IMG/VR virus record: IMGVR_UViG_3300032799_000664
Coordinates: 62,001 to 126,000 of that record
From: a virus
Reading direction: 5' to 3' (one strand)
Length of the DNA stretch: 64,000 bases
Shown here: positions 1 through 64,000 of the stretch, one piece after another
Position numbering within the stretch: the first letter of the stretch is position 1
Layout: every line of letters starts with the position of its first letter
Notes under the pieces: model-generated
What the model was told of the DNA's origin: nothing
The model's database searches: none
The model's input: the letters and a program-made list of their open reading frames with translations, nothing else
Made by a program: the position numbers and the translations under genes

Positions 1-143
1 GCCTCGATGGCGCAGTCGATGACCAGGGTGGCGATCTGGCCGGGCTTGCTCTTGCAGTCGCCGCGGAAGACGCAGCAAGAGCTGAGGGTGAGGCAGAAGA
101 TCGGAACGATGAGCATCAGAGCGAGCTTGCGAATCGGACGCAT
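1..143 (-). CDS. Small lipoprotein, 3' end outside window
   Basis: The start codon is at 143 with GGGAGG seven bases before it. The N-terminus is a clear lipoprotein signal: basic MRPIRK, a hydrophobic stretch, then the lipobox LSSC followed by a second Cys. The mature part begins CVFRGDCKSKPG. Only 47 codons are in the window, so the full length is unknown. A small phage lipoprotein could be an outer-membrane spanin or a superinfection-exclusion protein; nothing visible decides between them. A perfect palindrome (155-169) lies just before the ribosome binding site and the terminator of the upstream operon precedes that, so the gene probably has its own control. Confidence 0.7.
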   Translation of the reverse strand, partial: MRPIRKLALMLIVPIFCLTLSSCCVFRGDCKSKPGQIATLVIDCAIE

Positions 144-154
144 GGTCAACCTCC

Positions 155-169
155 CTTTACCAGGTAAAG
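155..169. repeat. Palindrome family copy 1 (CTTTACCAGGTAAAG)
   Basis: Perfect 7+1+7 palindrome 12 bp before the lipoprotein start on the minus strand. It belongs to the nine-member family CTTTAC-N3-GTAAA(G/C) scattered through the window. Confidence 0.8.
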
Positions 170-204
170 AAAAAAGGGGCGCGACGAATCGCATCAACGC
201 CCCT
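170..204 (-). terminator. Rho-independent terminator
   Basis: Read on the minus strand: stem AGGGGCG / CGCCCCT with a 16-nt loop, followed at once by a run of six T. It ends the minus-strand operon of the zinc-ribbon gene and the ribonucleotide reductase. Confidence 0.75.
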
Positions 205-207
205 ATC

Positions 208-239
208 CTAGTTGACGAGCTTATCTCATCGTCAACTAG
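208..239. other. Perfect 11-bp inverted repeat over a stop codon
   Basis: CTAGTTGACGA (208-218) and TCGTCAACTAG (229-239) form a perfect hairpin with a 10-nt loop. The stop codon of the small zinc-ribbon gene (236-238) lies inside it. It stands next to the terminator at 170-204 and may stabilise the mRNA 3' end. Confidence 0.7.
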
Positions 240-469
240 GTCTCAACCGGGAAGAACTGGAAATACTCCCACTGAGGACACATGACGGCGTCTTCGGTGG
301 CCAGCCGGCGCAAGGTGAGTTGGATCTTCTTCGCCTGCTGCTGACACTTGACGCAGACCGTGGCGACGGTCTGCTCACCTTGCCGCATGATGAGTGCCTG
401 GGAAGCGGCGCTCATGGGGATGGGTTCACGACAGTTGCTGCAATCGGCGTAGTTGTAGTCCTTGGCCAT
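236..469 (-). CDS. Small zinc-ribbon protein (77 aa)
   Basis: Starts at ATG 469 with GAGGAAAC before it, seven bases after the stop of the ribonucleotide reductase gene, so it is co-transcribed with it. Two CxxC pairs are visible (CSNC near residue 8 and CVKC near residue 38), enough for one zinc ribbon. The longer reading frame upstream overlaps the reductase gene and is rejected. The function is unknown. It is one of many small Cys-pair proteins in this genome. Confidence 0.7.
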   Translation of the reverse strand: MAKDYNYADCSNCREPIPMSAASQALIMRQGEQTVATVCVKCQQQAKKIQLTLRRLATEDAVMCPQWEYFQFFPVET

Positions 470-476
470 GGTTTCC

Positions 477-3203
477 TCAACCGCAGCCCGCGGCGTAGCC
501 GCAGGTGGGGCACTTGTGGCAGTTGGCGCCGCTGTGCACCGTGATGGCACCACAGACCGGGCAAGGTGGATTGGCGCCGATGCCGCCCTTCGTGGCGGGA
601 CGCAGCTCGTGATTCGGCGCATCGGACAGTTCTTCCTTCGGCGTACCGTGGCCGTTGGTCACCGGGTGTTTCAGGAAGATCGCCGCGAGCTTGCGCACCA
701 CGGCATCGTAGATGCTGTGCGCGTAGCCGATCTCCGGATCGTTGCAGAACCCCGACGGCGCGAACTTGGTGTACGCGAAGCTCTCGACCAGCTTCTCGAG
801 CGGCACGTCAGCTTGGAGGCACTGCGAGAAGGCGATGGCCCAACCCTTGACTAGACCGCTGACGGTGGATCCCTCCTTGGCCAGCTCGATGAAAATCTCG
901 CCGGGCATGTCGGTGTCTTCGAACGGCGTCACCAGTGCGTAGCCCTTGATGCCACCGAATTCGAAGCGAATGCGGTGCGCGTTGGACTGGTGATCCTTCA
1001 GTTTGCGCATTCGCTTGGTCCCGAGCACGACTCCGGGACCCTTAGCACCAGTGGTCAGCGGTTGTTCCAGCTTGGAACCATCTCGGTAGACGGTCACGGC
1101 CTTGAGCCCCAGCTTCCACGCATCGAGGAAAGCTTGGCCGACCTGTTCCACGGTGGTCGCGGCAGGAATGTTCATGGTCTTCGAGATGGATCCGGAGAGG
1201 AAAGGTTGCACCGCAGCCGTCATGCGCAGATGCGCATCGAGATTCAGCGTCCGCCCACTCGGAGTCGCGGCCATGGCACAGTCGAATACCGACAGATGCT
1301 TGGACGCTAGGTGCGGGCAACGGTCCAGGTTCTTGTGCTCGCCCAGCCAGGTCAGGATCTTCGCTTGAACCGCCACCGGGTAGTGCAAGGCCGTGAGCGC
1401 CTGGCCAACGCCATCGTTCTCCAGGACGATGATGCCGCCCCCGACAAGCTTCTTCTCCTTGTAGAGGCAGGCTTCCGGCTCCACGCCCGTGGTCTGGCAG
1501 TCCATGAGGAAGCCGATGGTGCCAGTAGGCGCCAGCAATGTCACCTGCGCGTTGCGGAAGCCGTACTCGTCGCCCCAGCTCGTCGCCTGTGACCAGCGCA
1601 TAGTGGATTCGAAGCCGTGTTCCTGTGCCGCTCGCAGGTGACGATCAACGACTTCAAGGTGCGAAGCGCGATTGCGAGCAAAAGCTTCGTAGGACCCGTG
1701 GGCCGCCGCTAGCTGCGCCGAAGTGGCGTAGGCCGTCGCGGTCATCAGCGACGTGATCTCAGCGGCGACGCGTCGTCCCGTGTCGCTGTCGTAGGGCACT
1801 CCGATCGACATGAGATAGGCGCCGAGATTGGCGTAGCCCAGCCCGAGCGGCCGATAGTGACGACTGTTCTCGGCGATCTTGGACGTCGGGTAGAACGCCG
1901 GTTCCACCATGACGTCCTGCGCGATGATGAAGGTCTGGACGGCATGACCGAAGGCGACGTGGTTGAAGGTGCCATCCTCGTTGCGAAACTTCATCAGGTT
2001 CAGCGACGCCAGGTTGCAGGCGGAGTCATCGATGAACATGAACTCGCCACATGGATTCGAGGCGCCGATGCGAGCATCGCTGGGACAGGTGTGCCACAGG
2101 TTGATGGTCGAATCGAACTGCATGCCCGGGTCGCCACAGGTGTGTGCGGCCTCGCTTAGGCGCTTGAAGATCTTCAGCACCGGCACCCGTTCGACCACCT
2201 CACCAGTGGTGCGCGAAGTGAGATCCCACAGGTATTCCCCGTCAGGATCGTTCAGCGCCTCTTCGACGAGCGACATGAATTCGTCGTCGACGCGCACCGT
2301 GTGATTCGCGTTCTGGAAAGCGACCGAGGCATAGGCGCCATTGGAATCGTTGAGATCGACAGGGTATCCCGCCGCCATCAACACCTGCGCCTTTCGCTCC
2401 TCGAGCAACTTGCTATCGATGAATTCGAGGATGTCGGGATGGTCCGCGTCGAGGATGCGCATGGCCGCGGCGCGTCGGGTAGTTCCGCCGCTCTTGATGA
2501 CGCCGCCCCAGGCGTCGAGTCCTCGCATGAAGGAGACGGGTCCCGAGGCGCGACCACCGCCGCTGAGGGGTTCCTTCGAGGAGCGTAGGCTCGAGAGGTT
2601 GACACCGGCTCCGGAACCAAGCTTGAAGATAGCAGTCTCGTGTGCCTGTAGCTGGGCAATCGAAGACAAGTCGTCCGTTACGCCCTGGATGAAGCAGGCC
2701 GCGATCTGGGGTTCACGGTCTTCGACTCCGAGGTTGAACCACACCGGCGAGTTGAAAGCGCCGCGCTGAGTCAGCAGCAGGTAGGTCAGGTCGTTGCGGA
2801 ACCGCTGCACATCTTCGTTCGTGGTGAAGTACGCCTGTTGCACTGCCCAGTCCCGGATGGTGTCGACCACACGGCGGATCAGCTGCCGTATGCTGACTTC
2901 ACGCTCGGGTGTTCCCAGCCGGCCGCGAAAGTATTTCTGCGCGGCGATGAGCACAGCGCGGTCCGACCAACCCGTCGGGGCTTCGACGCCGAGCTGCTCG
3001 AAGACAACCGCGCCATCTTTCCCGGTCAGGACCACGTCCACCGTTCGCCACTCCACCATGTCGAACGGGTCTTGTTGCTCAGGACAGAAGGACGCGCTGT
3101 AGGTCAACCCACGCTGAATACTGACCCCATTCGGCTCTTGTTCGCTCGATAGTGGCAGACTCTTCTCGACGACGGACAAGCCGTAGGGAACGGTGTTCTC
3201 CAT
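477..3203 (-). CDS. nrdJ: Class II (adenosylcobalamin-dependent) ribonucleotide reductase
   Basis: 908 aa, a usual length for a monomeric B12-dependent reductase. It reduces ribonucleotides to deoxyribonucleotides for phage DNA synthesis. The class II signature FNSPVWFNLG is at 150-159, followed by ACFIQG and a glycine-rich nucleotide-binding segment (KLGSGAGVNLS), the conserved NPCGE block, and LLAPTGTIGF. The C-terminal region has the domain typical of the vitamin B12-dependent type, ending in a zinc ribbon (CPVCG...CHKCPTCGYAAGCG) with the Cys pairs that re-reduce the active site. RBS AAGGAGAAGG precedes ATG 3203. Being oxygen-independent and single-chain, it needs no partner gene. Confidence 0.93.
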   Translation of the reverse strand: MENTVPYGLSVVEKSLPLSSEQEPNGVSIQRGLTYSASFCPEQQDPFDMVEWRTVDVVLTGKDGAVVFEQLGVEAPTGWSDRAVLIAAQKYFRGRLGTPEREVSIRQLIRRVVDTIRDWAVQQAYFTTNEDVQRFRNDLTYLLLTQRGAFNSPVWFNLGVEDREPQIAACFIQGVTDDLSSIAQLQAHETAIFKLGSGAGVNLSSLRSSKEPLSGGGRASGPVSFMRGLDAWGGVIKSGGTTRRAAAMRILDADHPDILEFIDSKLLEERKAQVLMAAGYPVDLNDSNGAYASVAFQNANHTVRVDDEFMSLVEEALNDPDGEYLWDLTSRTTGEVVERVPVLKIFKRLSEAAHTCGDPGMQFDSTINLWHTCPSDARIGASNPCGEFMFIDDSACNLASLNLMKFRNEDGTFNHVAFGHAVQTFIIAQDVMVEPAFYPTSKIAENSRHYRPLGLGYANLGAYLMSIGVPYDSDTGRRVAAEITSLMTATAYATSAQLAAAHGSYEAFARNRASHLEVVDRHLRAAQEHGFESTMRWSQATSWGDEYGFRNAQVTLLAPTGTIGFLMDCQTTGVEPEACLYKEKKLVGGGIIVLENDGVGQALTALHYPVAVQAKILTWLGEHKNLDRCPHLASKHLSVFDCAMAATPSGRTLNLDAHLRMTAAVQPFLSGSISKTMNIPAATTVEQVGQAFLDAWKLGLKAVTVYRDGSKLEQPLTTGAKGPGVVLGTKRMRKLKDHQSNAHRIRFEFGGIKGYALVTPFEDTDMPGEIFIELAKEGSTVSGLVKGWAIAFSQCLQADVPLEKLVESFAYTKFAPSGFCNDPEIGYAHSIYDAVVRKLAAIFLKHPVTNGHGTPKEELSDAPNHELRPATKGGIGANPPCPVCGAITVHSGANCHKCPTCGYAAGCG

Positions 3204-3226
3204 GAAGTCCTTCTCCTTCCAGGCGG

Positions 3227-3820
3227 TCAGATAGTGCGGGGGAACAGGCGGAGTCGGGTCCGTCGCGGTCGACCTTCTTGGCGGCGCAGAACGGTCGCGG
3301 CGGCCTCGACTTCGTGGCGCTTAGTCGAGGTGTGTTCGGTGCATTCTTTGGCCAGTTGCGCGAGTCCATGTGCGTCGCACACGTCGTCACCGTACTGGGT
3401 GAAGTCAAAGCCCCAGCGCTCAGCGCTGGCGCGCATCATCTCACCTTTGTCGGCGCCGGAGCGGCCACTCACGAACTTCTTGAGCACGGCCGGCGGCACA
3501 CAGTGCACGGTCGCCGTCGGGAAGAGGTCCTTGAGGACCACCTGAACGACACCGTTGACCTGTCCTAACTGATCGATGTCGCCGATCGAACCGAGTGACT
3601 GGGCTTCCATGGCTGCAGTTTCGACTTCGCCACCCCAGGGCGCCAACGTGTGTTGCAACAGATCTCGGAGTGCTGCTAGGCGTTCCGGCCCGCGTAGATC
3701 AGCCGGTGGCGCGAGACGCTTCAACAAGACCGCGCAATTGTCTCGCAGCACACAGACACCGATCTTGCGCAAGGACTGGTCAACCCCCACGTAGGTCCAG
3801 GCTTCCCTTGCGTCAGACAC
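3227..3820 (-). CDS. RuvC-like Holliday junction resolvase
   Basis: 197 aa, close to bacterial RuvC length. The RNase H-fold acidic residues are in the right places: GVDQSLRKIG near the N-terminus (Asp), AAMEAQSLGS (Glu), and DDVCDAHGLA (two Asp). The segment VPPAVLKKFVSG followed by GADKGEMM matches the RuvC loop before the last acidic motif. It should cleave branched DNA before packaging. The start is GTG 3820; no Shine-Dalgarno sequence is seen, but a good promoter ends six bases before it, so the mRNA is probably leaderless. The C-terminal 30 residues are basic. Confidence 0.85.
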   Translation of the reverse strand: MSDAREAWTYVGVDQSLRKIGVCVLRDNCAVLLKRLAPPADLRGPERLAALRDLLQHTLAPWGGEVETAAMEAQSLGSIGDIDQLGQVNGVVQVVLKDLFPTATVHCVPPAVLKKFVSGRSGADKGEMMRASAERWGFDFTQYGDDVCDAHGLAQLAKECTEHTSTKRHEVEAAATVLRRQEGRPRRTRLRLFPRTI

Positions 3821-3826
3821 CAGGGT

Positions 3827-3856
3827 AGTATCGAGTCACAGAGACGTCGACGTCAA
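3827..3856 (-). promoter_or_regulatory. Sigma-70-type promoter, leaderless
   Basis: Minus strand TTGACG (3851-3856), 18-bp spacer, GATACT (3827-3832). Only six bases separate the -10 box from the GTG of the resolvase gene. Confidence 0.65.
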
Positions 3857-3892
3857 CGCCATTCTCTTTACGCGATCCAACAGGAGCTGAGG

Positions 3893-4570
3893 ATGTCGGT
3901 CGCGGTTACGCTGAAGCAAGAGAAGACAGTCCTGACCGACAAGTTCCGCGTCGTGTCGTGGATCACCAATGCTCTGCCGGCGGACCTCTACCCGCTCTTC
4001 GTCATGGAGATGGGTCTCGATCCCTGGGAAGAGCTCTACGATCGCGTGGCCACGCTGGACGACTTGGCGCGCTATCTCGAAAACCCGCTGACGAGATTCG
4101 CAGACGCCGTCGTCGATTTCTCCGGTCTCAGTCCGACGACTGGGGACGTTCTCATCGTCACCAGCGCTTTGCCCGAGTGGGAGAGCGCCTTCCTGGCCCG
4201 TACCGCCGGACCACCAGCGGGTTTCCGCTTCAGCCTCAACATGAGCGGCGTTGGTAGTGTGCCCTACATCGTCGTCGACTTCACGACGCCGCTGTGGAAA
4301 GCTTTCCCCGATGCTCGCTCCGGCCTGGCTTGGATCCTGAAGAACAGCACCGAGGCGGTCACCAAAGGCAGTGGCACGCTCGGCTACACGCGAGCGCGCA
4401 ACGACGCTGCTGACAAGTTCCTACGCCGACACCTGACCGCGCTATACGCCCTCGCCGCGCAGGCTGAAGCCCACGCGCAAGCCGTCGATACTGGTGTCCA
4501 CTCGGTCGCTACGGCGGCTGACACTACCCCGCCACCGTTCGGTGGTTTCTCGGAGCACACGTACCCATGA
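3893..4570 (+). CDS. Unknown protein, first of three tandem relatives (225 aa)
   Basis: ATG 3893 is preceded by AGGAGCTGAGG. Residues 1-65 (VAVTLKQ..., then a LYPLFVMEM segment, a Trp/Asp-rich segment and RVATLDDLARYL) share a pattern with the N-termini of the next two genes: a short beta strand, LFV plus acidic residues, then (R/H)(V/I)A(T/S)xxDL. The rest is mixed alpha/beta with an Ala-rich helical C-terminus. Its stop overlaps the next start (ATGA). No family is recognised. A small structural or accessory role is possible but not shown. Confidence 0.75.
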   Translation: MSVAVTLKQEKTVLTDKFRVVSWITNALPADLYPLFVMEMGLDPWEELYDRVATLDDLARYLENPLTRFADAVVDFSGLSPTTGDVLIVTSALPEWESAFLARTAGPPAGFRFSLNMSGVGSVPYIVVDFTTPLWKAFPDARSGLAWILKNSTEAVTKGSGTLGYTRARNDAADKFLRRHLTALYALAAQAEAHAQAVDTGVHSVATAADTTPPPFGGFSEHTYP

Positions 4571-4944
4571 ACGTCAGCATTACGCTGTCGCAGGTGCAGT
4601 CGATCATCGACGACCAGGGCACACCGAAGTACCGGGTCGCCAACCAGATCAGCGCCACCGAGAATCTCACGCTGGCGCTCTTCGTCAACGACGTGGATCC
4701 CGACGCGTACAGCCACATCGCTTCGCCTTACGACTTAGAGAGCTACCCCGAAGACCGCAACGCAGCCATCGACGCGGGACTCGACTTCTACCGTCGATCA
4801 GACGCCACTCGCGACTTCACCGCCCTCGACGAGGCACTCTATTTCGCCGCGGTGGTGCGGCAACAGCTGGCGTATCTGGCACCGGCGACCGCCGAGACTG
4901 CCGACGCTTTCCCGTCGACGACCACCTACGTCTTTACGTCGTAA
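4567..4944 (+). CDS. Unknown protein, second tandem relative (125 aa)
   Basis: Begins at the ATGA overlap with the previous gene, so the two are translationally coupled. The N-terminus MNVSITLSQ..., the TLALFVNDVDPD segment and HIASPYDLE line up with the same elements in the neighbours. It lacks the long C-terminal region of the third relative. The last codons (VFTS, stop) are written across a copy of the 15-bp palindrome (4932-4946). Function unknown. Confidence 0.72.
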   Translation: MNVSITLSQVQSIIDDQGTPKYRVANQISATENLTLALFVNDVDPDAYSHIASPYDLESYPEDRNAAIDAGLDFYRRSDATRDFTALDEALYFAAVVRQQLAYLAPATAETADAFPSTTTYVFTS

Positions 4945-4946
4945 AG
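4932..4946. repeat. Palindrome family copy 2 (CTTTACGTCGTAAAG)
   Basis: 6+3+6 palindrome spanning the stop of one gene and ending 11 bp before the start of the next, over its ribosome binding region. Confidence 0.75.
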
Positions 4947-4956
4947 GGAGCACAGC

Positions 4957-5967
4957 ATGTCTTTCACCGTCTCCCAACAGACCCGCCAAGCACGCACCAG
5001 CAGCGGTACGCTGCAGTACGAGATTCTGGCGGAAGTCACGGACGCCGGCGACTTGCCCGACAAGAATCTGTTCGTGATGATGATCGTAGATCGCGAAGAT
5101 CCCAAGACCGATACCTTCGCACGAATCGCTACGGTAGCTGATCTGGGACCGGTTCCCCCCACCAGTGATGGATTGTCCATTGACCGTCCCACTGCGCTGC
5201 TGCTCACCCCTGAACCCGACACGGCGTATTACCGCATCAACCTCGCCACGTTCATCTATACCGATCTGGCCACCGCAGTCGCGGCTCAAGACGTGCTCAA
5301 GACGCGTCTCGATGAGCTGGTGACCGACTGGCAGACGTACCTCGGCCAGTTCCTCGCCGACGGTTCGATCAAGCCGATCGACGTGACCGACCATCCCCGC
5401 TACACCCAAGATGCCTACACGGCGCTCGTGCAGTCGTACGTCACCGCTGTGAAGACGGAAGCCACGGCGAAGCTGACGGTCGACACTGCTAAGGAAGCCT
5501 ACGACGCAGCTGTAGCTGCGGCTGCGTTGGCGCAGACCGCCGTCACGCAAGCCCAGGGGATCTACAACGACTGTCTCGTAGCCAAGAATGTTGTCGATGC
5601 GTTCGCCGCGGGGATGTACAGCTTCATCAACGGTGCCGCGCAGACTTACCGGAACACGACACCCCTCAAGGGTGGATCACCGGATGCCGAGACCACCTAT
5701 GACACCGGCAAGAACACGGCACTGGCGCTGACGGACCCGCGTCCTGGTTGCGCCACGTTCTGCGGTGATCGGCAGACGGACCTCACCAACGCTCAGATCG
5801 CCACGGCTACCGCCAACACCAACGTCGCTTCGGCGCGTACAACCTACGAAGACGCCAAGGCGGCCCACGCGGCGGCGCAGGCGGCTACCGAAGCCAACCT
5901 GGCCGCCGTGCGCAGCCTCAAGCCCTCGTTCGACCCACTCACCGACATCCCCGCCGGCGTCTCCTAG
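4957..5967 (+). CDS. Unknown protein with Ala-rich coiled coil, third tandem relative (336 aa)
   Basis: ATG 4957 follows AAAGGGAG. Residues 1-60 match the pattern of the two preceding genes (LPDKNLFVMMIVD, then FARIATVADLG). Residues about 160-210 and 260-320 are Ala/Thr/Gln-rich and helical, likely coiled coil. The stop codon TAG is part of the four bases CTAG shared with the stop of the convergent minus-strand gene. A fibrous virion-associated role is conceivable from the composition only. Confidence 0.75.
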   Translation: MSFTVSQQTRQARTSSGTLQYEILAEVTDAGDLPDKNLFVMMIVDREDPKTDTFARIATVADLGPVPPTSDGLSIDRPTALLLTPEPDTAYYRINLATFIYTDLATAVAAQDVLKTRLDELVTDWQTYLGQFLADGSIKPIDVTDHPRYTQDAYTALVQSYVTAVKTEATAKLTVDTAKEAYDAAVAAAALAQTAVTQAQGIYNDCLVAKNVVDAFAAGMYSFINGAAQTYRNTTPLKGGSPDAETTYDTGKNTALALTDPRPGCATFCGDRQTDLTNAQIATATANTNVASARTTYEDAKAAHAAAQAATEANLAAVRSLKPSFDPLTDIPAGVS

Positions 5968-7520
5968 CGCACACACCCCTGAAACGGTAACCCCTGCGGT
6001 GCGTCCTCTGCAGCACCGATATCGAAGTACGGCAGCCGCTCGTGGTGATCAAGGATCTTCTGGAAGGTACTGAAGTCGTGGTCCCGTTCGAACTTCGCCA
6101 ACCAGAGGCGTACCGTCACGTGTCCCAGGTGTAGCTGCACCGTTCCGACTCGAGGCTGTGCCCAGCTGAAACCACCGCGGTTCTTCGATTCGAAGTAGAA
6201 CGAGTAGCTCTTGCCGTGGGAAGTCACTGAGAGGTGCAACCACAACGCCAATCGGCGGCGATCTTCCACTGTCGCCATCGGCGGTATGGCTTCGAGCTTC
6301 TGGCGAATGACGTCTGGGAGGAACTTCTTCAGCTGGTTGAGCGACAAGAATTGCAGAGCAGGCAGCTCTCGGCGTGCGTCACGCGCGGTGCGCGAGACGA
6401 AGACGACCGGGTGTTCTTCGCGTGGTCCAGTACCCCCGCTGTAGGCGCCACCAACGCGCTGCACTACGAACTCAGCTACTCGCCCGGTGCGATCATCCTT
6501 GTGCGCGAAGGGGATGCCACAGATGTGCGCCACAGCCCAGATCTGGTTCAGCGTCAGTGACGTTTGGCTCTCATGCAAATGGCGTCGCGCACACTCGAGG
6601 GTGTAATTGACCAGTCCGGTCTCCGTCCAGGTACCGTGATTGCACTGTTGCGCACGGTACTTGTCGCACGGTCCCCACTTGCTCCCGAAGTAGCACGGTT
6701 TGCACTGTGACCGAATGAAGTTGCGGGTCTTGGCCGACGCACGACTGCGTTCGCTGAGTTTCGCCCGAGCATCTTCAAGATCGTTGAAGTAGTGACTGCT
6801 CGGATCACTGAAAGCGTACCGCCGTCGACCATTTCCCGGGTAGAGGGGGTTTTCGTTCGTCAGGCCTTCGGGAATATAGAGGAAGCCACCGACGGTTGAT
6901 TTCCAAGATTTCAGACCGTCGACGTCGGGATCGGTATGCGTCGCGAGTTGCTGGCGATACGTCGATTGCGAATCTCGCAACGCACCGGTCCAGACCGTGT
7001 TGTCACTACGCAAGACCGGTAGCAGTTCATTCGGCAAAGACGCACGTCGGATCACCTGCACTTGCTCCGGCAGGTTCGTCCACAGACATTCGGCGCCTTG
7101 TGACGGACACCCCTTACAGCCCAGTGCTTTGTTGAGCATCCAACAGGTATCCTGCAAGGTACCGATCGGGGCACTCACGACAGCGTCGCCAATGCGGAAG
7201 TACACAAAGTCACCCTTCCCTGCGGGCGACTCTGCCCGGACGTGGTGAGCCGCATCCGTTGTGAAGAGCACGGCGTACTGTGTCGGTGCCTTTACCGGCC
7301 CTGACGCGTCGGCATAGCGTGGTTGGCTGTGTCGCAGACGCACTGCCAAGAATGCTGGCCCTATCCGCTGTTGCAGCTCGTCGGACAGCATCAGGGTCAC
7401 GATGTCTTCCCCAGTGAGACCCTTGACGCGATCCACGAAGAGCAGCCCGTGCTGACACACCGTGAAGACGCGGGGGTAGTGAATCAGTTCCGCCCTCTCC
7501 TCAGAAGGCAGCGCCATCAT
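5964..7520 (-). CDS. Unknown Cys-rich protein downstream of reverse transcriptase (518 aa)
   Basis: Starts at ATG 7520 (AGAGGA before it), inside the end of the reverse transcriptase gene, so translation is coupled. Several Cys groups suggest metal sites: CKGCPSQGAEC near residue 140, and CKPCYFGSKWGPC plus a nearby QQC about 110 residues later. No catalytic motif is recognised. It is the last of four overlapping genes (10578 to 5964) and should belong to the same process as the reverse transcriptase and vWA protein. Its stop overlaps that of the convergent gene at CTAG (5964-5967). Confidence 0.75.
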   Translation of the reverse strand: MMALPSEERAELIHYPRVFTVCQHGLLFVDRVKGLTGEDIVTLMLSDELQQRIGPAFLAVRLRHSQPRYADASGPVKAPTQYAVLFTTDAAHHVRAESPAGKGDFVYFRIGDAVVSAPIGTLQDTCWMLNKALGCKGCPSQGAECLWTNLPEQVQVIRRASLPNELLPVLRSDNTVWTGALRDSQSTYRQQLATHTDPDVDGLKSWKSTVGGFLYIPEGLTNENPLYPGNGRRRYAFSDPSSHYFNDLEDARAKLSERSRASAKTRNFIRSQCKPCYFGSKWGPCDKYRAQQCNHGTWTETGLVNYTLECARRHLHESQTSLTLNQIWAVAHICGIPFAHKDDRTGRVAEFVVQRVGGAYSGGTGPREEHPVVFVSRTARDARRELPALQFLSLNQLKKFLPDVIRQKLEAIPPMATVEDRRRLALWLHLSVTSHGKSYSFYFESKNRGGFSWAQPRVGTVQLHLGHVTVRLWLAKFERDHDFSTFQKILDHHERLPYFDIGAAEDAPQGLPFQGCVR

Positions 7521-8634
7521 CGATGTCCTCTCGAGCACCCTCCTCGATGCTCGCAGTCGCGGCTGCTGCTACCGCTGCCGCGTGCTGCGCCATCGCCTGC
7601 TCCAGCTCGGTCTTGAGATGCACCGCCCGCGCCGGGTTCACCTGCATGAAGTAGGCGACCTTGCCGCGCAGGTGGTCGGCGAAAGCCTCGACGGGATCGA
7701 AGCCGTAGCGCACGGCGTTCTCTTCGAAGCCACGCAGCAGGCAGTTGTGGATGATGGCGCGGTAGCGCCGGTAGACGTCCGCCGGGATGTTGGGGTGTTC
7801 GTTCACGACCATGCCGAGCATCTGCTGACGACGCCAGCACCGCTGGATCTTCAGCTTCTTCGGGTTGGTGCGGTAGCCGGCCTGGAGGATCAACCGCCGC
7901 AGGGTTTCGATGACGTCATCGACTTCTTTCCGCGTCTTCGGCTCGGGGTGAGAGATCGACAGATCGTCGCTATACCGGGTGTAGACCCACCCCGTGCCGT
8001 CCAGGGCCGCCAATACGGGTCGGTCAAGACGCTCCTGAGCTACCAAATTGCAGAGCATCGGCGACGCCGGCGATCCCTGCGGCACGAAGTGGCGGTACTT
8101 CACCTCTTCGGCCTCGTGCCGAGGCGGCTTTCCCCGGAACGGTGCGCGGCGCTCCTGGACCGTGCACAGGTCGGCCAGCAGCCCGCTGACGAAGTGCGAG
8201 TAGCCGATAGTCTGCTTGAAGAAGTGGCGGATCTGCGCCCGGGTGTGGCTGGGAAAGAAGTCCTTCAGGTCCATGGCGATGCGGACCTGGTGCCCGGCAT
8301 GCCGCGCCGCGCTGTCGCGGCATGAGCGGCCTTCGACGTAGGCCCCGACGCAGTCGAGCACGGGCAGGGTGCGCAAGATGCGCAGGTCGACGCGCCGCTG
8401 TAGGTGCTTCAGGCGGTCCTTCGGGTTGTAGATGACGCGGACGCGCCCGTCGGACTTGGGGATGGTGAACCGCTTGTAGAGGTGCGCCTTCTGATCGACG
8501 CAGTACCACAGCGTCTTGCAGCGCACCCCGAGGTAGAGGGCGAGGGCGTAGTCATCGATGACGTAGGGAACTTCAGGGCGTAGAGCTGGAGGTAGCTCCA
8601 GCGTCGTGAGGGTGGTCCTCTTGTAGCTCGACAT
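7501..8634 (-). CDS. Retron-like reverse transcriptase (377 aa)
   Basis: RNA-directed DNA polymerase. The order of motifs matches retron and group II-type enzymes: YKRFTIPKSDGRVRVIY (fingers), GRSCRDSAARHAGH (resembles the retron NAxxH region), the catalytic Asp in MDLKDFFPS (D122), VPQGSPASPMLCN (QGxxxSP), the catalytic YSDD (221-224), and NPKKLKIQ followed by LGMVVNEHPNIPADVYRR, which matches the retron VTGLVVN...NIPxxYRR block. The QGxxxSP form argues against a diversity-generating retroelement enzyme. The start at ATG 8634 has GGAGACC before it; the longer frame to 9069 overlaps the preceding gene and is rejected. A retron would need an msr-msd RNA nearby, but the upstream DNA is coding. 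Its template and purpose are unknown. Confidence 0.85.
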   Translation of the reverse strand: MSSYKRTTLTTLELPPALRPEVPYVIDDYALALYLGVRCKTLWYCVDQKAHLYKRFTIPKSDGRVRVIYNPKDRLKHLQRRVDLRILRTLPVLDCVGAYVEGRSCRDSAARHAGHQVRIAMDLKDFFPSHTRAQIRHFFKQTIGYSHFVSGLLADLCTVQERRAPFRGKPPRHEAEEVKYRHFVPQGSPASPMLCNLVAQERLDRPVLAALDGTGWVYTRYSDDLSISHPEPKTRKEVDDVIETLRRLILQAGYRTNPKKLKIQRCWRRQQMLGMVVNEHPNIPADVYRRYRAIIHNCLLRGFEENAVRYGFDPVEAFADHLRGKVAYFMQVNPARAVHLKTELEQAMAQHAAAVAAAATASIEEGAREDIDDGAAF

Positions 8635-9250
8635 CCTTGGTCTCCGTGGGCGGTGCCGGTTGCCATAGCGCCAGCTCGTCGTAGCAGTGCTTGCCACCGA
8701 GGTGACAGAGATTCTGCAGGTGGAACATGTGCCGCGGGCACAGCAGACAGACCGGACGCACGGGTCCGCGGGGGGTATAGAGCACGGTCTGGTCGTCGAG
8801 GAAACCCTCGAACTGCAGCTTCGGTGCGCTGATCTCTTCTTGCGCGTTACCGACGTTCTGCGTCCGCAGGTCGGCGTGTTGCGGCGCCATGAGATAAGGC
8901 GCCAACCGTTGCCGTTCCTGGCCTTCCAGGCGCGGTTTGTGGAGCCCGCGTCGGGTGAGCGGCAGCACCGGGATGAGCATGAAGACCGCTGCCGTGCGCG
9001 GCACCAGGGCTTCGATGATCCGTCCTTGCACCGTTGGCTGCCGCGGATTCGCGTGGGGACGCAGCTCATGACACTGCACCGGCAGGTTCTTCACCTTCTC
9101 CCACAGGTCGTCGGTGACGATGACGCACAGCGACCAGGGAAAGACCTTCGGCATGATGGCGCGCTGGGCATCACTGAAGAAGTACACGATGTCGAAGGGG
9201 AACTTCTTGACCAGAGACTTGAGCACACGCAGCTTGAAGATCGTCTCCAT
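8573..9250 (-). CDS. Unknown protein with C-terminal Cys cluster (225 aa)
   Basis: ATG 9250 overlaps the stop of the vWA gene (ATGA) and has GGAGGACG before it. The N-terminal half reads like a globular alpha/beta domain (FPFDIVYFFSDAQRAIM, SLCVIVTDDLW). Near residue 175 there is CLLCPRHMFHLQNLC and then GGKHC, a likely zinc site. The 3' end overlaps the reverse transcriptase gene by 62 bases in another frame. The function is unknown; the coupling places it between the vWA protein and the reverse transcriptase. Confidence 0.75.
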   Translation of the reverse strand: METIFKLRVLKSLVKKFPFDIVYFFSDAQRAIMPKVFPWSLCVIVTDDLWEKVKNLPVQCHELRPHANPRQPTVQGRIIEALVPRTAAVFMLIPVLPLTRRGLHKPRLEGQERQRLAPYLMAPQHADLRTQNVGNAQEEISAPKLQFEGFLDDQTVLYTPRGPVRPVCLLCPRHMFHLQNLCHLGGKHCYDELALWQPAPPTETKDVELQEDHPHDAGATSSSTP

Positions 9251-10578
9251 CAGACGTCCTCCATGACGAGGTGAATGCCGTAGTCCGGACACGGCACGGC
9301 GTGGTTCGGGGTGTACAACCAGATCACCGGGATCGGGATCCGATTCTCCGGCTCCGGCGCCGGGGCGTAGCCATCAGTGCAGTAGACCAGAACGTCGCAG
9401 CCCTTGTCGCCCTGCAAGTGACGCTGCACGTGCTCAAAGACGGGATTGAAGTCGGTACCACCCTGGCCCTTGATGGTGAGATCGACGTCCGCCTCGGACT
9501 TCACGTCGTAGACGGTCTGCAGATCAGCGTCGCAATAGATGACGTTGAGCGCCACGTCGCTCTCCATCCGCACGATGTTGATGAGCTCGGCGATGCCCCG
9601 CTCCAGCTCGGCGGTGCCCATCGAACCCGAGGTGTCCAGCGCGAAGTAGATCGAGAAACGGCGGTCACGGGCGCGGCCGGGGAAGGGCAGCACGTGTGGG
9701 ATGCCGAACATGCGGCGGTTGGGACGCGCCATGCCGCGTGCCAGCTTGGTCTGCCGGGTGCGCATGACCAGCGTACGTAGCAGCGACGGCCAGGGGATGG
9801 TGGGCCGGGCCAAGTACTTCTTCAGCAGCTCGTCGATGCCCGCCGGAATCGTGCCCCGGTTCTTGGCGTCGCGGTTGTGCTCCTCGAGCGCCTTCTCGAC
9901 CACGTTCTTCGCTTCTTGCTGCATCCGGTCGGCGAGGCCCTGCAGCTCTTCCGAAGTGGCACCTTCGAGTTCGCTGGTCCAGCGGTCGTGAGACCCCCCG
10001 GCCGCGTCCTTGAACGCCTGCTCAAGACCTTCGACACCCATGCCTCCGGTGACGTGCACGACCCGCACCCGCTTGAGCAGGGCGATTTGGTAGACCTCGT
10101 AGGGTTGGTTGCGCGGCAGATTGAACTGGTCCGGGATGAGGAGCGGGCTGTCCTCGGGTTCTTTCGAGCCGGGCGTACCATAGAAGGGCTTCGCCATCGA
10201 CGACTTGTCGAAGTCCTTCTCGCTGCGGATGAGTTCGTTGTCGGCACAGTCCGCGCCGATGTTCATCACCGCACGGAAACGCCGCTTCTCCATTTCGCTG
10301 GTGACCGTGCTCAGCAGGTTGAGGTAACGGCTCAGGTGGTCACAGATGATGTGGATGAGTTCGTGCTGGCAGATGAGACGCAGCTTGGCCAGCGAGATCT
10401 TCTTGATGTAGTCGGGGTCGTAGTAGAGGCAGGGCCGCCCTTCACGACTGACGCCGACGCCCAGCGTACCCAACCCCGGCACGGCGATGCGATGCAACGC
10501 ACTCACGACGCGCGCACAGTAGTCGCGCACCTGGCTCGACAGGAGGTAGGTGAAAGCCTGTTCCAGTGTCGTATTCAT
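9250..10578 (-). CDS. vWA-like protein with N-terminal putative metallopeptidase domain (442 aa)
   Basis: The N-terminal half has the zinc-protease motif HELIHIICDH (H72, E73, H76, H81). The C-terminal third is a von Willebrand A fold with the MIDAS-type sequence ALDTSGSMG near 317-325 and a later VYCTDGY. This two-domain layout is that of bacterial vWA-like metallopeptidase proteins, which normally work with a MoxR-type AAA+ ATPase; one is encoded nearby (12432-13883). First gene of a four-gene overlapping operon. A role in remodelling or processing a protein complex is inferred from the family, not shown. Confidence 0.85.
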   Translation of the reverse strand: MNTTLEQAFTYLLSSQVRDYCARVVSALHRIAVPGLGTLGVGVSREGRPCLYYDPDYIKKISLAKLRLICQHELIHIICDHLSRYLNLLSTVTSEMEKRRFRAVMNIGADCADNELIRSEKDFDKSSMAKPFYGTPGSKEPEDSPLLIPDQFNLPRNQPYEVYQIALLKRVRVVHVTGGMGVEGLEQAFKDAAGGSHDRWTSELEGATSEELQGLADRMQQEAKNVVEKALEEHNRDAKNRGTIPAGIDELLKKYLARPTIPWPSLLRTLVMRTRQTKLARGMARPNRRMFGIPHVLPFPGRARDRRFSIYFALDTSGSMGTAELERGIAELINIVRMESDVALNVIYCDADLQTVYDVKSEADVDLTIKGQGGTDFNPVFEHVQRHLQGDKGCDVLVYCTDGYAPAPEPENRIPIPVIWLYTPNHAVPCPDYGIHLVMEDV

Positions 10579-10643
10579 CGGTTGCCTTGGTTCCCTCTTG
10601 CACCCATCGTGAATTTACCGGAGAATAGCCGCAGGAGATGGCC

Positions 10644-11660
10644 ATGGACATCCGCGACCAGTACCACGACCCGGCCTACGGTACGCTGTACCATCTACTG
10701 CAGGCCCGGCCCACGGCCGCCGCCTTCGTCAAGAGCGCGGAGCTGGATCCAGCCCGCGCCGCTGACCTGCCCGACACGGCCTTCGCCTGGCCGGCGCGCC
10801 GGCTGTTCCCCATCGACTCAGCGGAGAACACCGTCCTCTCGTCGCTGTACCGGGAGAAGACGGCGGCGGTGCCGGCAGAGGTCGACGCGGAGCTCGCGCG
10901 CGCCCAGGACATCTACAACGTGCGTGAGATCGTGGCCCAGGCCCGCCAGGAAGCCCAGGCTGCCGAGCAGGTGAAGACCGCGGCGGCCGAGACCGCGGCG
11001 GTCTACCTGCTGCCACAGCACCACCGGCTGCGCGTCAAGACCGCCGCGGACGTCAAGGTCGCCGAGAAGCTGCTGATCCAGCAGTACGACCGGCTATCCA
11101 TGGAGGACCGCGCCGAAGGCTTCACCAACCTGGTGAAGGTTGCGCGGGACCTGAACGTCGGGCTCGAACCGATGACGCATCGCATGGCCGGCATGACGGT
11201 CTGCACCACCAAGGTCGCGGCTGACCTCATCGAAGCGCGGCGCATGGCCACCAAGGAACCACTGTTCCAGCAGGCCTACGTCAAGCTGGCGAGCGCCTTC
11301 CGCGGCAAGGGCGAGTTCATCCAGGACCGTGACCAGCTGGTCGCGGCCGCCGACGCCCTCGCCCGTCTCGACAAGGAAGCCGGCCTCGATCGCCTCTACG
11401 ACCGGAAGCTCCCCGATGCGGTGCAGACGATCTTCAACACCACGAAGCTCGCCGAGCCGATGATCAATCTGGCGGGCCGTGAGGTCACGCTCAGCAAGCT
11501 GGCGGCCCTGCCATCGACGTTCTGGGAAGACGTGGTCGGCAAGGATCTGCTGCGGGACATCACCGACAGCAGTGGCAACATCGACCACACCAAGCTCGGC
11601 CAGGTGCTCCACACCCTGCCGCTGGACCTGAAGCTGATCCTCAAGCACCAGGTGCCGTGA
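10644..11660 (+). CDS. Unknown, probable virion-associated protein (338 aa)
   Basis: ATG 10644 has GCAGGAG at the right distance; the ATG at 10638 lies too close to it. The N-terminal third has an FAWPARRLFPID segment, and an Ala/Glu-rich helical region follows. It contains the recurring motif VKTAA twice (near residues 113 and 133), the same short motif that marks the virion genes after 44 kb. Divergent from the vWA operon with 65 bp between. No enzyme motif is seen. Confidence 0.72.
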   Translation: MDIRDQYHDPAYGTLYHLLQARPTAAAFVKSAELDPARAADLPDTAFAWPARRLFPIDSAENTVLSSLYREKTAAVPAEVDAELARAQDIYNVREIVAQARQEAQAAEQVKTAAAETAAVYLLPQHHRLRVKTAADVKVAEKLLIQQYDRLSMEDRAEGFTNLVKVARDLNVGLEPMTHRMAGMTVCTTKVAADLIEARRMATKEPLFQQAYVKLASAFRGKGEFIQDRDQLVAAADALARLDKEAGLDRLYDRKLPDAVQTIFNTTKLAEPMINLAGREVTLSKLAALPSTFWEDVVGKDLLRDITDSSGNIDHTKLGQVLHTLPLDLKLILKHQVP

Positions 11661-11661
11661 C

Positions 11662-12435
11662 GTGGCACTGAGCCTCGCGCAGGTTGAAGCTCAACTGCTG
11701 GCGGTGGCCCAGACGCCGCGCCGCGCCGCGAAAACTGCGGCAGCGAAACCCACCGCGGCCGCCGCCAGCGTACAACGCCGTGATGCCGCTCAGCTACTGA
11801 CCGATGCCGGCGCATCAGCCAGCGGTTGTCTCCAAGCATTCGAGCTACTCTGTGGTGAAGGCTTCCGCGTCTGGGAACCCGAGACGCTCTGGTTGACGTT
11901 GGACCGTCTCGGCGTCGATCTCCCGGTGGTCAACCGGGACAAGATCCTGGCGGGGATCACCCTCGGAATCGTGCCGGCCTTCTGGTGGGAAGTCCACGCC
12001 TTCGAGAACACCGTCCTAGCTTTCAACGGACTCGTCAGTCTGCCCGAAGCACTGCAAGAAGCTACGCCGGCGCAGATGGCTTGGGGCGTCTTCGAAGCCG
12101 AGATGATCTACCGCGACCTCGGCGACGAAGAACCCGAGTTCGATCGCGAGCCAGTCATCTACGCGGCCACGGTGCTGCACCGCGCCGGCTACGTGCGGGC
12201 GCCGGACCTGCTCCACTTCGCCCAGCGTGAGCTCGACCGGTTCAACAAGAATGGCAGTGGGCTCACGGTCACCGAAGTGGACACTGCCTGGAAAGCGCTG
12301 AAGAAGCACCCCCTCGAAGAATGCAGCTTAGGTGAGACGGCCCTCGACGTGCAGCTCGGCCGTTTGGCCAGCGTCGAGCTGCACGTCGAGGAGATGTTGA
12401 AGCGCTACCGCGACGACCTGGCGAAGCTCCGCTAG
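11662..12435 (+). CDS. Unknown protein (257 aa)
   Basis: Begins at GTG one base after the previous stop; RBS weak. Residues 15-40 are Ala/Lys-rich (AAKTAAAKPTAAA), then a mostly helical domain rich in Leu, Trp and Glu (FRVWEPETLWLTLDRLG). Probably co-transcribed with the preceding gene. The stop shares CTAG (12432-12435) with the convergent AAA+ gene. The motif KTAA places it with the virion-type proteins; function unknown. Confidence 0.72.
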   Translation: MALSLAQVEAQLLAVAQTPRRAAKTAAAKPTAAAASVQRRDAAQLLTDAGASASGCLQAFELLCGEGFRVWEPETLWLTLDRLGVDLPVVNRDKILAGITLGIVPAFWWEVHAFENTVLAFNGLVSLPEALQEATPAQMAWGVFEAEMIYRDLGDEEPEFDREPVIYAATVLHRAGYVRAPDLLHFAQRELDRFNKNGSGLTVTEVDTAWKALKKHPLEECSLGETALDVQLGRLASVELHVEEMLKRYRDDLAKLR

Positions 12436-13883
12436 GCCAACGGGTCCGGCCCGCCGCCTTCCTTCTGGGCCTGCTGGAGCGCGTCAGTGATACCGCGGAT
12501 GTGGCGCTGGTAGCTCTGCTGCTTCGCCAGCTCCTTGCTGAGTTCCGACAGGTAGGACGAGACGTCGCTGATGCCCTCCTGCGCCGCACGCAGCTTGCTG
12601 GCGATGAACGAGACCGCGAGGTCCGACGGCAGGTCACCGAGGAACAGCGCCAGCTTCGGGGCCACGTCCTTCGGCCCAGGCTTGGTGCCGAGCAGCATCG
12701 TGGCCACGTTGGAGCACAGCTCGCCGAGAACGTCGTGCCGCGCGTCCTCGACCAGCTTCAGCACCTTCTTGCGCACGGTGCTCTTCTCGCTGTACTTGCC
12801 GAGCACGTCGGCAGTGGCGATGACCACAGCGCGGTTCTTCATGTACTCGCAGAACTGCGAACCCGTGACCTCGCCGACGTGCCCGCAGATGCAGGCTTGC
12901 AGCGCGTCGCTGATGCCACTGCCACTGCCACTGCTACCACTGCCGCTGTTTTCGAGGATGCCGGACTCCTCCGCAGCGCTCAGCAGCTTGCTGACCTTCT
13001 CCCAGGTGGCGGGCGACGGGTAGACCTTCCCCGCCAGGCGCAGCTTCGGATCGTAGAGCGCGACGTTGTTGTCCTGGATGTAGTCGACAACGTGCGAGTG
13101 GAACTTGCCCCGGGCGTAGGACAGCCACCCCGCGACGTTGCAGGTGACCGCGACGAAGCACAGCCGGCGCTTGATGGCGGGGTCCTTCTCGGCCTCGTTG
13201 ACCGAGTAGGCGCCGTCGGAGGGGTTCATCGCCGCGATGATCTGCGTACCCGCCTTGATGACCTCCACACCGTGAACCTGCCCGTCCTCCATCAGCGTGA
13301 AGAACGTCTTCACCGTGCCCTTCTCGCCGCGGTTGTACTCGTCGAAGAAGAGTCCGCACTCCGGCGGCAGGTCGAACAACTCGCGGTTGATGAGGAACTC
13401 CATGGTGCCGTTGCGCCGCGTACGCTCGTCGAGGTGTGCGATCGTCCGCGCCGTCTCGAGCACCTGTGACTCGAGACTCCGAGCGATTTCCTTGAACTCG
13501 TCATGATCGCCCTGCGTACGCACGAACAACGCGAGCTGCTGCATCTGGGTCGCGCGCTGCAGCAGGTCGCTCTGCTTGGCTTGCGACGGATACGGCACGG
13601 CGATGTCCTCCGGCTGGAGATGCTGGAGGTAGAACGCCAGCAACGGCACCGAAGTCGTCCACTCCTTGTTCTTCCAGGTGAACGGCTTGCGCGGCCGGCG
13701 CCGTGCGAACACCTGCCGGACGATGTGGCTCTTGCCGATGCCACTCTCGCCCACCAGGCAGATGACGTTGCCAGTGTCGCGGTTGGCGTCGATGGCGGCC
13801 ATGGCCGCCTGCAGACCAAAGAGAGGGATGCCGAGCTTGCGGTAGAACGTCTCCTCGGCGTTTTCGTCGGACTTCTTGGCCAT
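12432..13883 (-). CDS. MoxR-type AAA+ ATPase (483 aa)
   Basis: Walker A GESGIGKS is at about 45-52 and Walker B LFFDEYNRG about 130 residues later, with the MoxR-like Asp-Glu-x-Asn-Arg pattern. IIAAMNPSDG then matches sensor 1. The family uses ATP to remodel complexes, usually with a vWA protein. ATG 13883 is preceded by GAGGAGAAG; a GTG six bases upstream is less likely. A low-complexity Ser/Gly linker (GSGSSGSGSG) near residue 320 separates the AAA+ core from a helical C-terminal domain. The likely partner is the vWA-metallopeptidase at 9250-10578. Confidence 0.85.
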   Translation of the reverse strand: MAKKSDENAEETFYRKLGIPLFGLQAAMAAIDANRDTGNVICLVGESGIGKSHIVRQVFARRRPRKPFTWKNKEWTTSVPLLAFYLQHLQPEDIAVPYPSQAKQSDLLQRATQMQQLALFVRTQGDHDEFKEIARSLESQVLETARTIAHLDERTRRNGTMEFLINRELFDLPPECGLFFDEYNRGEKGTVKTFFTLMEDGQVHGVEVIKAGTQIIAAMNPSDGAYSVNEAEKDPAIKRRLCFVAVTCNVAGWLSYARGKFHSHVVDYIQDNNVALYDPKLRLAGKVYPSPATWEKVSKLLSAAEESGILENSGSGSSGSGSGISDALQACICGHVGEVTGSQFCEYMKNRAVVIATADVLGKYSEKSTVRKKVLKLVEDARHDVLGELCSNVATMLLGTKPGPKDVAPKLALFLGDLPSDLAVSFIASKLRAAQEGISDVSSYLSELSKELAKQQSYQRHIRGITDALQQAQKEGGGPDPLA

Positions 13884-13885
13884 CG

Positions 13886-14359
13886 TCACTTCTCCTCGGG
13901 GGTGCGATCATCGAGGTAATCGCGCCCTGGGTAAAGCTTCACGTGGTCGGTGAGGTAGGCCACGGCGCCATCACCGTGTCCGAGAGCCATGAGGAACGCG
14001 GCCAGGTTAGCCGCGTCCGTGGGGTTGTGCATGTGCAGCTTCTCCATGAGGTAGCTTGGCGTGATGTAGCCGCTGAGATCGAACGCATAGAAGCCGCCCC
14101 AGCTGGTGCCTATCGTCCACAGCCCGACGAACGTGTAACCATCTGGACAGTCGGGGTGTCCGACCTCACAGGCCAGCGTCTCGTCGAAGAGGCACACCGT
14201 AAAGCGCGTACCGCGAGCACAGAATTCGACCAACACCGGATACGTACGCGCTTCGAGGAGCCGTGCAACTTCGGCAACGCCGGCGGGCTTGTCGAGATGA
14301 ACTTCGCCTGCCCATTGCGGCTTCTTTACGGAGTTGGTATCGTGGGTCTTGGAACCCAT
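13886..14359 (-). CDS. Unknown protein (157 aa)
   Basis: ATG 14359 has GGAGGAATATCC before it, and the stop lies two bases before the MoxR start, so the two form an operon. The sequence is alpha/beta (VLVEFCARGTRFTVCLFDE, FVGLWTIGTSWGGFYAFDLSG) with a helical C-terminus. No family is recognised. Its 5' end overlaps that of the terminase gene on the other strand. Confidence 0.72.
   Translation of the reverse strand: MGSKTHDTNSVKKPQWAGEVHLDKPAGVAEVARLLEARTYPVLVEFCARGTRFTVCLFDETLACEVGHPDCPDGYTFVGLWTIGTSWGGFYAFDLSGYITPSYLMEKLHMHNPTDAANLAAFLMALGHGDGAVAYLTDHVKLYPGRDYLDDRTPEEK
14315..14343 (+). promoter_or_regulatory. Possible promoter of terminase gene
   Basis: TTGCGG (14315-14320), 17-bp spacer, TATCGT (14338-14343), 14 bp before ATG 14358. 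It lies inside the divergent gene, so support is from the boxes only. Confidence 0.4.
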
Positions 14360-16994
14360 GGATATTCCTCCACAACTGCGCTCGGACTTGGCGCAGCACC
14401 TGCTGTACCTGGATGGACAACCGTTCTCGCTCGGGGACTACCCCTTCTACCACGCCATCTACGACGGTAACTACCAAGGCATGCTGCTGAAGTCGGGCCG
14501 GCAAGTCGCGAAGTCGACGACGCTGTGCAACTTCCTTATCAGCGAAGGCATCGGGACCAGCCACTTTCGCAGCTTGTACGTATCACCGTCGCAAGAGCAA
14601 ACCCGCAAGTTCTCCAACACCCGCGTCGGCAAGGTGTGTCTCTACTCTCCGCTGATCAAGCAGTACTGGGTCGACGCCTCCGAGCTGAGTCAGCGGACCA
14701 TGCTGCGCATGTTCCGCAACGGCTCCGAGATTTCGTTCACTTACGCACTCGATGATCCTGACCGCGCCCGTGGCAACACCGCAGACCGCTGTTGCTACGA
14801 CGGCGAAGCACAAGTGCTGACTAAGCGCGGCTGGGTGTCGGTGTGTGCTCTGGCGTCGGATGACCTGGTAGCAGATGTCACGGATGCTGGGCGCGTTGAT
14901 TGGAGCGCCCCCATGGACATCTTTACCAAGAAGTTCACGGGTCGCATGATCACCTTCCGCCATCGCGGATTCCAGTTGCGGGTGACCGATGACCACAAGA
15001 TGTGGGTCAATTTCCACGTGAAAGCGGACGCGGCGTATAAGCAGTCTGACGACTATGTGTTTGTGCCAGCGGGCACGCTTGCCACAACTGAGCGCATGGG
15101 CTTCAAGATGACCTGCGTCGCGGAGTGGTCGGCGTCGACGCCAGCATGGCGTCACTTTAATGGTACACCTACGCGGATGCGTGGGCAGCAGGAAGCGCTG
15201 CAATTGCCGTACACCGCATTTGCGCGGCTGGTTGGCTGGTATATCGCGGAGGGCCACATCTCGTGGCGGCGGTACCGTGCCAACGGGGCGCGCAAGTGTC
15301 CACGACCGGTCCTCACGCAAAACGTCAGCCGTGGTCTACAAGACATTACTGATACCATCGACGCCTGCGGGCTACAGTACAACGTCGGACGCGGACGCAA
15401 GGGAGCGGCGGAGGCACGCCGCGTCATCGTAGGCTCGGAGACTTTGGGGTGGTACTTCGCCGACCTGGGTAAGTCGTACGACAAGTACATCCCTCGAGAG
15501 TTCTTTGAGAGTCCTGCCCTGCTGGAGCAAATCCTGCAGGGCATCTATCTCGGCGACGCCAGTTATCACCGAGGCGAGGCGTGGCAGAACGGTACACTGC
15601 GAACGCGGTCGCGGCGCTTGGCGGAAGACGTACAGGAAGCATGGCTGCGTCTGGGCCGCCCAGCGGTGATTCACACGCGTCAAATGACCGGCGCACCGCT
15701 GTACGAGGTTCTCTCGTACAACCGGGACTACCTTATTTTCTGGCGTGCGGAGTTCAACACGAAACGGCGTGTCATCGTCGAGCAGGTCACCGACGAAGAT
15801 GTCTACTGTTTCACCGTTAAGCATCACCGCCCTATCGTAAAGGGCACCTTCCGTTCGTTGCCGGTGGTCTGTTCCAACTGCTACGACGAGGTGCAAGACA
15901 TCCTCTACGAACCGGTTATCCCGGTCATAAACGAATGTATGGGCAACTCGGAGTACGGCTACGAGACGTACGCCGGCACGCCCAAGACCATGGAGAACAC
16001 CATCGAGTACCTCTGGTCCATCTCGACTCAGAACGAGTGGATCATGAAGTGCGATGGGTGTGGTCGTTACAGCTTCATCGATAACGCGAAAGCGGTGGGC
16101 AAGGTTGGTCCCGTGTGCGTGAAGTGCGACCACGCCCTGAACCCGCGTAACGGACAGTGGTACTCCTTCAAGCCGGAAGCAACCCTGACCGGTTTCCACA
16201 TCCCCCAGCTCATCCTGCCGCGCAACGCTGAGCAGCCCAACCGCTGGCAGCGCATCCTGACCAAGCTCGCGCGCTACAGCGACACCAAGTTCAAGAACGA
16301 GGTCCTGGGCATCAGCGATGCTCTCGGCGCGCGCATCATCTCGAAGCAGGAGCTCGAGGCGCTGTGCGAGGACTACGACATTTACCGGCAACCCTCGCCG
16401 GGCATCAACATGGAGTACCGCCATGTCGTCGGCGGCGTGGACTGGTCGGGCGGTGGTACAGAAGGCGTGTCGCGTACCGTCGTCTGGATCTGGGCGGTCA
16501 CCAAGAACCACCAGTTGCGCACGCTCTACTACCGCGTCTATCCCATCACCAGTCCGGTGAGCATCGTCGACGACGTGGCGGAAGCTTTGCAAGCTCACCA
16601 CGTCGAGCTGGTGATCGGTGATCGTGGTGAAGGCCACCTGGCGAACGATCTCTTGGCGCAGCGTCTGGGGTCGAACCGCGTCTCTCAGGTGATGTACGGC
16701 GCCCAGGCCCGGACGATTTCCTGGAACGAGAAGGGGTTGTTCTACACCGCAGACCGCACCACGTTGATGGACAACTACTTCATGGTGCTGAAGCGCCAGG
16801 GCGTCATCTTTCCCCGGCTCAGCTGCATGCTTGAACCGATCACCGACATCCTCAACATCTACGAGGAGGTCACGGTCAACGGCAAGAAGGTCTGGCGGCA
16901 TGCGCCGACCCAGCCGGATGACTGCTTCCACGCACAGCTCTTCGGCTGGCTCGCCGCCAAGGTGCTGCTGATGGACCTGACCTTCACTGGTTGA
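14358..16994 (+). CDS. terL: Terminase large subunit containing an intein
   Basis: The packaging motor ATPase-nuclease. Walker A SGRQVAKSTT is near residue 41-50. The Walker B segment (CCYDEVQDI in the spliced product) is split by an intein. A zinc site follows (CDGCG ... CVKC). The C-terminal RNase H-type nuclease has GGVDWSGGG, VIGDRGEG and PDDCFHAQ with the expected Asp residues. The spliced product would be about 516 aa, normal for TerL. ATG 14358 is chosen; a TTG upstream (14334) is the only alternative. There is no strong RBS, and a nearby promoter suggests a short or absent leader. Confidence 0.9.
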   Translation: MDIPPQLRSDLAQHLLYLDGQPFSLGDYPFYHAIYDGNYQGMLLKSGRQVAKSTTLCNFLISEGIGTSHFRSLYVSPSQEQTRKFSNTRVGKVCLYSPLIKQYWVDASELSQRTMLRMFRNGSEISFTYALDDPDRARGNTADRCCYDGEAQVLTKRGWVSVCALASDDLVADVTDAGRVDWSAPMDIFTKKFTGRMITFRHRGFQLRVTDDHKMWVNFHVKADAAYKQSDDYVFVPAGTLATTERMGFKMTCVAEWSASTPAWRHFNGTPTRMRGQQEALQLPYTAFARLVGWYIAEGHISWRRYRANGARKCPRPVLTQNVSRGLQDITDTIDACGLQYNVGRGRKGAAEARRVIVGSETLGWYFADLGKSYDKYIPREFFESPALLEQILQGIYLGDASYHRGEAWQNGTLRTRSRRLAEDVQEAWLRLGRPAVIHTRQMTGAPLYEVLSYNRDYLIFWRAEFNTKRRVIVEQVTDEDVYCFTVKHHRPIVKGTFRSLPVVCSNCYDEVQDILYEPVIPVINECMGNSEYGYETYAGTPKTMENTIEYLWSISTQNEWIMKCDGCGRYSFIDNAKAVGKVGPVCVKCDHALNPRNGQWYSFKPEATLTGFHIPQLILPRNAEQPNRWQRILTKLARYSDTKFKNEVLGISDALGARIISKQELEALCEDYDIYRQPSPGINMEYRHVVGGVDWSGGGTEGVSRTVVWIWAVTKNHQLRTLYYRVYPITSPVSIVDDVAEALQAHHVELVIGDRGEGHLANDLLAQRLGSNRVSQVMYGAQARTISWNEKGLFYTADRTTLMDNYFMVLKRQGVIFPRLSCMLEPITDILNIYEEVTVNGKKVWRHAPTQPDDCFHAQLFGWLAAKVLLMDLTFTG
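14793..15878 (+). other. Intein with LAGLIDADG endonuclease in terL
   Basis: In-frame insertion of 362 codons. It begins with CYDGEAQVLTKRGWV (splicing block A, Cys1), has VTDDHKMWV (block B-like), and ends DVYCFTVKHHRPIVKG ... VVCSN followed by Cys of the C-extein. The last residue Asn is right; the residue before it is Ser rather than the usual His. Two LAGLIDADG-like helices are present (LVGWYIAEG and LQGIYLGDA). The site lies in the ATPase Walker B, a typical intein target. The region has more A/T-ending codons than its host gene, in keeping with later arrival. Confidence 0.9.
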
Positions 16995-16999
16995 GTCCC

Positions 17000-17008
17000 T
17001 GCTACGAT
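17000..17008 (+). promoter_or_regulatory. Extended -10 promoter at the head of the hairpin region
   Basis: TGCTACGAT fits the extended -10 pattern TGnTAnnnT. It lies just after the terL stop and before the first hairpin of the gene-free region. Confidence 0.45.
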
Positions 17009-17542
17009 AGTGCGCGCCTTCGAGAGCTTGCAAGAAGGCGAGGTTTGCTTTCCGGGGCTTCGCGCCACGGAAAGGAAACCGAAGCCGCCGCAGCGAGTTC
17101 TCGAAGGGAAGTGCTTCCGGTACTCGCGCTGCAACTCTTGGCTGCACAGATGACGACGTAGCGTCGTCGGGCCACTGGTGGGTCACACCCTCTCCCAACA
17201 GCAGTTCTTTACCAGGGACTGAGAAACCGGTCTACTTCGTTGGAAGCGACGCGGCAGGTCCTCGAGGTCGGCAGGTGGTTCGGCGTCTCGATAACCGCGG
17301 GAACTGCACGAGGAGTGGAGTAGCTCGTCGCGGCGGATCCGATCAGATCAGGGTTCTCGCAGAGAACCAGACCTGAATGCCGGCGTGGCACCGGCGGCCT
17401 TTGCAGGACTAACTAGACCGGTACGTAGCGTCACAACTTCCGTGCACTGCCCACTTCGTTTGCGCTTAGCGCCGGCGGAGGAGTTCCGTTGGCGACCTGC
17501 ACCCACTTCGTTTCCCGGATGTGCTCGAGCAGGGTCCATCCA

Positions 17543-17557
17543 GTTTACGCAGTAAAG
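17543..17557. repeat. Palindrome family copy 3 (GTTTACGCAGTAAAG)
   Basis: TTTAC-GCA-GTAAA palindrome inside the candidate structured RNA. Confidence 0.65.
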
Positions 17558-17751
17558 CACACTAATGGCGGCGTGACGCCGCCAGCACTTTCAAGTGCTC
17601 TGGGTGAAAACGATCCACTTCGTTGCGGCGGGCCGCGGCGGCCGCCTCGAGATGACGTCGAGGAGCTCGCCGGCGGTGAAGAAGGCCTATTTCGCGCGGA
17701 ATTCGCGATAGCGGTTCGATCGGATCCGATCCGGTCGAAGACCGCAGGCCA

Positions 17752-17780
17752 AAAAGCCGGCGTGGCGCCGGCAGCCTTTT
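17752..17780. terminator. Bidirectional terminator
   Basis: Stem GCCGGCG-TGG-CGCCGGC (17756-17772). On the minus strand it is followed by five T, ending the replication operon about 50 bp after its last gene. On the plus strand it is followed by AGCCTTTTC. A near copy of the stem and its 3' flank occurs at 17379-17408. Confidence 0.6.
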
Positions 17781-17828
17781 CAGGACGGTACTGGATCGCA
17801 TGCCGTGCACGGTGGCTACGACACTACA

Positions 17829-18719
17829 CTACGACTGAGGGGTGGCACGCGCGGCATTGATGGCGCGTGTCTTGTCGATGACCTGCTCTTCGCGGGAATC
17901 CGACGTAGGCACAAGTCCTTCTTGATGTGCGCGCACGTCGGTAGAGACGGACATCACCGGCGCGTCGTCGGGTAGATCCGCTTCGATGTGGTGGTAGGCG
18001 GCGCGCATCCGGAACTGGTAGAACCCACGGCGGTTGGCGTCGATGAACGCCGGGTAACCCATGAGCTCGGACAGCTGCGGCACCGACTCGCCGATGCAGT
18101 TCATCTTGTAGAGGATGAACTCGAAGCCCGCGAAAGCGATCGGGAGGTAGTGAACCCGACCGCGTTCGATGTTCGGATCGATGAAGCAGGGGCTGTGCAG
18201 GTAGGCCCGGTGGAGGTCTTCGCTCGTGACCAGTCCGAGGATCGGACCTCGTACGGTATGGAAGACCTTCATCTCCTGGCCGTCCAGCATCGCCTTGGCG
18301 ATCTGATAGACGCCCATCCACACCGACACCTGCTTGAAGTTGTCATCGACTGGGTGGAGCGTCTCCCACTCCGCCTTGTCAGCTTCCCACTGCGCCCGCG
18401 CATCCTTGGTCGCCTGCCAAGCTACACGCGCTTCTTCCGTGGCATCGGGCACCAGTTCGCCCAGCTGCGATACTTCCGGCTTCGGGAACGGCGGTGGCGT
18501 CACCGCCTCCACCTTGATGATGGCCTCCGCTGGCACCTTGACCAGGTCGTCGTTCGACATGATACGCGTCTCGCCACGCTTACCGATCACGAAGCGTATC
18601 AACTCCAGCTTGTGGCCGCCGACCTCCGCTTCGACGGTCTCAGCTTCATTCAGTGGCGACTTCTTGGATTTCGGATCGGAACTCGTCGTCCGTGACGACT
18701 TCGTCTTCCCCTTGCTCAT
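17829..18719 (-). CDS. Unknown protein at end of replication operon (296 aa)
   Basis: ATG 18719 has AGGAGACCTCG before it; the longer upstream frame overlaps the polymerase gene and is rejected. The first 74 bases overlap the end of the polymerase gene. The N-terminus is Lys/Ser-rich ([15 protein letters not shown]). Residues about 60-230 form a mixed domain with FPKPEVSQLGELV, an acidic Trp-rich helix (QWEADKAEWETLH) and YLPIAFAGFEFILYKMN. No family is recognised. The position suggests a replication or recombination accessory. Confidence 0.7.
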   Translation of the reverse strand: MSKGKTKSSRTTSSDPKSKKSPLNEAETVEAEVGGHKLELIRFVIGKRGETRIMSNDDLVKVPAEAIIKVEAVTPPPFPKPEVSQLGELVPDATEEARVAWQATKDARAQWEADKAEWETLHPVDDNFKQVSVWMGVYQIAKAMLDGQEMKVFHTVRGPILGLVTSEDLHRAYLHSPCFIDPNIERGRVHYLPIAFAGFEFILYKMNCIGESVPQLSELMGYPAFIDANRRGFYQFRMRAAYHHIEADLPDDAPVMSVSTDVRAHQEGLVPTSDSREEQVIDKTRAINAARATPQS

Positions 18720-21700
18720 CGAGGTCTCCTGTGGTGGTAGTGGGTGCCGGCAGTGGATGTTTCTCGAGGTACTTCTTGATGTCAACCGTTTCGCCGTAGC
18801 TCGGTCCAACTTCCACGTCCCACAGGAAAGGCACCGGGAGCCAAGGACAAGCTTCGGCAACACGGCGCGTCCCGTACTCACGCATCACCTCGGGCACCTG
18901 AGAGACGTACTGTGGCGGCACGCTGAAGACGAGACTGTCGTGTACCGTCGCATGGAAGAAGCCCCGCAGATCACGAGAGATGACCGGAAAGACTTGGTTG
19001 AGGACCCACAGCACGATGTCACTGCTGGTCGACTGGATCTTGAAGTTGACGGCTTGACGAAAGCAGCGTGAAGCGAAGGATTGGCGATCCGCCAACGGGA
19101 ACCGGCGCTTCCGCCCCGTGTAGGTGTAGATGTTGTGGAACGCCTTGACCTCAATCTCAGTCGCCTGGATGTAGGCGGGGATCGAAGGATACCGCCGGAA
19201 GAGGCCGTCGATGACCTTCTGGGCTTCGTCCTTGCTGATACCAGCAGTCTCAGCAATCTTCGCAGCCTGCGCCCCGTAGAGCGTACCGAACACGACACGC
19301 TTGGTGTTGGTGCGCTGCTTGACCACGGCTTCAGCCACGGCCAGCGCGGCGACGTCCTCCGCAGACAGCTTCAACCCAGTCTTGGCGAGCTCGATCTTGC
19401 GGTCGACGATGTCATCGAGCGTCTGTCGCTGCTGCTCGATGTAGGCATACGTGAAGCGATCGGGGTAGACCTCCGCAGTGAAGTAGGAGTGAGTATCGAG
19501 ACCGTCGTTGATGGACTTGATGAGCTCGGCGTCGTTCGAATAGGCGGCGAAGAGCCGTACCTCGGCGCCCTTCGCATCGACGTTGCAGAGCACGTGGCCT
19601 TCGAGCGGGATGAAGATCTTCTTGATGTTGACGTCGGCCAGCTTCTTCGGGATGTTCTGCATGTTCTCACCTGAAGAGCTGGTCCGTCCTGTACACGTCC
19701 CGACGAGATGGAAACTCGGGTGCATACGGCCATCGATGACTGCGTGCTCACGCACATTCGTGAGGAACGGTGACCGCGCCTTGCACGCTTTACGATGCCG
19801 TACCAGGAGGCGAGGGAAGTCGTACTTGTACGTGTTGGCCACGTACAGCAGAGCCTTCTCGTCAGCTTTGATCTGTCCCTTCGGAGTACGGGCAATCTTC
19901 GCACTGCCCGCATCAACACGAACCTTGGCGCCTTCCTCGTAGAACCCGTCGTTGAAGATGATCCGGATGACCTCCTGGGGGTTTCCCAGAACGAAGCGCT
20001 GTCCCGCGAGCTGGTAGATCTTCTCTTCGGTTTCCCGGGCGACGATCTCCAGCTTCTTGTCGAGTTCCTCCAGGTAGCCCAAGTCCACCGGGAAACCGGT
20101 GTACTCCATCGCCGCCAGTGTCTGGCTCGTGGGGAGTACGTGCTCCCGCATGAGTCGGCGTACTGGTGCCGGCGGCGGCGCAGCTTGTAGCGATGCGCGC
20201 AGCGTCACGTCGTTGGCGTACTCCGTGTCCAGGCGCTTGTGCTGATGAAGGACGTGTTGGCGAGTCACATCGGCGTCAACGGCCGCGTACAACTCCAACT
20301 GCGGCAGTGGGATCATGGTGTAGTCGAAAGGCAACTGATGCACAGGTTCTTCCGGCGGATGTGGCCGCAGTGGCGCCTTCGGCTTCTTGTCCAACACCGA
20401 TTGCCGGATGCGGCGCAGTTCTCGGTTGGTCTCGCCGGTCTTGCGCGCTGCCGCGGCCCGAGCTTTCTCGGCCGTGAACTTCTCGCGCCACTTCGACAAC
20501 GTAGCGTCATAGCTGGCGCGTTCCTGCTCGTAGGCGGTCTGCTGCGTCGTGTACTCCACCAGCGCATGCTGGTACTGATCGACGGCACGGCGGAACGCTT
20601 TGTTGGCCTGTGCGCGGGTCATGCTGCCGTGCGTCTCGCGCAGCTCCGCCACCTTGTCCTCGTAGCCTGCGTAGGCAGGTAGGCGAACCCGGGTGAGCAT
20701 CTTGAGGCCATACGCACCTTGCTTGTCCTCTTCGAGCAAGTGCTCAGCGCCCATCGTGTCCCACACGAAGTTCTCGAGGGGCCAACCGTAGTGGTGACAG
20801 ATCCCTTGAACGTCGAACTGGCCGTTGTGCAACACCTTCGGCTTCGGACAGGCCAGCACACGTTGCACATGTTGTTTCACCTGCGCCAGTTCTTCCGGCG
20901 ACCACCACGCCTGTGGATGATCGAGGACGATCGAAGTCGCCTTCAGTTCTGCCCAGGCGAACGAGATACAGATGATGCGGAAGTCCGGAGCGTAAGGCTC
21001 CAACGAAGTCGTCTCGGTGTCGACCGAGATCATGTGCTTACCCGGCGGATCACCTTCGTTGGCGTAGTTGATGATCTCGTCGCAGAGGTCCTGCACTTCA
21101 GCCACCGTGTGGGGGAACTGGTAGTGCTGCCGGAGGAACTCTTCGGAATGCCGGTGTTGGTCCAACCGGCCTTCGGCGAGGAGGAACGCATTCTGCAAGT
21201 CGCGCTCCAGCTCACGGAAGAGACCCTGCGTGGCCAGAACTGCTTTGGGCGAGTAGGTGACGTAGACGTTGAAGGGTTTCTCGTGTCGCGGCAATGTAAG
21301 CAGTGATGCCGTGCCGCGCAGGTCATCGAAGCGCATCTTGCTGCGCCCCAAGACACTGCGAGCAGCATCAGCGCCGAAGGCTACGATGATGTCAGGCTGG
21401 ATGCGGATGATGGTTTCTTCGAGACGATGGCGGCAGTGCGCCGTCACTTCCTTCGGTACGCGGTCATCCGTCATGCACTGGACCGCGTAGGTGTAGTAGA
21501 CGCGCAACTTGTCGAGTCGATCCGGCCCGTCGGGTAGCCGCGAATACCGCGCGCGAATTCGGCCGAGTGCCATCCGTACCACGATGCCCGCCCGGTCCTG
21601 AAACGCGTTGCCACCGTGCGGTGACGCGATGGCTGGATGATCACCAACGAACAGGACGCGCGCTTCGTGTTCGCCCGCGTCGGGAACGTAGGCGTAGGCG

Positions 21701-21786
21701 TAGAAAGGACAACTGCTGCAGTGCGCCGGCTTGCCCGCAGCTCGGGCCGGATCGTTGACTTCGGGCCTAGTAGTTGAAGTCGTCAT
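18646..21786 (-). CDS. polA: Family A DNA polymerase with N-terminal uracil-DNA-glycosylase-like domain
   Basis: 1046 aa. Residues about 20-190 resemble a family 4 uracil-DNA glycosylase: [16 protein letters not shown]...FQDRAG, VQC...HC, and [14 protein letters not shown], so all four Fe-S cysteines are present. A 3'-5' exonuclease follows, with [22 protein letters not shown] and [11 protein letters not shown], interrupted by a roughly 90-residue Lys/Glu-rich helical insertion. The polymerase domain has motif A ([15 protein letters not shown]), motif B ([14 protein letters not shown]) and motif [10 protein letters not shown], where Ser replaces the usual Glu after the catalytic Asp. ATG 21786 is preferred over GTG 21795. 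It overlaps the genes on both sides. Replicative polymerase of the phage. Confidence 0.92.
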
Positions 21787-24700
21787 CCTTGACACCCTTC
21801 TTCGGCGGTGGCGTCGAGGTGTCAGACGCGCCGTCGCCTGTGCTTGTACCAGTCCCCGCGGCCTCCTTCTTGCCCAGCACGTCTTCGGGTTTCGAGAACA
21901 CGGCCGTCTTCAGCTGTTCGGCGTACTCCTGTGACATGTCGATGTCCTCCATACCTTTCAACTTGCCCGGAGTACGGGACTGTGCGGCATCGTCGAGGTA
22001 CTCGGTCACCTTGAACGCGGCGACGTTCTCCATGCGACTGCCCCGCGTCATGTAGGGCAAGAGACGATCCAGAGCCCCGCTCTGGCGCAGCGTCTCGTCG
22101 CTGATGTAGTAGTGGTTGCGCACCGAGTGGGCCTTCAACCAGTCTGCTGGCCGGTGGCTGTACTCCTGAACGCTGCTCAGGATCGTGAAGCGCGCCAGGG
22201 CGAAGTCGATGACTATCGCTTCCAGTTCCTTGTCGTAGTAGCAGCCAGAAGCGGTACGGTTGAGGTTCTCCGGGGTGGGACTATTGAGGATCGATCCCAC
22301 CGTTCGCTGCACCGTGTCGCCCATGTCGGGCATACGCACCGCGGGGACTGATAGCACGGTGGTGAGGATGTCCCCGCTCAGCGAGCTACGGGCAATGCGC
22401 GACAAGTAGGTCCGGTTGAGACGGAAGTGGTCACGGAAGAGCACGTCGTACTCGACGCCGGCGTGCTTCATGATCGCCAACGCGCCGTAGTAGTGCTCAC
22501 GACTACGAGAGATGTCGCTGAACTCGACGCCGGCGCCGTACTTGTACTGTTCAGCGACATCGTTGTAGATGCGCCGCAGCGCCCGGAGTTCGCGCCACAT
22601 GATCAATGGCGCATCTTCACGAAGCTTGCGAATGGTGAGCGCACCGAAGGCCTCTAGGAGGAGCACCTCCGGAGTGGGCCGATTCTCCTGCCGATCCATC
22701 TCGATCATGATGGTGCGGGAGAGGTCCTCCGGCAGCTGCGTCTGGCGAATGCCGGCCAACCAGACGGGGTGATGCACGCTGTATTCGACCGGCTGTCCGT
22801 TTACGCTACCTTGGATGGTCCGGCCCGCTTCATTAGCCAATCCCCGGAAGTGCTGTGACAAGCGCTGCACCGTCTGGCTTTTCGGGTCGTGCGCCAAGCC
22901 CTTGTCCTCGAACTCGTCGAGGCACAGCGTGATCGTCGAGTTGTTCATCGCCTGGCGCACACCCGCGACGGTGTAGTTGTCCATCCACAGCGCCGGCTGA
23001 ACGATGTTGATGGCGGGTTTGGAGGTACGTCCGATCAGACCGCCGACGAGGAACGTCTTACCGCTGCTGTGCTCAGCTGTGATCATGAGCAGAGGTTGGC
23101 GGGCGAAGGCGTCGGCAATGAAGCCTTGTAGGATGAACGCGGCCATGAAGTGCGCCGTGTTCTCGTGATGCTTGAAACGCCAACCCGTACTGAGAATCCG
23201 GTAGACCAGATCGTAGAGCTCCCGGAAGGACAATCTCGGCACCCGATTGAAGTCGTCCTCATCCTTGTACAGCGGATAGGCGTCGAGTGGTCGTCGTCCG
23301 TGCTCGGCGTAGATGACGACGTTACCATCGGCCGGGCCGTTGCACTTCCGCCACAACGGGATGTCGCAGTCGCCTTCGTAGGTTCCCTTGAAGAGACTCA
23401 TTCCCTTTACCGCGTAAAGGGTCGTGGTCGTCTTGTCGTCTTCGTCAGTCGTGTCAATGACGTGCGTGCCTGCGCTGATGGTCTTCACCTGCGACGTACC
23501 CGGCAGTGCATTGGCGAGGCGTTGAACCGCCCACTGCACGTAGGGCTCGAGTATGCGGACGCGGTCCGCATAGAAGACCTCGCCTTTGGCCACGCTCTCG
23601 GCGTACGACATGATGAAGGCAGGTTCGCCGACTTCGTTGCGGATGAAGAGATAGATGTCCTTGCCGCGAGACAGCGCCGCGACCTGTGCTGCCAGCCGCT
23701 TCGGTTCGTTGAGGGGCAGGTCGTAGAGGGTGTCGGTGATGCGGTCGTAGACCCGCAGCATCGAATTGTTGCCTTCACGTAGCCAGTCGAGGACCGATAG
23801 TCGCGCTGCCAGCACACCGCGGATGCGCTCGATGAACGCCTCCTCGTGCTCGTCGGTCGAGGCCATCTTGCTGAGGATCATGCCGACGTTGACGGTGTGG
23901 TGGACGCGCTGGATGTCCTCGACGTAGGCCTGCTGCTCCGCGGTGTCGCGGACGTAGATACCCCACTTGGAGGCGCGGTTGGTCAGCTGGCTGACGTCGA
24001 GGGGATCGATCCCGACCATCTCCGACAAGGCGCGTTCGGCCGCCCACTTGTAGGGGAGCTGGTAGTTCGACGGGTCGCGCAGCGCCGTCTGCACGGTGTT
24101 GAGGCCGAACGCTTTCATCGCGTCGTCCGGGTCGATCTTGTCCTGGCCCGGGATGGTGAACGCCGCCGGCCAGGTGAAGATGCGCAGCCCCAGGTGGAAG
24201 GTCTTCTCCAGCACGCTCTTCACGAACTCGTTGCCGCCGGGATCGTTGTCGCCGACGATGTAGGCGATCTCGAAGCCGAACTCCTTGAGGTAGTCGAGCC
24301 CATCGATGGCACCGCCGCCGCCGCTGAAGCAGACGAAGCCGATATTGGGCGGTACCGTGTCGAATTGCCGGGTGGCGATGCTGAGCATGTCGAACTCGCC
24401 TTCGACGACGACGCAGCTCTTCTGCGTCTGGGCATCGATCATGCGGCCGTAGGGCGGGCAGCCGTAGAGGCCGAACATGCCGCGGCGGTCCTCGGTCTCG
24501 TCCTTGACCCATTGCACCAGCTTGGCGTCCTCAGTGCTGAAGATGCCGTTCGGGAGCAGCGTCGGCACCGCCCGGATCTTGACGTGGCTCGGGAGGTCGG
24601 GCGTGTCGCCGGTGAAGTACAGCACCGCGCCCTGCCACAGACTCGGATTGGTGAAGAAAGACTCGAGGTAGTCCTTGGCCAGCTCCCACATCTGGTCCTT

Positions 24701-25372
24701 GTCGAGGTTCTCCTTCTCGGCCCGGTCCTTGAGGAGCTGCTCCAGCTCCATCGACGGCAGTAGCATGCCGAGGGGCAGCTCGGAGTACCAGTTCGGCGCC
24801 GAACGCGGGATGCCACGGTAGTCGAGGTACCGCACCGTGCGCGCGGCGTAGCCGTAGCGCGGGTCACTCGACGCGGCGTCGTAGCCGACGCGGTCGTAGA
24901 GCTTCGCCACTGCGCTCAGCTCCGCGTTGCTGACCAGGTGCAGCAGCCGCTTCATGGTGCGGCGCCGCCACTGCACGCTGAGCCCGTTGATGACCTTCGC
25001 CGGGAAGTCCTTGAGCCCGTACGTGTCCTTCAGGTCGATCATGGCGTCGACGTAGGTCGTCGCCTTGCCGGCCTTGGTCTTGAGCGCCGCCACGAAGGTG
25101 ATCGGGTTCCAGAAGAACGCCTTGCACCCGAAGCACTTGGCGTAGTGCTTCTCGAAGTCGATGGTGAACGACGGGGACTTCTCGTCGTGGAAGGGGCACA
25201 GGCCCATGATGCGCGGCCCCTTGCGCACCCAGTTCTGCGCCCCGGCGGCGTTCTTCACGTAGCCGAGCCACTGATCGGGCGTGATGTCGTTCCAGACGCG
25301 CTTGATCGAAGCGACGCCGATCCTCTTCAGGGTCTGCGGATCCGTAGGCCCCGTGTTCTTCTTCCCAGGCAT
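21767..25372 (-). CDS. Primase fused to a helicase-like ATPase (1201 aa)
   Basis: The N-terminus has a DnaG-type zinc ribbon ([11 protein letters not shown] ... CFGC). A TOPRIM domain follows: [13 protein letters not shown] and VGDNDPGG carry the catalytic Glu and Asp-x-Asp. The C-terminal half has Walker A AEHSSGKT near residue 780 and Walker [10 protein letters not shown], like helicase or D5-type ATPase domains joined to phage primases. The C-terminal tail is acidic and Ser/Thr/Pro-rich. RBS CAGGAGG precedes ATG 25372. It would unwind and prime at the fork with the polymerase encoded next. Palindrome copy 4 lies inside (codons for LYAVK). Confidence 0.9.
23405..23419. repeat. Palindrome family copy 4 (CTTTACCGCGTAAAG)
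   Basis: 6+3+6 palindrome inside the primase gene. Identical in sequence to the intergenic copy at 37523. Confidence 0.75.
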
Positions 25373-25413
25373 GCAACCTCCTGGCGCGGAGGTGCCCCCT
25401 TAGCGAAGCAGTA

Positions 25414-26202
25414 TCACTTCGTCATGGCCGGGCACATGAGTTGGTAGCCACACGACTTGCATCGCCAGCACGGGTGTGGTTCACCAGCGGCGGCGACCTC
25501 TGCTGCTTGGGTGAGGCAGACTTCGATCTCTTCTCGAATGCGAGTACGCAGCACCGGCAGTGGATACTCCGGTGCCCAGACGGTACGGTTGCCGTGCTCG
25601 TCTGGATCTTTGCTCAGGTAGTGAAGTCCAGTGCGAATGCTCTTGAGGTTCGGTCGATGAGCATCAGCGAACAAGCTGTACAGCTTCAGCTGATGTGCGT
25701 GCCGGTCTACGGGCAACGGCAGTCCGGTCTTGTGATCGAGGATGACCGCGACGGGATGTCGTGTGTAAATGAGAAAGTCGATGCGCCCGCGTACCAGGGC
25801 ATCCGGCGCCTTATAGCCGGTGAGCGTGAAGTCGTCCTTCAGCGCTATCTCGGCTTCGAACAACATCTCCTGGGTTCCATGCGCCTGGTTGAAGCGCTCC
25901 ACCCAAGCGATGAAGTCCTTCACGGCGTTTCGGAAGGTGCGCACCCGCAACGCCATTTCATGCGTCAGCTCGTAGGATTCCAGAGCTTGCTGCAGCGCTC
26001 GATCGACGCTTATCTTCCCCTGCAAGGACCATTCGAGGATGTGGTGAACCGCTGAACCCACGGTCATCGCCTCAGAAGAGGCCACCAGCTCCTTCTCGTG
26101 CAGGACGTACTTCTGGCGAAAAGCGAAGGGACAGTCCAGCGCCAAGTCGAGCATCGATGGTGACCAGGGCGCTAACTTTCGAGCGGCGGCAGATACGGAC
26201 AT
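25414..26202 (-). CDS. Cas4/RecB-like PD-(D/E)XK nuclease with Fe-S cysteines (262 aa)
   Basis: GRIDFLIY and AVILDHKTG give the Asp and the D-x-K of the PD-(D/E)XK nuclease core; HQLKLYSLFA is the usual QxxxY helix. One Cys near residue 25 (DCPFAFRQKY) and three at the C-terminus (CWRCKSCGYQLMC) form the Fe-S set seen in Cas4 and AddB. ATG 26202 has GGAGGCCC before it. It probably trims DNA ends in recombination or replication. No CRISPR array or cas1/cas2 gene is present, so an adaptation role is not suggested. A second member is at 31954-32922. Confidence 0.85.
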   Translation of the reverse strand: MSVSAAARKLAPWSPSMLDLALDCPFAFRQKYVLHEKELVASSEAMTVGSAVHHILEWSLQGKISVDRALQQALESYELTHEMALRVRTFRNAVKDFIAWVERFNQAHGTQEMLFEAEIALKDDFTLTGYKAPDALVRGRIDFLIYTRHPVAVILDHKTGLPLPVDRHAHQLKLYSLFADAHRPNLKSIRTGLHYLSKDPDEHGNRTVWAPEYPLPVLRTRIREEIEVCLTQAAEVAAAGEPHPCWRCKSCGYQLMCPAMTK

Positions 26203-26228
26203 GACGGGCCTCCACGGGGACACATACA

Positions 26229-26278
26229 CCGGTGGACGTCGTGCCGAGTCGCGAGCAGCAAGGCACGACGTCCACCGG
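26229..26278. repeat. Perfect 17-bp inverted repeat between genes
   Basis: Arms at 26229-26245 and 26262-26278 are perfectly complementary (CCGGTGGACGTCGTGCC and its complement), with a 16-nt loop. There is no T-run on either side, so it is not a standard terminator. Confidence 0.8.
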
Positions 26279-26286
26279 CTCCGGAG

Positions 26287-27312
26287 CTAGAAGCCCTTCG
26301 TCACGTCGGGATTGTCACCGCCCGGGCTGCTCGGGCTGCTGATGCCCAATCCGGCCATGTCGACGTTCTCATCGACTGCCGACGCCTGGGGACCACGATT
26401 CATGGTGGTCTGCCAGTGCTGCTTGAGGAACGCTTGGCGTTCACCGCGGAGCATCTGGTAGAGCGTCGCCGCCGACTCGCGGATGTGCGTGGGCGACGGT
26501 TGATTCGCGGACGACACGGCGAAGATGTGATAGTCCGGTCCCTTGTCGGAGCGCTGCACCGACGTCTCCAGGCTCAGCCAGCGATCCCAGATGGCGTCGC
26601 CTTCACTGGCCAGTTGGTTCACACGGCTGCCCGCCTTGCGGCTCGACTTGGCGAACTCGAGCTTGTACAGCCGCAGGTTCTGCGCGAGGACGATGTACGT
26701 CAGGACGTTGTCGCAGTCCGTCTTCTTCCCGGTGTTGTTCTTGCCCATCGGCAGGTACTGGCACTTCATGCAGTCACCGAACATGGTGCCGAGCTTCGCA
26801 TCGAATGCGACGCAAACGGGGCGACCAAGCGTGCCGTCCTGCGGGAACATCCGGTTCATCTCGAACCCGTAGAGCGGCACGAAGCGGAAGGGCTTGTCCA
26901 CCTTCGAACCGAACGAGGTGTAGAGGTCCCCGTTCTGGCAGCCTTCGGGGCGCTGCTTCGAAACCGCCTGGAGAATCCAGACGGTCGGAACCACGAATCC
27001 CTTGGCCATCTCCTCCAACCCCTCCTTCATGGGGTTGACGGAGCGCAGCAGCGAGTGGATCTGCTCCTGCTCAGCACCGCTGTACTTCGCGGCGATCGCC
27101 TGCAGCTGCGCCATCGCGGTGTCCTTCGCCGCGGTGAACGCTTCCATGTAGGCGTCCTTGGAGGGTGCGACGATCAGCGCCTGGTCACCGTTGTTGCCGG
27201 CGGCCGGCGCCGGCATAGCTGACACCTCGGCGACCGGCGCTTCGACCGGTGGTGGAGTTGCGGACTGCGGCGTGGTGGTCGTGGACGGAACAGTGTCTTT
27301 GGACTTTGACAT
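26287..27312 (-). CDS. Probable single-stranded-DNA-binding-type protein (341 aa)
   Basis: ATG 27312 has AAGGAGACTC before it. The first 55 residues are Ser/Thr/Pro/Ala-rich and disordered. The core (residues about 90-270) is beta-rich and aromatic with a Cys group (GDCMKCQYLPMGKNNTGKKTDC) that looks like a zinc site. The C-terminus is flexible and ends in an acidic-aromatic tail (DNPDVTKGF), a feature of proteins such as SSB that recruit partners. It is first in the replication operon under its own promoter. The assignment rests on layout and composition, not on a recognised family; it could be another replication accessory. Confidence 0.45.
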   Translation of the reverse strand: MSKSKDTVPSTTTTPQSATPPPVEAPVAEVSAMPAPAAGNNGDQALIVAPSKDAYMEAFTAAKDTAMAQLQAIAAKYSGAEQEQIHSLLRSVNPMKEGLEEMAKGFVVPTVWILQAVSKQRPEGCQNGDLYTSFGSKVDKPFRFVPLYGFEMNRMFPQDGTLGRPVCVAFDAKLGTMFGDCMKCQYLPMGKNNTGKKTDCDNVLTYIVLAQNLRLYKLEFAKSSRKAGSRVNQLASEGDAIWDRWLSLETSVQRSDKGPDYHIFAVSSANQPSPTHIRESAATLYQMLRGERQAFLKQHWQTTMNRGPQASAVDENVDMAGLGISSPSSPGGDNPDVTKGF

Positions 27313-27340
27313 CTTGAGTCTCCTTGTTGAGAAGGTCCTC

Positions 27341-27370
27341 ACGTTACCGTTGTGACACCAGTAGCGTCAA
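27341..27370 (-). promoter_or_regulatory. Sigma-70-type promoter of replication operon
   Basis: Minus strand TTGACG (27365-27370), 18-bp spacer, TAACGT (27341-27346), 28 bp before the start at 27312. Confidence 0.6.
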
Positions 27371-27375
27371 GCAGA

Positions 27376-27418
27376 TCCTCTTTACGGGAAGAGGACTTCT
27401 CACGGCTGTAAAGCCGTG
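27376..27418. promoter_or_regulatory. Two inverted repeats between divergent promoters
   Basis: TCCTCTT/AAGAGGA (27376-27395) and CACGGCT-GTAA-AGCCGTG (27401-27418) lie back to back between the replication promoter and the sigma-gene promoter. The second overlaps the extended -10 box of the sigma gene. They fit paired operators. Confidence 0.5.
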
Positions 27419-27425
27419 ATACGCT
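27417..27425 (+). promoter_or_regulatory. Extended -10 promoter of sigma gene
   Basis: TGATACGCT, 11 bp before ATG 27437, overlapping the inverted repeat that ends at 27418. The leader would be very short. Confidence 0.45.
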
Positions 27426-27436
27426 TGGACAACGCC

Positions 27437-28276
27437 ATGCAGACTGAAGACCGTACCTGCGAGCAATACTTCCAAGAAGTCGGCCGCACCCAGATGCCCC
27501 GCAACGCTGAGGAGGAGCGGCTCCTCTTCGAACGCTACTTGAGCTCACAAGACGCGGAAGCACGGCGGCGCTTAGTCGAAGGCGGACTCCGGTTCGTCAT
27601 CAAGACGGCGCGGCAGTACTGCCACGGTGACGCCGAGTTCTTGAAGACGCTCATCCAGGCCGGCAACATCGGTTTGCTGATTGCGGTCGATCGCTACCGG
27701 CCCTGGGTGATCCGCTGCCATCACTGCGGCAAACAGTGCTACGTCGCCGCACCACAGAGTCAGCGTTGCACCGGCTGTGGCCAAGCGCTCCGTGCCAGCG
27801 AAGCGCAGCACTACACGACGCGTTTCCTCACCTACGCCGCGTGGTGGATCTCAGAGTCCATTCGGACTGAACTCTACAGCGCCAGCACGGTCTACGTGCC
27901 GCCCTACAAACAGAAGGCTCACCACCGCGCACGCCAAGCGGGACAAGAAGCCGGTTTCGTCTACGTCCCCTACGACGTCAGCGATGACCACACCCGGGCC
28001 GTAGCGGCCCAGGAAGACGATGAAGCCATCGTCACGAACAACGACGCCCGCCAACTCATCTACGCGCAGCTGTGCAGCTTGCCCGACCGGCAAGCCTTCG
28101 TCCTCATCGCCTACTTCGGTCTGCGGGAGGACGCCAAGACGCTGCGCGAGATTTCGCGGCGCCTTGGCGTATCCTCGGAACGAGTACGGCAGATCAAGGT
28201 GAAAGCGCTGGAAGACTTGCGGGATCGACTGGAGCAGCGGCGACTCCACGCCACCGACGACGCGTTGCTGAACTAG
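27437..28276 (+). CDS. Sigma-70-family factor with zinc-ribbon insertion (279 aa)
   Basis: Region 1.2-2.1 is at 11-62 (LRFVIKTARQY), region 2.2 at 70-87 (LIQAGNIGLLIAVDRY), region 2.3-2.4 at 129-146 (RFLTYAAWWISESIRTEL), and region 4 at 215-265 with the helix-turn-helix LREISRRLGVSSERVRQI. Between 2.2 and 2.3, at 89-125, a zinc ribbon is inserted (C94-HH-C97 and C111-TG-C114), where ordinary sigma factors have a short loop. ATG 27437 is chosen; a GTG at 27416 falls inside the operator. The factor could direct host or phage RNA polymerase to phage promoters. Its stop shares CTAG (28273-28276) with the convergent ParB-like gene. Confidence 0.88.
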   Translation: MQTEDRTCEQYFQEVGRTQMPRNAEEERLLFERYLSSQDAEARRRLVEGGLRFVIKTARQYCHGDAEFLKTLIQAGNIGLLIAVDRYRPWVIRCHHCGKQCYVAAPQSQRCTGCGQALRASEAQHYTTRFLTYAAWWISESIRTELYSASTVYVPPYKQKAHHRARQAGQEAGFVYVPYDVSDDHTRAVAAQEDDEAIVTNNDARQLIYAQLCSLPDRQAFVLIAYFGLREDAKTLREISRRLGVSSERVRQIKVKALEDLRDRLEQRRLHATDDALLN

Positions 28277-29367
28277 AACTCGTCGCGGAAGCCGGCCATC
28301 CACTCGAGCGTCGAAGTGACGCCCTTGAGGTACTGCCGCCGCTCTTCGGACTGGGCGCGGTCGTAGCGCTCGTAGGCCAACTCGAGGCCTTCGCGCACTT
28401 CGCGGCTGCCCTTGACCTCGATCTTCTTGATGCCGCGCAGCCGCTCGAGCGCCTTGTCGAGACCCTGACGAACGACGTTGGGTGCCTCGTTGGAATCCGC
28501 CGCCGCCGGCCGGCCCAGCGGTTTGCCGCTCTTCGCCTGCCGCCGCTCGTGCCGTGACTTCTCCGCCGTCCGCGCGATGTCCTTGCGGTCCACCTCGCCC
28601 TTGAGGAAAGCGTGGAACTTCTCCAGCTGCTTCTTCGGATCGGTGATGTCGAGCAGCTCGCGCGCATCGGTGAACTTGAGCTTGCCCTGGCGGAGCGCCT
28701 CCTGGATGGGCGCGGGCAGGTTGAGCAGGTCGAGCCGTTGGCTGATGTAGCCCTCGGTCACGTGCCAGCGCTGCGCCAGCACCTTGCCATTGATGACAGT
28801 GTCGACGCGCTCACCGGGGAAGCGCACGCTCTTGCCGAGGAGACTCTTGATGACCTCCGCCTCTTCCATCGGGTTGAGCCGCTCCGCCTGCCGGTTCTCA
28901 TCGGCCCGCACGAAGAGGATGGTCGTCTCGTCGTTGTTGAAGACCTTCACGGGCACCGTTGCGAGACCACCCAGCTTGGCCGCACGGAGCCGGCGTTCAC
29001 CAGCGATCAGATGGTACTTCCCGTCCATGGTCTTGTACACCGACAGCGGGTTGATGATACCGATGTGCTTGAGGCTGCCCGACAGTGACGCCAGGCGCTC
29101 GCGGTTGAAGTCCTGCCGTGGGTTTCGACCCCCATCGACGACGATGTCGCCGACTTTCACCTGGATCTGCGTACCGATCTCGGAGGTGTCGAGCTTCTGG
29201 GTCAGCGGCTTCTTCTCCTCGGGCTTCTTCTCCTCGGGCTTCTTGGGCTCCGGCTTCTTGTTGTCAGACTTGGCTTCGGACTTGCCGTTGCCGCCGACGG
29301 TGGCGCCATCCGGCATCTCGATGGAGATGGTCTTCCTGGGAGCATCGGGCTTTTCGGTCGTTGGCAT
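28273..29367 (-). CDS. ParB/Spo0J-like DNA-binding protein (364 aa)
   Basis: Residues 1-65 are disordered with Lys-Pro-Glu repeats (KKPEEKKPEEKK). The ParB N-terminal domain follows: NPRQDFNRERLASLSGSL, IGIINPLSV and the CTP-binding-type motif AGERRLRAAKL. A helix-turn-helix comes next (VLAQRWHVTEGYISQRLDLL), then a basic helical C-terminus. ATG 29367 has AAGGAGACTC before it. No ParA is seen in this window. In phages such proteins act in segregation, transcription control or DNA organisation. The family of 15-bp palindromes is a candidate target. Confidence 0.87.
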   Translation of the reverse strand: MPTTEKPDAPRKTISIEMPDGATVGGNGKSEAKSDNKKPEPKKPEEKKPEEKKPLTQKLDTSEIGTQIQVKVGDIVVDGGRNPRQDFNRERLASLSGSLKHIGIINPLSVYKTMDGKYHLIAGERRLRAAKLGGLATVPVKVFNNDETTILFVRADENRQAERLNPMEEAEVIKSLLGKSVRFPGERVDTVINGKVLAQRWHVTEGYISQRLDLLNLPAPIQEALRQGKLKFTDARELLDITDPKKQLEKFHAFLKGEVDRKDIARTAEKSRHERRQAKSGKPLGRPAAADSNEAPNVVRQGLDKALERLRGIKKIEVKGSREVREGLELAYERYDRAQSEERRQYLKGVTSTLEWMAGFRDEF

Positions 29368-29428
29368 ATCGAGTCTCCTTGTTAGGGGTGCTGCGCACTG
29401 TAACGCAAACAAAAGGGCGCAGGCAACC

Positions 29429-29785
29429 TCAACTCGCCGATTGCTGAACTGGGGGTGTGGTGGGTTCTGTGACCGGGGGTACGACCCGGAGATCCGGCGG
29501 ACCTTCCGTCGGTGGGGCCGGCGTTTCTGCGGCAGCAACCGGGGACAACTGATGCTGGATCTCCGTCGACGTCCGCTGCAGAGCCGCCAGCAAGTTGGCC
29601 ACCACGGCCAACCCCTTCAGCTGCGGCACCGCCGCGGACACGCCGGTCACCAGCGCCGTGCCAATGCCGAAGAGGGACACCAACCGATCACGATCGAGAT
29701 GCCAGCGCGGCTTGGTCATCCGCGCCAAAGCTACTGAGAAGTTGTGGACAGCATCGAGGATGCGCTCGAAGCGCGTCATGGACAT
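29429..29785 (-). CDS. Small protein with hydrophobic helix (118 aa)
   Basis: ATG 29785 follows GAGGAGGTCGGC; a second ATG at 29779 is possible. An amphipathic N-terminus is followed by LVSLFGIGTALVTGVSAAV, which could span a membrane, then a second hydrophobic helix and a Pro/Thr-rich tail. Function unknown. Confidence 0.6.
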   Translation of the reverse strand: MSMTRFERILDAVHNFSVALARMTKPRWHLDRDRLVSLFGIGTALVTGVSAAVPQLKGLAVVANLLAALQRTSTEIQHQLSPVAAAETPAPPTEGPPDLRVVPPVTEPTTPPVQQSAS

Positions 29786-29841
29786 GCCGACCTCCTCGAA
29801 GGCGGTTAGGGGTGGGGAACTTGATGAGCGAAAGAAAAGAG

Positions 29842-30099
29842 TCAGCCTTCTCGCAGAAAGGCTTCAACCCGGGCGAGATCGATGTACTTCAACCCGGTGC
29901 GGCGCAGCGGCTTGCCCTCTAGCACGTCACCGATGAGGAAGAAGAACTCGGTGGCGATCTCCTGCACGTCGACGTCCAGCCGGTTGTAGCAGCAGGCGTG
30001 CACCGCGTTGATGAGCCGATAGCGTTGAATCAGCTCGTGGGTGAGCTTGTCGGGTAACCGCTCACGCGGCGTCCGACTACGGGACCGGACTCGCGCCAT
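29842..30099 (-). CDS. Small unknown protein (85 aa)
   Basis: ATG 30099 lies one base after the preceding stop. The N-terminus is strongly basic (MARVRSRSRTPRERLP), the rest helical (HELIQRYRLINAVHACC) with a final LKYIDLARVEAFLREG. HELIQ is not followed by His, so no protease motif is claimed. Function unknown. Confidence 0.62.
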   Translation of the reverse strand: MARVRSRSRTPRERLPDKLTHELIQRYRLINAVHACCYNRLDVDVQEIATEFFFLIGDVLEGKPLRRTGLKYIDLARVEAFLREG

Positions 30100-30100
30100 G

Positions 30101-30529
30101 TCAGTCCAACGGGCGAACGGTGCCGGGTTCGAAGGGTGCCGTGCCATGCGTCGGGCACTTGGGCACGTTGACGTCCTCACTGGGGACAAGCTTCTCCCCG
30201 CACCAGGGGCAGGCGCCCCACTCCCGGGCCGCGGTGACCCGCGCCGGATCCTCGTCGACGCCTAGCTTCTCCATGGGCTCCGCCTCCGTACTGAAGAACA
30301 GTTCACGTTGCCGACTTGGGGCACGTCCCAGTAGATGATACCGGAAGACACCCCGGCTGGCGTCTTCGCAAGTGCACAGGATGCGCCAGCCCAGATCGCG
30401 CAGGTCGGAGATCCGTGAGGTGTACTTCAGTGCGATGCAGGCCAGTTCGGCATTGGTGACGCCGAGACCCGCCCGATGCTGCAACAGCCACAGGATCTTC
30501 CGGCACTGCGCGTCGGTGCGTCGCCCGAT
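30101..30529 (-). CDS. Winged-helix and zinc-ribbon protein without a normal start codon
   Basis: The frame codes for a convincing domain: CRKILWLLQHRAGLGVTN, then ELACIALKYTSRISDLRD, a winged-helix pattern, followed by a zinc ribbon (CPWCGEKL ... CPTHG). No ATG, GTG or TTG lies between the stop of the upstream zinc protein (30538) and the conserved helix; the nearest unusual candidate is ATC at 30529. The frame is -1 relative to the upstream gene, so a frameshift fusion, a rare start codon or a sequence error are all possible. The end, TGA at 30101, is firm. Confidence 0.55.
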   Translation of the reverse strand: MGRRTDAQCRKILWLLQHRAGLGVTNAELACIALKYTSRISDLRDLGWRILCTCEDASRGVFRYHLLGRAPSRQRELFFSTEAEPMEKLGVDEDPARVTAAREWGACPWCGEKLVPSEDVNVPKCPTHGTAPFEPGTVRPLD

Positions 30530-30537
30530 GGCCGCCG

Positions 30538-30942
30538 CTACTTCTTCGGAGCCGCCTTGGGCTTGTCGCCAGCCCGATGCGTCGTCGCCGCGGGAGTCTC
30601 GCTCGACGTCGTCCCCTCGTGGGACGTCTCCGCCGGCGTGCGCGTCTTCCGCGGCGCACGTTTGGAAGGGTCGATGTCCCGGAAGGCGGCGTCGAGCGTG
30701 TGCTCGATGGTCGCCTTGCAGTTGGCATCGCAGACGTGGTTGGTAGTGCGGATGGTGCCCTTGAAGATGACGATGAGGTCGGGCAACGCCTGGACGCTGC
30801 TCTCGATCATCTTCTTGAGGTTGTCGAAGTTCGCCTGACGCTGCTGCTCCGCGGCCTGCAGCGGTTCGACGTCCGTGTGCTCGATCTCCTTGGGGGCCTC
30901 CCGCTTGCAGCGGTCGCACCGGTCCGTGATGATGACCTTCAT
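30538..30942 (-). CDS. Small protein with Cys pair and disordered tail (134 aa)
   Basis: ATG 30942 has AAGGAGACC before it. CDRCKREAP at the N-terminus gives one CxxC; HVCDANC near residue 70 gives another. The last 45 residues are Lys/Pro/Thr-rich and disordered. Function unknown. It may continue into the next frame (see 30101-30529). Confidence 0.65.
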   Translation of the reverse strand: MKVIITDRCDRCKREAPKEIEHTDVEPLQAAEQQRQANFDNLKKMIESSVQALPDLIVIFKGTIRTTNHVCDANCKATIEHTLDAAFRDIDPSKRAPRKTRTPAETSHEGTTSSETPAATTHRAGDKPKAAPKK

Positions 30943-30972
30943 GTGGTGGTCTCCTTCCTGCTGGTGTGGTGC

Positions 30973-30987
30973 CTTTACCTGGTAAAG
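30973..30987. repeat. Palindrome family copy 5 (CTTTACCTGGTAAAG)
   Basis: Perfect 7+1+7 palindrome in the 45-bp gap between two minus-strand genes, directly after the upstream stop codon. Confidence 0.8.
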
Positions 30988-31203
30988 CTACTCGATGGCC
31001 CGACAGTTAGGACAGAACAACCGTGGTCGTCCGTCACCGTCGTAAATCATGTTCTCCTGCGTCGCGACGTCCCACGCAAAGCGCCAACCACATTGGCACA
31101 CCGCTTCACCGAAGCCACCCTCATCGAGGATGAGGCGCAGCAGTGAGGGTCGCTGATGCAACTCACGGGTATACGACACCGAGATGTACGGTGCTAGCAG
31201 CAT
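30988..31203 (-). CDS. Small zinc-ribbon protein (71 aa)
   Basis: Cys at CQCG (residues about 36-38) and CPNC (64-67) form a likely zinc ribbon. Begins 25 bp after the ThyX-like gene; the RBS is weak. Function unknown. Confidence 0.6.
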   Translation of the reverse strand: MLLAPYISVSYTRELHQRPSLLRLILDEGGFGEAVCQCGWRFAWDVATQENMIYDGDGRPRLFCPNCRAIE

Positions 31204-31228
31204 GTAGAGCAGGTTCTCATACCACAGA

Positions 31229-31957
31229 TCAGCCGCGCTGTGTGCGTGCCGCTTCGATGAACTCGTTCATGTAGGGCAAGCAGCGGATGTGCGCGCAGAT
31301 GCCGTCGGCTCCGGACCACTCCAGCATGCGATGGTCGTGGCGATCGTAGTACATCTTGAGCGCCGACTCGTAGTTGAAGACGTAGCCGGCCCGCTGCAGG
31401 TAGCTCTCCGGCAGCTGCAGCTTCATGTGCCGCAGCAGCGGCACCCCTTCGTAGACCTTGCTGGTGCGCTCGTCGACGTACGCGTGCTTGCCGCGGTAGC
31501 ACACGCCCATGTCGTTGAGCTTGAAGAGCACGCTCGGCTCGATGTCCTCGTCGGCGAAATCCGACGGCACCAGTTCACGACTGCCGAGCTTGTGCATCGT
31601 CGAACAGGAGTTGCGCACCGTGGCGATCTTGTACGTATCGAGCTCCTGCCAGATGGCCCGGGGAATGGTGATGGTCCACCAGATGCCGATCTCCCGCAGG
31701 AACTTGCGGTGCGCGCCGCCACCCTTGATGAGCCCGAGCGCCAACCGCAGGTCGTCGGGGCCGAGGAACGGCAGCTCCGGCACGCGCATGTCAGGCGGCC
31801 AGGGGCGTGCGCCGGGGTCCATACGGCTGATCGGCGAGTCGTCGTAGAAGCGCGAATCGCTCTTGTCCCAGCTCTCCTTCGGGTTGCGCATGTCCGTCAG
31901 CGCTGGCTCGAACCCGAAGACCTTGACGTTGGTGATGCTCATGCCGGTCTCGCTCAT
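31229..31957 (-). CDS. ThyX-like fold protein lacking the standard motif (242 aa)
   Basis: ATG 31957 overlaps the preceding stop (ATGA) and has GGGAGGAAG before it. The segments LGLIKGGGAHRKFLREIGIWWTI, WQELDTYKIATVRNSCSTMHKL and later ESALKMYYDRHDHRMLEW resemble a group of phage proteins related to flavin-dependent thymidylate synthase. The defining RHRxxSxxxxSxRY motif of ThyX is not present, so thymidylate synthase activity is doubtful. Given in parts here; the similarity is from memory and not verified. Confidence 0.5.
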   Translation of the reverse strand: MSETGMSITNVKVFGFEPALTDMRNPKESWDKSDSRFYDDSPISRMDPGARPWPPDMRVPELPFLGPDDLRLALGLIKGGGAHRKFLREIGIWWTITIPRAIWQELDTYKIATVRNSCSTMHKLGSRELVPSDFADEDIEPSVLFKLNDMGVCYRGKHAYVDERTSKVYEGVPLLRHMKLQLPESYLQRAGYVFNYESALKMYYDRHDHRMLEWSGADGICAHIRCLPYMNEFIEAARTQRG

Positions 31958-32922
31958 CGCTTCCTCCCGCGGCAGAGGTGCCAGAAGCCGCACCACTTCT
32001 CGCTGCACACCCAGGCTGATGGGTCACACGGCGGGAAGACGCCGGCGCTGATGGCCTCGGCGACGCCCCGCACGATCTCCTCCAGCCAAAGGTAGTCCTG
32101 CGGCGTTCGCACAGCGCTGATGCGCTTGAGCGTCGGGGTCTTCTGCCGTAGCAGCTGATCAAAGCGAACCGCCGGAATCTTCTCGGCGTAGGAGTAGAGC
32201 GTCAGCTGCAGCGAACCATCGACGTCACCCTGCGAGAAGCTCTTGGCTTTGGTCTTGAAGTCGACGATGACCGTGCGCATCGCCTCGGGGATGGTCACAC
32301 CCTTCTGGCGCATGATGACAACTTCGCTGGGCGAAGCGACGATGGTAGGATCATTCGTGTCGATCAGATCGACGAACCCGATGACCGGCACCCCAGCGAT
32401 GAGAATGCCGAACTGCTTCTCGATGCCGCGCACTTCACCGTTCATCGTCTTGATGACCTGCGGCCGAACCAGCGGCGCAAACTTGAGGTTGTACAGGCAT
32501 ACGAGCGCCAAGCCAGCGTCCTTTACCGCACCGGGCGTAGACGCATCCTTCTCCCATTCTTCTTTGGGAACTTCCGACACGGCCTTGTCGAAAGAATCGG
32601 AGAAGGCTGCGGTGACCATCGACTCAGGCGCGGGAACGCCAGTATCGACGATAGCGTGATGGGTCGTCTCTAGCGCCTTGTGCGTACCCTTGCCCAAGGT
32701 GAGCGCGACGCCCGGTGGTCGGATGGTGTCCTTGATGTAGCGGAAGTAGTACTGGCGCGGACAGCGCAAGTACATGTCGATCTGCGTGGCGGAAAGCGCC
32801 TTCTTGGGGAGGTGCAGCGGCTTCGGCAACGCCGCGGCTGCCTTGGTGAAGGAATCGAGCTGGGCCAACATCTCTGGCGTCGGCTCGAAATCTTCGATGA
32901 GAGGATTCGTAGAATCGGCCAT
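31954..32922 (-). CDS. Second Cas4/RecB-like PD-(D/E)XK nuclease (322 aa)
   Basis: ATG 32922 has GAGGAGTACC before it. The N-terminal CPRQYYFRYIKD carries one Cys; VIGFVDLID and VIVDFKTKAKS give the Asp and D-x-K of the nuclease core; LQLTLYSYA is the QxxxY helix. The C-terminal CSEKWCGFWHLC completes the Fe-S cluster. It is distinct from the member at 25414-26202 apart from the shared core. Likely a recombination or DNA-end-processing exonuclease next to an SNF2-type helicase. Confidence 0.87.
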   Translation of the reverse strand: MADSTNPLIEDFEPTPEMLAQLDSFTKAAAALPKPLHLPKKALSATQIDMYLRCPRQYYFRYIKDTIRPPGVALTLGKGTHKALETTHHAIVDTGVPAPESMVTAAFSDSFDKAVSEVPKEEWEKDASTPGAVKDAGLALVCLYNLKFAPLVRPQVIKTMNGEVRGIEKQFGILIAGVPVIGFVDLIDTNDPTIVASPSEVVIMRQKGVTIPEAMRTVIVDFKTKAKSFSQGDVDGSLQLTLYSYAEKIPAVRFDQLLRQKTPTLKRISAVRTPQDYLWLEEIVRGVAEAISAGVFPPCDPSAWVCSEKWCGFWHLCRGRKR

Positions 32923-32943
32923 GGTACTCCTCTTGTACCAGCA

Positions 32944-33417
32944 TCACCGCCGTGGTTTGCCCGGCGGGGGTCGCTGGCTACGTTCGCGTTCCAGTTGCGC
33001 TTCCAACTGACGACTAGCCGCGACCAGACTGGACATGCCTTCCGCTTCGCCACGCGACTTGCTGCTTCGCGCGTGGCTCTCCGTCTCTCCCGGCGGGTCC
33101 AGCGATTCGCCCAGAGCCGGATCGAGTGGTGGCACCGGCGTCAAGGCAGTGATGTTCGGCGAAGGTTGTGCCGCGGGCGGTGGATCGTACACCCCCGCTG
33201 GCGCCAGCACCGGTCCCTGACCCAGACGCACGCCGCACTGCGGGCAGTGATCGGGCAGGTCAGTCGACTCGCATTCGATGTGCGCCTCGAATTCGCCTGG
33301 GTGACCCTTGCGCGGCTTGAAGATGATCGGCGTCGCAGGCTTGACCCCACGCATGGCCAGCAACTTCGTGGCGTATTCGATGATGTCGGTGTGTCGCAAG
33401 ATGAGGATGTGGTCCAT
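32944..33417 (-). CDS. Unknown protein with disordered tail (157 aa)
   Basis: ATG 33417 has AAGGAGACTCACC before it. The first 65 residues are compact (HILILRHTDIIEYATKLLAM) with one CPQCG near residue 57. From residue 70 on it is Pro/Ser/Arg-rich and disordered. Function unknown; the same operon as the helicase. Confidence 0.65.
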   Translation of the reverse strand: MDHILILRHTDIIEYATKLLAMRGVKPATPIIFKPRKGHPGEFEAHIECESTDLPDHCPQCGVRLGQGPVLAPAGVYDPPPAAQPSPNITALTPVPPLDPALGESLDPPGETESHARSSKSRGEAEGMSSLVAASRQLEAQLERERSQRPPPGKPRR

Positions 33418-33431
33418 GGTGAGTCTCCTTC

Positions 33432-35312
33432 TCAGGTGAGCGGTGACGCTTTCGCTATCGGACGCGCCAACCCCCGAGGGTAGACGCACTCGTCGTCGAA
33501 CGGCATGATGTCGCGCACCAGACACGATGTTGCGTGCTCACAGGCTGGGCAGGTGATGGCTGCGATGAGCGCCTCCGAGACGTCATGCTTGGTACGCAGT
33601 GCTCGGAGTACGGCCTCGTCGATGGTGCCCGCAGCGATCAAGCGGAAGATGGTCGTGTCGCGCTCTTGCCCCAGGCGGTGATTGCGGTCCTTCGACTGCT
33701 CGTAGTCGCCCAGCTTCCAGGGCAACGTGTAGTAGACCATGTAGTTGGCGGCGTTCAGCGTGATGCCGACGCCGGTTGAGACCTGACCGAGGTAGACCCG
33801 ACACGTCAGGTCAGTGTTGAACTTCTCGGCCAGCGCTGCTGTGCCCCCACCGGTACTGCCATCGACGCGAACGTGACCGAGGTGTTGGTCGTTCAGGAGT
33901 TTCTCAATCAGGTCGAGCTCGGCCGCGTATTGCCCCCAGATGATGACCTTGTTAGTGGAATCTTCGAGAATCTCCTCGAGAAGTTCCCGCAGTGCGTCGA
34001 GCTTGGCATTCTCCGGGAAGAACTCGACCAGTCGCGGTGAAGGCGACGGATGCTTCACGCAGCGACTGGTGTGCGGCTTGATGCTGTCCTGCACACAGGT
34101 ATGTAGATGTTCACAGTCGTCACAAGCCCGGGCTTCGGCTTCAGAGCGCACGTAGACGAAACCCGCCGCGATCTGCAGCAGCTTATTGAGCAGCGTCGCC
34201 ACGTGCGGAATGTCAAGGAGTCGCCCCGCGCCGATGAGCAGCTGCGTCTGGATCTGCGCGAGCAACTCCTGATACTCCGTGGACAGCGTCAGCTCGCGGT
34301 AGAGCGTCCGTGCTCGCCCATACAGCTGCACCGTGCGATCGATGACCACCTGCTTTGGCAAGTCGAGGCAAGCTTCCTTGGTGCGCCGCAGCGCTACCAG
34401 GCTGGTACGCGCATGCAGACCGTCAAGGTTCTTGTAGCCCACCACGATGTGCTTGTTCGATTTGGCCGTGACGCAGTAAATCTGTTTGAACTTCCAGAAC
34501 TCTTCCGCGGCGTAGGCGGGCGAGAGGAAGCGTAGCTGAGACCACAGATCGCGGGGATCGCCCATCGACGGTGTCCCCGACATGATCACGCGTCGCGCTG
34601 CTTTCTGCGACAGCTCCAGCATCGTCAAGGTGCGGGTAGCTTCGTGGGACTTGATGTAGTGCGATTCGTCGGCCACCATCGCCGTGTAGGGCAGCTTTGC
34701 GATCTGCTCCGGAAAGCGCACCAAGGTGTCGTAGGACAGCACAACGCCTTGGTAGCCTGACGTCTTGAGCAGCTGTTGCTCACGTTCGACCAGCGTCTCA
34801 GCATCGATGATGCAGAACTCCTGCTCGATGCCATGAACCTGCAGTTCACGTGCCCAGACCGAAACGACGATCTTGGGGCAGACCACCAGCGTCCAGCACC
34901 GTACCGCCCGCTGCCAATCGATGACGATCTTGGTCTTGCCCAAGCCACAGGCATAGAACAGCGCCGCGCGCCAGTAGTAGAGCAGATGCACGAGACCGTC
35001 GATCTGGTGTTGGTAAGGCTTCGTCTTGAACGTGAAACCATTCGGCAGCGCTTGGGCTTCGTGCTGTTTACGCAACTGTTGCAGCGTCGTAACAGCCTGC
35101 TGCGCCGCCGACGAGAAGACCACCGGCAACTTCAAGGCACGCATGTCCTTGAGGACGACCTCGGCCGCGGGCAGAAACGCCGGGTAGTACCACATCTGGT
35201 TCTGCCACAGCGCCCCGAACACTTTCATGAAGCGGATGTCCGCCGCGGCTACCACGAAGACCGGCGTCCCGCCGAGCGACGTAATCTTTACCTCGTAAAC
35301 CGGTCCCGGCAT
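33432..35312 (-). CDS. SNF2-type (superfamily 2) DNA helicase/translocase (626 aa)
   Basis: Motif I ACGLGKT is near residue 121, motif II VADESHYIK (DESH), motif III MSGTP, and motif VI QSKDRNHRLGQ, all in the SNF2 order. A Cys cluster (CDDCEHLHTC ... C) sits between the two RecA-like halves, and CPACEHATSC near the C-terminus may bind a second zinc. ATG 35312 has GGGGAGATAAAC before it. Such phage proteins remodel protein-DNA complexes or forks. Palindrome copy 6 lies in the first codons (VYEVK). Confidence 0.92.
   Translation of the reverse strand: MPGPVYEVKITSLGGTPVFVVAAADIRFMKVFGALWQNQMWYYPAFLPAAEVVLKDMRALKLPVVFSSAAQQAVTTLQQLRKQHEAQALPNGFTFKTKPYQHQIDGLVHLLYYWRAALFYACGLGKTKIVIDWQRAVRCWTLVVCPKIVVSVWARELQVHGIEQEFCIIDAETLVEREQQLLKTSGYQGVVLSYDTLVRFPEQIAKLPYTAMVADESHYIKSHEATRTLTMLELSQKAARRVIMSGTPSMGDPRDLWSQLRFLSPAYAAEEFWKFKQIYCVTAKSNKHIVVGYKNLDGLHARTSLVALRRTKEACLDLPKQVVIDRTVQLYGRARTLYRELTLSTEYQELLAQIQTQLLIGAGRLLDIPHVATLLNKLLQIAAGFVYVRSEAEARACDDCEHLHTCVQDSIKPHTSRCVKHPSPSPRLVEFFPENAKLDALRELLEEILEDSTNKVIIWGQYAAELDLIEKLLNDQHLGHVRVDGSTGGGTAALAEKFNTDLTCRVYLGQVSTGVGITLNAANYMVYYTLPWKLGDYEQSKDRNHRLGQERDTTIFRLIAAGTIDEAVLRALRTKHDVSEALIAAITCPACEHATSCLVRDIMPFDDECVYPRGLARPIAKASPLT
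35286..35300. repeat. Palindrome family copy 6 (CTTTACCTCGTAAAC)
   Basis: 6+3+6 palindrome with a C at the last position, in the fifth to ninth codons of the helicase gene. Confidence 0.7.
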
Positions 35313-35333
35313 CGTGTTTATCTCCCCGACAGC

Positions 35334-35774
35334 CTACGAGATGACACGCTTGAGATCAAGCCCGCAGAAGTTGCACCAGATGCGATACTCCTGGTTCATG
35401 ATCTGCTGCTTAGCGTGGAAGATGCTCTCGACGTGGAGATCGTAGTTGCGCGCGAAACCGCCGGTGACGTTGTTGCAACGCGGACACCGCACCACCATGC
35501 TCTTGTCACCATCGTCAATCGCGATCGGTTCTACGGGAACAAAGTCGTCATGATGCTCGAGCAACTGCCACGCTAACATGCACAACGTACTCATCGGAGG
35601 CGCCGCGTGCCACTCCCGCGCCCGAGCTTCACACTTGGGCGTGTTGAACACCGGCGTCCCCGCGCAGGTCAAGCTCTCCGGGCAGTGCATACAATCAACG
35701 ACCGTACGTAACTGCAGACACTCGTCGGCGACGCTGCAAAGCAGACAGACGTCACGGTTGTACTCCTGGGTCAC
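35334..35774 (-). CDS. Cys-rich multi-zinc protein (146 aa)
   Basis: Starts at GTG 35774 with GGAGGATAAAC before it; a much longer frame upstream runs antisense through the portal gene and is rejected. Cys groups: CLLC, CMHC, CPRCNN and CNFCG, so two or more zinc sites. Divergent from the portal gene, their starts only 18 bp apart. Function unknown. Confidence 0.7.
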   Translation of the reverse strand: MTQEYNRDVCLLCSVADECLQLRTVVDCMHCPESLTCAGTPVFNTPKCEARAREWHAAPPMSTLCMLAWQLLEHHDDFVPVEPIAIDDGDKSMVVRCPRCNNVTGGFARNYDLHVESIFHAKQQIMNQEYRIWCNFCGLDLKRVIS

Positions 35775-35786
35775 GTGGTTTATCCT
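35758..35786 (+). promoter_or_regulatory. Sigma-70-type promoter of portal gene, leaderless
   Basis: TTGTAC (35758-35763), 17-bp spacer, TATCCT (35781-35786). Six bases then lead to ATG 35793, which has no Shine-Dalgarno sequence. Confidence 0.55.
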
Positions 35787-35792
35787 CCGAGC

Positions 35793-37520
35793 ATGAGCTT
35801 CGCTGGCGATCCCTACAGCAGTGACGTAGAAGCCCTCTTTAGACACAACACGACGCACCCTAACCCCATGTTCGACTTCCTGACGGGCTTCGTGCCCCGA
35901 CGGTTGCGCGACCTCTTCATCTGGATGGAGTACCTCTACTACAACTCCGCCCAGATCTTCGCCGGCCTCAAGAAGTTCTGCGAGTACCCCATCACCGACT
36001 TCACCTATGACACCACCAACGAGAACCTGAAGGACCGCGTCAAGCACCTCGTCGAACAGACGCTGCGCTTGAAGGAATTCCTGATGGTCGTGGGGCGCGA
36101 CTACTGGATCTACGGCAACGCATTCGTCTCCGTGTACCAGCCCTTCGCGCGGTTCCTCAAGTGCCCCGAGTGCGGCAAGATGGTGGGCATCGAACACGTC
36201 AACTACCGCTTCCGCTTCATGAAGCTTGCCTTCGAGTACACCTGCCGCCAGTGCAAGAATACCGTTGAGGGCCGCGTTATCGATCGCCGTCTGACCGACC
36301 CCAACCGCATCAACCTGGTGCGCTGGGACCCGAAGCAGATGGACGTCGACTTCAACCCGGTCAGCGGTGAAGCGGTCTACTACCACTCGGTCCCCGCCGA
36401 GATCAAGGACCGCATCCGCAAGGGCAACAAGCTGCTGCTCAACTCGCTGCCGCTGGCCTACATCAAGGCCGCGCGCGACAACAAGATGTTCCGCTTCGCC
36501 GACGACTACATCTTCCACATGAAGGTGCCGCCGCCGGCCGGTATCACCCAGCAGTGGGGCTTCCCACCGCTTACCAGCGCCATCAAACTCTTCTTCTACG
36601 CCGCGGTGTTGCGCAAGGCCAACGAAGCCATCGCGCTCGATCACCTGGTGCCGTTCCGCGTCGTCTCGCCCGCCCAGGCAACCAGCGGCGCCGACCCTAT
36701 CATGACCATCTCACTGGCCAACATGTTCGAGCAGTTCAAGGGCGGCATCCGCCGCTGGCGCCGCGACCCGCTCACCATCATGTTCGCGCCGGTGCCTGTC
36801 CAGCTCACCCAGATGGGCGGCGACGGCCGCGCCCTTCTGACCTTGGGAGAAGTTCAACAAGTCGAAGACAACATCATCGCCGCCATGGGCATCCCGCGCG
36901 AGTTCATCTACGGCGGCATGAGCTTCACGGGGTCAGCGATCACCCTCCGCATGCTCGAGAACCAGCTGCTGACCTACACCGGTGCACTGGATGAGCTGGC
37001 ACAGTGGATCACCGACCGCTGCTGCCGCATCCTCGGCTGGGGCAAGGTCGATCTCGAGCTGCAGGAGTTCAAGCTCATCGACGACGTGCAGCAGAAGCAG
37101 CTCATCATGCAGCTCAACCAGGGTGGCCAGCAGATCATCTCGAACACCACCATCGCCGAGATGAACGACTTCGACCTCGACAAGGAGCGCGAACGGCGTA
37201 TGGAAGAAGCCCTCGACGAAGTGCGCTTCCAGCAGACGCTGCAACTCAAGGTGCAGAAGCTGCAGCAATCGCTGGCACAGAAGACCCAGCAAGAAGCACT
37301 GCGGGGTGGTCCAGGCATGAACTACGACCAGCAACAGGTCATCGCGCAAGCCGACCAGATGGTCGAGCAATTGTTGGGCTTGGATCCCGGCACCCGCAAG
37401 AGCCAGTTGCACGCCCTCCAAGTCGAAGACTTCGTCCTCTACTCCGTCGTGGTACAGCGACTCGAAGAGCGCCAGCTCGCCGCTGCCCAGCAGGGCAAAA
37501 CCCAAGCCCGCGGCGGCTGA
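35793..37520 (+). CDS. Portal protein with zinc-ribbon insertion (575 aa)
   Basis: The ring through which DNA enters the head. Size and order fit a phage portal: an N-terminal helical part (RRLRDLFIWMEYLYYNS), the clip-side YWIYGNAFVSVYQP, the wing/stem region (FPPLTSAIKLFFYAAVLRKANE), IMTISLANMFEQFKG, GIPREFIYGG, then a Gln-rich coiled-coil C-terminus. A zinc ribbon (CPECG ... CRQC) is inserted near residues 130-165. ATG 35793 is used. The C-terminal 100 residues are low-complexity Gln/Glu/Arg. Confidence 0.85.
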   Translation: MSFAGDPYSSDVEALFRHNTTHPNPMFDFLTGFVPRRLRDLFIWMEYLYYNSAQIFAGLKKFCEYPITDFTYDTTNENLKDRVKHLVEQTLRLKEFLMVVGRDYWIYGNAFVSVYQPFARFLKCPECGKMVGIEHVNYRFRFMKLAFEYTCRQCKNTVEGRVIDRRLTDPNRINLVRWDPKQMDVDFNPVSGEAVYYHSVPAEIKDRIRKGNKLLLNSLPLAYIKAARDNKMFRFADDYIFHMKVPPPAGITQQWGFPPLTSAIKLFFYAAVLRKANEAIALDHLVPFRVVSPAQATSGADPIMTISLANMFEQFKGGIRRWRRDPLTIMFAPVPVQLTQMGGDGRALLTLGEVQQVEDNIIAAMGIPREFIYGGMSFTGSAITLRMLENQLLTYTGALDELAQWITDRCCRILGWGKVDLELQEFKLIDDVQQKQLIMQLNQGGQQIISNTTIAEMNDFDLDKERERRMEEALDEVRFQQTLQLKVQKLQQSLAQKTQQEALRGGPGMNYDQQQVIAQADQMVEQLLGLDPGTRKSQLHALQVEDFVLYSVVVQRLEERQLAAAQQGKTQARGG

Positions 37521-37522
37521 CG

Positions 37523-37537
37523 CTTTACCGCGTAAAG
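37523..37537. repeat. Palindrome family copy 7 (CTTTACCGCGTAAAG)
   Basis: 6+3+6 palindrome in the 36-bp gap between portal stop and the next start. Confidence 0.8.
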
Positions 37538-37556
37538 AAGGCGGAGGAACATCATC

Positions 37557-38045
37557 ATGGCACGCAGCAGCGACAACGAGAGCGTCGCTTCCACGATGCG
37601 GCGCGCACAGGAGCTACCAGACGACACCGGTGGCGCCAGCGTTCCTCTCACCGGGTTGTTCCAGAACTTCCCGGTGCCGCCGGGTGAACCGGTGGTGGGT
37701 GACACACCAACGCGGCAGCCCCGAGGTCAGACCGAAGACCTGCTCCCGGGGCTGCCGAAGTACGACAAGATGCGTACCCACCTGCGCCGCTTCATCATCG
37801 GGCAGCGCTTGGTGGGCGATGACGAACGCGGCCGACCCAACTACGTCGACCAGGATGATTCCCAGGCATACGAGACCTTGATGGATGACATCTTGCAAGC
37901 CAAAGCTGCGTTGCGCTGGGAGGAGAAACAGCATTTGAAGGACGGCACGCTCGTGATCTCAGTCTGCTACTTCACGCAGCAGAACCCGCCAGCACCACCG
38001 CCGTCGGAGGATGAGCCGCCACTGGCCGGCGTCTCGGCGACCTAG
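37557..38045 (+). CDS. Unknown protein after portal (162 aa)
   Basis: ATG 37557 has GGCGGAGGAAC before it. Disordered N-terminus (residues 1-65), then a compact domain (YDKMRTHLRRFIIGQRLVG ... YETLMDDILQAKAALRWEE) and a Pro-rich tail. Its place after the portal suggests a head gene, but no family is recognised. Confidence 0.7.
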   Translation: MARSSDNESVASTMRRAQELPDDTGGASVPLTGLFQNFPVPPGEPVVGDTPTRQPRGQTEDLLPGLPKYDKMRTHLRRFIIGQRLVGDDERGRPNYVDQDDSQAYETLMDDILQAKAALRWEEKQHLKDGTLVISVCYFTQQNPPAPPPSEDEPPLAGVSAT

Positions 38046-38116
38046 GTAGCTTCCGTCAGCTTAGACGAGAAGCAACAGCAACATCACGATCGCCATACAT
38101 CCTTTCTCGCCCGGGT

Positions 38117-38995
38117 TCACGCCTCGAGCGTCTCGGCGGGAACGGTGACTACCTGCGACGTCGGGGTCGGCACGGAGGTCGGCTCCGTGACCGGCTCCGG
38201 CTCCGGCGCCGGAGTCACCGGCGGCTTCGCCGCCAGTGCCGCCTGCAACTTCTCGCGCATGCTACCCCCGCGGAAGGGCCGCCGCGCGCTGCGTCCGTGA
38301 CCGTTGTGCGGTTGGTCGCTCGTCGCCGTCGTCCGGCCCAGCGTGCGGCAGTTCACGCAGCGCTGATGCGGCGTGAAGGTCTTCCCCGACCAGGGCTGGT
38401 TCACGACCGGCAGCAGCTCGTACTTGAGGATCGAGGTCGCCGCCTGCTCGACGTTGGTGCGCGCCGCCCGGCCACACGCCGGGTTGATGCAGATGCGACT
38501 GCAGACCGGCTGCTGCCGCTCCGCCCGCAGCATGTCGGCGAAGACCTGCTCGCTCATGTTCTCGAGCTTGTCCGCCGCCTGGAGTTGCTCGCGCAGCACC
38601 TCGCCCCGGTAGATGCGCATGATGTCGCGCAGGTTGGCCAGCGTCTGGTAGGGGATGAACACCTTGACCAGTGCGTTGCGCACCACCATCGGCACGCGGT
38701 GCGGGTCGTACGACTCCGTCTTCAGCTCGGGGTCGAACGGGAACGCAGAGGACTCGGCCCACTGGTACTCCATCGCCGTGGCCACCGCGAGCACCGTGTC
38801 CGTGGAGATGCTGATGCCTTCGCGCACCAGCTCCGCCACGAACTCGGGGATCTCAGTGTGGGCACGCGCCCCGTAGGCGCGCAGGCACTGGTTGACGGAG
38901 AGCATCCGGCCGTGGTTGTCCCGAACGTTGGCCTGGAGAAAGACACCGTCCGCCGACAGCAAGCCCATCGTGATCAGGTCGCGTTTCTCGAACAT
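38117..38995 (-). CDS. Unknown protein with zinc site (292 aa)
   Basis: ATG 38995 has AGGAGCCTCACC before it. The N-terminal 170 residues are helical (IPEFVAELVREGISIS, FIPYQTLANLRDIMRIYR). CSRICINPACG near residue 165 and CVNC near 213 form a likely zinc site. The tail is Pro/Glu/Thr-rich. The only minus-strand gene after 36 kb. Function unknown; opposite orientation to the head genes suggests a different expression time. Confidence 0.7.
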   Translation of the reverse strand: MFEKRDLITMGLLSADGVFLQANVRDNHGRMLSVNQCLRAYGARAHTEIPEFVAELVREGISISTDTVLAVATAMEYQWAESSAFPFDPELKTESYDPHRVPMVVRNALVKVFIPYQTLANLRDIMRIYRGEVLREQLQAADKLENMSEQVFADMLRAERQQPVCSRICINPACGRAARTNVEQAATSILKYELLPVVNQPWSGKTFTPHQRCVNCRTLGRTTATSDQPHNGHGRSARRPFRGGSMREKLQAALAAKPPVTPAPEPEPVTEPTSVPTPTSQVVTVPAETLEA

Positions 38996-39299
38996 GGTGA
39001 GGCTCCTTTCAGCTGAGTGGCGATGAAAAAACGAGACAGAAACGATTCACCGCAAGCGGCCTCCCGATGAAGGGAGGCCGCCTGCGGCTGAGCCCACGGT
39101 TGTACGAAGCGCCTCACCCATGGGCGAGTTCAGGGCGCCAAGGCCGACGTGTACCTTTTCACCGCGCTCTTTCGGCACCCACGCGGTCTAGCCTTCTCGC
39201 CTGCCGTAGACGTCAACTCTCCCTACGGCCGAGACGAAAGGCGAACTTCAACACCTTCTTATACCGGGCGTAGCGGTACTTTTCGGAGAGCCGCTGGTC
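38996..39299. other. Gene-free, structured region before RNA polymerase gene
   Basis: About 300 bp with no credible gene. Contains a perfect 10-bp stem GCGGCCTCCC/GGGAGGCCGC with 6-nt loop (39056-39081), flanked by CGCA/TGCG that extend it, and GCCGTAG/CTACGGC (39203-39229). No T-run follows either. It may hold regulatory sites for the divergent genes, or a small RNA. Confidence 0.5.
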
Positions 39300-39305
39300 T
39301 ATACT
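39300..39305 (+). promoter_or_regulatory. -10 box (TATACT) of RNA polymerase gene
   Basis: CTATACTTGC, nine bases before ATG 39315; the same ten bases occur at the promoter at 43780. No clear -35 box and no Shine-Dalgarno, so a near-leaderless mRNA is likely. Confidence 0.5.
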
Positions 39306-39314
39306 TGCTGCGCG

Positions 39315-42300
39315 ATGGCCTTGACCCCGGTTCTCATCGACGCCGCCACTCGTCGCACCCAGATCCACGAGAAAGCGACCGACGGGGTCCGCCGCGTGTT
39401 CCCGCTCGCCCTCCGTGATCATCGTGTCGAAGTCGAAGACCTCCACGTAGTCTCAAAGGAGTACTCCTCCCGCGAACAGAAAGACGCCCTGCTGCAGGGG
39501 CACACGCTGCAGGAGCCGCTCAAGGGAAGCCTCATCCTCAAAGACGCCGCCGGCAAGGTCGTCCAACGCAAAGACGACATCACGCTGGCGCAGTTGCCGT
39601 GGTTCACGCCGCGACACACGTTCATCGTAGACGGCAATGAATACTCGGTAGCAAACCAGCGTCGTGTCAGACCCGGCGTGTATACGCGGGTCAGGGGCAA
39701 CGAAGAGCTCGAAGCCGCGTTCAACCTAGGCCGCGGTGACAACTTCCGTCTCAGCATGGACCCCGCCAAGGGTCACCTTTACATGCAGTACGGGACGACC
39801 AACATTCCGCTCTACCCCATCCTGCGCAAGCTCGGCGTGCCGGAGACCGAGCTCAACCGCGCCTGGGGCAGCGGTGTTGTCGCCCAGAATCGCAGCATGT
39901 TCGCCGGTACCCCAGCGAAGGCCGACAAGGCCATGGACAAGCTCTACGAGCGGCTGGTGCCGGAGTACCGCCGCACGCACCATACGCAGGAAGCCAAGGC
40001 CGACGCCATCCACGAGAGCTACAACAACACAGTGCTGGACCCCGACGTCACATCCCGAACCCTGGGAGAAGCTTTCACACACGTGACGCCCACCGCGCTT
40101 GTTAAAGCTTCAAAGAAGCTGCTCGACGTACATCGTGAAGGCGTTGACACCGACGATCGTGACAGCCTCGCTTTCCAACAGCTGCTGAGCGCCGACGACT
40201 TCGTTCGCGAACGCATCCTGCTGGAAGGCCGCAACCTGGCCAAGAAGGCGCGCATGAAGGCGTCTTCGGGCAACCTCGACCTCGATCGCATCGTCCCACC
40301 GTCGCCATTCACCCGAACCCTCCGGAGCTTCATCACCAACAGCTCGCTGTCTTCGATCCCGACCCAAATCAACCCCGTCGAGATTCTCGACAGTGCTGCC
40401 AAGGTCACGACGTTAGGCGAAGGCGGCATTGAGTCCGAACGCGCCATCCCCAACGAGGCCCGCAGCCTCCACCACACGCACTTCGGCCTCATCGATCCGG
40501 CGCGTACTCCTGAGAGCTTCCACGCCGGCGTTGATCTACGTGCCGCCCTCTGGCTCAAGCGTGATGAGCAAGGCCGGATGCACACGTTGTTGCGCAACGC
40601 CAAGACCGGCAAACTCCAAGATGTCGCAGTCCAGGATGTTGAGAACGCCACCGTGGCGCTGCCGTGGCAACGTGCCCAGCAACGGGGTGTCTCTGCTCTG
40701 CGTGCCGGACAACCGGTCTCGGTCGGCCGCGGCGAAATCGACTACGAACTGCCGCACCCGTCCTTCATGTTCTCGCTGTCGAGCAATACCATACCGATGC
40801 CGGAGAGCGTCGAAGGCTTCCGCCTGCTGATGGGCGCCAAGCACGTCGGCCAAGCCCTCCCGCTAGTGCACCGGGAAGCCCCGCTGGTACAAGTAGCCTC
40901 GTTCAATCCACACCGCACCATGGAGCAGGAGATCGCTCGTTTCATCGTACCGCACGCCCCGGTCGCCGGCACCATCACCAAGGTCGACCAGGACTACATC
41001 TACCTGCGACCTGAAGCCAAGAAGAAGGCCGAAGCAGAGAGCGAATGGCCGCAACTGATGCCCGTCGAGCACGTCTATCTCGCTGAAGACGGTGAGAAAA
41101 CCGCCGCCACCCCGCTCATCAAGATCCCCTACGATGACCACTTCCCCCTGTCGTCCAAGACCTTCCTGCACAACAACGTCACCGTGAAGGCCGGCGACGA
41201 AGTCGATGCCGAACAGCTCCTCACCGATTCGAACGTCACCATGGACGGTCGGTTGGCGCTGGGCACGAACCTCCGGGTCGGCTATCTGCCCTATTACGGG
41301 GCCAACACCAACGACGCGGTGGTCATCTCACAGGCCGCCGCCGAGAAGTTGACCAGCGAGCACATGTACAAGGAAGTGCTCCAGCTCGACCTGGACACCG
41401 TGCTCGAGCGCGACAAGCATCGCGCCATGTTCGGCAGCCGTTGGACCGCCGCCCAGTACGCCCACCTCGATAACCGGGGCGTCGCGCGTTCCGGAGAGAC
41501 GCTACAGCCAGGCGATCCTCTCATCCTCGGGCTGCATAAGGCCCTACCCACCGCTGAACAGCGTATGCTTGGCAAACTTCACCGCACGTTGAACACGCCT
41601 TTCCGTGAGATTGCGTTGACGTGGGAGCACCGCTGTCCTGGCGAAATCGTCGACGTCGTCGCGACGCCATCGCGCATCCTACTCACTGTTCGCACCAGTG
41701 AACCAGCGGCGATTGGCGACAAGATCTCGAACCGCTACGGCGGCAAAGGGGTCGTTGCCCAGGTGCTGCCGATTGCCCAGATGCCGCATACGCCCGATGG
41801 GCGACCGCTGGAGCTGCTCATGCCACCCACGGGGGTGCACGGCCGCATCAACCCAGCCCAGATTCTGGAAACCGCGGTCGCGAAGGTCGCGGAGAAGACC
41901 GGCAAGCCCATCGTCATCGAGTCGTTCAGTGGCAAGAACAACGTGAAGTGGGCACGCGGGCTTCTCAAGGAGCACGGCCTCACCGACAAAGAGATCCTCG
42001 ACAACCCGATGACCGGGAAGACCATCAAGGGACCCGACGGCAAGGGCGTGATGGTCGGACCGCAGTACATCTACAAGCTCTTCAAGAGCACCGAGACGAA
42101 CTACAGCGCGCGCGGCGTCGAGGACTACGACGCGAATCTCCAGCCAGCAAAGGGAGGAGCGACAGGGGCGAAAGCCCTCGGGCGCATGGAGATCAACGCC
42201 CTGCTGGCGCACAACGCCCGCAACGTCTTGCGCGAATCCATGACCCTCAAGTCGTCACGCAACGACGAGTTCTGGCGCGCCTACCAGCTAGGCCTGCCGT

Positions 42301-43760
42301 TGCCACCAGCCCGCACCTCGTTCACCAGCGAGAAGTTCCTGGAAATGCTGCGCGGCGCCGGCATCAAGGTCGACAAGAGCAACGAGCAAATGACGCTCGG
42401 CCCGTTGACCGATGCCGACGTAAAGAAGCTCTCCGCCGGCGCCATCGCTCGGCCGCTCATGGTGAAAGAGAAGGACCTCTCCCCGGAGAAAGGCGGACTC
42501 TTCGATCCCGTAGTCACCGGCGGCACCAACGGCACGCGCTGGTCGCACGTCGACCTGCACGAACCGCTGGTGAACCCGACGTTCGAAGAACCAGTACGCC
42601 GTTTGCTGGGTCTCACCGTAGCGCAGTTCCGTGGTTTACTGGAACGTGAGGGTGGCGCCGGTATCCGTCGCCGCCTGGCAACCATCAACCTTGATCAGCG
42701 CGAACGCGAGCTCCGGAGTGAAGTTCGTGATGCCACCGGCGCCCGACTCGACGGATCCTTGAAGCAACTGAAGAACGTCCTGGCACTGCAACGCGAGAAA
42801 CTCTCCCCGGATCAGGCCTACATCATCTCGAAACTGGGTGTCGTACCCCCGGTGATACGTCCGATCTTGCCAGCCTCTCATGGCCGCAAGGACCTGTTGG
42901 TCTCTGACGCGAACTACTTGTACCGCGACGCGATGCTCGCCAACGAGAATCTCGCCGCCGCCAAGCACTCACTGCCACCCGAAGAAGTGGCCAAAGCGCG
43001 ACTCCACCTCTATGACGCCACGAAAGCAGTCTTCGGTCTCGGTGACCCGATGAGCCCACAGCTGCAGGGCCGCGGCGCCAAAGGCTTCATCACGACGATC
43101 GCCGGACAGGGTAGTCCCAAGGGTGGTTTCTTCCACGGCAAAGTCCTCTACCGCCCGCAGGACGTCAGTGGTCGCGGTACTGCGGTCCCCGACCTCAACC
43201 TCAACATGGACGAGGTCGGCATTCCCGAAGACATGATGTGGACGATGTACGGTCCGCACGTCATCCGGCGGCTGGTGCAGAACGGCTACCACGTCGTCGA
43301 TGCACAGAAGGCGCTCGAAGACCACATGCCGGTGGCCCGTGAAGCCCTGCTGCGTGAAGCACAAGAGCGCCCGCTCATCGTCAACCGCGCCCCCACGCTG
43401 CACCGCTACGGCATGATCGGTGCGTACCCGGTGCCGGTGCCGGGAAAGACGTTGCGGGTCAATCCGTTCATCGAGAAAGGCCTCAACCTCGACTACGACG
43501 GCGACACGCTGACTGTCCACGTCCCCGTCATGCCGGGCGCAGTCAAGGACGTGAAGTCGATGCTGCTGTCCAACCTGCTCTTCGGCGACAAGACCAAGAG
43601 CGACCTGTTGGTCTTCCCCCAACACGAAGCCATCGTCGGGGTGCACCTAGCCAGCAACGCCAAAGACGGCAAGAAGTACCGTTTCAAGACCAAGGCCGAG
43701 GCGCTCGCCGCGTATCGTCGCGGCGAAATCGCGCTCGACGCCGAGATAGAGATCGGTTGA
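39315..43760 (+). CDS. RNA polymerase beta subunit fused to N-terminal (catalytic) part of beta-prime
   Basis: 1481 aa. Residues 1 to about 1015 are beta: TNDAVVISQAAA, GDKISNRYGGKGVV (from 801, with the two conserved Lys), LELLMPPTGVHGRINPAQILE in parts, and the beta C-terminal block GRMEINALLAHNARNVLRE. From about 1030 beta-prime begins (LTDADVKKLSAGAIARP, then GGLFDPVVTGG), without the first zinc finger of cellular beta-prime. SKLGVVPPVIRPILP, then the active-site loop N1391-LDYDGD-1397 with three Mg-binding Asp, and it stops after the YRRGEIALDAEI segment. The rest of beta-prime is encoded at 48210-50024. No alpha or omega gene is visible. It contains EKTA (from E594), the motif shared with virion proteins. 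Confidence 0.92.
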   Translation: MALTPVLIDAATRRTQIHEKATDGVRRVFPLALRDHRVEVEDLHVVSKEYSSREQKDALLQGHTLQEPLKGSLILKDAAGKVVQRKDDITLAQLPWFTPRHTFIVDGNEYSVANQRRVRPGVYTRVRGNEELEAAFNLGRGDNFRLSMDPAKGHLYMQYGTTNIPLYPILRKLGVPETELNRAWGSGVVAQNRSMFAGTPAKADKAMDKLYERLVPEYRRTHHTQEAKADAIHESYNNTVLDPDVTSRTLGEAFTHVTPTALVKASKKLLDVHREGVDTDDRDSLAFQQLLSADDFVRERILLEGRNLAKKARMKASSGNLDLDRIVPPSPFTRTLRSFITNSSLSSIPTQINPVEILDSAAKVTTLGEGGIESERAIPNEARSLHHTHFGLIDPARTPESFHAGVDLRAALWLKRDEQGRMHTLLRNAKTGKLQDVAVQDVENATVALPWQRAQQRGVSALRAGQPVSVGRGEIDYELPHPSFMFSLSSNTIPMPESVEGFRLLMGAKHVGQALPLVHREAPLVQVASFNPHRTMEQEIARFIVPHAPVAGTITKVDQDYIYLRPEAKKKAEAESEWPQLMPVEHVYLAEDGEKTAATPLIKIPYDDHFPLSSKTFLHNNVTVKAGDEVDAEQLLTDSNVTMDGRLALGTNLRVGYLPYYGANTNDAVVISQAAAEKLTSEHMYKEVLQLDLDTVLERDKHRAMFGSRWTAAQYAHLDNRGVARSGETLQPGDPLILGLHKALPTAEQRMLGKLHRTLNTPFREIALTWEHRCPGEIVDVVATPSRILLTVRTSEPAAIGDKISNRYGGKGVVAQVLPIAQMPHTPDGRPLELLMPPTGVHGRINPAQILETAVAKVAEKTGKPIVIESFSGKNNVKWARGLLKEHGLTDKEILDNPMTGKTIKGPDGKGVMVGPQYIYKLFKSTETNYSARGVEDYDANLQPAKGGATGAKALGRMEINALLAHNARNVLRESMTLKSSRNDEFWRAYQLGLPLPPARTSFTSEKFLEMLRGAGIKVDKSNEQMTLGPLTDADVKKLSAGAIARPLMVKEKDLSPEKGGLFDPVVTGGTNGTRWSHVDLHEPLVNPTFEEPVRRLLGLTVAQFRGLLEREGGAGIRRRLATINLDQRERELRSEVRDATGARLDGSLKQLKNVLALQREKLSPDQAYIISKLGVVPPVIRPILPASHGRKDLLVSDANYLYRDAMLANENLAAAKHSLPPEEVAKARLHLYDATKAVFGLGDPMSPQLQGRGAKGFITTIAGQGSPKGGFFHGKVLYRPQDVSGRGTAVPDLNLNMDEVGIPEDMMWTMYGPHVIRRLVQNGYHVVDAQKALEDHMPVAREALLREAQERPLIVNRAPTLHRYGMIGAYPVPVPGKTLRVNPFIEKGLNLDYDGDTLTVHVPVMPGAVKDVKSMLLSNLLFGDKTKSDLLVFPQHEAIVGVHLASNAKDGKKYRFKTKAEALAAYRRGEIALDAEIEIG

Positions 43761-43786
43761 GCAATCGTCCATCGATGACCTATACT
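43757..43786 (+). promoter_or_regulatory. Sigma-70-type promoter
   Basis: TTGAGC (43757-43762), 18-bp spacer, TATACT (43781-43786); the -35 box overlaps the stop of the RNA polymerase gene. Drives the following plus-strand genes. Confidence 0.6.
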
Positions 43787-43821
43787 TGCGGTACTGGTCA
43801 TCCACAGCAAGGAGCGTACCC

Positions 43822-44058
43822 GTGAGCCATCTCGATACCGCGTTCAAGATCGGCGCCGCACAGGCGCAGCACGATTTCCAGGCTGAGCTCGACAAGGTCG
43901 CCCAGGGCGACATGCGTCCGCCCATCCCCACACCGGACATCCGGCCGGGGCAGCCGCAGCCGGGTCCCGCACCACGTCCCATGCCGGCTCCCACCCCGAA
44001 GCTGCCCATCCCGAATCCCGGGCTGGGACCGCGTCAGCCGGGCCGCCCAGTCCTGTAG
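43822..44058 (+). CDS. Small Pro-rich protein (78 aa)
   Basis: GTG 43822 has AAGGAGCGTACCC before it. N-terminus SHLDTAFKIGAAQAQHDFQ is helical; from residue 35 almost every third residue is Pro (PRPMPAPTPKLPIPNPG). Probably an extended virion or adaptor protein. Function unknown. Confidence 0.65.
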   Translation: MSHLDTAFKIGAAQAQHDFQAELDKVAQGDMRPPIPTPDIRPGQPQPGPAPRPMPAPTPKLPIPNPGLGPRQPGRPVL

Positions 44059-44092
44059 CTCAACCCACATCTCGTAGAAGGCAGGAGTGTGG

Positions 44093-44623
44093 ATGAGCAA
44101 CCCGTACCTCAGCTACAGCCATCGTCTCGGTGCTGAGGCGGCACTGCAGCACTTCGGCGTGCGGGTCAAGACGGGAAATACGCCAGCAATCACGACGGGT
44201 GGACCGATGCCTTCAGCAGTCGCCGCACAGCCACCCACAGCTGCAGCGTCACCAGCGCCACCCACGGGTTCACCAATGACTCCTCCGGCTACGGGCCGCA
44301 CCGTAACCGGTTCGGCACGAATGGCCGCCGCGGATTTCGCCCGGTCCATGCAGGAAGCGGAGTACGACAATCCGACAGCACCGCCGCCGAAGTTCGCCGG
44401 TTTCGAAATTGACACCGACGGCATCGTGCGGCGCACCCTCGAAAAGTTCGGTGGTCCCCGCGGTCGAAACGGACGGCCCAGTGGCGCACGTGAACCTGCG
44501 TCACGCACTCCGGTGGGCGTCGGCGGTCGTTTCCAGGCGCTGAAGCGCAAGATGTCCCACAAGAAGAACGTGGCCACGGCCAAGCGCGTCGGACGCACCT
44601 CGGCGAAGAGTCGCAAGGGATAG
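44093..44623 (+). CDS. Small basic-tailed protein (176 aa)
   Basis: ATG 44093 has GCAGGAGTGTGG before it. N-terminus YSHRLGAEAALQHFGV resembles short N-terminal helices in neighbouring proteins (such as FKIGAAQAQHDF). The middle is Thr/Pro/Ala-rich, the C-terminus strongly basic (KRKMSHKKNVATAKRVGR), fitting nucleic-acid contact. Function unknown. Confidence 0.65.
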   Translation: MSNPYLSYSHRLGAEAALQHFGVRVKTGNTPAITTGGPMPSAVAAQPPTAAASPAPPTGSPMTPPATGRTVTGSARMAAADFARSMQEAEYDNPTAPPPKFAGFEIDTDGIVRRTLEKFGGPRGRNGRPSGAREPASRTPVGVGGRFQALKRKMSHKKNVATAKRVGRTSAKSRKG

Positions 44624-44635
44624 GCGAGGCCCTGT

Positions 44636-46141
44636 GTGGCAGCGATCTACACCATCGGAGGTCAGCTCGCCGCACTGGCGGACCTCGGCCTACTGAAGAC
44701 TGCCCAGGCTGCACTGCCCGGCGAGTTCGCTCCGGGCATCCCCAAGGGCAAGCCAGTCTCCCCACTCCCAACGATCAACGCTGACACGCTCAACCGCTGG
44801 ACGCTCGCGGTGCAGCACCACGAAACTACGCGCTCAGGTGGACGCGCCCACTTCGATCTGCGACTCGTCGATCCTGATGCAGGGAAGGCCCACTCGTGGG
44901 CCATCCCCAAGGCCCGACTACCGGAGCCAGGTGAGAAGCTACTGGCGGTTCAGACGTTCACGCACACCCCCGACTACGCACTCCACTTCGGCGAGAAGGG
45001 TGAGCAGACGATCGGTTCGGGATACGGCGCCGGCAAGGTCCGCATGGCGCTCAAGGAACCAGTCGACGTAGTCGAAGCGAACCGCGACAAGGTTCGCTTC
45101 AACGTCTACCAGGGGAAGGACATCAACGAGTACCTGCTGCACCGCACCCACGGCGACAAGTGGCTACTGCAGAACGTGACCATCACCAAAGCACGGCGCC
45201 CAGACATCCCGCAGAGCAAGCCTGACTACAAGGAGACGACCCCGGACAAGGTCGACGTCACCAATGATCAGCAACTCATGGCCGCAAAGGTCGACGGCGC
45301 ACACAACACATTCGTACTTGATGCGGGTCAGCCCGTACGGGTTTTCAGTTATCGACCTACCGAACGCGACACCGGGATCATCGAACACAGCCACCGATTC
45401 CTCCCCGGATACACGACCCGCGTGCCTGATCATCTCGACCAACTGGTGCTCCGGGGAGAACTCGTCGCCGCCGACCCTCACACCGGAAGAGCTCGCGGAA
45501 CTCAAGATACGGGCGCCGTCCTCAACTCCGGCGTATGGAAGAGCCGCGATCTGCAAACTCACACGCCGCTGCGAGCGATCATCTTCGATGTCGCGCGGCG
45601 CCACGGGAAAGACCTGGAGTCACTCCCCTACGAGAAGAAGCTGTCCATCCTTGGGGAGGTCCACAAGTCGCTACCGTTCCTCGAACTCCCGCCGATGGCG
45701 CGGACGGCGAAAGAGAAGATCGACCTGCTGAACCGGATTCGCACCGGACAGGAGCCGATCACCAGCGAAGGCGTCGTACTCTGGCCCCTCGCCGGTGGCC
45801 CGCCCACCAAGGCCAAGTTTCGGCCGGACCACGACGTCTACGTGCGTGAGGTCTACCCAGAGACGGGGTCGCGTACCGGGTTGGCCGGCGGCTTCCGCTA
45901 CTCCTGGACCCCCGAGGGCAAGATCGTCGGCAACGTCGGCACCGGGCTCGACCACGCGCTCAAGCGCGACATGCTATCGAACCCCGCGAAGTACATCGGC
46001 CGCGTCGCCAAGGTGCAGGCCCTCGGGCTCTACCGCGACAAGGAGCATCCGAAGAAGCCGGGCGCACTACGAGCACCGGCGTTCAAGGATTGGCACCTCG
46101 ACAAGGGCCTGCAGCTCTTCGATCTGCCGAAGGAGAAGTGA
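44636..46141 (+). CDS. LigD-like 3'-phosphoesterase domain fused to ATP-dependent DNA ligase (501 aa)
   Basis: Residues about 50-160 match the LigD phosphoesterase: HHETTRSGGRAHFDLRL, SWAIPKARLPEPGEKLLAV, and GSGYGAGKV. The ligase part follows: motif I AAKVDGAHN with the adenylated Lys218, motif III LVLRGELVA, motif IV SEGVVLWPL, motif V AKFRPDHDVYVREV. Bacterial LigD joins the same two activities (often plus a polymerase) for end joining; no polymerase domain or Ku gene is visible here. GTG 44636 is used, RBS weak. KTAQ near residue 21 precedes the first domain. Confidence 0.88.
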   Translation: MAAIYTIGGQLAALADLGLLKTAQAALPGEFAPGIPKGKPVSPLPTINADTLNRWTLAVQHHETTRSGGRAHFDLRLVDPDAGKAHSWAIPKARLPEPGEKLLAVQTFTHTPDYALHFGEKGEQTIGSGYGAGKVRMALKEPVDVVEANRDKVRFNVYQGKDINEYLLHRTHGDKWLLQNVTITKARRPDIPQSKPDYKETTPDKVDVTNDQQLMAAKVDGAHNTFVLDAGQPVRVFSYRPTERDTGIIEHSHRFLPGYTTRVPDHLDQLVLRGELVAADPHTGRARGTQDTGAVLNSGVWKSRDLQTHTPLRAIIFDVARRHGKDLESLPYEKKLSILGEVHKSLPFLELPPMARTAKEKIDLLNRIRTGQEPITSEGVVLWPLAGGPPTKAKFRPDHDVYVREVYPETGSRTGLAGGFRYSWTPEGKIVGNVGTGLDHALKRDMLSNPAKYIGRVAKVQALGLYRDKEHPKKPGALRAPAFKDWHLDKGLQLFDLPKEK

Positions 46142-46142
46142 T

Positions 46143-46655
46143 ATGCCCTTCAAGAGCCAAGCTCAACGCGGCAAGTTCTACGCCATGGCCGACCGTGGTG
46201 AGATCTCGAAGACCACCGTCAAGCACTGGGAAGACACCACGCCCAAGGGCAAGAAGCTCCCCGAGCACGTCGGCCACAAGAAGGAGAGCGCGTTCTTCGG
46301 GCACGGCGTAGCGCAGGCGATGGTCGATACTGGTCTCGTCCCGCAGACGAAGACTGCGGCTGGAATCAAAGAACGACTACCATGGAATCAACCAGGACAA
46401 GGTGCTGAAGGACTCGGGCAAGGGCGTTGGTTGCCTGAAGTTCTCGACCCAAAACTCGTCGCTGACCAGGCCATGCAACAGGCAAAGCGGCGATTGCCGG
46501 AGTGGCCGTTCGGTTCCGCCGCCGACATCGGACGCGGCGTTCTGCAGGGTCGTGCTGGACTCGCTGAAGCCCTGCGTGCAGATGCTCTACATCACGGAAG
46601 CCGGTCACAAGAAGTGATGGAACTGCTCGCGAACCTGATCAAACGTCGAGGATGA
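46143..46655 (+). CDS. Conserved phage protein of unknown function (170 aa)
   Basis: ATG 46143 follows AAGGAGAAGTGAT. The N-terminus MPFKSQAQRGKFYAMADRG and then EISKTTVKHWEDTTPKGKKLP is a pattern common in phage hypothetical proteins. KTAAG near residue 62 is the recurring motif. The rest is helical. It overlaps the next gene by four bases. Confidence 0.72.
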   Translation: MPFKSQAQRGKFYAMADRGEISKTTVKHWEDTTPKGKKLPEHVGHKKESAFFGHGVAQAMVDTGLVPQTKTAAGIKERLPWNQPGQGAEGLGQGRWLPEVLDPKLVADQAMQQAKRRLPEWPFGSAADIGRGVLQGRAGLAEALRADALHHGSRSQEVMELLANLIKRRG

Positions 46656-47134
46656 TGATGGCCTACGCACTTCCAGGCGGCATCCCCGGCGGCAACGCCG
46701 AGAAGGAAGGCAAGAAGCCTTCGGACTTCAGCGCCAAAGAAGTCGAGACCGGCCGTGAGATCGAGCACGAGCACACCGACGACTCGACCAAGGCCACCGA
46801 CATCGCCCTCGATCACCTGACCGAGATTCCCGACTACTACCGCCGCCTGGTGGCGATGGAACAACGCGCTGACCGCGAAGGCATGAAGCATGATGTGAGC
46901 AGCGAAAAGGCCAGCGCCGCAGCCGACGACTTCATCCGCACCAAGCTGCGGGGCGATGCACTCCCACCCATCTCCGCCCAGCGCTACGCGAAATTGCCCT
47001 ACGATGACCAGCCGCAGCCGCACGACCAACCGGTGATGTACCAGACCGACCCTGATCTCAACATCGTGAAGCAGGCGTCCATACCTTATACTAGGGGTGT
47101 AGCTACCGCACTTTACGCGGTAAACCTTCACTAA
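46652..47134 (+). CDS. DUF5661-like protein (160 aa)
   Basis: Starts in the overlap ATGATGATG (46652 given; 46658 has better RBS spacing). The segment EVETGREIEHEHTDD, then ATDIALDHLTEIPDYYRRLVAME matches the end of the DUF5661 pattern (EHE/IALxHLxExPDYYxRLxxME). Function unknown. The last codons (LYAVN) are written across palindrome copy 8. Confidence 0.65.
   Translation: MMMAYALPGGIPGGNAEKEGKKPSDFSAKEVETGREIEHEHTDDSTKATDIALDHLTEIPDYYRRLVAMEQRADREGMKHDVSSEKASAAADDFIRTKLRGDALPPISAQRYAKLPYDDQPQPHDQPVMYQTDPDLNIVKQASIPYTRGVATALYAVNLH
47087..47092 (+). promoter_or_regulatory. Possible -10 box (TATACT)
   Basis: TTATACT about 55 bp before the holin start, within the previous gene; the -35 region is weak. 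Confidence 0.35.
47111..47125. repeat. Palindrome family copy 8 (CTTTACGCGGTAAAC)
   Basis: 6+3+6 palindrome 21 bp before the holin-like gene, after the TATACT box. Confidence 0.75.
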
Positions 47135-47145
47135 CAGGAGCCCAC

Positions 47146-47817
47146 ATGTCGATTCGCCCGTGGCTCAAGATGCGCAACGTCCTCGACCAGATGCAGAACG
47201 ATGAGATTCACCATCTGACCTGGCGCATTCGCGTGCTGGGCGCGTTCCTCGTGCTGGCGCTCCTGCTCATGGTGGTCCCACCCCTGATCGCAGTGGCCGC
47301 GCCCGCCACTCAGCCGGTCATCGCCGCTACACAACCTGCGACCCCCGTCGTGAAGGCCGCCGCGAATGTGCAGCAGTGGTGGATGCCGCTCCTGACTCCG
47401 ATGCTCGCTGCCATCGGTACCCTACTAGCGGCTTTCATCACCGCCTTGCTCAGCAAGCTCATCAAGCTGTTCGAAGCCAAGTACAAGATCGACGTACCAA
47501 CGGATGTCGAGAAGCTGATGGCCGAGAAAGCGAAGCAGCTCATCGCCGGCGCCGAAGAAGAAGCCGAGCGCCGCATCCTGCACGAAGATGGTCAAGTCAC
47601 CTCCGGTGCAGCGAAGAACAAGGAGGTCGTCACCGCGCTCGTGGCGTTCGCCGAATCCATCGGCTACGGTAAGCTGTACCAGGAAGAACAGACGAAGAAG
47701 CTGGTCGATGGTGTGTTGCATCTCAGCCGCATCGGCAGCGAAAACGTCATCGGCAGCAACGGGGACCGCGCCAAGCGACTCGCGAAGGCCAATCACGACG
47801 ACGCCAGCAAGCGCTGA
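47146..47817 (+). CDS. Holin-like membrane protein, LL-H type (223 aa)
   Basis: ATG 47146 has ACAGGAG before it. Two hydrophobic segments: residues about 28-52 (LGAFLVLALLLMVVPPLIAVAA) given in part, and 77-100 (LLTPMLAAIGTLLAAFITAL). A charged helical C-terminal domain follows (KYKIDVPTDVEKLMAEKAK ... KNKEVVTALVAFAESIG), the layout of LL-H-type phage holins, which have a long C-terminal part. It should make membrane holes at lysis. No endolysin is seen next to it. A membrane-anchored non-lysis role cannot be excluded. Confidence 0.6.
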   Translation: MSIRPWLKMRNVLDQMQNDEIHHLTWRIRVLGAFLVLALLLMVVPPLIAVAAPATQPVIAATQPATPVVKAAANVQQWWMPLLTPMLAAIGTLLAAFITALLSKLIKLFEAKYKIDVPTDVEKLMAEKAKQLIAGAEEEAERRILHEDGQVTSGAAKNKEVVTALVAFAESIGYGKLYQEEQTKKLVDGVLHLSRIGSENVIGSNGDRAKRLAKANHDDASKR

Positions 47818-47828
47818 ACGGAGCTACT

Positions 47829-48200
47829 ATGGGTGACGAGTTCTTCAGTCGCGGTGCTGGTGAAGCCCTGAAAGCCTTGGGGCTCATGAGCGATGACGTC
47901 GCCTACGCACTGGCGCGGCGTCAGTCCCGTAAAACCGCAGCCCCAATGCCGCCAACTGAAGGTGGTGATCAGCACGGCGCACCCTTCCCCGAGAAGAGCA
48001 TGAACATCGGCGCCGAACGCTTCGCACGCCTGCTGCGCAACCTGGACGACGAAGGACTCAAGGGGAGGAGCAACCCCGACAACGCCAACTACGCCTACAC
48101 CAACAACCTCGATCGACTCACGACCTGGGGTGGATCGACGCATGTCGAGGAGGGGCGTTCCTCGGGTGGTTTGATGGTGCCTGCCAATCCTCGCGGTTGA
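47829..48200 (+). CDS. Small unknown protein (123 aa)
   Basis: ATG 47829 has ACGGAGCT before it. N-terminus FFSRGAGEALKALGLM is a short helix like those of other virion-type genes here; SRKTAAPMP follows at about residue 35. C-terminus Gly/Asn-rich. Function unknown. Confidence 0.65.
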   Translation: MGDEFFSRGAGEALKALGLMSDDVAYALARRQSRKTAAPMPPTEGGDQHGAPFPEKSMNIGAERFARLLRNLDDEGLKGRSNPDNANYAYTNNLDRLTTWGGSTHVEEGRSSGGLMVPANPRG

Positions 48201-48209
48201 CCTTCCCCG

Positions 48210-50024
48210 ATGCCGACCAAGCGCAAACCAGCGACGACCACCATCGGTCGATTGCTGCTGAACGAAGCCCTGCCGCCATCACATCAGATCGATCAACCGA
48301 TGGCGCGGCACGAGCTCAACGCGCTGATGTCAGACCTGGCCCGCAGCGATCCACCACGCTACGTGCAGGCCATCTCCGACATCAAGCGCATCGGTGATGC
48401 CGTCGCTACCGACGAAGGTCTCACGGTCGGATTAGACGACATCGAACCCGAATACGCCGTGCGGGATCCGTTGCTCGAACCGGTGTTAGCACAGGTGAAG
48501 CGTACACGGGACCCGCAAGCCCGTATCCGACTCATTGAAGCACTACAACCCAAGCTCATCGAGATCACCAAACGTCACCCCGGCCAAGCCGCGATGATGG
48601 TTCGCAGCGGTGCCCGCGGCGCCATGCCCCAGATTCTGCGTACCGTGACCACCCCGACGGCCATCACCGATGACCGTGGTCGAACCGTACCTTGGATCAT
48701 CAGCAAGAGCTACGCCGAGGGTCTCAAACCAATCGATGCTTGGATCGCCTTGGGCGAAGCTCGACGCAACGCCGTCGAGTCGAACATCTCCGTTTCCGCA
48801 CCGGGTGAAGTCAGCAAGCTGCTCATCGGCAACATGGGTGATCAGCTCATCACAATGCCGGACTGTGGCACCAGCAACGGCCTTGCAATGCTCGCCGATG
48901 ATCCACAAGCTCGGGACCGCTACCTCGCCAAGGCCAGCGAAGGTCTCCCCGCCGGTACGTTGCTCACCGGCCAGCTAGCGAGTCGACTCCACAGCAAGAT
49001 GATAGTGCTGCGTTCACCCATGACCTGCGAAGCCCCCCACGGCGTCTGCCAGCGCTGCTATGGCTTGAACAACCGTGGCCAACCCGCGCGACTCGGCGAC
49101 AATGTCGGCATGATCGCAGCCCACGCCATGGGTGAGCCGCTCACCCAGATGGCGCTCAACGCAAAACACGCCGCACGCACTACTGCCTCACGAAAGGTAG
49201 TCCTCAGCGGCCTGTCGGGCCTCAAGCAGCTCACCGAAATCCCACAGAGCTTCTTCAACCGAGCGGTGCTTTCCGAGCATCCGGGAACTGTCACTGGAAT
49301 CGCATCGGCACCCCAGGGTGGGCATTACGTCACGGTCGATCAGGAGCAACACTACGTGCCCCCGATCCTGGACGTGACCGTACATCGGGGCGACAAGATC
49401 GAAGCCGGCGACGCCCTTTCCGATGGCATCCCCCGACCCGACGACGTCGTCCGTCACAAAGGACTGGGCGTTGGTCGACAGTATCTCGTCGATCAGCTGC
49501 AGGGCATCTACAAGCGACATGGTCTTGACATGGACCGCCGCCACCTCGAGCTGCTGGCGAAGACCGACCTGAACTACATCAAGATCATGGACCGCGACGC
49601 CGAACAGCTGGGGCTGCTACGCGGCGACGTCATCGACTACAACCGCTTCCGCAACCTGGTCGCGGAGCACACCAAGGTGCTACCACTCGCTGACGCTCTT
49701 GGCGAAACACTCGGCGACAACGTACTCCACTACACCGCCGGCACGCGGGTGACCCCGGCGGTCGCACTGGACCTGCGTCGCGTCGGCATAAAGACGGTGT
49801 CCATCGCTCCACGCATCCCACTGCACGAACCGCTCATGAAGCCCATCAGTCGCGCCCCGTTGCTGCGTCCTGACTGGTTGGCCCGCCTGGCCCACCGCAA
49901 CCTCAAGGATTCCATTCTCGAGGGTGCCGCCTTCGGTGAGACAGCCGAGCTGCATGGTACGCATCCCGTTCCCGCACTGGTTATCGGCGAGTCGTTCGGC
50001 ACTGGGCCTCCCGAACACTACTGA
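48210..50024 (+). CDS. RNA polymerase beta-prime subunit, C-terminal part (604 aa)
   Basis: Begins where the fused subunit stops: TTIGRLLLNEALPP and then VATDEGLTVGLDDIEP match the cellular beta-prime segment after the active site. MMVRSGARGAMPQILR is the bridge-helix region. The second beta-prime zinc site is complete: C219 (PDCGT), C273, C280, C283 (VCQRCYG), with the spacing of cellular enzymes. VGMIAAHAMGEPLTQMALNAKH is the trigger-loop region (in two parts: VGMIAAHAMGEP and LTQMALNAKH). The split point resembles the RpoC1/RpoC2 division of cyanobacteria. ATG 48210, no strong RBS. Confidence 0.92.
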   Translation: MPTKRKPATTTIGRLLLNEALPPSHQIDQPMARHELNALMSDLARSDPPRYVQAISDIKRIGDAVATDEGLTVGLDDIEPEYAVRDPLLEPVLAQVKRTRDPQARIRLIEALQPKLIEITKRHPGQAAMMVRSGARGAMPQILRTVTTPTAITDDRGRTVPWIISKSYAEGLKPIDAWIALGEARRNAVESNISVSAPGEVSKLLIGNMGDQLITMPDCGTSNGLAMLADDPQARDRYLAKASEGLPAGTLLTGQLASRLHSKMIVLRSPMTCEAPHGVCQRCYGLNNRGQPARLGDNVGMIAAHAMGEPLTQMALNAKHAARTTASRKVVLSGLSGLKQLTEIPQSFFNRAVLSEHPGTVTGIASAPQGGHYVTVDQEQHYVPPILDVTVHRGDKIEAGDALSDGIPRPDDVVRHKGLGVGRQYLVDQLQGIYKRHGLDMDRRHLELLAKTDLNYIKIMDRDAEQLGLLRGDVIDYNRFRNLVAEHTKVLPLADALGETLGDNVLHYTAGTRVTPAVALDLRRVGIKTVSIAPRIPLHEPLMKPISRAPLLRPDWLARLAHRNLKDSILEGAAFGETAELHGTHPVPALVIGESFGTGPPEHY

Positions 50025-50048
50025 GGTATCCGAAGCCGGTGGTAAACC

Positions 50049-50077
50049 TTGTGAAAGCCGAGAGTACGTCCTATCAT
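50049..50077 (+). promoter_or_regulatory. Sigma-70-type promoter
   Basis: TTGTGA (50049-50054), 17-bp spacer, TATCAT (50072-50077). The sequence CGTCCTATCATTGG recurs at the promoter at 60463-60491. Confidence 0.65.
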
Positions 50078-50129
50078 TGGACAGCCTTTCGCCAAGCAAC
50101 CGCTGCGGCCCGCCGTGGAGGAGAGAACG

Positions 50130-51491
50130 ATGTCACTGTTCAAGCGCGCATACGTCCGAGGAGTCAACGACGAGCTCGTGCGTCTGGGACTCATCCGTTA
50201 CCCCGTCAAGGAGGCCGCTGACGAGATCGCCGACGCGGTCGGTGACCAGCTGCCCGCCGAACCCGCTGGCGAACCGGTGTCCCCGGAGACCGCCGCCGAC
50301 GTCGCTGCCACGCTCGTCGACGCGGCCACCAAGCTGGTGTCCGAGACGCAGGGCGAAGGTCTGGCCCCCGAAGGCGCCCCACCGATGCCCGAGGAAGCCG
50401 CCCTCAAGACCTCAGCCGCCCAGGACCTCGACACACGTGCTGGCGCGCAAGCCTACGCCTGCATGATGAAGGCCGCGGAAGAGGTCAAGCAGGCCGAAGG
50501 CTCAACCATCGAAGGCGGCGACAAGGGCAACTCGCCGACGGGCACGGCCCAGGCCGAAGCCCAGATGGAGAACAAGAACCGGCCCGAGCAGTACGCCAAC
50601 ATGGGTGTCTCCGGCGTCGGTGGCACCGCTTCGGGTGCCGGACGCGGCACCGGCGTCATCGGCAACGAGCAACCCCAGCCAGCTGCCCCGAAGGAGAGCC
50701 CGAGCGGCTCCAACAGCGTCATGCAGCAGTCGAAGATGGGCAGCCTCGCCGAGATCATCCGCAAGGTCGCGATGGCGAAGCAGGCCGAAGGCTCGACCAT
50801 CGAAGGCGGCGACAAGGGCAACACGCTGGCCGAAGCGCCGGCCGCCGAGACGCAGATGGAAGCGCGCAACCGCCCCGAAGGTTACGCGCACCTCGGCCGT
50901 CCGGGCATGGGCGAGACCGACCTGACGGTGCCAGCCGGCGCCAATGTCGGCGTCGAACAGGCTCACCCGAACGCGCCCGCCGAATCACCACCCGGCGCCC
51001 TGCCGCCCAGCAGCGCCAACTCGATCGTCGAGAACTCCAAGACCAGCGAGATCGATCCCTTCCTGGCGCTCTTCAAGAAGACCGCCGAGGAGGTCGCCGC
51101 CTTCCTGCCCAAGACCCTCGTCGACGAGGACAAGATCGCCCACGTGCGCCGCATGATGGGCATGAACGACGTGGAGCGCACCGAGTACCTCGGCTTCATC
51201 GCCAAGGATGCGGGGGCCACGGACGATCAGGCCGTCTCGATCGCCGAGAAGCACGCGTCGGTCTCCAGTCGGCGGCGCTACCAGGGCAACTCCGGCCGCC
51301 AGGACCGCACCCGGGCCAACCAGAAGCAGGCCGGTGAGCTGCCCCCCGCCCTCCAAGCCGTGATCGACGCCAAGAAGAACGGCGACAAGAAGGACGACGA
51401 CAAGAAGGACGAGAAGAAGGAGAAGGAAGAGGAGAAGAAGGAAGGCTCCGACCTGCTCTCCCGCATCCGCGCCATCCGGCACACGGCGTAG
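50130..51491 (+). CDS. Repeat-containing virion-type protein with Lys/Glu-rich tail (453 aa)
   Basis: ATG 50130 has GGAGGAGAGAACG before it. Two copies of a roughly 45-residue unit begin QAEGSTIEGGDKGN (near residues 121 and 218) and continue with AxxQME(N/A)xNRPE and a Gly-rich end. A helical domain (residues 310-400) follows, then a strongly charged tail (KKDDDKKDEKKEKEEEKKE). KKTAEEV near residue 315 carries the shared motif. Scaffold- or core-like in composition; no family recognised. Confidence 0.72.
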   Translation: MSLFKRAYVRGVNDELVRLGLIRYPVKEAADEIADAVGDQLPAEPAGEPVSPETAADVAATLVDAATKLVSETQGEGLAPEGAPPMPEEAALKTSAAQDLDTRAGAQAYACMMKAAEEVKQAEGSTIEGGDKGNSPTGTAQAEAQMENKNRPEQYANMGVSGVGGTASGAGRGTGVIGNEQPQPAAPKESPSGSNSVMQQSKMGSLAEIIRKVAMAKQAEGSTIEGGDKGNTLAEAPAAETQMEARNRPEGYAHLGRPGMGETDLTVPAGANVGVEQAHPNAPAESPPGALPPSSANSIVENSKTSEIDPFLALFKKTAEEVAAFLPKTLVDEDKIAHVRRMMGMNDVERTEYLGFIAKDAGATDDQAVSIAEKHASVSSRRRYQGNSGRQDRTRANQKQAGELPPALQAVIDAKKNGDKKDDDKKDEKKEKEEEKKEGSDLLSRIRAIRHTA

Positions 51492-51575
51492 CCGCGAACG
51501 GATCCTGCCCGGCACGGCAGCCCCCCGTACGCGGCCTGCGCCGGACACAGGCTCGGCCAGGAAGGGAAAGGCGCC

Positions 51576-51809
51576 GTGAGATTCCCCATCGACGCACTCA
51601 AGATCGCCGCCCAGTTGATCGAGCAGCAGCTCGGCCAACCAACCCAAGGCCCGTCGGCAGAACCGGCCGACCTTCCGGCTCGTCAACCCCTCCAACGCTC
51701 CGTGTTGAGTCTACTGGAGAGCCACGGCGCTGACGATCGAGCTACGGCCACAGAGCAGTCGTCCCGCGTACTCACGCACCCCCGCCAAGAAGCGTGGACC
51801 GGGTCATGA
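51576..51809 (+). CDS. Small unknown protein (77 aa)
   Basis: GTG 51576 has GGAAGGGAAAGG before it. N-terminal helix FPIDALKIAAQLIEQQLG, then a Pro/Ser-rich part. Its stop overlaps the next start (ATGA). Confidence 0.6.
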   Translation: MRFPIDALKIAAQLIEQQLGQPTQGPSAEPADLPARQPLQRSVLSLLESHGADDRATATEQSSRVLTHPRQEAWTGS

Positions 51810-52405
51810 TCTTGGCGGATCTCACCACGCCCGCCGGCCTTGAAGAACTGGTGCGGGTCACCGGCGGCACACAGAGCTACTACAATCACCCGGATCGCGC
51901 CGATGGTATCGCTACCGTCGTGCAACAGGCCATCACCACCAACCCCAACCTGGCGCACGTCAAAGTACGGCTCATGCCGAACTTGCCGAACGCCTTCTAC
52001 AACTACGACCGAGGTGAGATAATCCTAGGGGTGGTGAACCCCGATGCGCTCGCCCATGAACTCGGTCACGCGAACAACCTGCGGCAAGAAGGGCTGTACC
52101 GCAAGATCCTCAACGCCGCCAACGGGGTCGCGCGCATCAACAACGTGGTCGCATTGCCCGCCATGCTCGCGTTGCGCATGTTCGTGCAGGACCCGGAACG
52201 CCGCGACGACATCCTCAAGTCGTTGTCAGCAGTCTCAGCGGCCATCGCCGCCCCGGGGCTACTCGAGGAACTCAGTGCCAGCACCACCGCGTTCAAGGCC
52301 GCGCCCAACAAGCTGCGGGCGGTTGGCACCCTGGGTCCCGCTTTCATGGCGCACATGGCGACCAGCATGATGCCCAGCGCAATCTACCAGGCCGGGAGGC
52401 CCTAG
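51806..52405 (+). CDS. Putative zinc metallopeptidase (199 aa)
   Basis: ATG 51806 lies in the ATGA overlap; GTG 51794 is an alternative. The zinc-protease motif HELGH (in PDALAHELGHANNL) is near residue 75. A hydrophobic helical segment follows (VVALPAMLALRMFV) and a second near the C-terminus. The short domain could be a membrane- or virion-associated peptidase. Target unknown; in this neighbourhood head or tail maturation is a possibility. Confidence 0.65.
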   Translation: MILADLTTPAGLEELVRVTGGTQSYYNHPDRADGIATVVQQAITTNPNLAHVKVRLMPNLPNAFYNYDRGEIILGVVNPDALAHELGHANNLRQEGLYRKILNAANGVARINNVVALPAMLALRMFVQDPERRDDILKSLSAVSAAIAAPGLLEELSASTTAFKAAPNKLRAVGTLGPAFMAHMATSMMPSAIYQAGRP

Positions 52406-52423
52406 CCCGTGAGGAGCCCGACG

Positions 52424-55096
52424 ATGCACCCGCAGATGAAGAAGACCGCCCAGCCCATGTCCCCACGGACGCAGGCCTTCCAGTCGGCCGCACCCTCGGG
52501 CGATGAAGAACAGCATCTCTTCGAAGAGGGGCTGAGCCAGATGGCCTACAACATCTTGGTGAGCAAGTTTCCGGACTTGATCCAGGATGTCGTGACCTTC
52601 CGCATCCTCGACACGAACATCGAAGATGGGGCTGGCATCGGCACGTTCGTCGTACAACGCGGCGGCGAAGCCATCTACATCCCCGTCGTCATGGCCGACA
52701 ACCAGATCAAGCCGCTGGACCTGTTCTACCACAAGGGCCTCAACGTCTTCCTGCCGCTCACCAGCGACTGGCTCGACGAAGTCGACAAGCTCACCATCGA
52801 CGAGATGGGCGAAGCCGTCAAGCAACCGCAGTCGCTGCGCCGCGACGTCGACACGCGCAACATCCTCATCCCGCCGACGACAGGCCGCTACGCCTACGCC
52901 GCCGCCCGGCAACCGCTGACGACCGACGTCATCAACGAAGACCTGCGCCAGATGCTGCTCAAGCTGGAACCGCGCAGCTTCGAGAAGAGCGCCGACCAGC
53001 GTGCCGCTGCTCTCCTGGAGTTCCTCGGCCGCATGCCCACCGCCGCCAAGCTGGCGTTCGCCAACGTCCTCACGGCGCGCCCGAAGCTCGCCGCCGCGGT
53101 GACCCAGCTCTACGGCCTCGATCCACTCTGCACGGCGCTAGCGAAGCGCGCCGCCACCGAAGGCGAAACCACCGTCACCGAGGAGGGCGAACTCAACGTC
53201 GCCGATCGTTCGACGACCAGCAGCAAGTTCAAGCAGGTGTTCGGCGCTGGCGCCCCGGAAGCCTTCCAGGGCATGCTGACGAAGGGCTACGCCGCCAGCG
53301 ACACACGCCGCGGGCTCAGCCACGCCGTCCAGCTGCAGGAACCGAAGGACCTCATCCGTCCCGACAAGAGCGGCTTCTACCGAGTCTTCACGACCGACGG
53401 CAAGACGCTACCAGCGTTCATCGCCGTCGATCCCCGCGGCATCCTCAACGCGAAGAACGAGCATCCCGACACGCCGGAAGGTCCCAAGGGTGTGCGTCAC
53501 GGCGGACGGCCGCCGCGGGGCAAGCACCACGCCGGCTGCGAGTGCGGCCAGTACGACGAATTTCTGGTCGTGCTCAAGGATGGACGTTGGCTGCGCACCA
53601 AGCAACTCATCGCCGAACCGGCCTGGGGCTACGCGCACTACGATCCCGGTGAGGACGATGCAGCGCGCTTCAAGCAAGTCCTCGGGCAGGACGGCGACGC
53701 CCAGCCGAAGGCCGGCGACATGGGCGTGTTCATCAAGCGCACCGGACAGACGTTCGTTGCAACCGAGCCGTTCCACGTGCGGCGCGTCGCCACGGATGCC
53801 CAGGGGATCCGGCGTATCACCTGCGACGACTATGATCAGACCGTGCTGGTGACGGACCCGAAGGCCGCCAAGGCAGGACTGCATCAGCCCAAGGGCCAGC
53901 CGCTCGTCTACATCCCGGCGGACGCGCGCTATCTCAAGCTGCGCAGCGAAGACCAGGACCGCCTAGGGCCGTTCCGGCTGCTGAAGAGCGATGCTGGCGA
54001 TTCGGAGAAGAAGGACGACGACGCGAACTACGGCATCCGCCTCCTCAGCAACCCCAAGGACGTCCTCAAGTGGTTCACGCAGCAGGTCGAAGCCACAGGT
54101 GCTGCGCGCGCCAGTGTGAAGAACGCCGCCGCCGACCAGTTCTCCATCGATGGTGAACCATCGCTGCCGAAGTTGGCGGCGATGGAACGCCTGGCGCGCA
54201 AGTACCGCATCCCCTTCGACGCCGCCGAGAACCTGGTGAAGCAAGCGGCGGCACTGCCGAACGGCCAAGCGACCGCCTGGGTCGTCACCGCCCCACAGCT
54301 GGTCAAGCTGGCGCAGCTACCGATGATGGATCCGTCGTCGTCCGCGCCACAGGCCGGTGGATCGCCAGCGGGGATGCCGCCACAGCCGGGCATGGAGGGC
54401 CAGCAAGCACCTCCACCCCCGCCCCCGTCGCCGCTCGACATCGCCATGGGCGAAGCCCAGTCGCAGCTGCAACAGCAGTCGGCCGGGCTGCAGCAAGCCC
54501 AGCAGCAGATCACGGACACCACCGCGGTGCTGCAACAGGTGCAGCAGCGCGCACAGGAAATCGCCAGTGGCGGTGCCCAGGCGGTCCAACAGGGCGCCCC
54601 ACCGATCATGCCGGGCGCGGCCGGCGCTTCCGCGGCACCCCCCACCGCGCCGCCGGCCGCTGCCCCGGCACCTACGGGTGGCATGCCGCAACCCGCCCCG
54701 CAACTGCCCGCCGGGGGCATGGGCGCCGTGATGCAAACCGAGAGTCCCTCGGCCACGGAGATCCAGCAGCAGGTCAACCCACAGTTCCTCGAGCAGGCGG
54801 GCCAACTACAGGATCAAGGCATCTTCGATGCCGCCGCCATCGCCTCCATCGGCCAGTCACCCAGCTTCCGCGACACGGTCGTGGACTACGTGCCCACGAT
54901 GGAACGCGCCCTCGACAACCTCGGCCGCACCATGCTGACACTGTGGCTGCAGGAGGGTGAGCTCAAGCAGCAATTCGGCGAAGAGGAGTTCTCGAAGATC
55001 GAAGACAACCTCCGCGCCGTGCATGAAGGTCTAGGTGAACTGGTGCTGCAGCTGAATCGCAACGCCACCGTGATGCCAACGTCAGCGAACGCGTAG
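52424..55096 (+). CDS. Large virion-type protein (890 aa)
   Basis: ATG 52424 has GAGGAGCCCGACG before it; GTG 52409 is less likely. Near the N-terminus is MKKTAQPMSP. Residues 20-640 look globular (LIQDVVTFRILDTN, FYRVFTTDGKTLPAFIAVD), with a His/Gly/Cys patch (GKHHAGCECGQYDEF) near 370. Residues 640-800 are Pro/Gln/Ala-rich, and the last 90 residues are helical. Composition and place between the metallopeptidase and the protease candidate suggest a structural protein. No family recognised. Confidence 0.72.
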   Translation: MHPQMKKTAQPMSPRTQAFQSAAPSGDEEQHLFEEGLSQMAYNILVSKFPDLIQDVVTFRILDTNIEDGAGIGTFVVQRGGEAIYIPVVMADNQIKPLDLFYHKGLNVFLPLTSDWLDEVDKLTIDEMGEAVKQPQSLRRDVDTRNILIPPTTGRYAYAAARQPLTTDVINEDLRQMLLKLEPRSFEKSADQRAAALLEFLGRMPTAAKLAFANVLTARPKLAAAVTQLYGLDPLCTALAKRAATEGETTVTEEGELNVADRSTTSSKFKQVFGAGAPEAFQGMLTKGYAASDTRRGLSHAVQLQEPKDLIRPDKSGFYRVFTTDGKTLPAFIAVDPRGILNAKNEHPDTPEGPKGVRHGGRPPRGKHHAGCECGQYDEFLVVLKDGRWLRTKQLIAEPAWGYAHYDPGEDDAARFKQVLGQDGDAQPKAGDMGVFIKRTGQTFVATEPFHVRRVATDAQGIRRITCDDYDQTVLVTDPKAAKAGLHQPKGQPLVYIPADARYLKLRSEDQDRLGPFRLLKSDAGDSEKKDDDANYGIRLLSNPKDVLKWFTQQVEATGAARASVKNAAADQFSIDGEPSLPKLAAMERLARKYRIPFDAAENLVKQAAALPNGQATAWVVTAPQLVKLAQLPMMDPSSSAPQAGGSPAGMPPQPGMEGQQAPPPPPPSPLDIAMGEAQSQLQQQSAGLQQAQQQITDTTAVLQQVQQRAQEIASGGAQAVQQGAPPIMPGAAGASAAPPTAPPAAAPAPTGGMPQPAPQLPAGGMGAVMQTESPSATEIQQQVNPQFLEQAGQLQDQGIFDAAAIASIGQSPSFRDTVVDYVPTMERALDNLGRTMLTLWLQEGELKQQFGEEEFSKIEDNLRAVHEGLGELVLQLNRNATVMPTSANA

Positions 55097-55101
55097 CCAT
55101 C

Positions 55102-55797
55102 ATGGCCCGGCAAGACCCACACCATCGCGTCACCGTAGCCCAGCAGGCCGTCACTGCGGGGGCGGTGCCGATCGATCTAGCCACCCGCGCCCTCGCCGAA
55201 GTGATCCAAGGTGTCTCGAAGAACGACGCACTCAAGTACGCCTGGGACAAGTACCAGGTGCACTTCGAACGCAACGTCATCGAGAGCTACTTGATCGCCG
55301 ACACGACCGTCGAAGAGATGAGTCGCGCCACCGGGGTCAGTCCGGCCGCCCTCGCCGCTTACCGGGACCACATCTTCGACATCCGCGTCTTCCGTGACCG
55401 ACTCGAGCGTATCAGTTACGTCTCCCGTTGCCGCGCCTTGCTGCCACGCGACCAGCAAGCCTACCTCGAAGCCGCCCTGGTGCAGGGTACGGAGTACATC
55501 AACTGGCTGATCAACCGTCAGTCGATCGTCCCTCCGCGTAAGGTACTCGAAGCCGCCATGACCGAAGGCCTCTACATGGGCCTCGCGCACCGAGGTACTG
55601 ATCCAACATCAGAGCGTTCCAAGCAAGCACAACACTGGCTGCAGAGTGGTACCCAAGCCGCCACCACGCTGCTGCGGCTCGACCCGCATGACGACGAAGA
55701 CGCCCTGGAGCACCTGCGCATCGCCCTGATGCACAAGAACCACGTCACGACGCCGCAGATGGCCGGTGCGCCGCTGCCAGAAGACATCGTGCATTGA
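55102..55797 (+). CDS. Unknown helical protein with helix-turn-helix-like segment (231 aa)
   Basis: ATG 55102 five bases after the previous stop; no clear RBS, so probably coupled translation. DTTVEEMSRATGVSPAALAAYRD in two parts (VEEMSRATGV and SPAALAAYRD) reads like a helix-turn-helix at residues 67-90. Mostly helical otherwise. Role unknown. Confidence 0.68.
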   Translation: MARQDPHHRVTVAQQAVTAGAVPIDLATRALAEVIQGVSKNDALKYAWDKYQVHFERNVIESYLIADTTVEEMSRATGVSPAALAAYRDHIFDIRVFRDRLERISYVSRCRALLPRDQQAYLEAALVQGTEYINWLINRQSIVPPRKVLEAAMTEGLYMGLAHRGTDPTSERSKQAQHWLQSGTQAATTLLRLDPHDDEDALEHLRIALMHKNHVTTPQMAGAPLPEDIVH

Positions 55798-55820
55798 CCT
55801 CTGCTGCGTGAGGGATGATC

Positions 55821-56654
55821 ATGCCACTCATGGACGAGAACCTGCTGCAAAAGTTGGCCGCTGACGTCGTCACGCGTTTCCAGCGTGAGAAGATCGCGCT
55901 CACGGATGGCGTGACCGATGCCGCCCAGCAAAACAACCTGAGCCCCGAACAAATCCGGCGGCTGGTCGAGACGACCAACAACATGGCCTTCCAGCAGCGC
56001 TTCGAAGGCGCGCCGGATCGCGTGGCCGCTTCTGCGTTCGAGCCCGCCGATGCCAATGCCGCCCTGCAGCGCCTCGTCGCTGCGGCGCAAGACGTCATGG
56101 ACACCATGGAGCCCGTCGGCGGAACCGCCGGCGGTGACGCCATCGCCCAGAGCCTCAGCGGTGATCTCACGTCACCCCTGCCCACCACGCATCCCGGCGC
56201 GCCGGCCCCGTTGCCACCAGCCACGCCCGAACCGATGATGGAACCGAAGGTAAGCAGCGCCGTCACCGTCATGCGGCTGCGCAAGACCGCCGAACAGTTG
56301 CGGGACCTCAGCTACCAAGCGCGCAGCTCGTTCACCGACGAGTTCCAGAAGCTGGCCACAGTGTTCACGCACATCAGCGGTCCGCGCTTCGAAGACTTCG
56401 AAGCCGACGCCCTCTACAAGTGGGGACGGGCCGCAGCGCCGCATCTCGGTGCCCTGCGCCAAGCGCTGCGCAAGCCTCCAGCGGAGTACGACGTCGACAT
56501 CAGCACCAAGGTGGCCCGGGTAATCGATTCGCGTACACCGGAACTGCAGTCCTTCAGCCGGATGCTGGAGCGCTACGACGACATCAAGCAAGCCCAGGCC
56601 GGCGAAGCCAAGACCCAAAAGTACCTCAAGCAGGCTGAGGCCACGCTGCGATGA
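55821..56654 (+). CDS. Virion-type helical protein (277 aa)
   Basis: ATG 55821 follows GTGAGGGATGATC. N-terminal helix (LLQKLAADVVTRFQREKI), a Pro/Thr-rich middle, then LRKTAEQLRDLSYQARSS with the shared motif and a helical C-terminus. Its end overlaps the next start (ATGA). Function unknown. Confidence 0.7.
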   Translation: MPLMDENLLQKLAADVVTRFQREKIALTDGVTDAAQQNNLSPEQIRRLVETTNNMAFQQRFEGAPDRVAASAFEPADANAALQRLVAAAQDVMDTMEPVGGTAGGDAIAQSLSGDLTSPLPTTHPGAPAPLPPATPEPMMEPKVSSAVTVMRLRKTAEQLRDLSYQARSSFTDEFQKLATVFTHISGPRFEDFEADALYKWGRAAAPHLGALRQALRKPPAEYDVDISTKVARVIDSRTPELQSFSRMLERYDDIKQAQAGEAKTQKYLKQAEATLR

Positions 56655-57547
56655 CCGACGTCCGGCAGTACCCGGTGCCGACGATGAGCCCCTTGGGGCT
56701 CGTGCCTCCGATCCGCGACCTGGTCTTCCTCGGATCACTGGCCACCGGCAAGCCTTACCCCTACCTGCCGATGATGGACCGCGTCGAAAAGGCGCGCTTC
56801 GATCGCTACCACGCCGCCGTCCAGGGCGCCCGCTACAAGCAGCCAGGAGCCGCCATGATCGCCACTGCCAGCGCCCACGACGGGGTCACCAACTTCCTCG
56901 AGAAGCGCGCCGCGCTGCAGCGCACCCCGATGCCCGGCGCGGCGATGCAGAAAACTGCACAAGCACCCATCACCTCTACAATCATGGGCGTCTTGAAGGG
57001 GCTGCCGCTGCGCCTCTTCAAGAGCATCGAAACCAACCCCGGAAAAGCCGCGCTCATCGGTGGTTCGCTCATCGGCCTCGACCTACTCGGCAAGCCACTC
57101 ATCGAACGCATCGGCTACAAGGCCCGCGAGTCGGCCTACCCCGGTCTCAAGGGCATGCCGGAACGTCTCCGCATGGACGAGCTGGCCGCCGAAGAATTCG
57201 CCAAGTCCGTCGGCAAGCAGACCGGCATCGGCATGGTCGGGCTGCTCGGCGACATGCTCTCCAAGGCAGTAGCGACGCCTGCCGCGTTGGTGGCCGGGAA
57301 GCAACGCCAGAACGTCTTCGATCTGTTGAAGGCCGAAGACGACGTCCTGTCGCGCGCCGACCCCGAACAACTGACCGAGGCGTACCACACGATGGCGCGC
57401 TTCGCCCCGACGCTGGCCACTGACAAGAACGCGGTGAAGGCCTTCCTGCGCGAGAGCGTGCTCTACGGCACCGGCCCGAACCCCATGGCCATCAAGCAGC
57501 TGGCGGAAGCCGAGACCGCCGTGAACCCGCCACCGCCGAGGAAGTAA
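56651..57547 (+). CDS. Virion-type protein (298 aa)
   Basis: Starts in an ATGA overlap. Contains LEKRAALQ near residue 77 and MQKTAQAP near residue 98, both versions of the shared motif. Residues 108-145 are hydrophobic with Gly (KAALIGGSLIGLDLLG), possibly membrane-active. Function unknown. Confidence 0.7.
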   Translation: MTDVRQYPVPTMSPLGLVPPIRDLVFLGSLATGKPYPYLPMMDRVEKARFDRYHAAVQGARYKQPGAAMIATASAHDGVTNFLEKRAALQRTPMPGAAMQKTAQAPITSTIMGVLKGLPLRLFKSIETNPGKAALIGGSLIGLDLLGKPLIERIGYKARESAYPGLKGMPERLRMDELAAEEFAKSVGKQTGIGMVGLLGDMLSKAVATPAALVAGKQRQNVFDLLKAEDDVLSRADPEQLTEAYHTMARFAPTLATDKNAVKAFLRESVLYGTGPNPMAIKQLAEAETAVNPPPPRK

Positions 57548-57557
57548 GGAGATCGTG

Positions 57558-57794
57558 ATGAACATCATCCGCAACATGTCGGAGCAGGCGCGCACGAACC
57601 TGCGGAGCAACCTCCACAAGGTCGCCACCGTCATGGCGCGCCAAGAAGGTCACGCCCTGATCAATGATGCACTCACCATCAAGGACGCGGCCTACCTCGT
57701 CGGTGTCAGCTTCTGGCGCAACTGGCTCGAGAAGCGCGCCATGCTCGACGGCGCTTTGAGCCTGCGCCGGCTCGTCACCAAAAGGGTCGGGTGA
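57558..57794 (+). CDS. Small virion-type protein (78 aa)
   Basis: ATG 57558 has AAGGAGATCGTG before it. Helical; LEKRAMLDG near residue 58 carries the shared motif. Function unknown. Confidence 0.62.
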   Translation: MNIIRNMSEQARTNLRSNLHKVATVMARQEGHALINDALTIKDAAYLVGVSFWRNWLEKRAMLDGALSLRRLVTKRVG

Positions 57795-57797
57795 CCC

Positions 57798-58544
57798 ATG
57801 CACGACGAGGCGTTCTACCGCGACATCGTCGGCGCCCTGCATCGTTCCGCGCAGTTCGAGAAGCGCGCAGCAGCCGGTGACCTGACGGCGCTGCAAACCA
57901 AGGCAATTCACGATCTCGACCTGTTGGGCCGACTCAAAGAAGCAGTCGACGTCGCTCCGCTCATGAGCGCTGCGAAGCGCGGCCTCATGTTCGGCGGCGC
58001 CGCCACAATCCCCGCAGTCGCCGGGGGCAGCTACCTGCTCCACAAAGCGCACAAGGAACGCGAGCAGACTGTCGAAGACATCCGCAACAAGGCCCTGCAG
58101 GTCGCATTGGGCGTCGGTGGCATCGGTGCCGGGTTGATGGGTCTGCACCACGCCTTGGGAAGCCATGGTCAAGCGCATCCCAGCACCCCCGCACCGGCCT
58201 CCACAAACAGTGCTGCAACGGGATTGCAGCCACCGACGGGCGCGCCACCGCAACTGATGCCTGAAGAGATGGACGGGCTGCAGATGCAAGCGTTGTCGCC
58301 CGAGGACATGTACGCACTGCAGTCTCTCTCGCCCGAAGAACTCCAGATGCTCTTCAAGCAAGGCAGCGTCGATCCACGATCCACGTTGACCAAGCTGGCC
58401 ACGGTCGCCTATCTCGATGTCGTGCTGGAAGGCACTGAGCAACACGAGAAGACGGCCAGTGTGCAGCAGGATATGCACGCCCTCCGGCTGCTCAATGCCG
58501 AACACGGTGCGCAGCTGCTGCGGGAGCTGCTCGGTGTCGCGTAG
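57798..58544 (+). CDS. Virion-type protein with hydrophobic segments (248 aa)
   Basis: ATG 57798, three bases after the previous stop. FEKRAAAGD near residue 18 and EKTASVQQ near 217. Hydrophobic stretches at 58-75 and 98-118 (ALGVGGIGAGLMGLHHAL) could be membrane-spanning. Gln/Met/Pro-rich C-terminal third. The 3' end overlaps the protease-candidate gene by 11 bases. Confidence 0.68.
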   Translation: MHDEAFYRDIVGALHRSAQFEKRAAAGDLTALQTKAIHDLDLLGRLKEAVDVAPLMSAAKRGLMFGGAATIPAVAGGSYLLHKAHKEREQTVEDIRNKALQVALGVGGIGAGLMGLHHALGSHGQAHPSTPAPASTNSAATGLQPPTGAPPQLMPEEMDGLQMQALSPEDMYALQSLSPEELQMLFKQGSVDPRSTLTKLATVAYLDVVLEGTEQHEKTASVQQDMHALRLLNAEHGAQLLRELLGVA

Positions 58545-60456
58545 CAAGATCATCCTCCTCGATGATCGCTTCGAGAAGACCGGCGAACCGACGGTCCAGA
58601 CCGTCCTGCTGTGGTCCCCTTTACGCGGTAAACCATCCTGGGAGCGGCTCACCAAGGAAGCCTGCGCCAGCCCCGCCCTGGAGTACATTAAGAGCATCAA
58701 GCCCACGCCCGGACGCACGGTAGTCCTCGTCATCGGACTCGGCAGCTACGAGTTCTACGGCTTGAACCGTAATGCCGACGGCTTCAATGAGGTCCCCTAC
58801 AAACCGGGTCGGTCGAATGGCCCGGGCCGTGACTCCTGGGTGATGGAACCGGAGTGCATCCAGCACCACTTCCATAGCTACGAGCAGGGCCACGTCTTTC
58901 GCCACCACGTCAACCGCGACCCGGTCCGCGCCGTCGGCAACGTCCTCAAGGCTTTCTGGAACCCGTTCATGCACCGAGTCGAAGTCCTCGAGGACATCGA
59001 CAACGCCAAAGCGCCCGACCTCGTCGAACAGATCGCCGACAACGAGTTCCCGGCGAAGAGCATGGGCTGCCGCATCCAGTTCGACGTCTGTACTGAGTGC
59101 GGCAACATGGCGCCGACGCGAAAGCACTACTGCGATCATCTCAAATTCCAGCTGAACTGGCTCAACCCCCAAACCGGAATCCGCTACGGTGCCCTCAATC
59201 CGAGCCCCCGCTTCTTCGACAGCTCCTGGGTCATCCGGCCCGCCGATCGGACCGGCTACCTGCTGCAGAAGGTCGCCGAACGCGTCTACGAACTGCGCTC
59301 CTCGAGCGAACTCGGTGAACTAGTCGATTCGTTGGAAGCCAAGAGCGCGGCCGCGAAGAAACTCGCCGTCATCGACAAGGTCGTGCGCGGTTACCCGGCG
59401 AGCGTCATCAGCAATGGCACACTGCCAGAAGCGTCGCTGATCCAGCAGTATCGCGACACCTCACTGCCAGACGTCGTCGGGCGTACGCCCGAACTGGGAA
59501 CAGCCGACATCGGTACCCTGGCCCAACACCGACTGCCAGATGTTCTCGCAGCGCTGTCGCGCAGCGGCATCATGCTGACGACCCCTGAATTCCTGCGGCT
59601 GTTCCTCGCCAAAGCTGCGCCCGGCGTACAGATCCCCGCCGGAGTACTCGACCGCGCCGCGGCGTTGCAAGCCGAAGTCTTTGAGCTCCTGGGACAACAC
59701 CCCTCGCTCGTTGATGACATGGCACCGGCGTTGACGGACACCCAGCCTGACGCCGTGGCGAAGATCAGCGCCCAGCTCATCCCCATCCTCGAGAAGCGCG
59801 CTACGGTCGGCGACTACCTGTGGCGGCGCATCCGACCTCGCGCCCTCATCCCGCACGATGCACCACCGACGACCGACTTGCTCGACGTGGAAGACCCTAC
59901 GACCGGCGTCACCTACCAGACAACGGGTGGTGCCGCGCTCCATGCACAGAACGCACTCGAGGAAGCCCATCTAAAGCGACTACTCGGTGCCGGTGCGCTC
60001 ATGGCGGGGGCTGGCAAGGTGCTCACATCGGTCCCTGGCCCCGGCAAGGCCTTGGCGTTGCCACTCGCGGGTGCCGGCCTGTATCTGGGACAGACGGGAC
60101 TGCAGGAACCCGCAAGCTACACAACGACCAGTGGTCGACGCGTTCCCGTCATCACCGAATTCGCCGAGAAGCAGAGCAGCGTCATGACGCTCGTGGATAC
60201 CCTCGGCATCGAACACCAGCTCACGAAGCAGGGATCGCAACGCGTGCGACGTGCGCTACGTGATACGGGTACCGAACATCCGGCCCACCTTTTCCTGCAG
60301 AAGCAGGCACAACTCGGACTGCAGTACACCCGGCTGACGTTGGCCGACGTCTTGGCGGCACAAGACAAGCTCGCGTCGGACGGCATCACCGAAGAAAAAA
60401 TCGATCTGGACAAGGCCGCAGCGCTCATGGGAGCGTTGCTGTGGCCGACGCCGTAG
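58534..60456 (+). CDS. Putative prohead protease with long C-terminal region (640 aa)
   Basis: GTG 58534 has GGGAG before it; the frame extending further upstream is antisense-free but overlaps the preceding gene and is rejected. Residues 60-205 fit a phage head-maturation protease: NRNADGFNEVPY, VFRHHVNRDPVRAVGNV (candidate His124/125), HRVEVLEDID, then KSMGCRIQFDVC with candidate Ser176, and a zinc pair (CTECGN ... YC). Such proteases cleave scaffold and capsid precursors. The remaining 400 residues are helical with a Gly-rich hydrophobic segment near 500. LEKRATVGD lies at about residue 425, where the enzyme might cut itself. Palindrome copy 9 is in codons 29-33. Confidence 0.62.
   Translation: MSRSKIILLDDRFEKTGEPTVQTVLLWSPLRGKPSWERLTKEACASPALEYIKSIKPTPGRTVVLVIGLGSYEFYGLNRNADGFNEVPYKPGRSNGPGRDSWVMEPECIQHHFHSYEQGHVFRHHVNRDPVRAVGNVLKAFWNPFMHRVEVLEDIDNAKAPDLVEQIADNEFPAKSMGCRIQFDVCTECGNMAPTRKHYCDHLKFQLNWLNPQTGIRYGALNPSPRFFDSSWVIRPADRTGYLLQKVAERVYELRSSSELGELVDSLEAKSAAAKKLAVIDKVVRGYPASVISNGTLPEASLIQQYRDTSLPDVVGRTPELGTADIGTLAQHRLPDVLAALSRSGIMLTTPEFLRLFLAKAAPGVQIPAGVLDRAAALQAEVFELLGQHPSLVDDMAPALTDTQPDAVAKISAQLIPILEKRATVGDYLWRRIRPRALIPHDAPPTTDLLDVEDPTTGVTYQTTGGAALHAQNALEEAHLKRLLGAGALMAGAGKVLTSVPGPGKALALPLAGAGLYLGQTGLQEPASYTTTSGRRVPVITEFAEKQSSVMTLVDTLGIEHQLTKQGSQRVRRALRDTGTEHPAHLFLQKQAQLGLQYTRLTLADVLAAQDKLASDGITEEKIDLDKAAALMGALLWPTP
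58619..58633. repeat. Palindrome family copy 9 (CTTTACGCGGTAAAC)
   Basis: Identical to copy 8 (47111-47125), here inside coding sequence (PLRGK), 86 bp after the start. Confidence 0.75.
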
Positions 60457-60462
60457 CACGGC

Positions 60463-60491
60463 TTGTTTTACGGGAACAGGCGTCCTATCAT
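60463..60491 (+). promoter_or_regulatory. Sigma-70-type promoter
   Basis: TTGTTT (60463-60468), 17-bp spacer, TATCAT (60486-60491), sharing CGTCCTATCATTGG with the promoter at 50049. Starts the last operon, which leads to the capsid gene. Confidence 0.65.
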
Positions 60492-60519
60492 TGGGATGCC
60501 GCGAACTGAGAGGGCCACG

Positions 60520-61182
60520 ATGGAACTCGCACAGATCATGCACCGCCTCGACCAGAGCACGCAGACGGCGTCGTCCGGCGTGAAGACCGCCGCCGCCGGC
60601 ACGAACGGCACGGGCACGGCACCCGAAGCTCTTCGCGACGTGTTGCGCACGGTCATGACCCAGGAGAAGACAGCGTCCGCCACTGCGCCTGCCGCCAATG
60701 CGCCGGTCGGTGATCTGCTGAAGATCGCCGAAGACCTCAGCAACGCCGAGCACGAGCGCCTCATCAAGCTGTCGGAGGTCTACGGCGCCGCCATCTGCGA
60801 CGGCTTCATGGCGAAGTTCGCGGAGTACGAAGCCGCCGCGCTCCAAGTCGCGCCGCCCCAGGTGAAGACCGCCGCCGCACAGGCCGCTGCCGCCGCGCAA
60901 CCGCAGATGGTCGACCAAGCCGTCGAGCAGATCAAGACCGCCGCGGAAGACCCGGCGTTCGTCAAGTTCGCCGAAGCGAACCCGGAGCTGGTGAAGGAAG
61001 CCTACTCCCTCGGCTACCAGCGCCAATGGGAAGGCCTCGAGAAGCAAGCGCAGGATGATTTCTCGCGCGGCTACAACGAAACCATGACCGAAGTCCACAA
61101 GCTGGCCGCCGACTGCTACAAGGCCGGCGCGGTGACCATCAACGACGTCCTGCGGCAGCAAGCCGCGCAGGGGCGGCGCTAG
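60520..61182 (+). CDS. Virion-type Ala-rich protein (220 aa)
   Basis: ATG 60520 has GAGAGGGCC before it. Ala/Gln/Lys-rich helical protein with at least four copies of the shared motif: VKTAAAG, EKTASAT, VKTAAAQ and IKTAAED. Scaffold-like composition in front of the capsid gene. No family recognised. Confidence 0.7.
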   Translation: MELAQIMHRLDQSTQTASSGVKTAAAGTNGTGTAPEALRDVLRTVMTQEKTASATAPAANAPVGDLLKIAEDLSNAEHERLIKLSEVYGAAICDGFMAKFAEYEAAALQVAPPQVKTAAAQAAAAAQPQMVDQAVEQIKTAAEDPAFVKFAEANPELVKEAYSLGYQRQWEGLEKQAQDDFSRGYNETMTEVHKLAADCYKAGAVTINDVLRQQAAQGRR

Positions 61183-61188
61183 GAACGC

Positions 61189-61896
61189 GTGACGTACCGC
61201 CCCGACATACTCGCCCTCTACGGCGACCTCTTCCGCGACGCACAAGCGGCGCTCGAGAAGCAAGGCGCGCTCCCCGCTTTCATGGGTCGAGCTGCGCGCG
61301 CCGTCGGGAACTTCTTCACGAAGAGTCCACTGGCCCACGCAGCGGAACAAGCCGGAGGGCGCAGCGCTGCCACGGCAGCTCCCGCGGCCGCCGCCGCCGC
61401 TCCGACCGCACGTGGTTCTTGGTCCGCGGTACCAACGAGTTCAGCTACACCCGCAGCAGAGTCGGCCGCCGCTCGCGTCAGTGGCAAAGGCTACGCCCCA
61501 CCGGCTGCACCACCCGTAGAAAGGATGGAGACCTCTGCGGCCAATGAGCTGGCCCGAGTCGCCAAACGGCGCGCGGCCGAACGTGGCGTCGCCGCTGGTC
61601 GCGGTATGGCCGAACGTGAAGGTGGACGCCGCCTGCGCACCCTCGGTACCGCCGCCGCCATCGGCGTTCCGGCGGCGGCCGGCGGCGGCTACCTGCTGGG
61701 ACGGCCTTCGGAAGAAGAGCTCCACGCCGCCCAGACCAAGAACCGGAATGTCGCCTTCGGTGCCGGCGCCGCCGCAGGTCTGTCTGCGCCGTTCGTCATC
61801 CGCGGACTTGGACAGATCGCCAACAGCGCGTACGGTGGTGGCCAAGGGCTCACACCGGGCATGTACCCGTCCCTCGTTCCCGGGCAGGGCTACTAA
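61189..61896 (+). CDS. Virion-type Ala/Gly-rich protein (235 aa)
   Basis: GTG 61189 has AGGAACGC before it. Poly-Ala linkers (residues 58-75), an Arg-rich helix (KRRAAERGVAAGRGMAE), and two hydrophobic Gly/Ala segments (AAIGVPAAAGGGYLLG, and FGAGAAAGLSAPFVIRGLG) similar in style to those of the gene at 57798. Function unknown. Confidence 0.65.
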   Translation: MTYRPDILALYGDLFRDAQAALEKQGALPAFMGRAARAVGNFFTKSPLAHAAEQAGGRSAATAAPAAAAAAPTARGSWSAVPTSSATPAAESAAARVSGKGYAPPAAPPVERMETSAANELARVAKRRAAERGVAAGRGMAEREGGRRLRTLGTAAAIGVPAAAGGGYLLGRPSEEELHAAQTKNRNVAFGAGAAAGLSAPFVIRGLGQIANSAYGGGQGLTPGMYPSLVPGQGY

Positions 61897-61911
61897 CAGA
61901 GGACCAACGGG

Positions 61912-62148
61912 ATGGCACGCATCGAATACCCCTCGATCAAGGACGCAGCGGCGGAAGTACTCCGCACCGTCGCAGCCGAGGGCATGATCAAGCATGCCGA
62001 GCGCCAGCTACTGCACGCTGCCGTTCAGCCCAGCAGTGATGTCACCGACAGTCTCCGCAAGCTGGCGACCGAACTTCAGGACGTGGATGATGACCCGGAG
62101 ATCACCTACGCCGATCTCCACACCTTCGTGACGCGATGCCACAGGTGA
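61912..62148 (+). CDS. Small helical protein (78 aa)
   Basis: ATG 61912 has CAGAGGACC before it. Contains DSLRKLATELQDV, similar to NLRKLAAELRQKA in the next gene. Overlaps that gene by 13 bases. Function unknown. Confidence 0.62.
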   Translation: MARIEYPSIKDAAAEVLRTVAAEGMIKHAERQLLHAAVQPSSDVTDSLRKLATELQDVDDDPEITYADLHTFVTRCHR

Positions 62149-62300
62149 CCACCCCCCAGACGAACCTCCGCAAGCTGGCCGCAGAACTGCGCCAGAAAGC
62201 GGACGAGCACGACCAAGCCAAGCTCGTCAAGAGCGCGCTGTGGGTGCGGAGCATCGTCGGGCTGACGCTGATGAAGCGGAAGCTCGGGAGGAATGGCTGA
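62136..62300 (+). CDS. Very small protein (54 aa)
   Basis: Open frame from ATG 62136 to TGA 62300, overlapping the genes on both sides in the manner of this operon. Reads MPQVTTPQTNLRKLAAEL, then a charged helix and SIVGLTLMKRKLG. The shared LRKLA(A/T)EL segment with the preceding gene supports it. RBS weak. Confidence 0.55.
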   Translation: MPQVTTPQTNLRKLAAELRQKADEHDQAKLVKSALWVRSIVGLTLMKRKLGRNG

Positions 62301-62710
62301 TGTCCAGCGAACTGATGCGGCGGACCGCCGCGGTTCTCGAGAAGACCGCCGACTACCTTGACGCGGAAGACCAGCGTCAACGTGATGTCGTCCGCACCGA
62401 ACGGCGCCAGGTCGCCCAGACGCTGAGCGAGAAGTACGCCGCCGCCACCGGCGAAGAACTACCGCCGGGCAGCGTCGAAAAGCTCGCAGCGTCCGACAAG
62501 GACCTGCTCACCATCTTCGAGAAGATCGCCGCACGCACCACGGGCACTGCCAATGGCGCCCCCGATGACATGGGCACCCCGAGCGATCGCAGTGACCGCA
62601 ACGACCGCGGCACCCCGGCGCCCGCGACCGGCAAGTACCACGATGGTCAAGAAAAGCGCGCCGCGGTCGAAGACGCCGACGCGCGTTTCGTCGACTGGAT
62701 CAACAGCTGA
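62300..62710 (+). CDS. Virion-type protein (136 aa)
   Basis: ATG 62300 shares bases with the previous stop (TGATG) and has GGGAGGAATGG before it. LEKTADYLDAED near residue 13 and QEKRAAVED near residue 118 carry the shared motif at both ends. A Thr/Asp/Arg-rich linker lies between. Function unknown. Confidence 0.68.
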   Translation: MSSELMRRTAAVLEKTADYLDAEDQRQRDVVRTERRQVAQTLSEKYAAATGEELPPGSVEKLAASDKDLLTIFEKIAARTTGTANGAPDDMGTPSDRSDRNDRGTPAPATGKYHDGQEKRAAVEDADARFVDWINS

Positions 62711-62760
62711 CAGGCTGAAACGGAGGGTCGCCCCCTCGTTCGACAAGGAGAAAGACCGAC

Positions 62761-63225
62761 ATGTCGCTGCTCAACTCGAAGTTCGACATCCTCCGCGGCT
62801 ACCCGAACGGCAGTGCGCTGACGTGGCCGTTCCCCATCAAGACCGCCGGCTCGCCGCCCGTTCCGGTGGCCCTGCCCGGAGGCACCATCGTCACCCAGGA
62901 GCTGCAAGCGGGGCAGACGGTGGTCGACAAGGCCACCAGCCCGAACATCACCTCGGCGAACCCCAAGGAGCCGTGGCTGGTGGTCGAAGGCAACGACGAC
63001 TTCTCCGGCCAGTTCGTCGGGAAGTGCGCCTGCGCCAAGCTGGGCTCGGGGATCATCTTCGAGACCGACCAGTACGACACGGGCACCTACACGCCCGGCG
63101 TGCCGGTCACGATGAACGCCGGCAAGATCGCCTCGCTGGCCACCCCCGATGCCACGAAGCAGATCATCGGCTTCGTGCTCGAGGACCGCACGGCGACCAA
63201 GGGCACCGTGGTGGTGTCCGCCTAG
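62761..63225 (+). CDS. Probable capsid decoration protein (154 aa)
   Basis: ATG 62761 has ACAAGGAGAAAG before it. A beta-rich, Gly/Pro/Thr-rich sequence with almost no helix (VALPGGTIVTQELQAGQTVV, and GTYTPGVPVTMNAGKIASL), ending in TKGTVVVSA. Position directly before the major capsid gene and the beta-rich composition are those of head decoration or stabilisation proteins. No specific family recognised. Confidence 0.6.
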   Translation: MSLLNSKFDILRGYPNGSALTWPFPIKTAGSPPVPVALPGGTIVTQELQAGQTVVDKATSPNITSANPKEPWLVVEGNDDFSGQFVGKCACAKLGSGIIFETDQYDTGTYTPGVPVTMNAGKIASLATPDATKQIIGFVLEDRTATKGTVVVSA

Positions 63226-63311
63226 CGGACGCGAGGGCGACCCGCACGTAGTAGAACGTAGCATTGAGCGCACCGGGCCGACCCGGGCGTAGAAAGAGTT
63301 CGGAGGGAAAG

Positions 63312-64000
63312 ATGCCCGCGTACCAGACTGAGACCAAAGAGGTCGCGGCCCAGCTCATCAACTCGAACTTCGTCCGGAAGCTCGAAGAGGGCCGGGTCAA
63401 GGAAGCACAGGACGAGGGGTCGGCCTTCATTCGCACGAAGGTCCGTCAGGAGTCCTTCGCCCGCGAAATCATCAACCCGATTCTCCTCGCAGACGACGAG
63501 ATCGACCGTGACGAGAACACGGACCAGCCCAAGAAGATCGTGGAGAAGGAACCCGACTCGGTCGCGACCTTCGTCACCTTCCAGGGCGCCGGCCCCCGCA
63601 CCTGGTTCCGCGGCCCCCGCTACGCCGTGAAGTTCGGCAAGACGGAGAGCCAGCGGTTCACCAAGAACAAGTGGGAGCTGATGACGTACCAGAACGACAT
63701 CCGCAAGATCCTCTCCGACAACTCGGTGAAGGACATGGCGGACCAGGAGGACAAGAAGTTCGTCGAGACGATCGACGCCCTGGTCGCGCTGAATGCGGCG
63801 GTCCAGCTGACCGCGGCCCCCGCCTTCAACAGCACCGCCTTCCGCACCTGCTTCCAGGCGATGCTCGCGCGGCGGCAGCCGGTCGGCAAGATCCTGATGA
63901 CCAAGCAGCTCTACTACGAGTCTCTCGACCTGCCGGCGACCATGGTCGGCGACGACATCGCGTCGCGCCACTACGACCAGGGCATCGAGGCCGAAGAGAA
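63312..64000 (+). CDS. Major capsid protein, 3' end outside window
   Basis: ATG 63312 has CGGAGGGAAAG before it; the frame is open to the edge (229 codons). N-terminal helical arm (AYQTETKEVAAQLINSNF), then REIINPILLADDEIDRD, GPRTWFRGPRYAVKFGK and KKFVETIDALVALN, followed by AMLARRQPVGKILMTKQLYYE, which fit the E-loop, spine helix and P-domain order of an HK97-type capsid protein. Its place after protease and decoration candidates supports this. Confidence 0.7.
   Translation, partial: MPAYQTETKEVAAQLINSNFVRKLEEGRVKEAQDEGSAFIRTKVRQESFAREIINPILLADDEIDRDENTDQPKKIVEKEPDSVATFVTFQGAGPRTWFRGPRYAVKFGKTESQRFTKNKWELMTYQNDIRKILSDNSVKDMADQEDKKFVETIDALVALNAAVQLTAAPAFNSTAFRTCFQAMLARRQPVGKILMTKQLYYESLDLPATMVGDDIASRHYDQGIEAEE

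Follow-up and report, generated by a model that had tools for sequence, protein, structure and literature searches.

We have identified a gene cassette of large phages in which a retron-derived reverse transcriptase (RT) is encoded between the genes for two Cys-rich proteins, with a MoxR–vWA metallopeptidase pair as a frequent neighbor. It is hypothesized, at a probability of about 0.5, that this RT represents a retron RT lineage that exchanged its own RNA for Cys partners and became part of a near-core operon of large phages gated by the MoxR–vWA metallopeptidase, a type that we did not find described in the literature searched.

Gene content of the cassette

All positions given here are those of the window, the 64,000-nt stretch of DNA that was analyzed, which is part of a virus record of 130,445 bp. 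Four minus-strand genes form an overlapping series that runs from 10578 to 5964. It begins with a vWA-metallopeptidase gene (9250..10578), in which a HELIH domain is fused to a vWA domain with a DTSGS MIDAS motif, and continues with ORF225 (8573..9250), whose conserved product has a C-terminal CxxC..GxC..GxxxC zinc-type knuckle. Then follow the RT gene (7501..8634), which encodes an RVT_1 protein of 377 aa with a catalytic YSDD and with MLG where retrons have VTG, and ORF524 (5964..7538; 518 aa if the start is placed at 7520), which contains two Cys clusters. The gene for a MoxR-type AAA+ ATPase of 485 aa (12432..13889, minus strand; Walker A GESGIGKSHI, Walker B LFFDEYNR) lies 1.85 kb from the vWA gene. 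Two conserved plus-strand genes occupy the interval (10638-12435), namely F4 (340 aa; 10638..11660) and F2 (257 aa; 11662..12435). The original prediction described four genes overlapping stop to start, all of which were found at or very near these positions, and its figure of 1.9 kb for the distance to MoxR agrees with our measurement. ORF157 (13886..14359, minus strand) overlaps the MoxR start; only close relatives carry homologues of it (HMMER matches in few loci; family F21 in 6 loci), and it is outside the core cassette.

Substitutions were counted against L001, the closest relative (86-99% identical). Third codon positions take 82 of 112 changes in the vWA gene, 40 of 55 in ORF225, 53 of 72 in the RT gene and 148 of 214 in ORF524, and dN/dS is ~0.1 or below (about 0.08-0.10) for the cassette ORFs. 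The excess of third-position changes and the low dN/dS thus identify all of these ORFs as real genes under purifying selection. ORF524 is the fastest evolving of the three-gene block (dN 0.052 vs 0.022 for the RT), and ORF225, too, evolves faster than the RT. A near relative, L003, has a ~650 bp insertion between vWA and ORF225 (L003:11305-11958) that encodes an HNH-type protein, as judged by eye, and is probably a homing endonuclease.

MoxR matches Pfam AAA_5 (2.2e-8) and the PHROG 1297 ATPase family (7.9e-32), and its residues G47, K53, D183 and E184 are invariant. The vWA protein matches DUF2201_N (1.7e-14; the metallopeptidase part with HELIH), DUF2201 (1.9e-18; the vWA part) and PHROG 1314 (4.3e-51), with D315, S317 and S319 invariant. 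The two proteins therefore have the Walker motifs and MIDAS of a MoxR–vWA chaperone pair, and the HELIH of the vWA protein lies in an N-terminal HExxH metallopeptidase domain. MoxR–vWA pairs have been proposed as parts of conflict systems (PMC7159879). F2 and F4 gave no match to Pfam or PHROG families, and no Pfam match to a VMAP or beta-propeller component was obtained in the nine cassette-region proteins scanned. A bpMoxR model has a match in the MoxR of L087, not in that of the window.

The two proteins flanking the RT are probably zinc-binding, judging from their Cys patterns: four Cys are invariant among 47 homologues of ORF225 and seven among 41 homologues of ORF524. Neither has a match in Pfam, PHROG or PADLOC (the last at E 0.1), and their AlphaFold (AF2) models, with pLDDT of 78 for ORF225 and 77 for ORF524, gave no significant PDB fold match. 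The type-specific accessory proteins of retron type XIII (PADLOC) were not found beside the RT. CxxC..C..C-like modules also occur as a Cys/His-rich insert immediately ahead of motif A of the RT in L022 (10001-11242), L034 and L045, and as N-terminal RT extensions in L065, L067, L074 and L070. L070 has no ORF225 match by HMM, and its own RT has the Cys-rich extension. The likeness of the modules across ORFs, insert and extensions is one of sequence pattern only.

Other features of the phage were observed in the window. The large terminase gene (14334-16994) is interrupted by an extra protein block that is absent from the 524-aa terminase of L001, and the interruption reads as an intein. Pieces of a multisubunit RNA polymerase (39315-43757 and 48210-50021; PHROG beta subunit matches) suggest that the phage has its own RNA polymerase. 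A ligase gene (44636-46138) encodes an N-terminal LigD 3'-phosphoesterase domain, which is unusual in a phage.

Conservation and the three-gene unit

An RT-alignment scan of IMG/VR yielded 80 loci, and the order MoxR–F2–F4–vWA–ORF225–RT–ORF524 is kept in ~55 viral contigs (~47 distinct) among them, down to roughly 31% RT identity. Loss of conserved neighbors and disruption of the RT frame in relatives, either of which would count against the original prediction, were both looked for and neither was seen; a search of other phages for the same gene order, which had been suggested as a check, found it widely conserved among large phages. The cassette is flanked by genes for DNA polymerase I, the large terminase, a RuvC-like protein and ribonucleotide reductase, and the lineage that hosts it consists of large phages of 100-200 kb that are so far uncultured. 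ORF225 was unmatched by HMM in L044 and L070, and a short Cys-containing ORF lies at its position in L044 and L328. Several absences of ORF524 are due to contig ends, while those in L044 and L058 are real non-detections. A nucleotide search for cultured relatives returned nothing, and among 50,697 phage records none matched ORF524 or F4. The 20-25 kb that follow the terminase have no annotated MoxR, vWA or RT in the phages with the nearest terminases (Vibrio phage D181 and Salmonella phage Arash). A cellular origin of the cassette was considered and rejected: none of the best 80 cellular RT loci (at most ~36% identity) has the cassette, and four of them show a weak MoxR or vWA match nearby.

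A terminase scan served as a census independent of the RT, with sufficient flanking sequence at 37 loci. MoxR, F2, F4 and vWA are each present in 37/37, the RT and ORF524 in 32/37, and ORF225 in 31/37. ORF225, RT and ORF524 are jointly missing in five loci (L282, L285/L286, L292/L293), which make up one terminase clade (support 100/100). L282 is an empty site, in which only 50 bp separate vWA from the conserved gene that comes next, and L285 and L292 carry other genes there. A conserved protein of ~390 aa without Pfam match fills the site of the block in these two (L285:3970-5145; L292:4282-5430). Loss is the simpler reading of the absence of the block in this clade, but with no firm resolution at the base of the terminase tree, gain is possible too. 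In the sister clade of the cassette RTs, the RT is present and MoxR/vWA were not detected in the long records L071 (170 kb) and L075 (193 kb); the same holds for L072 (77 kb). L068, also of the sister clade, has both MoxR and vWA, ~13-17 kb from its RT.

Since the block is all-or-none, the MoxR–vWA core occurs without it and the sister clade mostly lacks MoxR–vWA, ORF225–RT–ORF524 is the tight unit. The link of MoxR–vWA to this block is real but looser, that of a frequent, separable neighbor, and because each is found alone, physical coupling is not required. The proposed coupling of the RT to MoxR–vWA is thus borne out as conserved adjacency, but the tightly linked unit is the three-gene block (vWA 37/37 vs RT 32/37). 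In an informal comparison, groups in the RT tree match those in the terminase tree, which points to mainly vertical inheritance of the block.

Retron ancestry and the search for a template RNA

The RT matches Pfam RVT_1 with an E value of 1.5e-18. Its best PADLOC match is RT_XIII (9.9e-76), with retron models scoring highest, and its best PDB matches are retron RTs. The cassette RTs are monophyletic, with SH-aLRT support of 96 in one tree and 99 in a rooted tree. In the latter, a quick tree, support is 99 for the cassette clade, 97 for its sister and 94 for a group of Cys-extended RTs, and all three fall inside the retron radiation, so that the RT is nested in retron RTs under a rooting that is tentative because the outgroups, DGR and group II, have very long branches and one is only partly aligned.

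Retron RTs have YADD, NAXXH and VTG motifs in common (PMC12405507). The active site of the window RT reads YSDD; YxDD is found across most of the cassette clade, and the RT polymerase motifs are kept in most members. NAXXH is degenerate, with SAARH in the window and the His alone invariant in the alignment. VTG is replaced by MLG, of which L-G is invariant in 21 aligned cassette RTs, whereas almost all matches to this region in retron-type comparison RTs are VTG or close variants. In one subclade (L035, L049, L054, L069, L306, L328, L331 and L335), YxDN replaces YxDD. These RTs are otherwise conserved and the pairs tested are under purifying selection; DNA synthesis may not be essential in this subclade, going by the motif.

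ORF225 and the RT gene are spaced by at most 4 nt in 52/54 loci, and the RT gene and ORF524 by at most 2 nt in 49/49. Gene overlaps on both sides of the RT therefore leave no room for a separate adjacent msr-msd ncRNA. The DNA upstream of the window RT evolves as protein code in comparison with L001, the a1/a2 motif of a second RT lineage (see below) was found in 0/48 cassette loci, and Rfam gave no match, whether for the window or for the eight retron-type loci that were also scanned. An upstream RNA at the sister-clade RTs of L071 and L075 was a further candidate, which was rejected because the aligned stretch looks protein-coding by eye. A DGR was rejected as well, with no TR/VR-like direct repeats of at least 45 bp in window 1-22000. 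The description of the RT as retron-like in the original prediction is upheld for descent from retron RTs, but VTG and the space for an msr-msd are both absent, and the enzyme is therefore retron-derived and not a demonstrated retron.

A second RT lineage of large phages, in which VTG is present, has MoxR–vWA immediately upstream of the RT at about a dozen loci; MoxR–vWA and a VTG-bearing RT adjoin in L175, L177, L178, L183-L186, L188-L191, L193, L197 and L198, several of which show retron-like inverted repeats ahead of the RT. Most members have a gap of at least 200 bp ahead of the RT. The repeat pair CAGTTNNA..TNNAACTG is found upstream of the RT in 4 of 18 second-lineage loci vs 0.007 expected, and it shows a compensated A/C change between L175 and L178 on one side and L184 and L185 on the other. 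This pair resembles retron a1/a2 arms. An isolated 8-bp inverted repeat ahead of a retron-type RT was not significant by itself, and the a1/a2 argument rests on the recurring, co-varying motif. Several second-lineage loci have repeats that are weak or of a different kind. The lineage is possibly an undescribed phage retron type partnered by MoxR–vWA. VTG is also present in a third group (L065, L067 and L074), which has vWA 5-9 kb upstream with conserved genes in between.

Proposed function and comparison with known systems

The RT would work in a nucleoprotein complex with two zinc-type Cys proteins. ORF225 and ORF524 would replace the structured RNA of a retron in template binding or priming, and with Cys proteins in the role of that RNA the template would therefore come from elsewhere. 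MoxR–vWA would remodel, activate or proteolytically release the RT complex, of which ORF524 would be the variable sensor or effector end. The complex would serve phage conflict, by excluding competing phages or interfering with host defenses. That a retron-derived, ncRNA-less RT acts with two zinc-type proteins in phage conflict is the likeliest of the readings considered, but a tentative one, which we place somewhat short of an even chance. Retrons are known defense systems (PMC12548924), and the conflict role is suggested by two things, descent from these antiphage systems and the rates of divergence. The long vertical retention of the block beside the terminase, unlike the turnover of typical defense islands, argues against this reading, as do the separability of MoxR–vWA and RT and the existence of the YxDN subclade.

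The RT and Cys proteins could instead serve core physiology in replication or repair (RNA-templated repair or end synthesis, for example), and MoxR–vWA would then be an assembly chaperone that just happens to lie alongside. Retention of the block in 32/37 census loci, its inheritance in parallel with the terminase, the adjacent genes for DNA polymerase, terminase and ribonucleotide reductase, and the LigD_N-ligase, ParB, primase and helicase encoded by the phage would all fit this alternative. It is nonetheless unlikely in our estimation, given a clade that does without all three genes, with nothing in their place in L282, the fast evolution of ORF524 and ORF225, and the fact that retron RTs are otherwise known from defense. 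The block and MoxR–vWA may also be functionally unrelated and share synteny by descent only, which is partly independent of the other explanations. Each occurs without the other, and many phages that lack an RT have genes of the MoxR–vWA type (vWA in 334 phage records vs a relative of the window RT in 33). What makes this doubtful is the separately branching RT lineage that likewise follows MoxR–vWA without a gene in between, at about a dozen loci, along with the third group and its vWA 5-9 kb upstream.

MoxR–vWA with an N-terminal metallopeptidase is known in jumbo phages and has been proposed to function in virion assembly (PMC7824862), and for a Staphylococcus jumbo phage with RT-encoding relatives, a virion association of a MoxR-like ATPase has been discussed (PMC10638138). 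Together with the position of the cassette next to the large terminase, this would favor a role in virion assembly or maturation, in which MoxR–vWA acts on virion proteins, by processing or assembling them, and the RT block has a share in this, for instance as an enzyme that is packaged. We consider such a role quite unlikely, since the polymerase motifs of the RT are kept in most members and all block-less terminase relatives keep MoxR–vWA, so that the block is dispensable for that function. A true retron, with an msr-msd RNA that overlaps coding sequence or sits elsewhere in the genome, would account for the nesting in retron RTs, the high PADLOC scores of retron models and the related phage lineage with retron-type repeats upstream of its RT. 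The lost VTG and degenerate NAXXH (motifs as in PMC12405507), the protein-coding upstream DNA, and the lack of the a1/a2 motif in 48 loci and of Rfam matches make it very unlikely.

If the reading of a Cys-partnered retron RT lineage gated by MoxR–vWA is true, it would show how a retron RT functions, or is put to a new use, with no template RNA of its own, and phages would have an RT system belonging to them. RTs would also be tied to a MoxR–vWA metallopeptidase module for which a role in phages has only been proposed. Given a cultured phage of this family, catalysis and dispensability could readily be tested, through the YxDN subclade and the clade that naturally lacks the block.

An RT coupled to MoxR–vWA in phages, which had been put forward as an unrecognized system, was not found in the open-access literature searched, and the cassette is an RT system whose composition matches no described system found there. 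Staphylococcus jumbo phages (PMC10638138) are, like the window phage, large, with an RT and MoxR and no recognized DGR, but tblastn did not bring up their RTs as relatives of the window RT. Phage-borne retrons (P2-like and Pf phages) are a further case of retron-type RTs in phages; those found belong to temperate or filamentous phages and have neighbors other than MoxR–vWA. In MoxR–vWA ternary conflict systems and DGR-linked variants (PMC7159879, PMC10907252), MoxR–vWA is near an RT, as in the window. The window differs from these in that no TR/VR repeats were seen in 22 kb and its RT is of the retron kind, not the DGR kind of the DGR-linked variants; it may also differ in the third component, as no VMAP or beta-propeller was seen among the nine proteins scanned. 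Compared with retrons (PADLOC type XIII and outgroup), the window RT is alike in fold, YxDD and finger/palm motifs, but has LG for VTG, a degenerate NAXXH and no msr-msd space, and its accessory proteins ORF225 and ORF524 are unrelated to any PADLOC model. The MoxR–vWA-metallopeptidase of jumbo phages (PMC7824862) has the same architecture and pairing as that of the window, where the pair is split by two opposite-strand genes and the RT block follows vWA.

Follow-up and report, generated by a model that had tools for sequence, protein, structure and literature searches.

Large structured RNAs of phages

Few large ornate RNAs have, to our knowledge, been described from phages, and those whose structures have been solved are RNA-only cages. 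GOLLD and ROOL, both large RNAs of phages and prophages, form such cages and have no known function; GOLLD exceeds 800 nt in many members and often lies near tRNA islands, and the solved ROOL example measures 659 nt and assembles into an octameric nanocage (PMC12286853). The locus described here resembles GOLLD in specifying a large, highly structured phage RNA of similar size with a variable part. It differs in giving no match to the GOLLD covariance model, in carrying tandem domains of variable number between terL and polA, and in the lack of any detected tRNA gene in the window, that is, the whole 64 kb stretch of viral DNA that was analysed (bases 62001-126000 of a 130,445-base virus record; all positions below are those of the window). 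With ROOL it shares the size range, the complex folding and a phage-borne gene, but again there is no covariance-model match, and the repeated domains carry phage-specific words.

Smaller or better understood RNAs offer partial parallels. The phi29 pRNA is a packaging RNA of under 200 nt with one fold, and the packaging ATPase of that phage is gp16; the present element is likewise encoded near a packaging gene, but the terminase is of the GpA type (PF05876) rather than gp16. The CsrB/RsmZ sponge RNAs, whose words are GGA in hairpin loops, share with it the many hairpins, the word repeated many times and the variable length, whereas here the word is found at the junctions of domains or in linkers and varies from phage to phage. 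The STAXI motif consists of tandem pseudoknots that occur close to DNA-handling genes (PMC2864571); the present element, which has a different fold, likewise repeats structured units in tandem beside genes of that kind. For none of these three does Rfam give a match, and no description of an element of such a type beside terL was found in the limited set of open papers searched.

At the gathering score, no Rfam family was detected in the window or in 13 relatives, and nothing relevant emerged at E<=10 in the region or at E<=1 in five relatives. PtaRNA1 gave one chance match at a lax threshold (17.8 bits against a cut-off of 47) and was discarded. Of the two options raised in an earlier note made from the sequence, a divergent GOLLD or ROOL is contradicted by the missing match to either model in window and relatives, even at permissive thresholds, and a class outside the known families is upheld. 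A large folded phage RNA of this kind is well supported by strong covariation, the lack of an Rfam match and the lack of a conserved frame. The best reading is a new class within a known kind, the large structured phage RNAs, which would add a further, unrelated class to them. On balance, the stretch probably encodes a minus-strand structured noncoding RNA of about 0.8 kb, built from a variable number of related domains and with a modular scaffold or assembly role.

Genomic context and distribution

The element fills the 834 bases that follow terL (16995-17828), in which no gene is supported, as had been claimed earlier for a gene-free stretch straight after terL. Its conserved left neighbour, terL (14334-16994, plus strand; GpA_ATPase PF05876), ends with its stop at 16994, and on the right lies a minus-strand operon made up of the hypothetical gene p2 (17829-18716, start approximate), whose product has no Pfam match, and the conserved UDG-exonuclease-polymerase A gene, polA (18646-21795). 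The two sides are therefore convergent across a noncoding gap, and the predicted RNA gene would span this gap (16995-17828) on the minus strand, with its 5' end on the p2/polA side and its 3' end at terL. The window terL carries a LAGLIDADG domain within an intein-like insert (14334-16994); a long terL frame is also present in L003/L138 (943 codons), compared with 510-550 codons in most other relatives. The polymerase A at 18646-21795 is fused with an N-terminal uracil-DNA-glycosylase-superfamily domain and an exonuclease domain.

Relatives were collected by TerL searches, which gave 15 and then 80 loci, and 67 phages were compared for gap content. They form a deep clade with contigs of up to almost 200 kb, and the gap between their convergent terL and polA genes ranges from zero to 2.7 kb. 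Hairpin-dense noncoding DNA of 0.2-2.7 kb occupies it in 37 of the 67 phages by a simple cut-off. Phages that bear the element fall on both sides of the midpoint root of the TerL tree, and the phages that lack it fall mostly into two clades, one of them with an exonuclease-like gene at that place; the simplest reading is that the element is old and has been lost at least twice. This exonuclease-like gene fills the gap downstream of terL in L008, L185, L210 and L212, whose clade has no RNA there, and it occurs together with the RNA in L145, L155 and L174. In two isolated phages with a related TerL, Vibrio phage D181 and Salmonella phage Arash, the next gene begins 20-30 nt past terL, so there is no RNA at that place.

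At the nucleotide level the element diverges quickly. L137 and L138 are 93-97% identical to the window copy; the other relatives have no clear blastn similarity to it, and blastn of the region against isolated phages returned nothing. No further phages were recovered by searching with p2, and a short-pattern hairpin scan of viral contigs gave 120 unspecific matches. A contig filed under an Archaeoglobales MAG (L216) encodes this TerL; it is probably a co-binned phage, and the host is thus uncertain.

Folding and noncoding character

The window gap is rich in short perfect hairpins and also contains long-range complementary arms. It holds 4 perfect triloop stems of at least 7 bp (7-8 bp) against 0.06 expected from dinucleotide shuffles, which agrees with the stems with 3-nt loops reported in the earlier note; the count of at least ten perfect stems of 7 bp or more given there was too high, since the stems exist but number 7 when taken as non-overlapping with loops of up to 60 nt (shuffles: mean 2.7, maximum 8). 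Across the whole set of loci, perfect triloop stems of at least 6 bp number 132 against 8.8 in shuffles, a 15-fold enrichment. Fold z-scores of the window stretch are -4.4 on the minus and -4.9 on the plus strand.

A protein gene was considered and rejected, as no frame survives the indels: in three clades of close relatives, 5 of 5, 12 of 14 and 11 of 13 indels are not multiples of three. The search for a conserved protein frame in homologues thus came out in favour of a noncoding element. A dispersed repeat of the REP or MITE kind was likewise set aside, the region matching its own record once and other large gaps being mostly hairpin-poor. The gap at 12435-12843 of the record has 3 hairpins in 409 nt.

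Modules, domains and words

The most recognizable unit of the element is a tandem-hairpin module, in which a short hairpin, whose loop is often of the GNRA type, is followed at once by a 7-bp hairpin with a GNNAC triloop. Three copies are present in the window, all on the minus strand like the other features of this section, and at least five in one relative (L170). Reading from the predicted 5' end, they lie at 17736-17801, 17518-17612 and 17321-17423, and a weak match at 17117-17200 (E=0.45 with model R2, below) may be a degenerate fourth copy. Their triloop hairpins are at 17756-17772, which is followed by a minus-strand T-run, at 17566-17584, where L138 has a compensatory change and L137 a minus-strand G.U pair, and at 17379-17395, where a minus-strand U.G pair lies beside the closing pair. 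Two further triloop hairpins, GGTTCTC GCA GAGAACC (17352-17368) and GACGACG TAG CGTCGTC (17152-17168), are also present.

Longer-range helices, given here in plus-strand letters, close four domains. Domain d1 (17611-17798) is closed by CGATCCA (17611-17617) with TGGATCG (17792-17798), a helix that reads CGATTCA/TGAATCG in L139, L142 and L140. It is enclosed by d2 (17440-17812), closed by CCGTGCAC (17440-17447) with GTGCACGG (17805-17812). Domain d3 (17226-17422) is closed by ACCGGTCTA (17226-17234) with TAGACCGGT (17414-17422), and the 3' domain (16995-17219) by GTCCCTG (16995-17001) with CAGGGAC (17213-17219).

A short word recurs among these domains. The repeated sequence element noticed earlier was found again as three plus-strand copies of CCACTTCGTT (starting at 17451, 17503 and 17615) and a variant, CTACTTCGTT, at 17232; on the minus strand these read AACGAAGTGG (17615-17624, followed by the copies at 17503-17512 and 17451-17460) and AACGAAGTAG (17232-17241). 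No match to CCACTTCGTTT was found elsewhere in the 130 kb record, nor another copy in the window even at one mismatch. The word AACGAAGU is located at, or immediately ahead of, the 3' strand of the closing helices of d1, d2 and d3, an arrangement also seen in several domains of L139 and L142; it is clear for d1, d3 and those L139 and L142 domains and does not hold for every copy. The words are phage-specific, with AACGAAGU in the window, five copies of CAAGUGAAC in L140, eight of CAGCAGUGC in L148 and four of AGCAGUACC in L162.

Covariation and covariance models

Consensus helices in pairwise and three-way alignments carry 18, 63 and 110 changes on both sides, against at most 2, 14 and 26 when the partners are slid. 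Among L145, L155 and L174, a both-side change that keeps the pair is found at 39 of 228 pairs. A covariance model (R1) was built from the 5' domain of L139, L142 and L140 only, with the window left out, and run over both strands of 605 kb. Its top 14 matches (E up to 0.08) all lie on the minus, or polA, strand and all inside the terL-polA gap. They include L205, from the far side of the TerL tree. In the window R1 gave significant matches on the minus strand only, at 17518-17612 (E=6e-4) and 17321-17423 (E=0.01). Aligning 16 matches to R1, including one plus-strand self-hairpin of L142, gave alignment A9, in which 27 of 30 pairs show both-side changes with a covariation score of 0.402, against 0.132 when shuffled and at most 0.067 when slid; this score is inflated, because the alignment is fitted to its model. 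The covariation that the earlier note had proposed looking for in homologous regions is thus present, well beyond shuffled and slid controls.

A refined model (R2), with the window copy at 17321-17423 in its training set, was searched over 996 kb. It recovered all three window copies, at 17321-17423 (E=5.7e-17), 17518-17612 (E=6.3e-10) and 17736-17801 (E=1.7e-7), the last of them outside training. It also detected a module in L187 and a tandem series of at least five in L170, two loci outside training. Over the 996 kb every match at E<2 lay in the stretch downstream of terL, and R2 searches of whole records added just two weaker matches elsewhere. One second, weaker module match, GCCGCCGGCGTCACGCCGGCATTC, lies in the L137 phage genome (L249 1484-1562; G023 101283-101361), about 93 kb from the element; it is nearly identical to a window module hairpin and overlaps open frames. 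Synteny combined with covariance models can find fast-evolving phage RNAs that are invisible to sequence search and to Rfam.

Strand and transcription signals

The earlier note had placed the RNA on the plus strand, and the evidence points instead to the minus strand. Besides the strand of the model matches, unique triloop stems with one mismatch show 46 plus-strand A.C against 16 G.T mismatches (p=2e-4), compared with 17:17 in a polA coding control. A plus-strand A.C corresponds to a minus-strand G.U. This wobble excess is carried largely by two clades (the W clade and the L145 clade). When structures predicted from one sequence are laid onto relatives, minus-strand structures show 170 changes to G.U against 128 to A.C, with 192 double changes kept and 90 broken, and plus-strand structures 157 against 176, with 170 kept and 113 broken. 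GNRA loops number 10 on the minus and 2 on the plus strand, and stems with T-tails in relatives 21 of 256 and 7 of 256, respectively. The folding-energy excess is equal on both strands and does not discriminate between them, and wobbles are balanced (7:7) in a small, strand-neutral set of covarying helices, so that the case for the strand rests on the models, the triloop stems, the projected structures and the signals.

These signals are placed as a minus-strand transcript would need them: relatives have their promoters next to polA and their intrinsic terminators next to terL. In many of them, TGGTATAAG or a close variant lies on the minus strand directly past the polA stop; it is rare, with 0-5 copies per record tested, mostly on one strand, and is also found upstream of a ribosome-binding site and ATG in L221 and L222 and upstream of the exonuclease-like gene in L008 and L185. 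Textbook minus-strand terminators stand at the terL end of L166 and L168, and L155 and L174 have a minus-strand frame that separates the RNA from terL. In several relatives, the RNA would be transcribed from its own extended -10 promoter just past polA.

The ends of the window copy carry no promoter or terminator of the relatives' type. An extended -10 promoter had been proposed at its terL-side end, but the plus-strand TGCTACGAT there is a poor match and a scan found no promoter. The terminator-like stem proposed at the other end does exist (17756-17772); its T-run is on the minus strand, which puts it near the start of the RNA and not at its end. The window RNA shows no promoter of the relatives' kind at its 5' end and is therefore probably transcribed as the tail of the polA-p2 operon. 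Elsewhere on the minus strand of the window, TGGTACAAG precedes AGGAG and an ATG at 32940, and CGGTATAAG lies at about 39250; both belong to the rare promoter class of the relatives (TGGTAYAAG), which occurs mostly on one strand. Overall, the element is very probably a minus-strand structured RNA.

Leader, words and a possible scaffold

Among the relatives, each RNA carries one to nine words. In ten phages a single 5' leader just past the promoter is complementary to the phage's own words, and both change together: the leader/word pairs are GGUACUG/CAGUACC, UGUACUG/CAGUACA, UGUACUG/CAGUACG (with a U.G wobble) and UACACUG/CAGUGUA. Leader and word have only the complementary 7 nt in common, and their flanks differ. 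At 178 nt and with one word, L159 looks, from its sequence, like a minimal form of the RNA. A role of the words as antisense to leaders elsewhere, on further transcripts with this class of promoter, was rejected, as no record has more than one match to the promoter-plus-leader pattern. The window plus strand at 17787-17798 reads GGTACTGGATC, a sequence also found in the 5' leader of L146, though there on the minus strand; the two are oppositely oriented, and the likeness may be chance.

Tandem domains with common words suggest that the RNA works as a multivalent modular scaffold, a tentative reading to which we give somewhat less than an even chance. All domains would offer one shared partner an identical junction or word, so that the number of domains would set the valency; this partner could be a second molecule of the RNA, the RNA's own 5' leader or a protein. 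A more specific and unlikely version is a self-assembling RNA, in which one 5' leader (e.g. GGUACUG) would pair with any of the 1-9 near-identical words (CAGUACC/CAGUGCC) and so link molecules into branched or closed assemblies of tunable size. If that version were true, valency encoded by domain copy number would be a new architectural principle for natural RNA rather than another cage of fixed stoichiometry. The modular design, which comes in a natural copy-number series (1-9 words, 0.2-1.5 kb), lends itself well to experiments.

The main non-RNA rival is an origin of replication or a pac site acting at the DNA level, in which the hairpins would be those of single-stranded DNA or of cruciforms, and the words would serve as phage-specific iterons bound by a protein. 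The iteron-like repetition of words that differ between phages, the location between polA and terL, the equally good folding of both strands and the fact that leader and word, taken as DNA, are a single 7-mer in inverted orientation would all suit such an element. It is nevertheless improbable: the minus-strand wobble excess, the GNRA loops and the promoters and terminators of relatives point to a transcript, the likeness of leader and word stops at the complementary 7 nt without common flanks, and the element is missing at this place in two clades. The record also has no GC-skew turning point at the element, which is a weak test.

A sponge RNA, like CsrB in role, would use the repeated word to titrate a protein of the host or the phage. 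That an RNA has one to nine identical words, and that these differ from phage to phage, would fit a fast-evolving or host-specific target, but the words sit at helix junctions and covary with the leader in ten phages, which RNA-RNA pairing suits better; we regard a sponge as rather unlikely.

Readings tied to the flanking genes

Three further explanations take their appeal from the position of the element. The element begins at the terL stop codon and folds well on the plus strand (the z-score of -4.9 given above), as would befit a plus-strand RNA or a 3' untranslated region of the terL messenger. Such a transcript is very improbable given that the significant R1 and R2 matches are on the minus strand, that plus-strand G.T stays at the background mismatch level, that no plus-strand promoter was found and that the frame in L155 and L174 separates the RNA from terL.

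The earlier note also mentioned packaging, and a minus-strand RNA that joins the TerL motor, in a role like that of the phi29 pRNA, could be imagined from the conserved location beside terL and from the capacity that a modular RNA might have to oligomerise. Adjacency to terL is the whole basis of this role. The location may be kept by convergent gene order alone, the promoter in relatives belongs to the class of the polA-side genes and two clades whose TerL is of the same family lack the element here, which leaves a packaging RNA with very little likelihood.

Last, a bidirectional terminator or transcript insulator between the convergent operons, lacking any RNA function of its own, would fit the gene order and the minus-strand T-tailed stem at 17756-17772, but it is highly unlikely, because T-tails are few in relatives (the 21 and 7 of 256 stems given above), several relatives have no gap at all, and hundreds of nucleotides of long-range covarying domains and repeated modules would be superfluous for termination.

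Follow-up and report, generated by a model that had tools for sequence, protein, structure and literature searches.

A phage sigma-70-family factor with a zinc-ribbon-like insert between regions 2.2 and 2.3, encoded alongside a phage RNA polymerase

A sigma factor that carries extra residues beside the part that melts promoter DNA raises two questions, namely what the extra residues do and which RNA polymerase the factor serves. Such a protein is encoded in the 64,000-nt stretch of viral DNA analysed herein (the window), where a sigma-70-family factor of 279 amino acids lies on the plus strand (Table 1; an alternative in-frame GTG start at 27416 would add seven amino acids). Its best matches in the PDB are RpoS and SigA, to which residues 9–89 and 129–158 align whilst the insert between them does not, and its RFLTYAAWW aligns to RFSTYATWW, with the −10 melting residues and the tryptophan dyad present. 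The likeness to bacterial sigma-70 factors (RpoS, RpoD/SigA) covers regions 1.2, 2.1–2.4, a linker resembling region 3.2, region 4 with its helix-turn-helix and the W-W dyad. Absence of region 1.2, which marks ECF (group 4) factors, does not apply to the window sigma, since it aligns to RpoS from residue 9; its region 1.2 part is predicted to form helices at residues 2–16 and 24–37. A full region 3 (3.0–3.1) is a feature of group 1 primary factors, and Pfam gave no Sigma70_r3 match in the window protein, where only ~50 residues separate regions 2.4 and 4. Unlike its bacterial counterparts, the window sigma thus has little of region 3 beyond the 3.0 helix, carries a ribbon-like element in the specificity loop and comes from a phage that also encodes an RNA polymerase.

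Table 1 Features of the window that bear on the sigma factor, the phage RNA polymerase and the candidate promoters.
Feature	Position	Strand	Evidence
Gene of unknown function, divergent from sigma	26287..27342	−	Syntenic in the G008 relative
Phage sigma-70-family factor	27437..28276	+	ORF (ATG 27437, stop 28276), Pfam, PDB matches; full-length homologues in viral contigs
Sigma regions 2.1–2.2 (residues 38–87)	27548..27697	+	Alignment to RpoS/SigA; high-pLDDT helices 40–61 and 66–86
Sigma insert, zinc-ribbon-like (residues 88–128), Cys 94/97/111/114	27698..27820	+	Cys invariant in 8/8 same-layout sequences
Sigma regions 2.3–2.4 (residues 129–150), melting residues RFLTYAAWW	27821..27886	+	Alignments, structure model
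Sigma region 4 (residues 206–266), putative −35 reader	28052..28234	+	Pfam Sigma70_r4 214–262, E 2.6e-13
ParB-like gene, convergent with sigma	28273..29538	−	Syntenic in the G008 relative
−10-like CTATACTTG, 16 nt upstream of the gene for the polymerase fusion	39299..39307	+	
Fused beta + beta' N-half, 1481 aa	39315..43760	+	Pfam RNA_pol_Rpb2_3, Rpb2_6, Rpb1_1, Rpb1_2; DYDGD active site
Beta flap-tip helix PTAEQRMLGKLHRT, sigma4 docking site	41547..41588	+	Aligned to Thermus EPTPEERLLRSIFGE
Site of missing beta' N-terminal zinc-binding domain: GGLFDPVVTGGTNGTRWSHVDLHEP	42492..42566	+	No Cys in beta' half
Beta' clamp coiled coil, sigma2 docking site	42906..43040	+	Aligned through GGRFATSDLNDLYRR of cellular beta'
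−10-like CTATACTTG upstream of gene at 43822	43780..43788	+	
Separate beta' C-half, 604 aa	48210..50024	+	PHROG RNA polymerase beta subunit matches
Class I promoter TTG-N17(+3)-TATCAT upstream of gene at 50130	50049..50077	+	
Class I promoter TTG-N17(+3)-TATCAT upstream of gene at 60520	60463..60491	+	

The insert, its conservation and its relatives

The insert holds C94-x2-C97...C111-x2-C114 between AVDRY (83–87) and RFLTYAAWW (129–137), in the loop that joins the 2.2 and 2.3 helices, and is about 35 residues long, as judged from a gap of 35 columns against relatives that have no insert at that place. This loop is the "specificity loop", in which solved complexes show the master base of the −10 element flipped and held (PMC6411747). 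The Pfam Sigma70_r2 match of the window protein ends at residue 90, the start of the insert; split in this way, it scores 23.6 bits, just below the cut-off of 24. The same domain is found in all 50 aligned members of the sigma family (best 5.8e-20). The four Cys are invariant in all eight sigmas that share this layout (layout A), i.e., the window protein and those of seven contigs from several metagenomes, at identities down to ~40%, which argues that the insert is not a product of chance; Cys101 of the window sigma is not conserved. The initial annotation, which had placed a CxxC...CxxC insert between regions 2.2 and 2.3, is therefore upheld, as alignments break at this very place and the homologues keep both the insert and its Cys. 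Ordinary primary sigmas, to which it had ascribed a variable insertion at the same site, in fact carry theirs (the NCR) between regions 1.2 and 2.1.

Conservation within the insert extends beyond the Cys (conserved residues include PW.I, V, QRC, LR and TTRFLTYA), and across five thinned layout A sequences invariant columns make up 37% of the insert, 34% of regions 2.1–2.2, 36% of region 4 and 7% of the 3.0–3.2 linker. The insert carries a basic charge of +4 to +10; net charge across the whole proteins ranges from +3 to +11. The two conserved CxxC knuckles that characterize zinc ribbons are present in the window sigma, its Pfam zinc-ribbon match reaches only E 0.04–0.05, and the ribbons of relatives match the Pfam families DZR (2.8e-4), Zn_ribbon and rubredoxin-like (best 7e-6); the window insert is a putative zinc-binding module. 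A match of the insert to phrog_29158 (E 3e-5) had no equivalent in the relatives and was dropped as likely due to chance.

A protein search of viral contigs with the window sigma retrieved three relatives, and searching polymerase-bearing contigs for sigma added that of G008, a 180-kb contig, which is 43% identical, has all four Cys and is flanked by the same two neighbour genes. An alignment-based search then gave 71 sigma loci, or 57 distinct proteins, comprising 8 with the ribbon between 2.2 and 2.3 (layout A), 9 with a single ribbon between 1.2 and 2.1 (layout B), 12 in a clade with two tandem ribbons between 1.2 and 2.1 (layout C, several with further Cys in region 3) and 28 without a ribbon. 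In a sigma tree limited to columns with at least 60% occupancy, and so without the inserts, layouts A, B and C each form one clade (99/97, 100/99 and 100/98, respectively). Searches of phage and plasmid collections by tblastn yielded ordinary sigmas and no insert-bearing sigma among the matches looked at (the loop of the Vibrio phage VAP7 sigma is just slightly longer). In two scans of 84,980 bacterial/archaeal genomes that work by short peptide patterns, one using the window protein and the other an alignment centred on the ribbon, no sigma with a ribbon came up, which is not proof of absence; the two matches were RpoD-like and ribbonless.

In the AlphaFold2 model of the window sigma, computed from a 50-sequence alignment, pLDDT is mostly near or above 90 in the sigma2 core and 56–68 (low confidence) in the ribbon, where one beta hairpin (91–93/100–102) is predicted. 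Residues 1–150 superpose on SigA/RpoD over 111 residues at 2.2–2.3 Å, so the predicted sigma2 fold stays intact despite the insert; a broken fold, which would have spoken against the initial annotation, is not what the model of sigma alone gives. In one layout B sigma the 1.2/2.1 ribbon is predicted at pLDDT 94–97. Both models show 2.1 and 2.2 as long helices that follow one another and, as the sigma2 fold is antiparallel, 2.1 begins at the same end of the hairpin at which 2.2 finishes, so that the ribbons of layouts A and B, despite their two places in the sequence, would project from the same end.

A phage RNA polymerase that accompanies the sigma

The polymerase that the initial annotation attributed to the phage is indeed encoded in the window, as a beta/beta'N fusion and a separate beta' C-half, and both sigma docking sites are kept (Table 1). 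Within the flap-tip helix L752, G753, L755 and H756 are invariant in four relatives, and the beta' C-half has a PDB beta' match at E 3.5e-40 with CEAPHGVCQRCYG aligned and the second beta' zinc site kept. The N-terminal zinc-binding domain of beta', which touches the spacer at −23 in the bacterial open complex (PMC6411747), is missing: a direct junction, GLFDP..TGG..G..WSH[IV].L.EP, stands where bacteria carry ~40 more residues. The same junction is present wherever the pattern is readable among the relatives' fusions, and no extracted fusion protein has a CxxC at this site. The domain is likewise absent from the group's ribbonless phages, so such a polymerase can do without a ribbon on its sigma; a one-to-one rule, by which absence of the beta' zinc domain implies a sigma ribbon, was rejected on these grounds.

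The fusion or its pieces were detected in 41 of the 50 surveyed contigs with this sigma family, several of the remaining contigs being short fragments. In the polymerase tree, sigma layouts A, B and C and the ribbonless D1 and D2 each correspond to one clade (SH-aLRT 100), and the matching clades indicate that sigma and polymerase have travelled together. This joint history suggests, and does not prove, that the two work together. The trees disagree on the sister of layout A, which adjoins the single-ribbon layout B clade in the sigma tree (95/93) and a ribbonless clade in the polymerase tree (SH-aLRT 99), so that it is uncertain whether the ribbon arose once.

The fusions differ in further respects. 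Three of them (L097, L098 and L115) carry an intein with a LAGLIDADG endonuclease directly after the catalytic DYDGD (Pfam Intein_splicing, LAGLIDADG_3), fusions of other relatives have a ~300-residue insertion at a different conserved spot, and the beta part of the G008 fusion (L091, around residue 644) has an extra Cys-rich stretch, ECCDVCSSS...CEKHKEE, that is absent from the window protein.

Candidate promoters

The window and 20-kb pieces from six related contigs were scanned upstream of genes for enriched words, without a preset motif, using gene calls that were made by codon usage and are approximate. Two promoter classes were recovered, class I (CCTAT(A/C)(A/C)TT) and class II (GGTATnAG). 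In the three layout A genomes, 12 of 19 CTATnnTT sites have a TTG at a hexamer spacing of 16–18, 11 of them at exactly 17 (expected 0.76). The combined TTG-N17-TATnnT is enriched upstream of genes (10/14 in G008, p 1e-12), and spacings 14 and 20 are not, save for spacing 14 weakly in the layout C genome. Class I sites occur upstream of the polymerase fusion and inside the gene block after it, one member of which weakly matches a head maturation protease. Class II has no −35 element; it is strong in layout B genomes (20/37 upstream in G015, p 1e-19) and present in layout A and D genomes too. Strong enrichment of class II sites upstream of genes was seen in G001, G015, G018 and G036 (L130–L176), and in the window a class II copy (39258–39265, minus strand) and the −10 of the polymerase gene stand back to back.

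CCTATnnTT is enriched alike in phages with the 2.2/2.3 ribbon (G000, G001 and G008), with the 1.2/2.1 double ribbon (G024) and with no ribbon (G036). As phages with and without a ribbon share class I, the ribbon probably does not alter which −10 sequence is read, and the earlier suggestion that the insert could alter promoter choice is unsupported as far as a gross change is concerned.

What the ribbon may do

The interpretation we prefer, with moderate confidence, is that the protein is the specificity subunit of the phage's own multisubunit RNA polymerase and that its ribbon steadies the open complex. Regions 1.2, 2 and 4 would act as in any sigma-70 factor: sigma2 would sit on the beta' coiled coil and melt a TATA-type −10 element, whilst sigma4 would sit on the beta flap tip and read a TTG-type −35 element 17 bp upstream. 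The 35-residue insert would fold as a zinc ribbon projecting out of the specificity loop where the −10 element has its upstream edge, and there its basic surface could contact promoter DNA and/or the adjacent clamp without sequence specificity and in this way steady the open complex. Its basic charge, its position and the absent beta' zinc domain together suggest that the ribbon supports the melted region at its upstream edge. Judging from the conserved docking surfaces, sigma and polymerase would interact and form a phage holoenzyme; contact of the ribbon with DNA or core, and reading of the promoters by the phage polymerase, are likewise what we infer. The phage beta' has lost the domain that in bacteria contacts the −35/−10 spacer, and the sigma ribbon may fill this gap; that sigma2 ribbons at two sequence places took over the role of the domain lost from the phage polymerases is a tentative and rather doubtful extension, given the ribbonless relatives that share this loss.

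The main competitor is a sigma that works with the host polymerase, its ribbon helping it to compete with or replace the host sigma whilst the phage polymerase relies on another factor. According to reviews of 2020, 2021 and 2026, a phage has either a multisubunit RNA polymerase or a sigma of its own, the sigmas redirecting the host core and the polymerase-bearing phages being without one (PMC7598289, PMC7824862, PMC13282480), and the promoters have a bacterial architecture: TTG-N17-TATAAT also resembles the promoters of bacterial sigma-70 holoenzymes. The second class, GGTATnAG, also counts against a firm assignment of promoters to polymerase. Against a host partner stand the polymerase found in 41/50 contigs, the matching groups of the sigma and polymerase trees, and the retention of both docking sites on the phage core, and we regard it as rather unlikely. 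An ornament, neutral or merely stabilising and gained on an exposed loop by recombination, would account for ribbons that occur at two sequence places and are absent from neighbouring clades, yet the insert columns, non-Cys ones included, are conserved like the functional core of sigma, which makes this improbable.

The position of the insert, in the specificity loop and replacing loop residues of ordinary sigmas, would also suit a ribbon that reshapes the −11 pocket so that a different −10 element is read; we deem this quite improbable in view of the CCTATnnTT shared by G000, G001, G008, G024 and the ribbonless G036. Finally, metal-dependent sigmas with Cys-rich domains exist, and in CorE-type ECF sigmas (ECF238) a C-terminal Cys-rich extension plus a CXC in the linker form a metal switch (PMC8999054). 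The window sigma resembles them in having a Cys-rich and, here, predicted metal-binding part. Its ribbon, however, is internal to sigma2, it has neither a C-terminal Cys-rich domain nor the CXC of the sigma2–sigma4 linker, and its Cys pattern is that of a structural rubredoxin/DZR-type ribbon, inside a phage gene; a metal or redox switch gating sigma is thus very unlikely.

The preferred reading, a phage sigma serving a phage polymerase, has partial counterparts in known systems. The mReC phages (Multimeric-RNAP-encoding Caudovirales; Weinheimer and Aylward 2020, PMC7481178) are uncultured tailed-phage contigs in IMG/VR whose beta and beta', as here, are alignable to the cellular subunits, whereas the phages described here carry beta fused to beta'N; the word "sigma" is absent from the main text of that paper. 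The mReC capsid family PF07068 (Gp23) had no match in 10 records, which may be fragments, nor in any control genome. The non-virion polymerases of phiKZ and AR9 are also phage multisubunit enzymes with a promoter-specificity subunit of their own (gp68 and gp226, respectively). AR9 gp226 does not resemble sigma in sequence, and the likeness of phiKZ gp68 to it is reported to be structural only (PMC13282480), whilst the window protein is a clear sigma-70 sequence homologue. The NCR of E. coli sigma-70 is likewise an insertion in the sigma2 module, and the ribbons of layout B and C relatives occupy its site; it is not a zinc ribbon, and the window insert lies instead between 2.2 and 2.3. The open-access literature we searched yielded no account of a zinc ribbon inside sigma region 2.

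A widespread phage group possesses both an RNA polymerase and a sigma, with matching phylogenetic groups and recognisable bipartite promoters. If the two do work together, they would represent an independent lineage of the sigma-holoenzyme system, which three phage proteins might suffice to rebuild in a tube. The specificity-loop ribbon may be viewed as a natural domain-insertion experiment in the promoter-opening element, and the loss of the beta' zinc domain that is paired with it could offer a direct test of the role of that domain.

Other genes were noted in passing. G008 also encodes a region-4-only sigma-like protein (L019:1207–1701, minus strand), a possible second transcription factor. 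Outside the window, at G000:C1:18037–18114 (minus strand), a very short ORF gives a weak Sigma70_r4-like match and recurs in G001. Within the window, the plus-strand gene at 44636–46141, between the polymerase genes, combines an ATP-dependent DNA ligase core with a LigD 3'-phosphoesterase-like domain, and a class II (B12-dependent) ribonucleotide reductase is encoded at 477–3203 on the minus strand.

Follow-up and report, generated by a model that had tools for sequence, protein, structure and literature searches.

Few machines in biology are as conserved as multisubunit RNA polymerases, whose assembly in cells depends on the alpha subunit. Beta and beta-prime are fused in the cellular enzymes of Helicobacteraceae and Wolbachia, where beta-prime is unbroken and alpha, omega and the zinc ribbon are present. 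In these RpoB-RpoC proteins the C-terminus of beta is joined to the N-terminus of beta-prime (cited in PMC7483510). In phages of the phiKZ/AR9 type, beta-prime of both the virion and the non-virion enzyme is divided directly behind its barrel, at the place of the cyanobacterial split, and the AR9 non-virion core works without alpha (PMC7598289). In crAss-like phi14:2 gp66, YonO and P23-45 gp96/gp64, both barrels lie in a single chain of a reduced, highly diverged type, and phi14:2 gp66 and P23-45 gp96 are virion enzymes (PMC10770324). Finally, the mReC enzymes of metagenomic tailed phages have cellular-like beta and beta-prime that branch off from bacteria; the paper treats them as two subunits, with fusion mentioned for crAssphage only (PMC7481178).

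An isolated Salmonella phage published in 2023, Arash, encodes two further polymerase chains, which the available part of its description names 'beta' and 'beta-prime' without remarking there on any fusion or split (PMC10585845). According to the same text, virion mass spectrometry recorded 3516 spectra for gp206, the most for any protein and more than for the major capsid protein, and 1210 for gp216; the sigma factor Gp10 was also detected, and the authors offer carry-over as an alternative explanation for the virion signal (PMC10585845).

Here we analyse a window of 64,000 nucleotides (positions 62,001 to 126,000 of IMG/VR record IMGVR_UViG_3300032799_000664), in which all features discussed lie on the plus strand. 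A sequence-only reading of this window had proposed a phage polymerase with beta fused to half of beta-prime, the remainder being encoded apart. The two open reading frames on which it relied, ORF1 (39315..43760, 1481 aa) and ORF2 (48210..50024, 604 aa), are present with those positions and lengths.

Results

The ORF call, Pfam domains and profile alignment identify ORF1 as a full-length beta that continues into the N-terminal half of beta-prime, with Rpb2_3, Rpb2_6, Rpb1_1 and Rpb1_2 all in a single chain. The beta part spans residues 1-1024 (39315..42386), of which residues 21-1024 align with E. coli beta 49-1342 (hhalign, E 2.8e-56); beta is complete, rather than 'nearly all' present as had been suggested. 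The beta-prime half, residues 1006-1481 (42330..43757), aligns with E. coli beta-prime 2-551 (hhalign, probability 100, E 1.6e-43). The structure prediction for this chain alone is of modest confidence (pLDDT 73), and its residues 282-1481 match beta chains (Foldseek, E ~1e-40). K803 and K811 (41721..41747), the equivalents of the GDK...NKG catalytic-site lysines of beta, are invariant in E. coli and 51 sampled phage sequences, and the three aspartates of the magnesium-binding catalytic loop NLDYDGD (residues 1391-1397, 43485..43505) show no variation among the 51. The fusion through NLDYDGD stands as first read, and the chain continues past this loop into beta-prime. The N-terminal zinc ribbon of beta-prime (C70, C72, C85 and C88 in E. 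coli) is cleanly deleted, profile alignment to E. coli beta-prime placing the deletion site at 42492..42548 (GGLFDPVVTGGTNGTRWSH). The same ribbon, already noted as missing in the initial reading, was absent from all 203 relatives checked.

ORF2 supplies the C-terminal half of beta-prime, as indicated by Pfam (Rpb1_5), profile alignment and structure modelling. Its residues 3-566 align with E. coli beta-prime 565-1379 (hhalign, E 9.9e-32), reliably to about residue 480, and the top PDB matches of its AlphaFold2 model (chain alone, pLDDT 80) are all bacterial beta-prime chains. The model contains a 36-residue helix (residues 174-209, 48729..48836) that aligns with the E. coli bridge helix and is the predicted bridge helix here. 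The second zinc site, C219...C273, C280 and C283 (48864..49058), is intact by profile alignment, in agreement with the sequence-only reading, and its cysteines are kept in 49-50 of the 51 sampled sequences. Alignment and conservation place the trigger loop/helix at residues 299-328 (49104..49193); H320, aligned to the trigger-loop histidine of E. coli beta-prime, is invariant (51/51), and the loop tip (residues 321-328) has low pLDDT.

The two chains are separated by 4.4 kb and several genes, and their order and strand are identical at 111 of 111 loci. Their junction falls in a linker, where about 13 E. coli beta-prime residues are without a match. Judged by alignment and conservation, ORF1 and ORF2 jointly make up one complete predicted active centre. 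The loss of an essential segment is ruled out, the zinc ribbon being the sole loss besides the gap of about 13 linker residues. Rejoining of the halves by a split intein is likewise ruled out: intein sequence is found at neither the end of ORF1 nor the start of ORF2, both of which are homologous to the continuous linker of single-chain relatives.

These relatives take three forms. The two-chain layout is represented by 65 distinct sequences, including those of the isolated phages Arash and Vibrio D69 and D181; one relative (L003) has it at 97.6%/92.6% identity (97.6% for the ORF1 copy). A further 77 distinct sequences are single chains of ~2000 aa, with the same halves joined in frame by a linker running from the ORF1 end point to the TTxGR motif at which ORF2 starts. 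The joined state of the same halves in these natural homologues is direct evidence for ORF1 and ORF2 being parts of one enzyme. A three-chain form lies within the same phage clade, and the beta/beta-prime fusion is kept in all three. Inteins in relatives are positioned exactly at the catalytic loops. In trees of 56-72 sequences, in which five bacteria were the only cellular organisms, the separation of the phage clade from the bacteria has support 100, as does a clade uniting the two-chain with the three-chain form. Support for the single-chain group as a clade is 93 in one tree and 53 in the other, and this group may be a basal grade. A cellular gene caught on the contig is ruled out, both by this separate branching (branch length 1.4-1.5) and by the portal and capsid genes alongside.

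Profile searches for alpha (PF01000) gave no match in this record, a near-identical 197.8-kb relative, Arash and others (~20 records), and those for omega (PF01192) gave none in 11 records, of which the present one may be incomplete. Control genomes were positive in both searches. The lack of matches agrees with the initial reading that neither subunit is visible. The window also encodes a sigma-70 family protein that had been overlooked, with regions 2 and 4 (27416..28276; PF04545, E 2.7e-13; PF04542, E 4.8e-5). Its homologues include Arash gp196 and a gene of relative L048, and sigma occurs in many relatives, a recognisable copy not being found in every single-chain phage. It is likely to be the promoter-recognition partner of the polymerase. 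Each genome has one beta-prime locus. The polymerase genes sit within the structural block, between portal and capsid genes, with the portal gene just upstream of the fused gene as in Arash-type layouts; the order helicase, portal, RNAP, beta-prime-C, structural genes, capsid is common to the window and Arash.

Comparison with described polymerases

Arash (OQ632216; gp206 and gp216) and Vibrio phages D69, D181 and D148 have the same layout, order and strand, which overturns the earlier suggestion that no described enzyme is built in this way. Arash-type phages share neighbouring genes with the window and likewise have their own sigma. These relatives are distant, at about 35% identity: their homologues match ORF1 at 33-35% identity (100% coverage) and ORF2 at 29-30% (95-98% coverage). 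In Vibrio D181 a homing-endonuclease gene interrupts the fused gene.

The phiKZ/AR9 enzymes resemble the present one in breaking beta-prime in the post-barrel linker and in lacking alpha and omega, and a virion enzyme is known there (PMC7598289). In our alignments the linker in which ORF1 breaks is also where the beta-prime N-half stops in AR9 and in E. coli phage EP_H11, contrary to the initial view that known phage enzymes split beta-prime elsewhere. However, in phiKZ/AR9 beta is split and unfused to beta-prime, the core comprises 4-5 pieces, and each phage has two enzymes and no recognisable sigma, whereas here beta is whole and fused, the core has two chains, and there is one enzyme with a sigma-70; the sequences are also far from ORF1 and ORF2. 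A cyanobacterial-like break, also suggested initially, holds in part: in RpoC1/RpoC2 of cyanobacteria and plastids the cut separates the catalytic barrel from the bridge helix, as here, but it is not at the same residue, cyanobacterial gamma running ~70 residues beyond the ORF1 break (aligned to 553 of 624). RpoB is unfused in these enzymes, and alpha and omega are present.

Unlike the crAss/YonO type, the present clade keeps the bacterial beta/beta-prime plan (clamp, bridge helix, trigger loop and second zinc site) and is detectable with ordinary sequence searches. The C-half of beta-prime is here on a second chain, and the single-chain relatives have the full bacterial plan. As with mReC, the RNAP clade separates from the five bacteria (support 100), a likeness that does not imply identity with the present clade; our set includes a contig from 3300017989, a metagenome named in the mReC paper (PMC7481178). 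The mReC motif is NADxDGD and the window reads NLDYDGD; a search of 16 records, run without a positive control, found no Gp23-type capsid (PF07068). The two-chain layout is therefore not unique and the position of the beta-prime break is not new; the novelty, as far as could be searched, lies in a beta/beta-prime fusion that has lasted and in the setting where it occurs. The unusual feature is this retained fusion combined with a movable break in beta-prime.

Discussion

We consider it probable that ORF1 and ORF2 form a complete bacterial-type two-chain core, free of alpha and omega and directed by sigma-70, that is probably packaged in the virion and transcribes the phage independently of the host enzyme. 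ORF1 would supply beta, the clamp and the catalytic barrel, and ORF2 the bridge helix, trigger loop and remainder of beta-prime; we infer that the chains assemble and are active, and found no biochemistry for any clade member. The covalent beta/beta-prime link plausibly takes the place of alpha as assembly platform, with the phage sigma-70 as the presumed agent of promoter recognition. Two observations make packaging probable: portal and capsid genes flank the polymerase genes, and in purified Arash virions the homologues rank with the most abundant proteins; injection of the enzyme would then allow phage transcription to start without the host enzyme.

It is unlikely, though conceivable, that this is instead a late polymerase made only during infection, like the phiKZ/AR9 non-virion enzyme, with the host polymerase serving early genes and the Arash virion signal reflecting carry-over. 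The single polymerase locus per genome, set against the separate virion and non-virion enzymes of phiKZ-type phages, would suit such a role, and carry-over is raised by the Arash authors themselves (PMC10585845). A gp206 count that is the highest in Arash virions, exceeding that of the major capsid protein (PMC10585845), speaks against it, as does the location of the genes within the structural block.

Bacterial alpha contacts beta, and the retention of full-length beta together with the undetected alpha and omega could point to a hybrid enzyme whose phage chains need alpha, and perhaps also sigma, from the host in order to assemble. We regard this as distinctly improbable: in AR9 the non-virion core requires no alpha for its activity (PMC7598289), the chains could be brought together through the covalent fusion instead, and the phages have their own sigma. 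A virion protein that has degenerated to a structural or DNA-binding role, with no part in transcription, would accord with the high abundance in Arash virions (PMC10585845) and with the missing zinc ribbon. Catalytic residues invariant across a very diverged clade, and inteins exactly at the catalytic loops, as expected of functional sites, make it very hard to credit. Nothing but the odd layout suggests one gene broken by sequencing error, misassembly or frameshift, which the intervening genes, the 97.6%/92.6% identical relative with its matching layout, the constancy across all 111 loci and the isolated phages effectively rule out; the relative and the 111 loci exclude chance as well.

Returning to the sigma-directed two-chain core, the persistence of the beta/beta-prime fusion in all three forms makes the breaks in beta-prime look like later fissions. 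We lean towards descent of this large clade of tailed phages from an ancestor with a single full-plan beta-beta-prime chain of ~2000 aa, from which two successive fissions within beta-prime gave two- and then three-chain enzymes. If so, one polypeptide plus sigma replaces alpha2-beta-beta-prime-omega, and the fissions fell inside beta-prime, away from the old beta/beta-prime boundary; the subunit boundaries of cellular-type polymerases would be movable in evolution and the assembly platform dispensable.

More generally, this clade seems to have retained the bacterial catalytic plan in full, sigma use included, and to have lost alpha, omega and the zinc ribbon and redrawn its chain boundaries; its three forms show how such boundaries can move. 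Because all are still alignable to E. coli, they make alpha-free assembly directly testable, along with the sufficiency of the covalent link and the origin of phiKZ-like split polymerases. The isolated phage Arash makes such tests feasible now.

A scan of genome contigs for hosts gave only three fragments, all in MAGs (Planctomycetaceae, an uncultured bacterium and Izimaplasma); since these may be binned phage, we assign no host. A search for the polymerase's own promoter identified none; a recurrent palindrome turned up during that search.

A complete polymerase divided between two chains

ORF1 (39315-43760, plus strand, 1481 aa) and ORF2 (48210-50024, plus strand, 604 aa) were both confirmed where the sequence-only reading had placed them, in proposing that beta is fused to half of beta-prime with the rest encoded apart. 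Profile alignment equates ORF1 21-1024 with E. coli beta 49-1342, ORF1 1006-1481 with beta-prime 2-551 and ORF2 3-566 with beta-prime 565-1379 (reliable to about ORF2 480). This leaves some 13 E. coli residues unmatched between the two chains, in the linker from the catalytic barrel to the TTVGR motif. The Pfam matches on ORF1 are to Rpb2 (domains 3 and 6, plus a weak hit to domain 7) and Rpb1 (domains 1 and 2); on ORF2 the match is to Rpb1 domain 5. The only clear loss relative to E. coli is the first beta-prime zinc finger, as had been noticed earlier: the N-terminal zinc ribbon was seen in none of 203 relatives examined, and in ORF1 GGLFDPVVTGGT-NGTRWSH takes the place of the C70-C88 loop. 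Across 51 sampled phage sequences there is no variation at the three aspartates of NLDYDGD (ORF1 1391-1397), at beta K803 and K811 (ORF1) or at trigger-loop H320 (ORF2), and all but one of the 51 keep the second zinc site. The enzyme is real, complete and conserved. At relative locus L152 (5567-11860), a single-chain polymerase has lost the second zinc site's cysteines.

AlphaFold2 models built from family alignments agree with these assignments. In the ORF2 model (pLDDT 80) a bridge helix of 36 residues and a trigger helix are visible; the PDB entries closest to it are bacterial beta-prime chains, with E as low as 5e-27. ORF1 282-1481 (pLDDT 73) matches beta chains (E ~1e-40). Given the large rmsd and uncertain overall geometry, structure serves here as supporting evidence only and the argument is carried by sequence.

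Intein-like inserts of ~320-540 aa interrupt the polymerases of relatives at four catalytic positions that rank among the best conserved: right after DYDGD, the GDK lysine loop, the beta TPES loop and the trigger loop. By locus, they lie at the beta-prime site in L005 (1069-7071), L047, L099, L104, L109, L125, L166 and L285; at beta site ~805 in L046, L072, L075-L077, L081, L083 and L114; at beta site ~402 in L108, L119, L132 and L292; and at the trigger-loop site in L292. Those of L005 and L077 carry LAGLIDADG_3.

Related layouts and isolated phages

Scoring profiles for four modules (N and C parts of beta and of beta-prime) over the ORFs of all fetched loci distinguished three layouts among related phages. 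Layout F holds all four modules in one chain of ~2000-2200 aa (77 distinct sequences). Layout B, that of the window, has 65 distinct sequences; in every one the beta-prime-C gene follows downstream, on the strand of the fused gene, after 534-5717 bases. Layout T has three chains (5 distinct sequences), the first ending in the first ~100 residues of beta-prime and the second starting just before the coiled coil. Because this extra break lies away from the old beta/beta-prime boundary, the fusion is kept in F, B and T. In F chains the linker runs unbroken exactly where ORF1 ends (AYRRGEIALDAEIEIG) and ORF2 starts (KPATTTIGRLL), as in L148 (AFKQRRLKIDDVVTLKGRKTTIGKEII). At L280 7523-12955, in a 205-kb virus record, beta is divided into pieces of 175 and 598 aa and an intact beta-prime of 1026 aa stands apart from them; this may be a fourth layout or the product of sequencing errors.

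The window is not the first deposited case of layout B. The sequence-only reading knew of no enzyme so arranged; the isolated Salmonella phage Arash carries a matching pair, gp206 (1525 aa; 35% identity to ORF1 over 100%) and gp216 (606 aa; 29% to ORF2 over 98%), and comparably close matches come from Vibrio phages D69, D181 and D148. In the Arash paper (PMC10585845), gp206 and gp216 are annotated as beta and beta-prime and both are reported from purified virions, gp206 with 3516 spectra, the highest of all proteins; a sigma factor was also detected, and early transcription or carry-over is suggested by the authors. The passages found contain no comment on a beta/beta-prime fusion. In D181 (L017 3980-9494), a homing-endonuclease gene interrupts the fused polymerase gene, leaving coding pieces of 514 and 1006 aa, the pattern that a self-splicing intron would give.

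The break in beta-prime and published groups

The earlier view that known phage enzymes split beta-prime differently is not supported. In phiKZ and AR9, virion and non-virion enzymes alike are split after the beta-prime barrel, at a position said to match the cyanobacterial break (PMC7598289), and by sequence the beta-prime-N of AR9 and of E. coli phage EP_H11 ends within the same linker as ORF1 but a few tens of residues sooner. Distantly related lineages thus have cuts in one and the same linker. The likeness to the cyanobacterial RpoC1/RpoC2 break, proposed earlier, is inexact: cyanobacterial gamma runs ~70 residues past the break seen here.

The mReC group of Weinheimer and Aylward (PMC7481178) and the F phages may share members: chains of type F would pass that group's selection criteria (matches to beta and beta-prime, NADxDGD, a length of 800 aa or more), and a contig from a metagenome named there is in the present set. 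That paper mentions fusion only for crAssphage. The mReC Gp23-type capsid family had no match in 16 records here, in a search without a positive control. We came across no account of the F, B or T architecture in the open-access literature searched; as far as searched, layout B and its fused and further-split relatives are so far undescribed as such. Cobetia phage Carin-5 (L014 4047-10872), only distantly related to the window's clade, encodes beta-prime (1083 aa, unsplit) and beta (927 aa) as separate chains, adjoining a sigma gene.

Phylogeny and history

In IQ-TREE trees (LG+F+R5) of concatenated modules (1709 and 1671 columns; 72 and 56 sequences), the phage sequences form one clade apart from the bacteria included (support 100). 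B and T together are a clade (100), within which T (96-97) nests with Arash-like B; F falls outside, its own clade not firm (93 and 53 in the two trees). Most simply, beta and beta-prime would have fused in the phage ancestor, one fission after the catalytic barrel would then have given B, and a second one inside the clamp T. With a root on bacteria only and a long branch, this order of events is likely rather than proven. A number of records filed under phage names (L193/L202, L194 and others; among them Staphylococcus phage SA 1306 Kay and Acinetobacter phage MD-2021a) have rpoB/rpoC of the usual bacterial kind and appear to be bacterial sequence.

Genomic surroundings and proposed working

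The source IMG/VR virus record spans 130,445 bases (window, 62001-126000), and a 197,792-base relative carries the same pair at 97.6% (ORF1) and 92.6% (ORF2) identity. As the sequence-only reading had suggested, alpha and omega gave no match in any record tested, control genomes being positive. All genomes tested carry a single beta-prime catalytic locus and so one enzyme, unlike the virion/non-virion pair of phiKZ. By Blast, the window and Arash share the order sigma (sigma-70, regions 2 and 4; 27416-28276), SF2 helicase (33432-35312), portal (35775-37520), ORF1, ORF2, several structural genes and major capsid (start only, 63264 onwards; 39% to Arash gp226).

ORF1 probably folds as beta with clamp and catalytic barrel tethered, and ORF2 would dock on it, adding bridge helix, trigger loop and the region of the jaw. 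As a platform for assembly, the tether is a plausible substitute for alpha, an idea helped by the natural beta/beta-prime fusions of Helicobacteraceae and Wolbachia (cited in PMC7483510) and by AR9 enzyme activity without alpha (PMC7598289). The phage sigma would direct promoter recognition and, by analogy with Arash, the enzyme is probably packaged in the virion.

Between ORF1 and ORF2 (44636-46141) lies a 501-aa protein with ATP-dependent DNA/RNA ligase and LigD-type 3'-phosphoesterase domains, and a Class II (B12-dependent) ribonucleotide reductase is encoded at 477-3203 on the minus strand. With up to 2 mismatches allowed, the window has 10 copies of a 15-base palindrome, CTTTACNNNGTAAAG, against 0.34 expected, at 155, 4932, 17543, 23405, 30973, 35286, 37523, 47111, 50196 and 58619. 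Several copies fall in intergenic gaps, one just upstream of the gene at 37557, and the palindrome looks like a phage-regulator binding site or promoter element.
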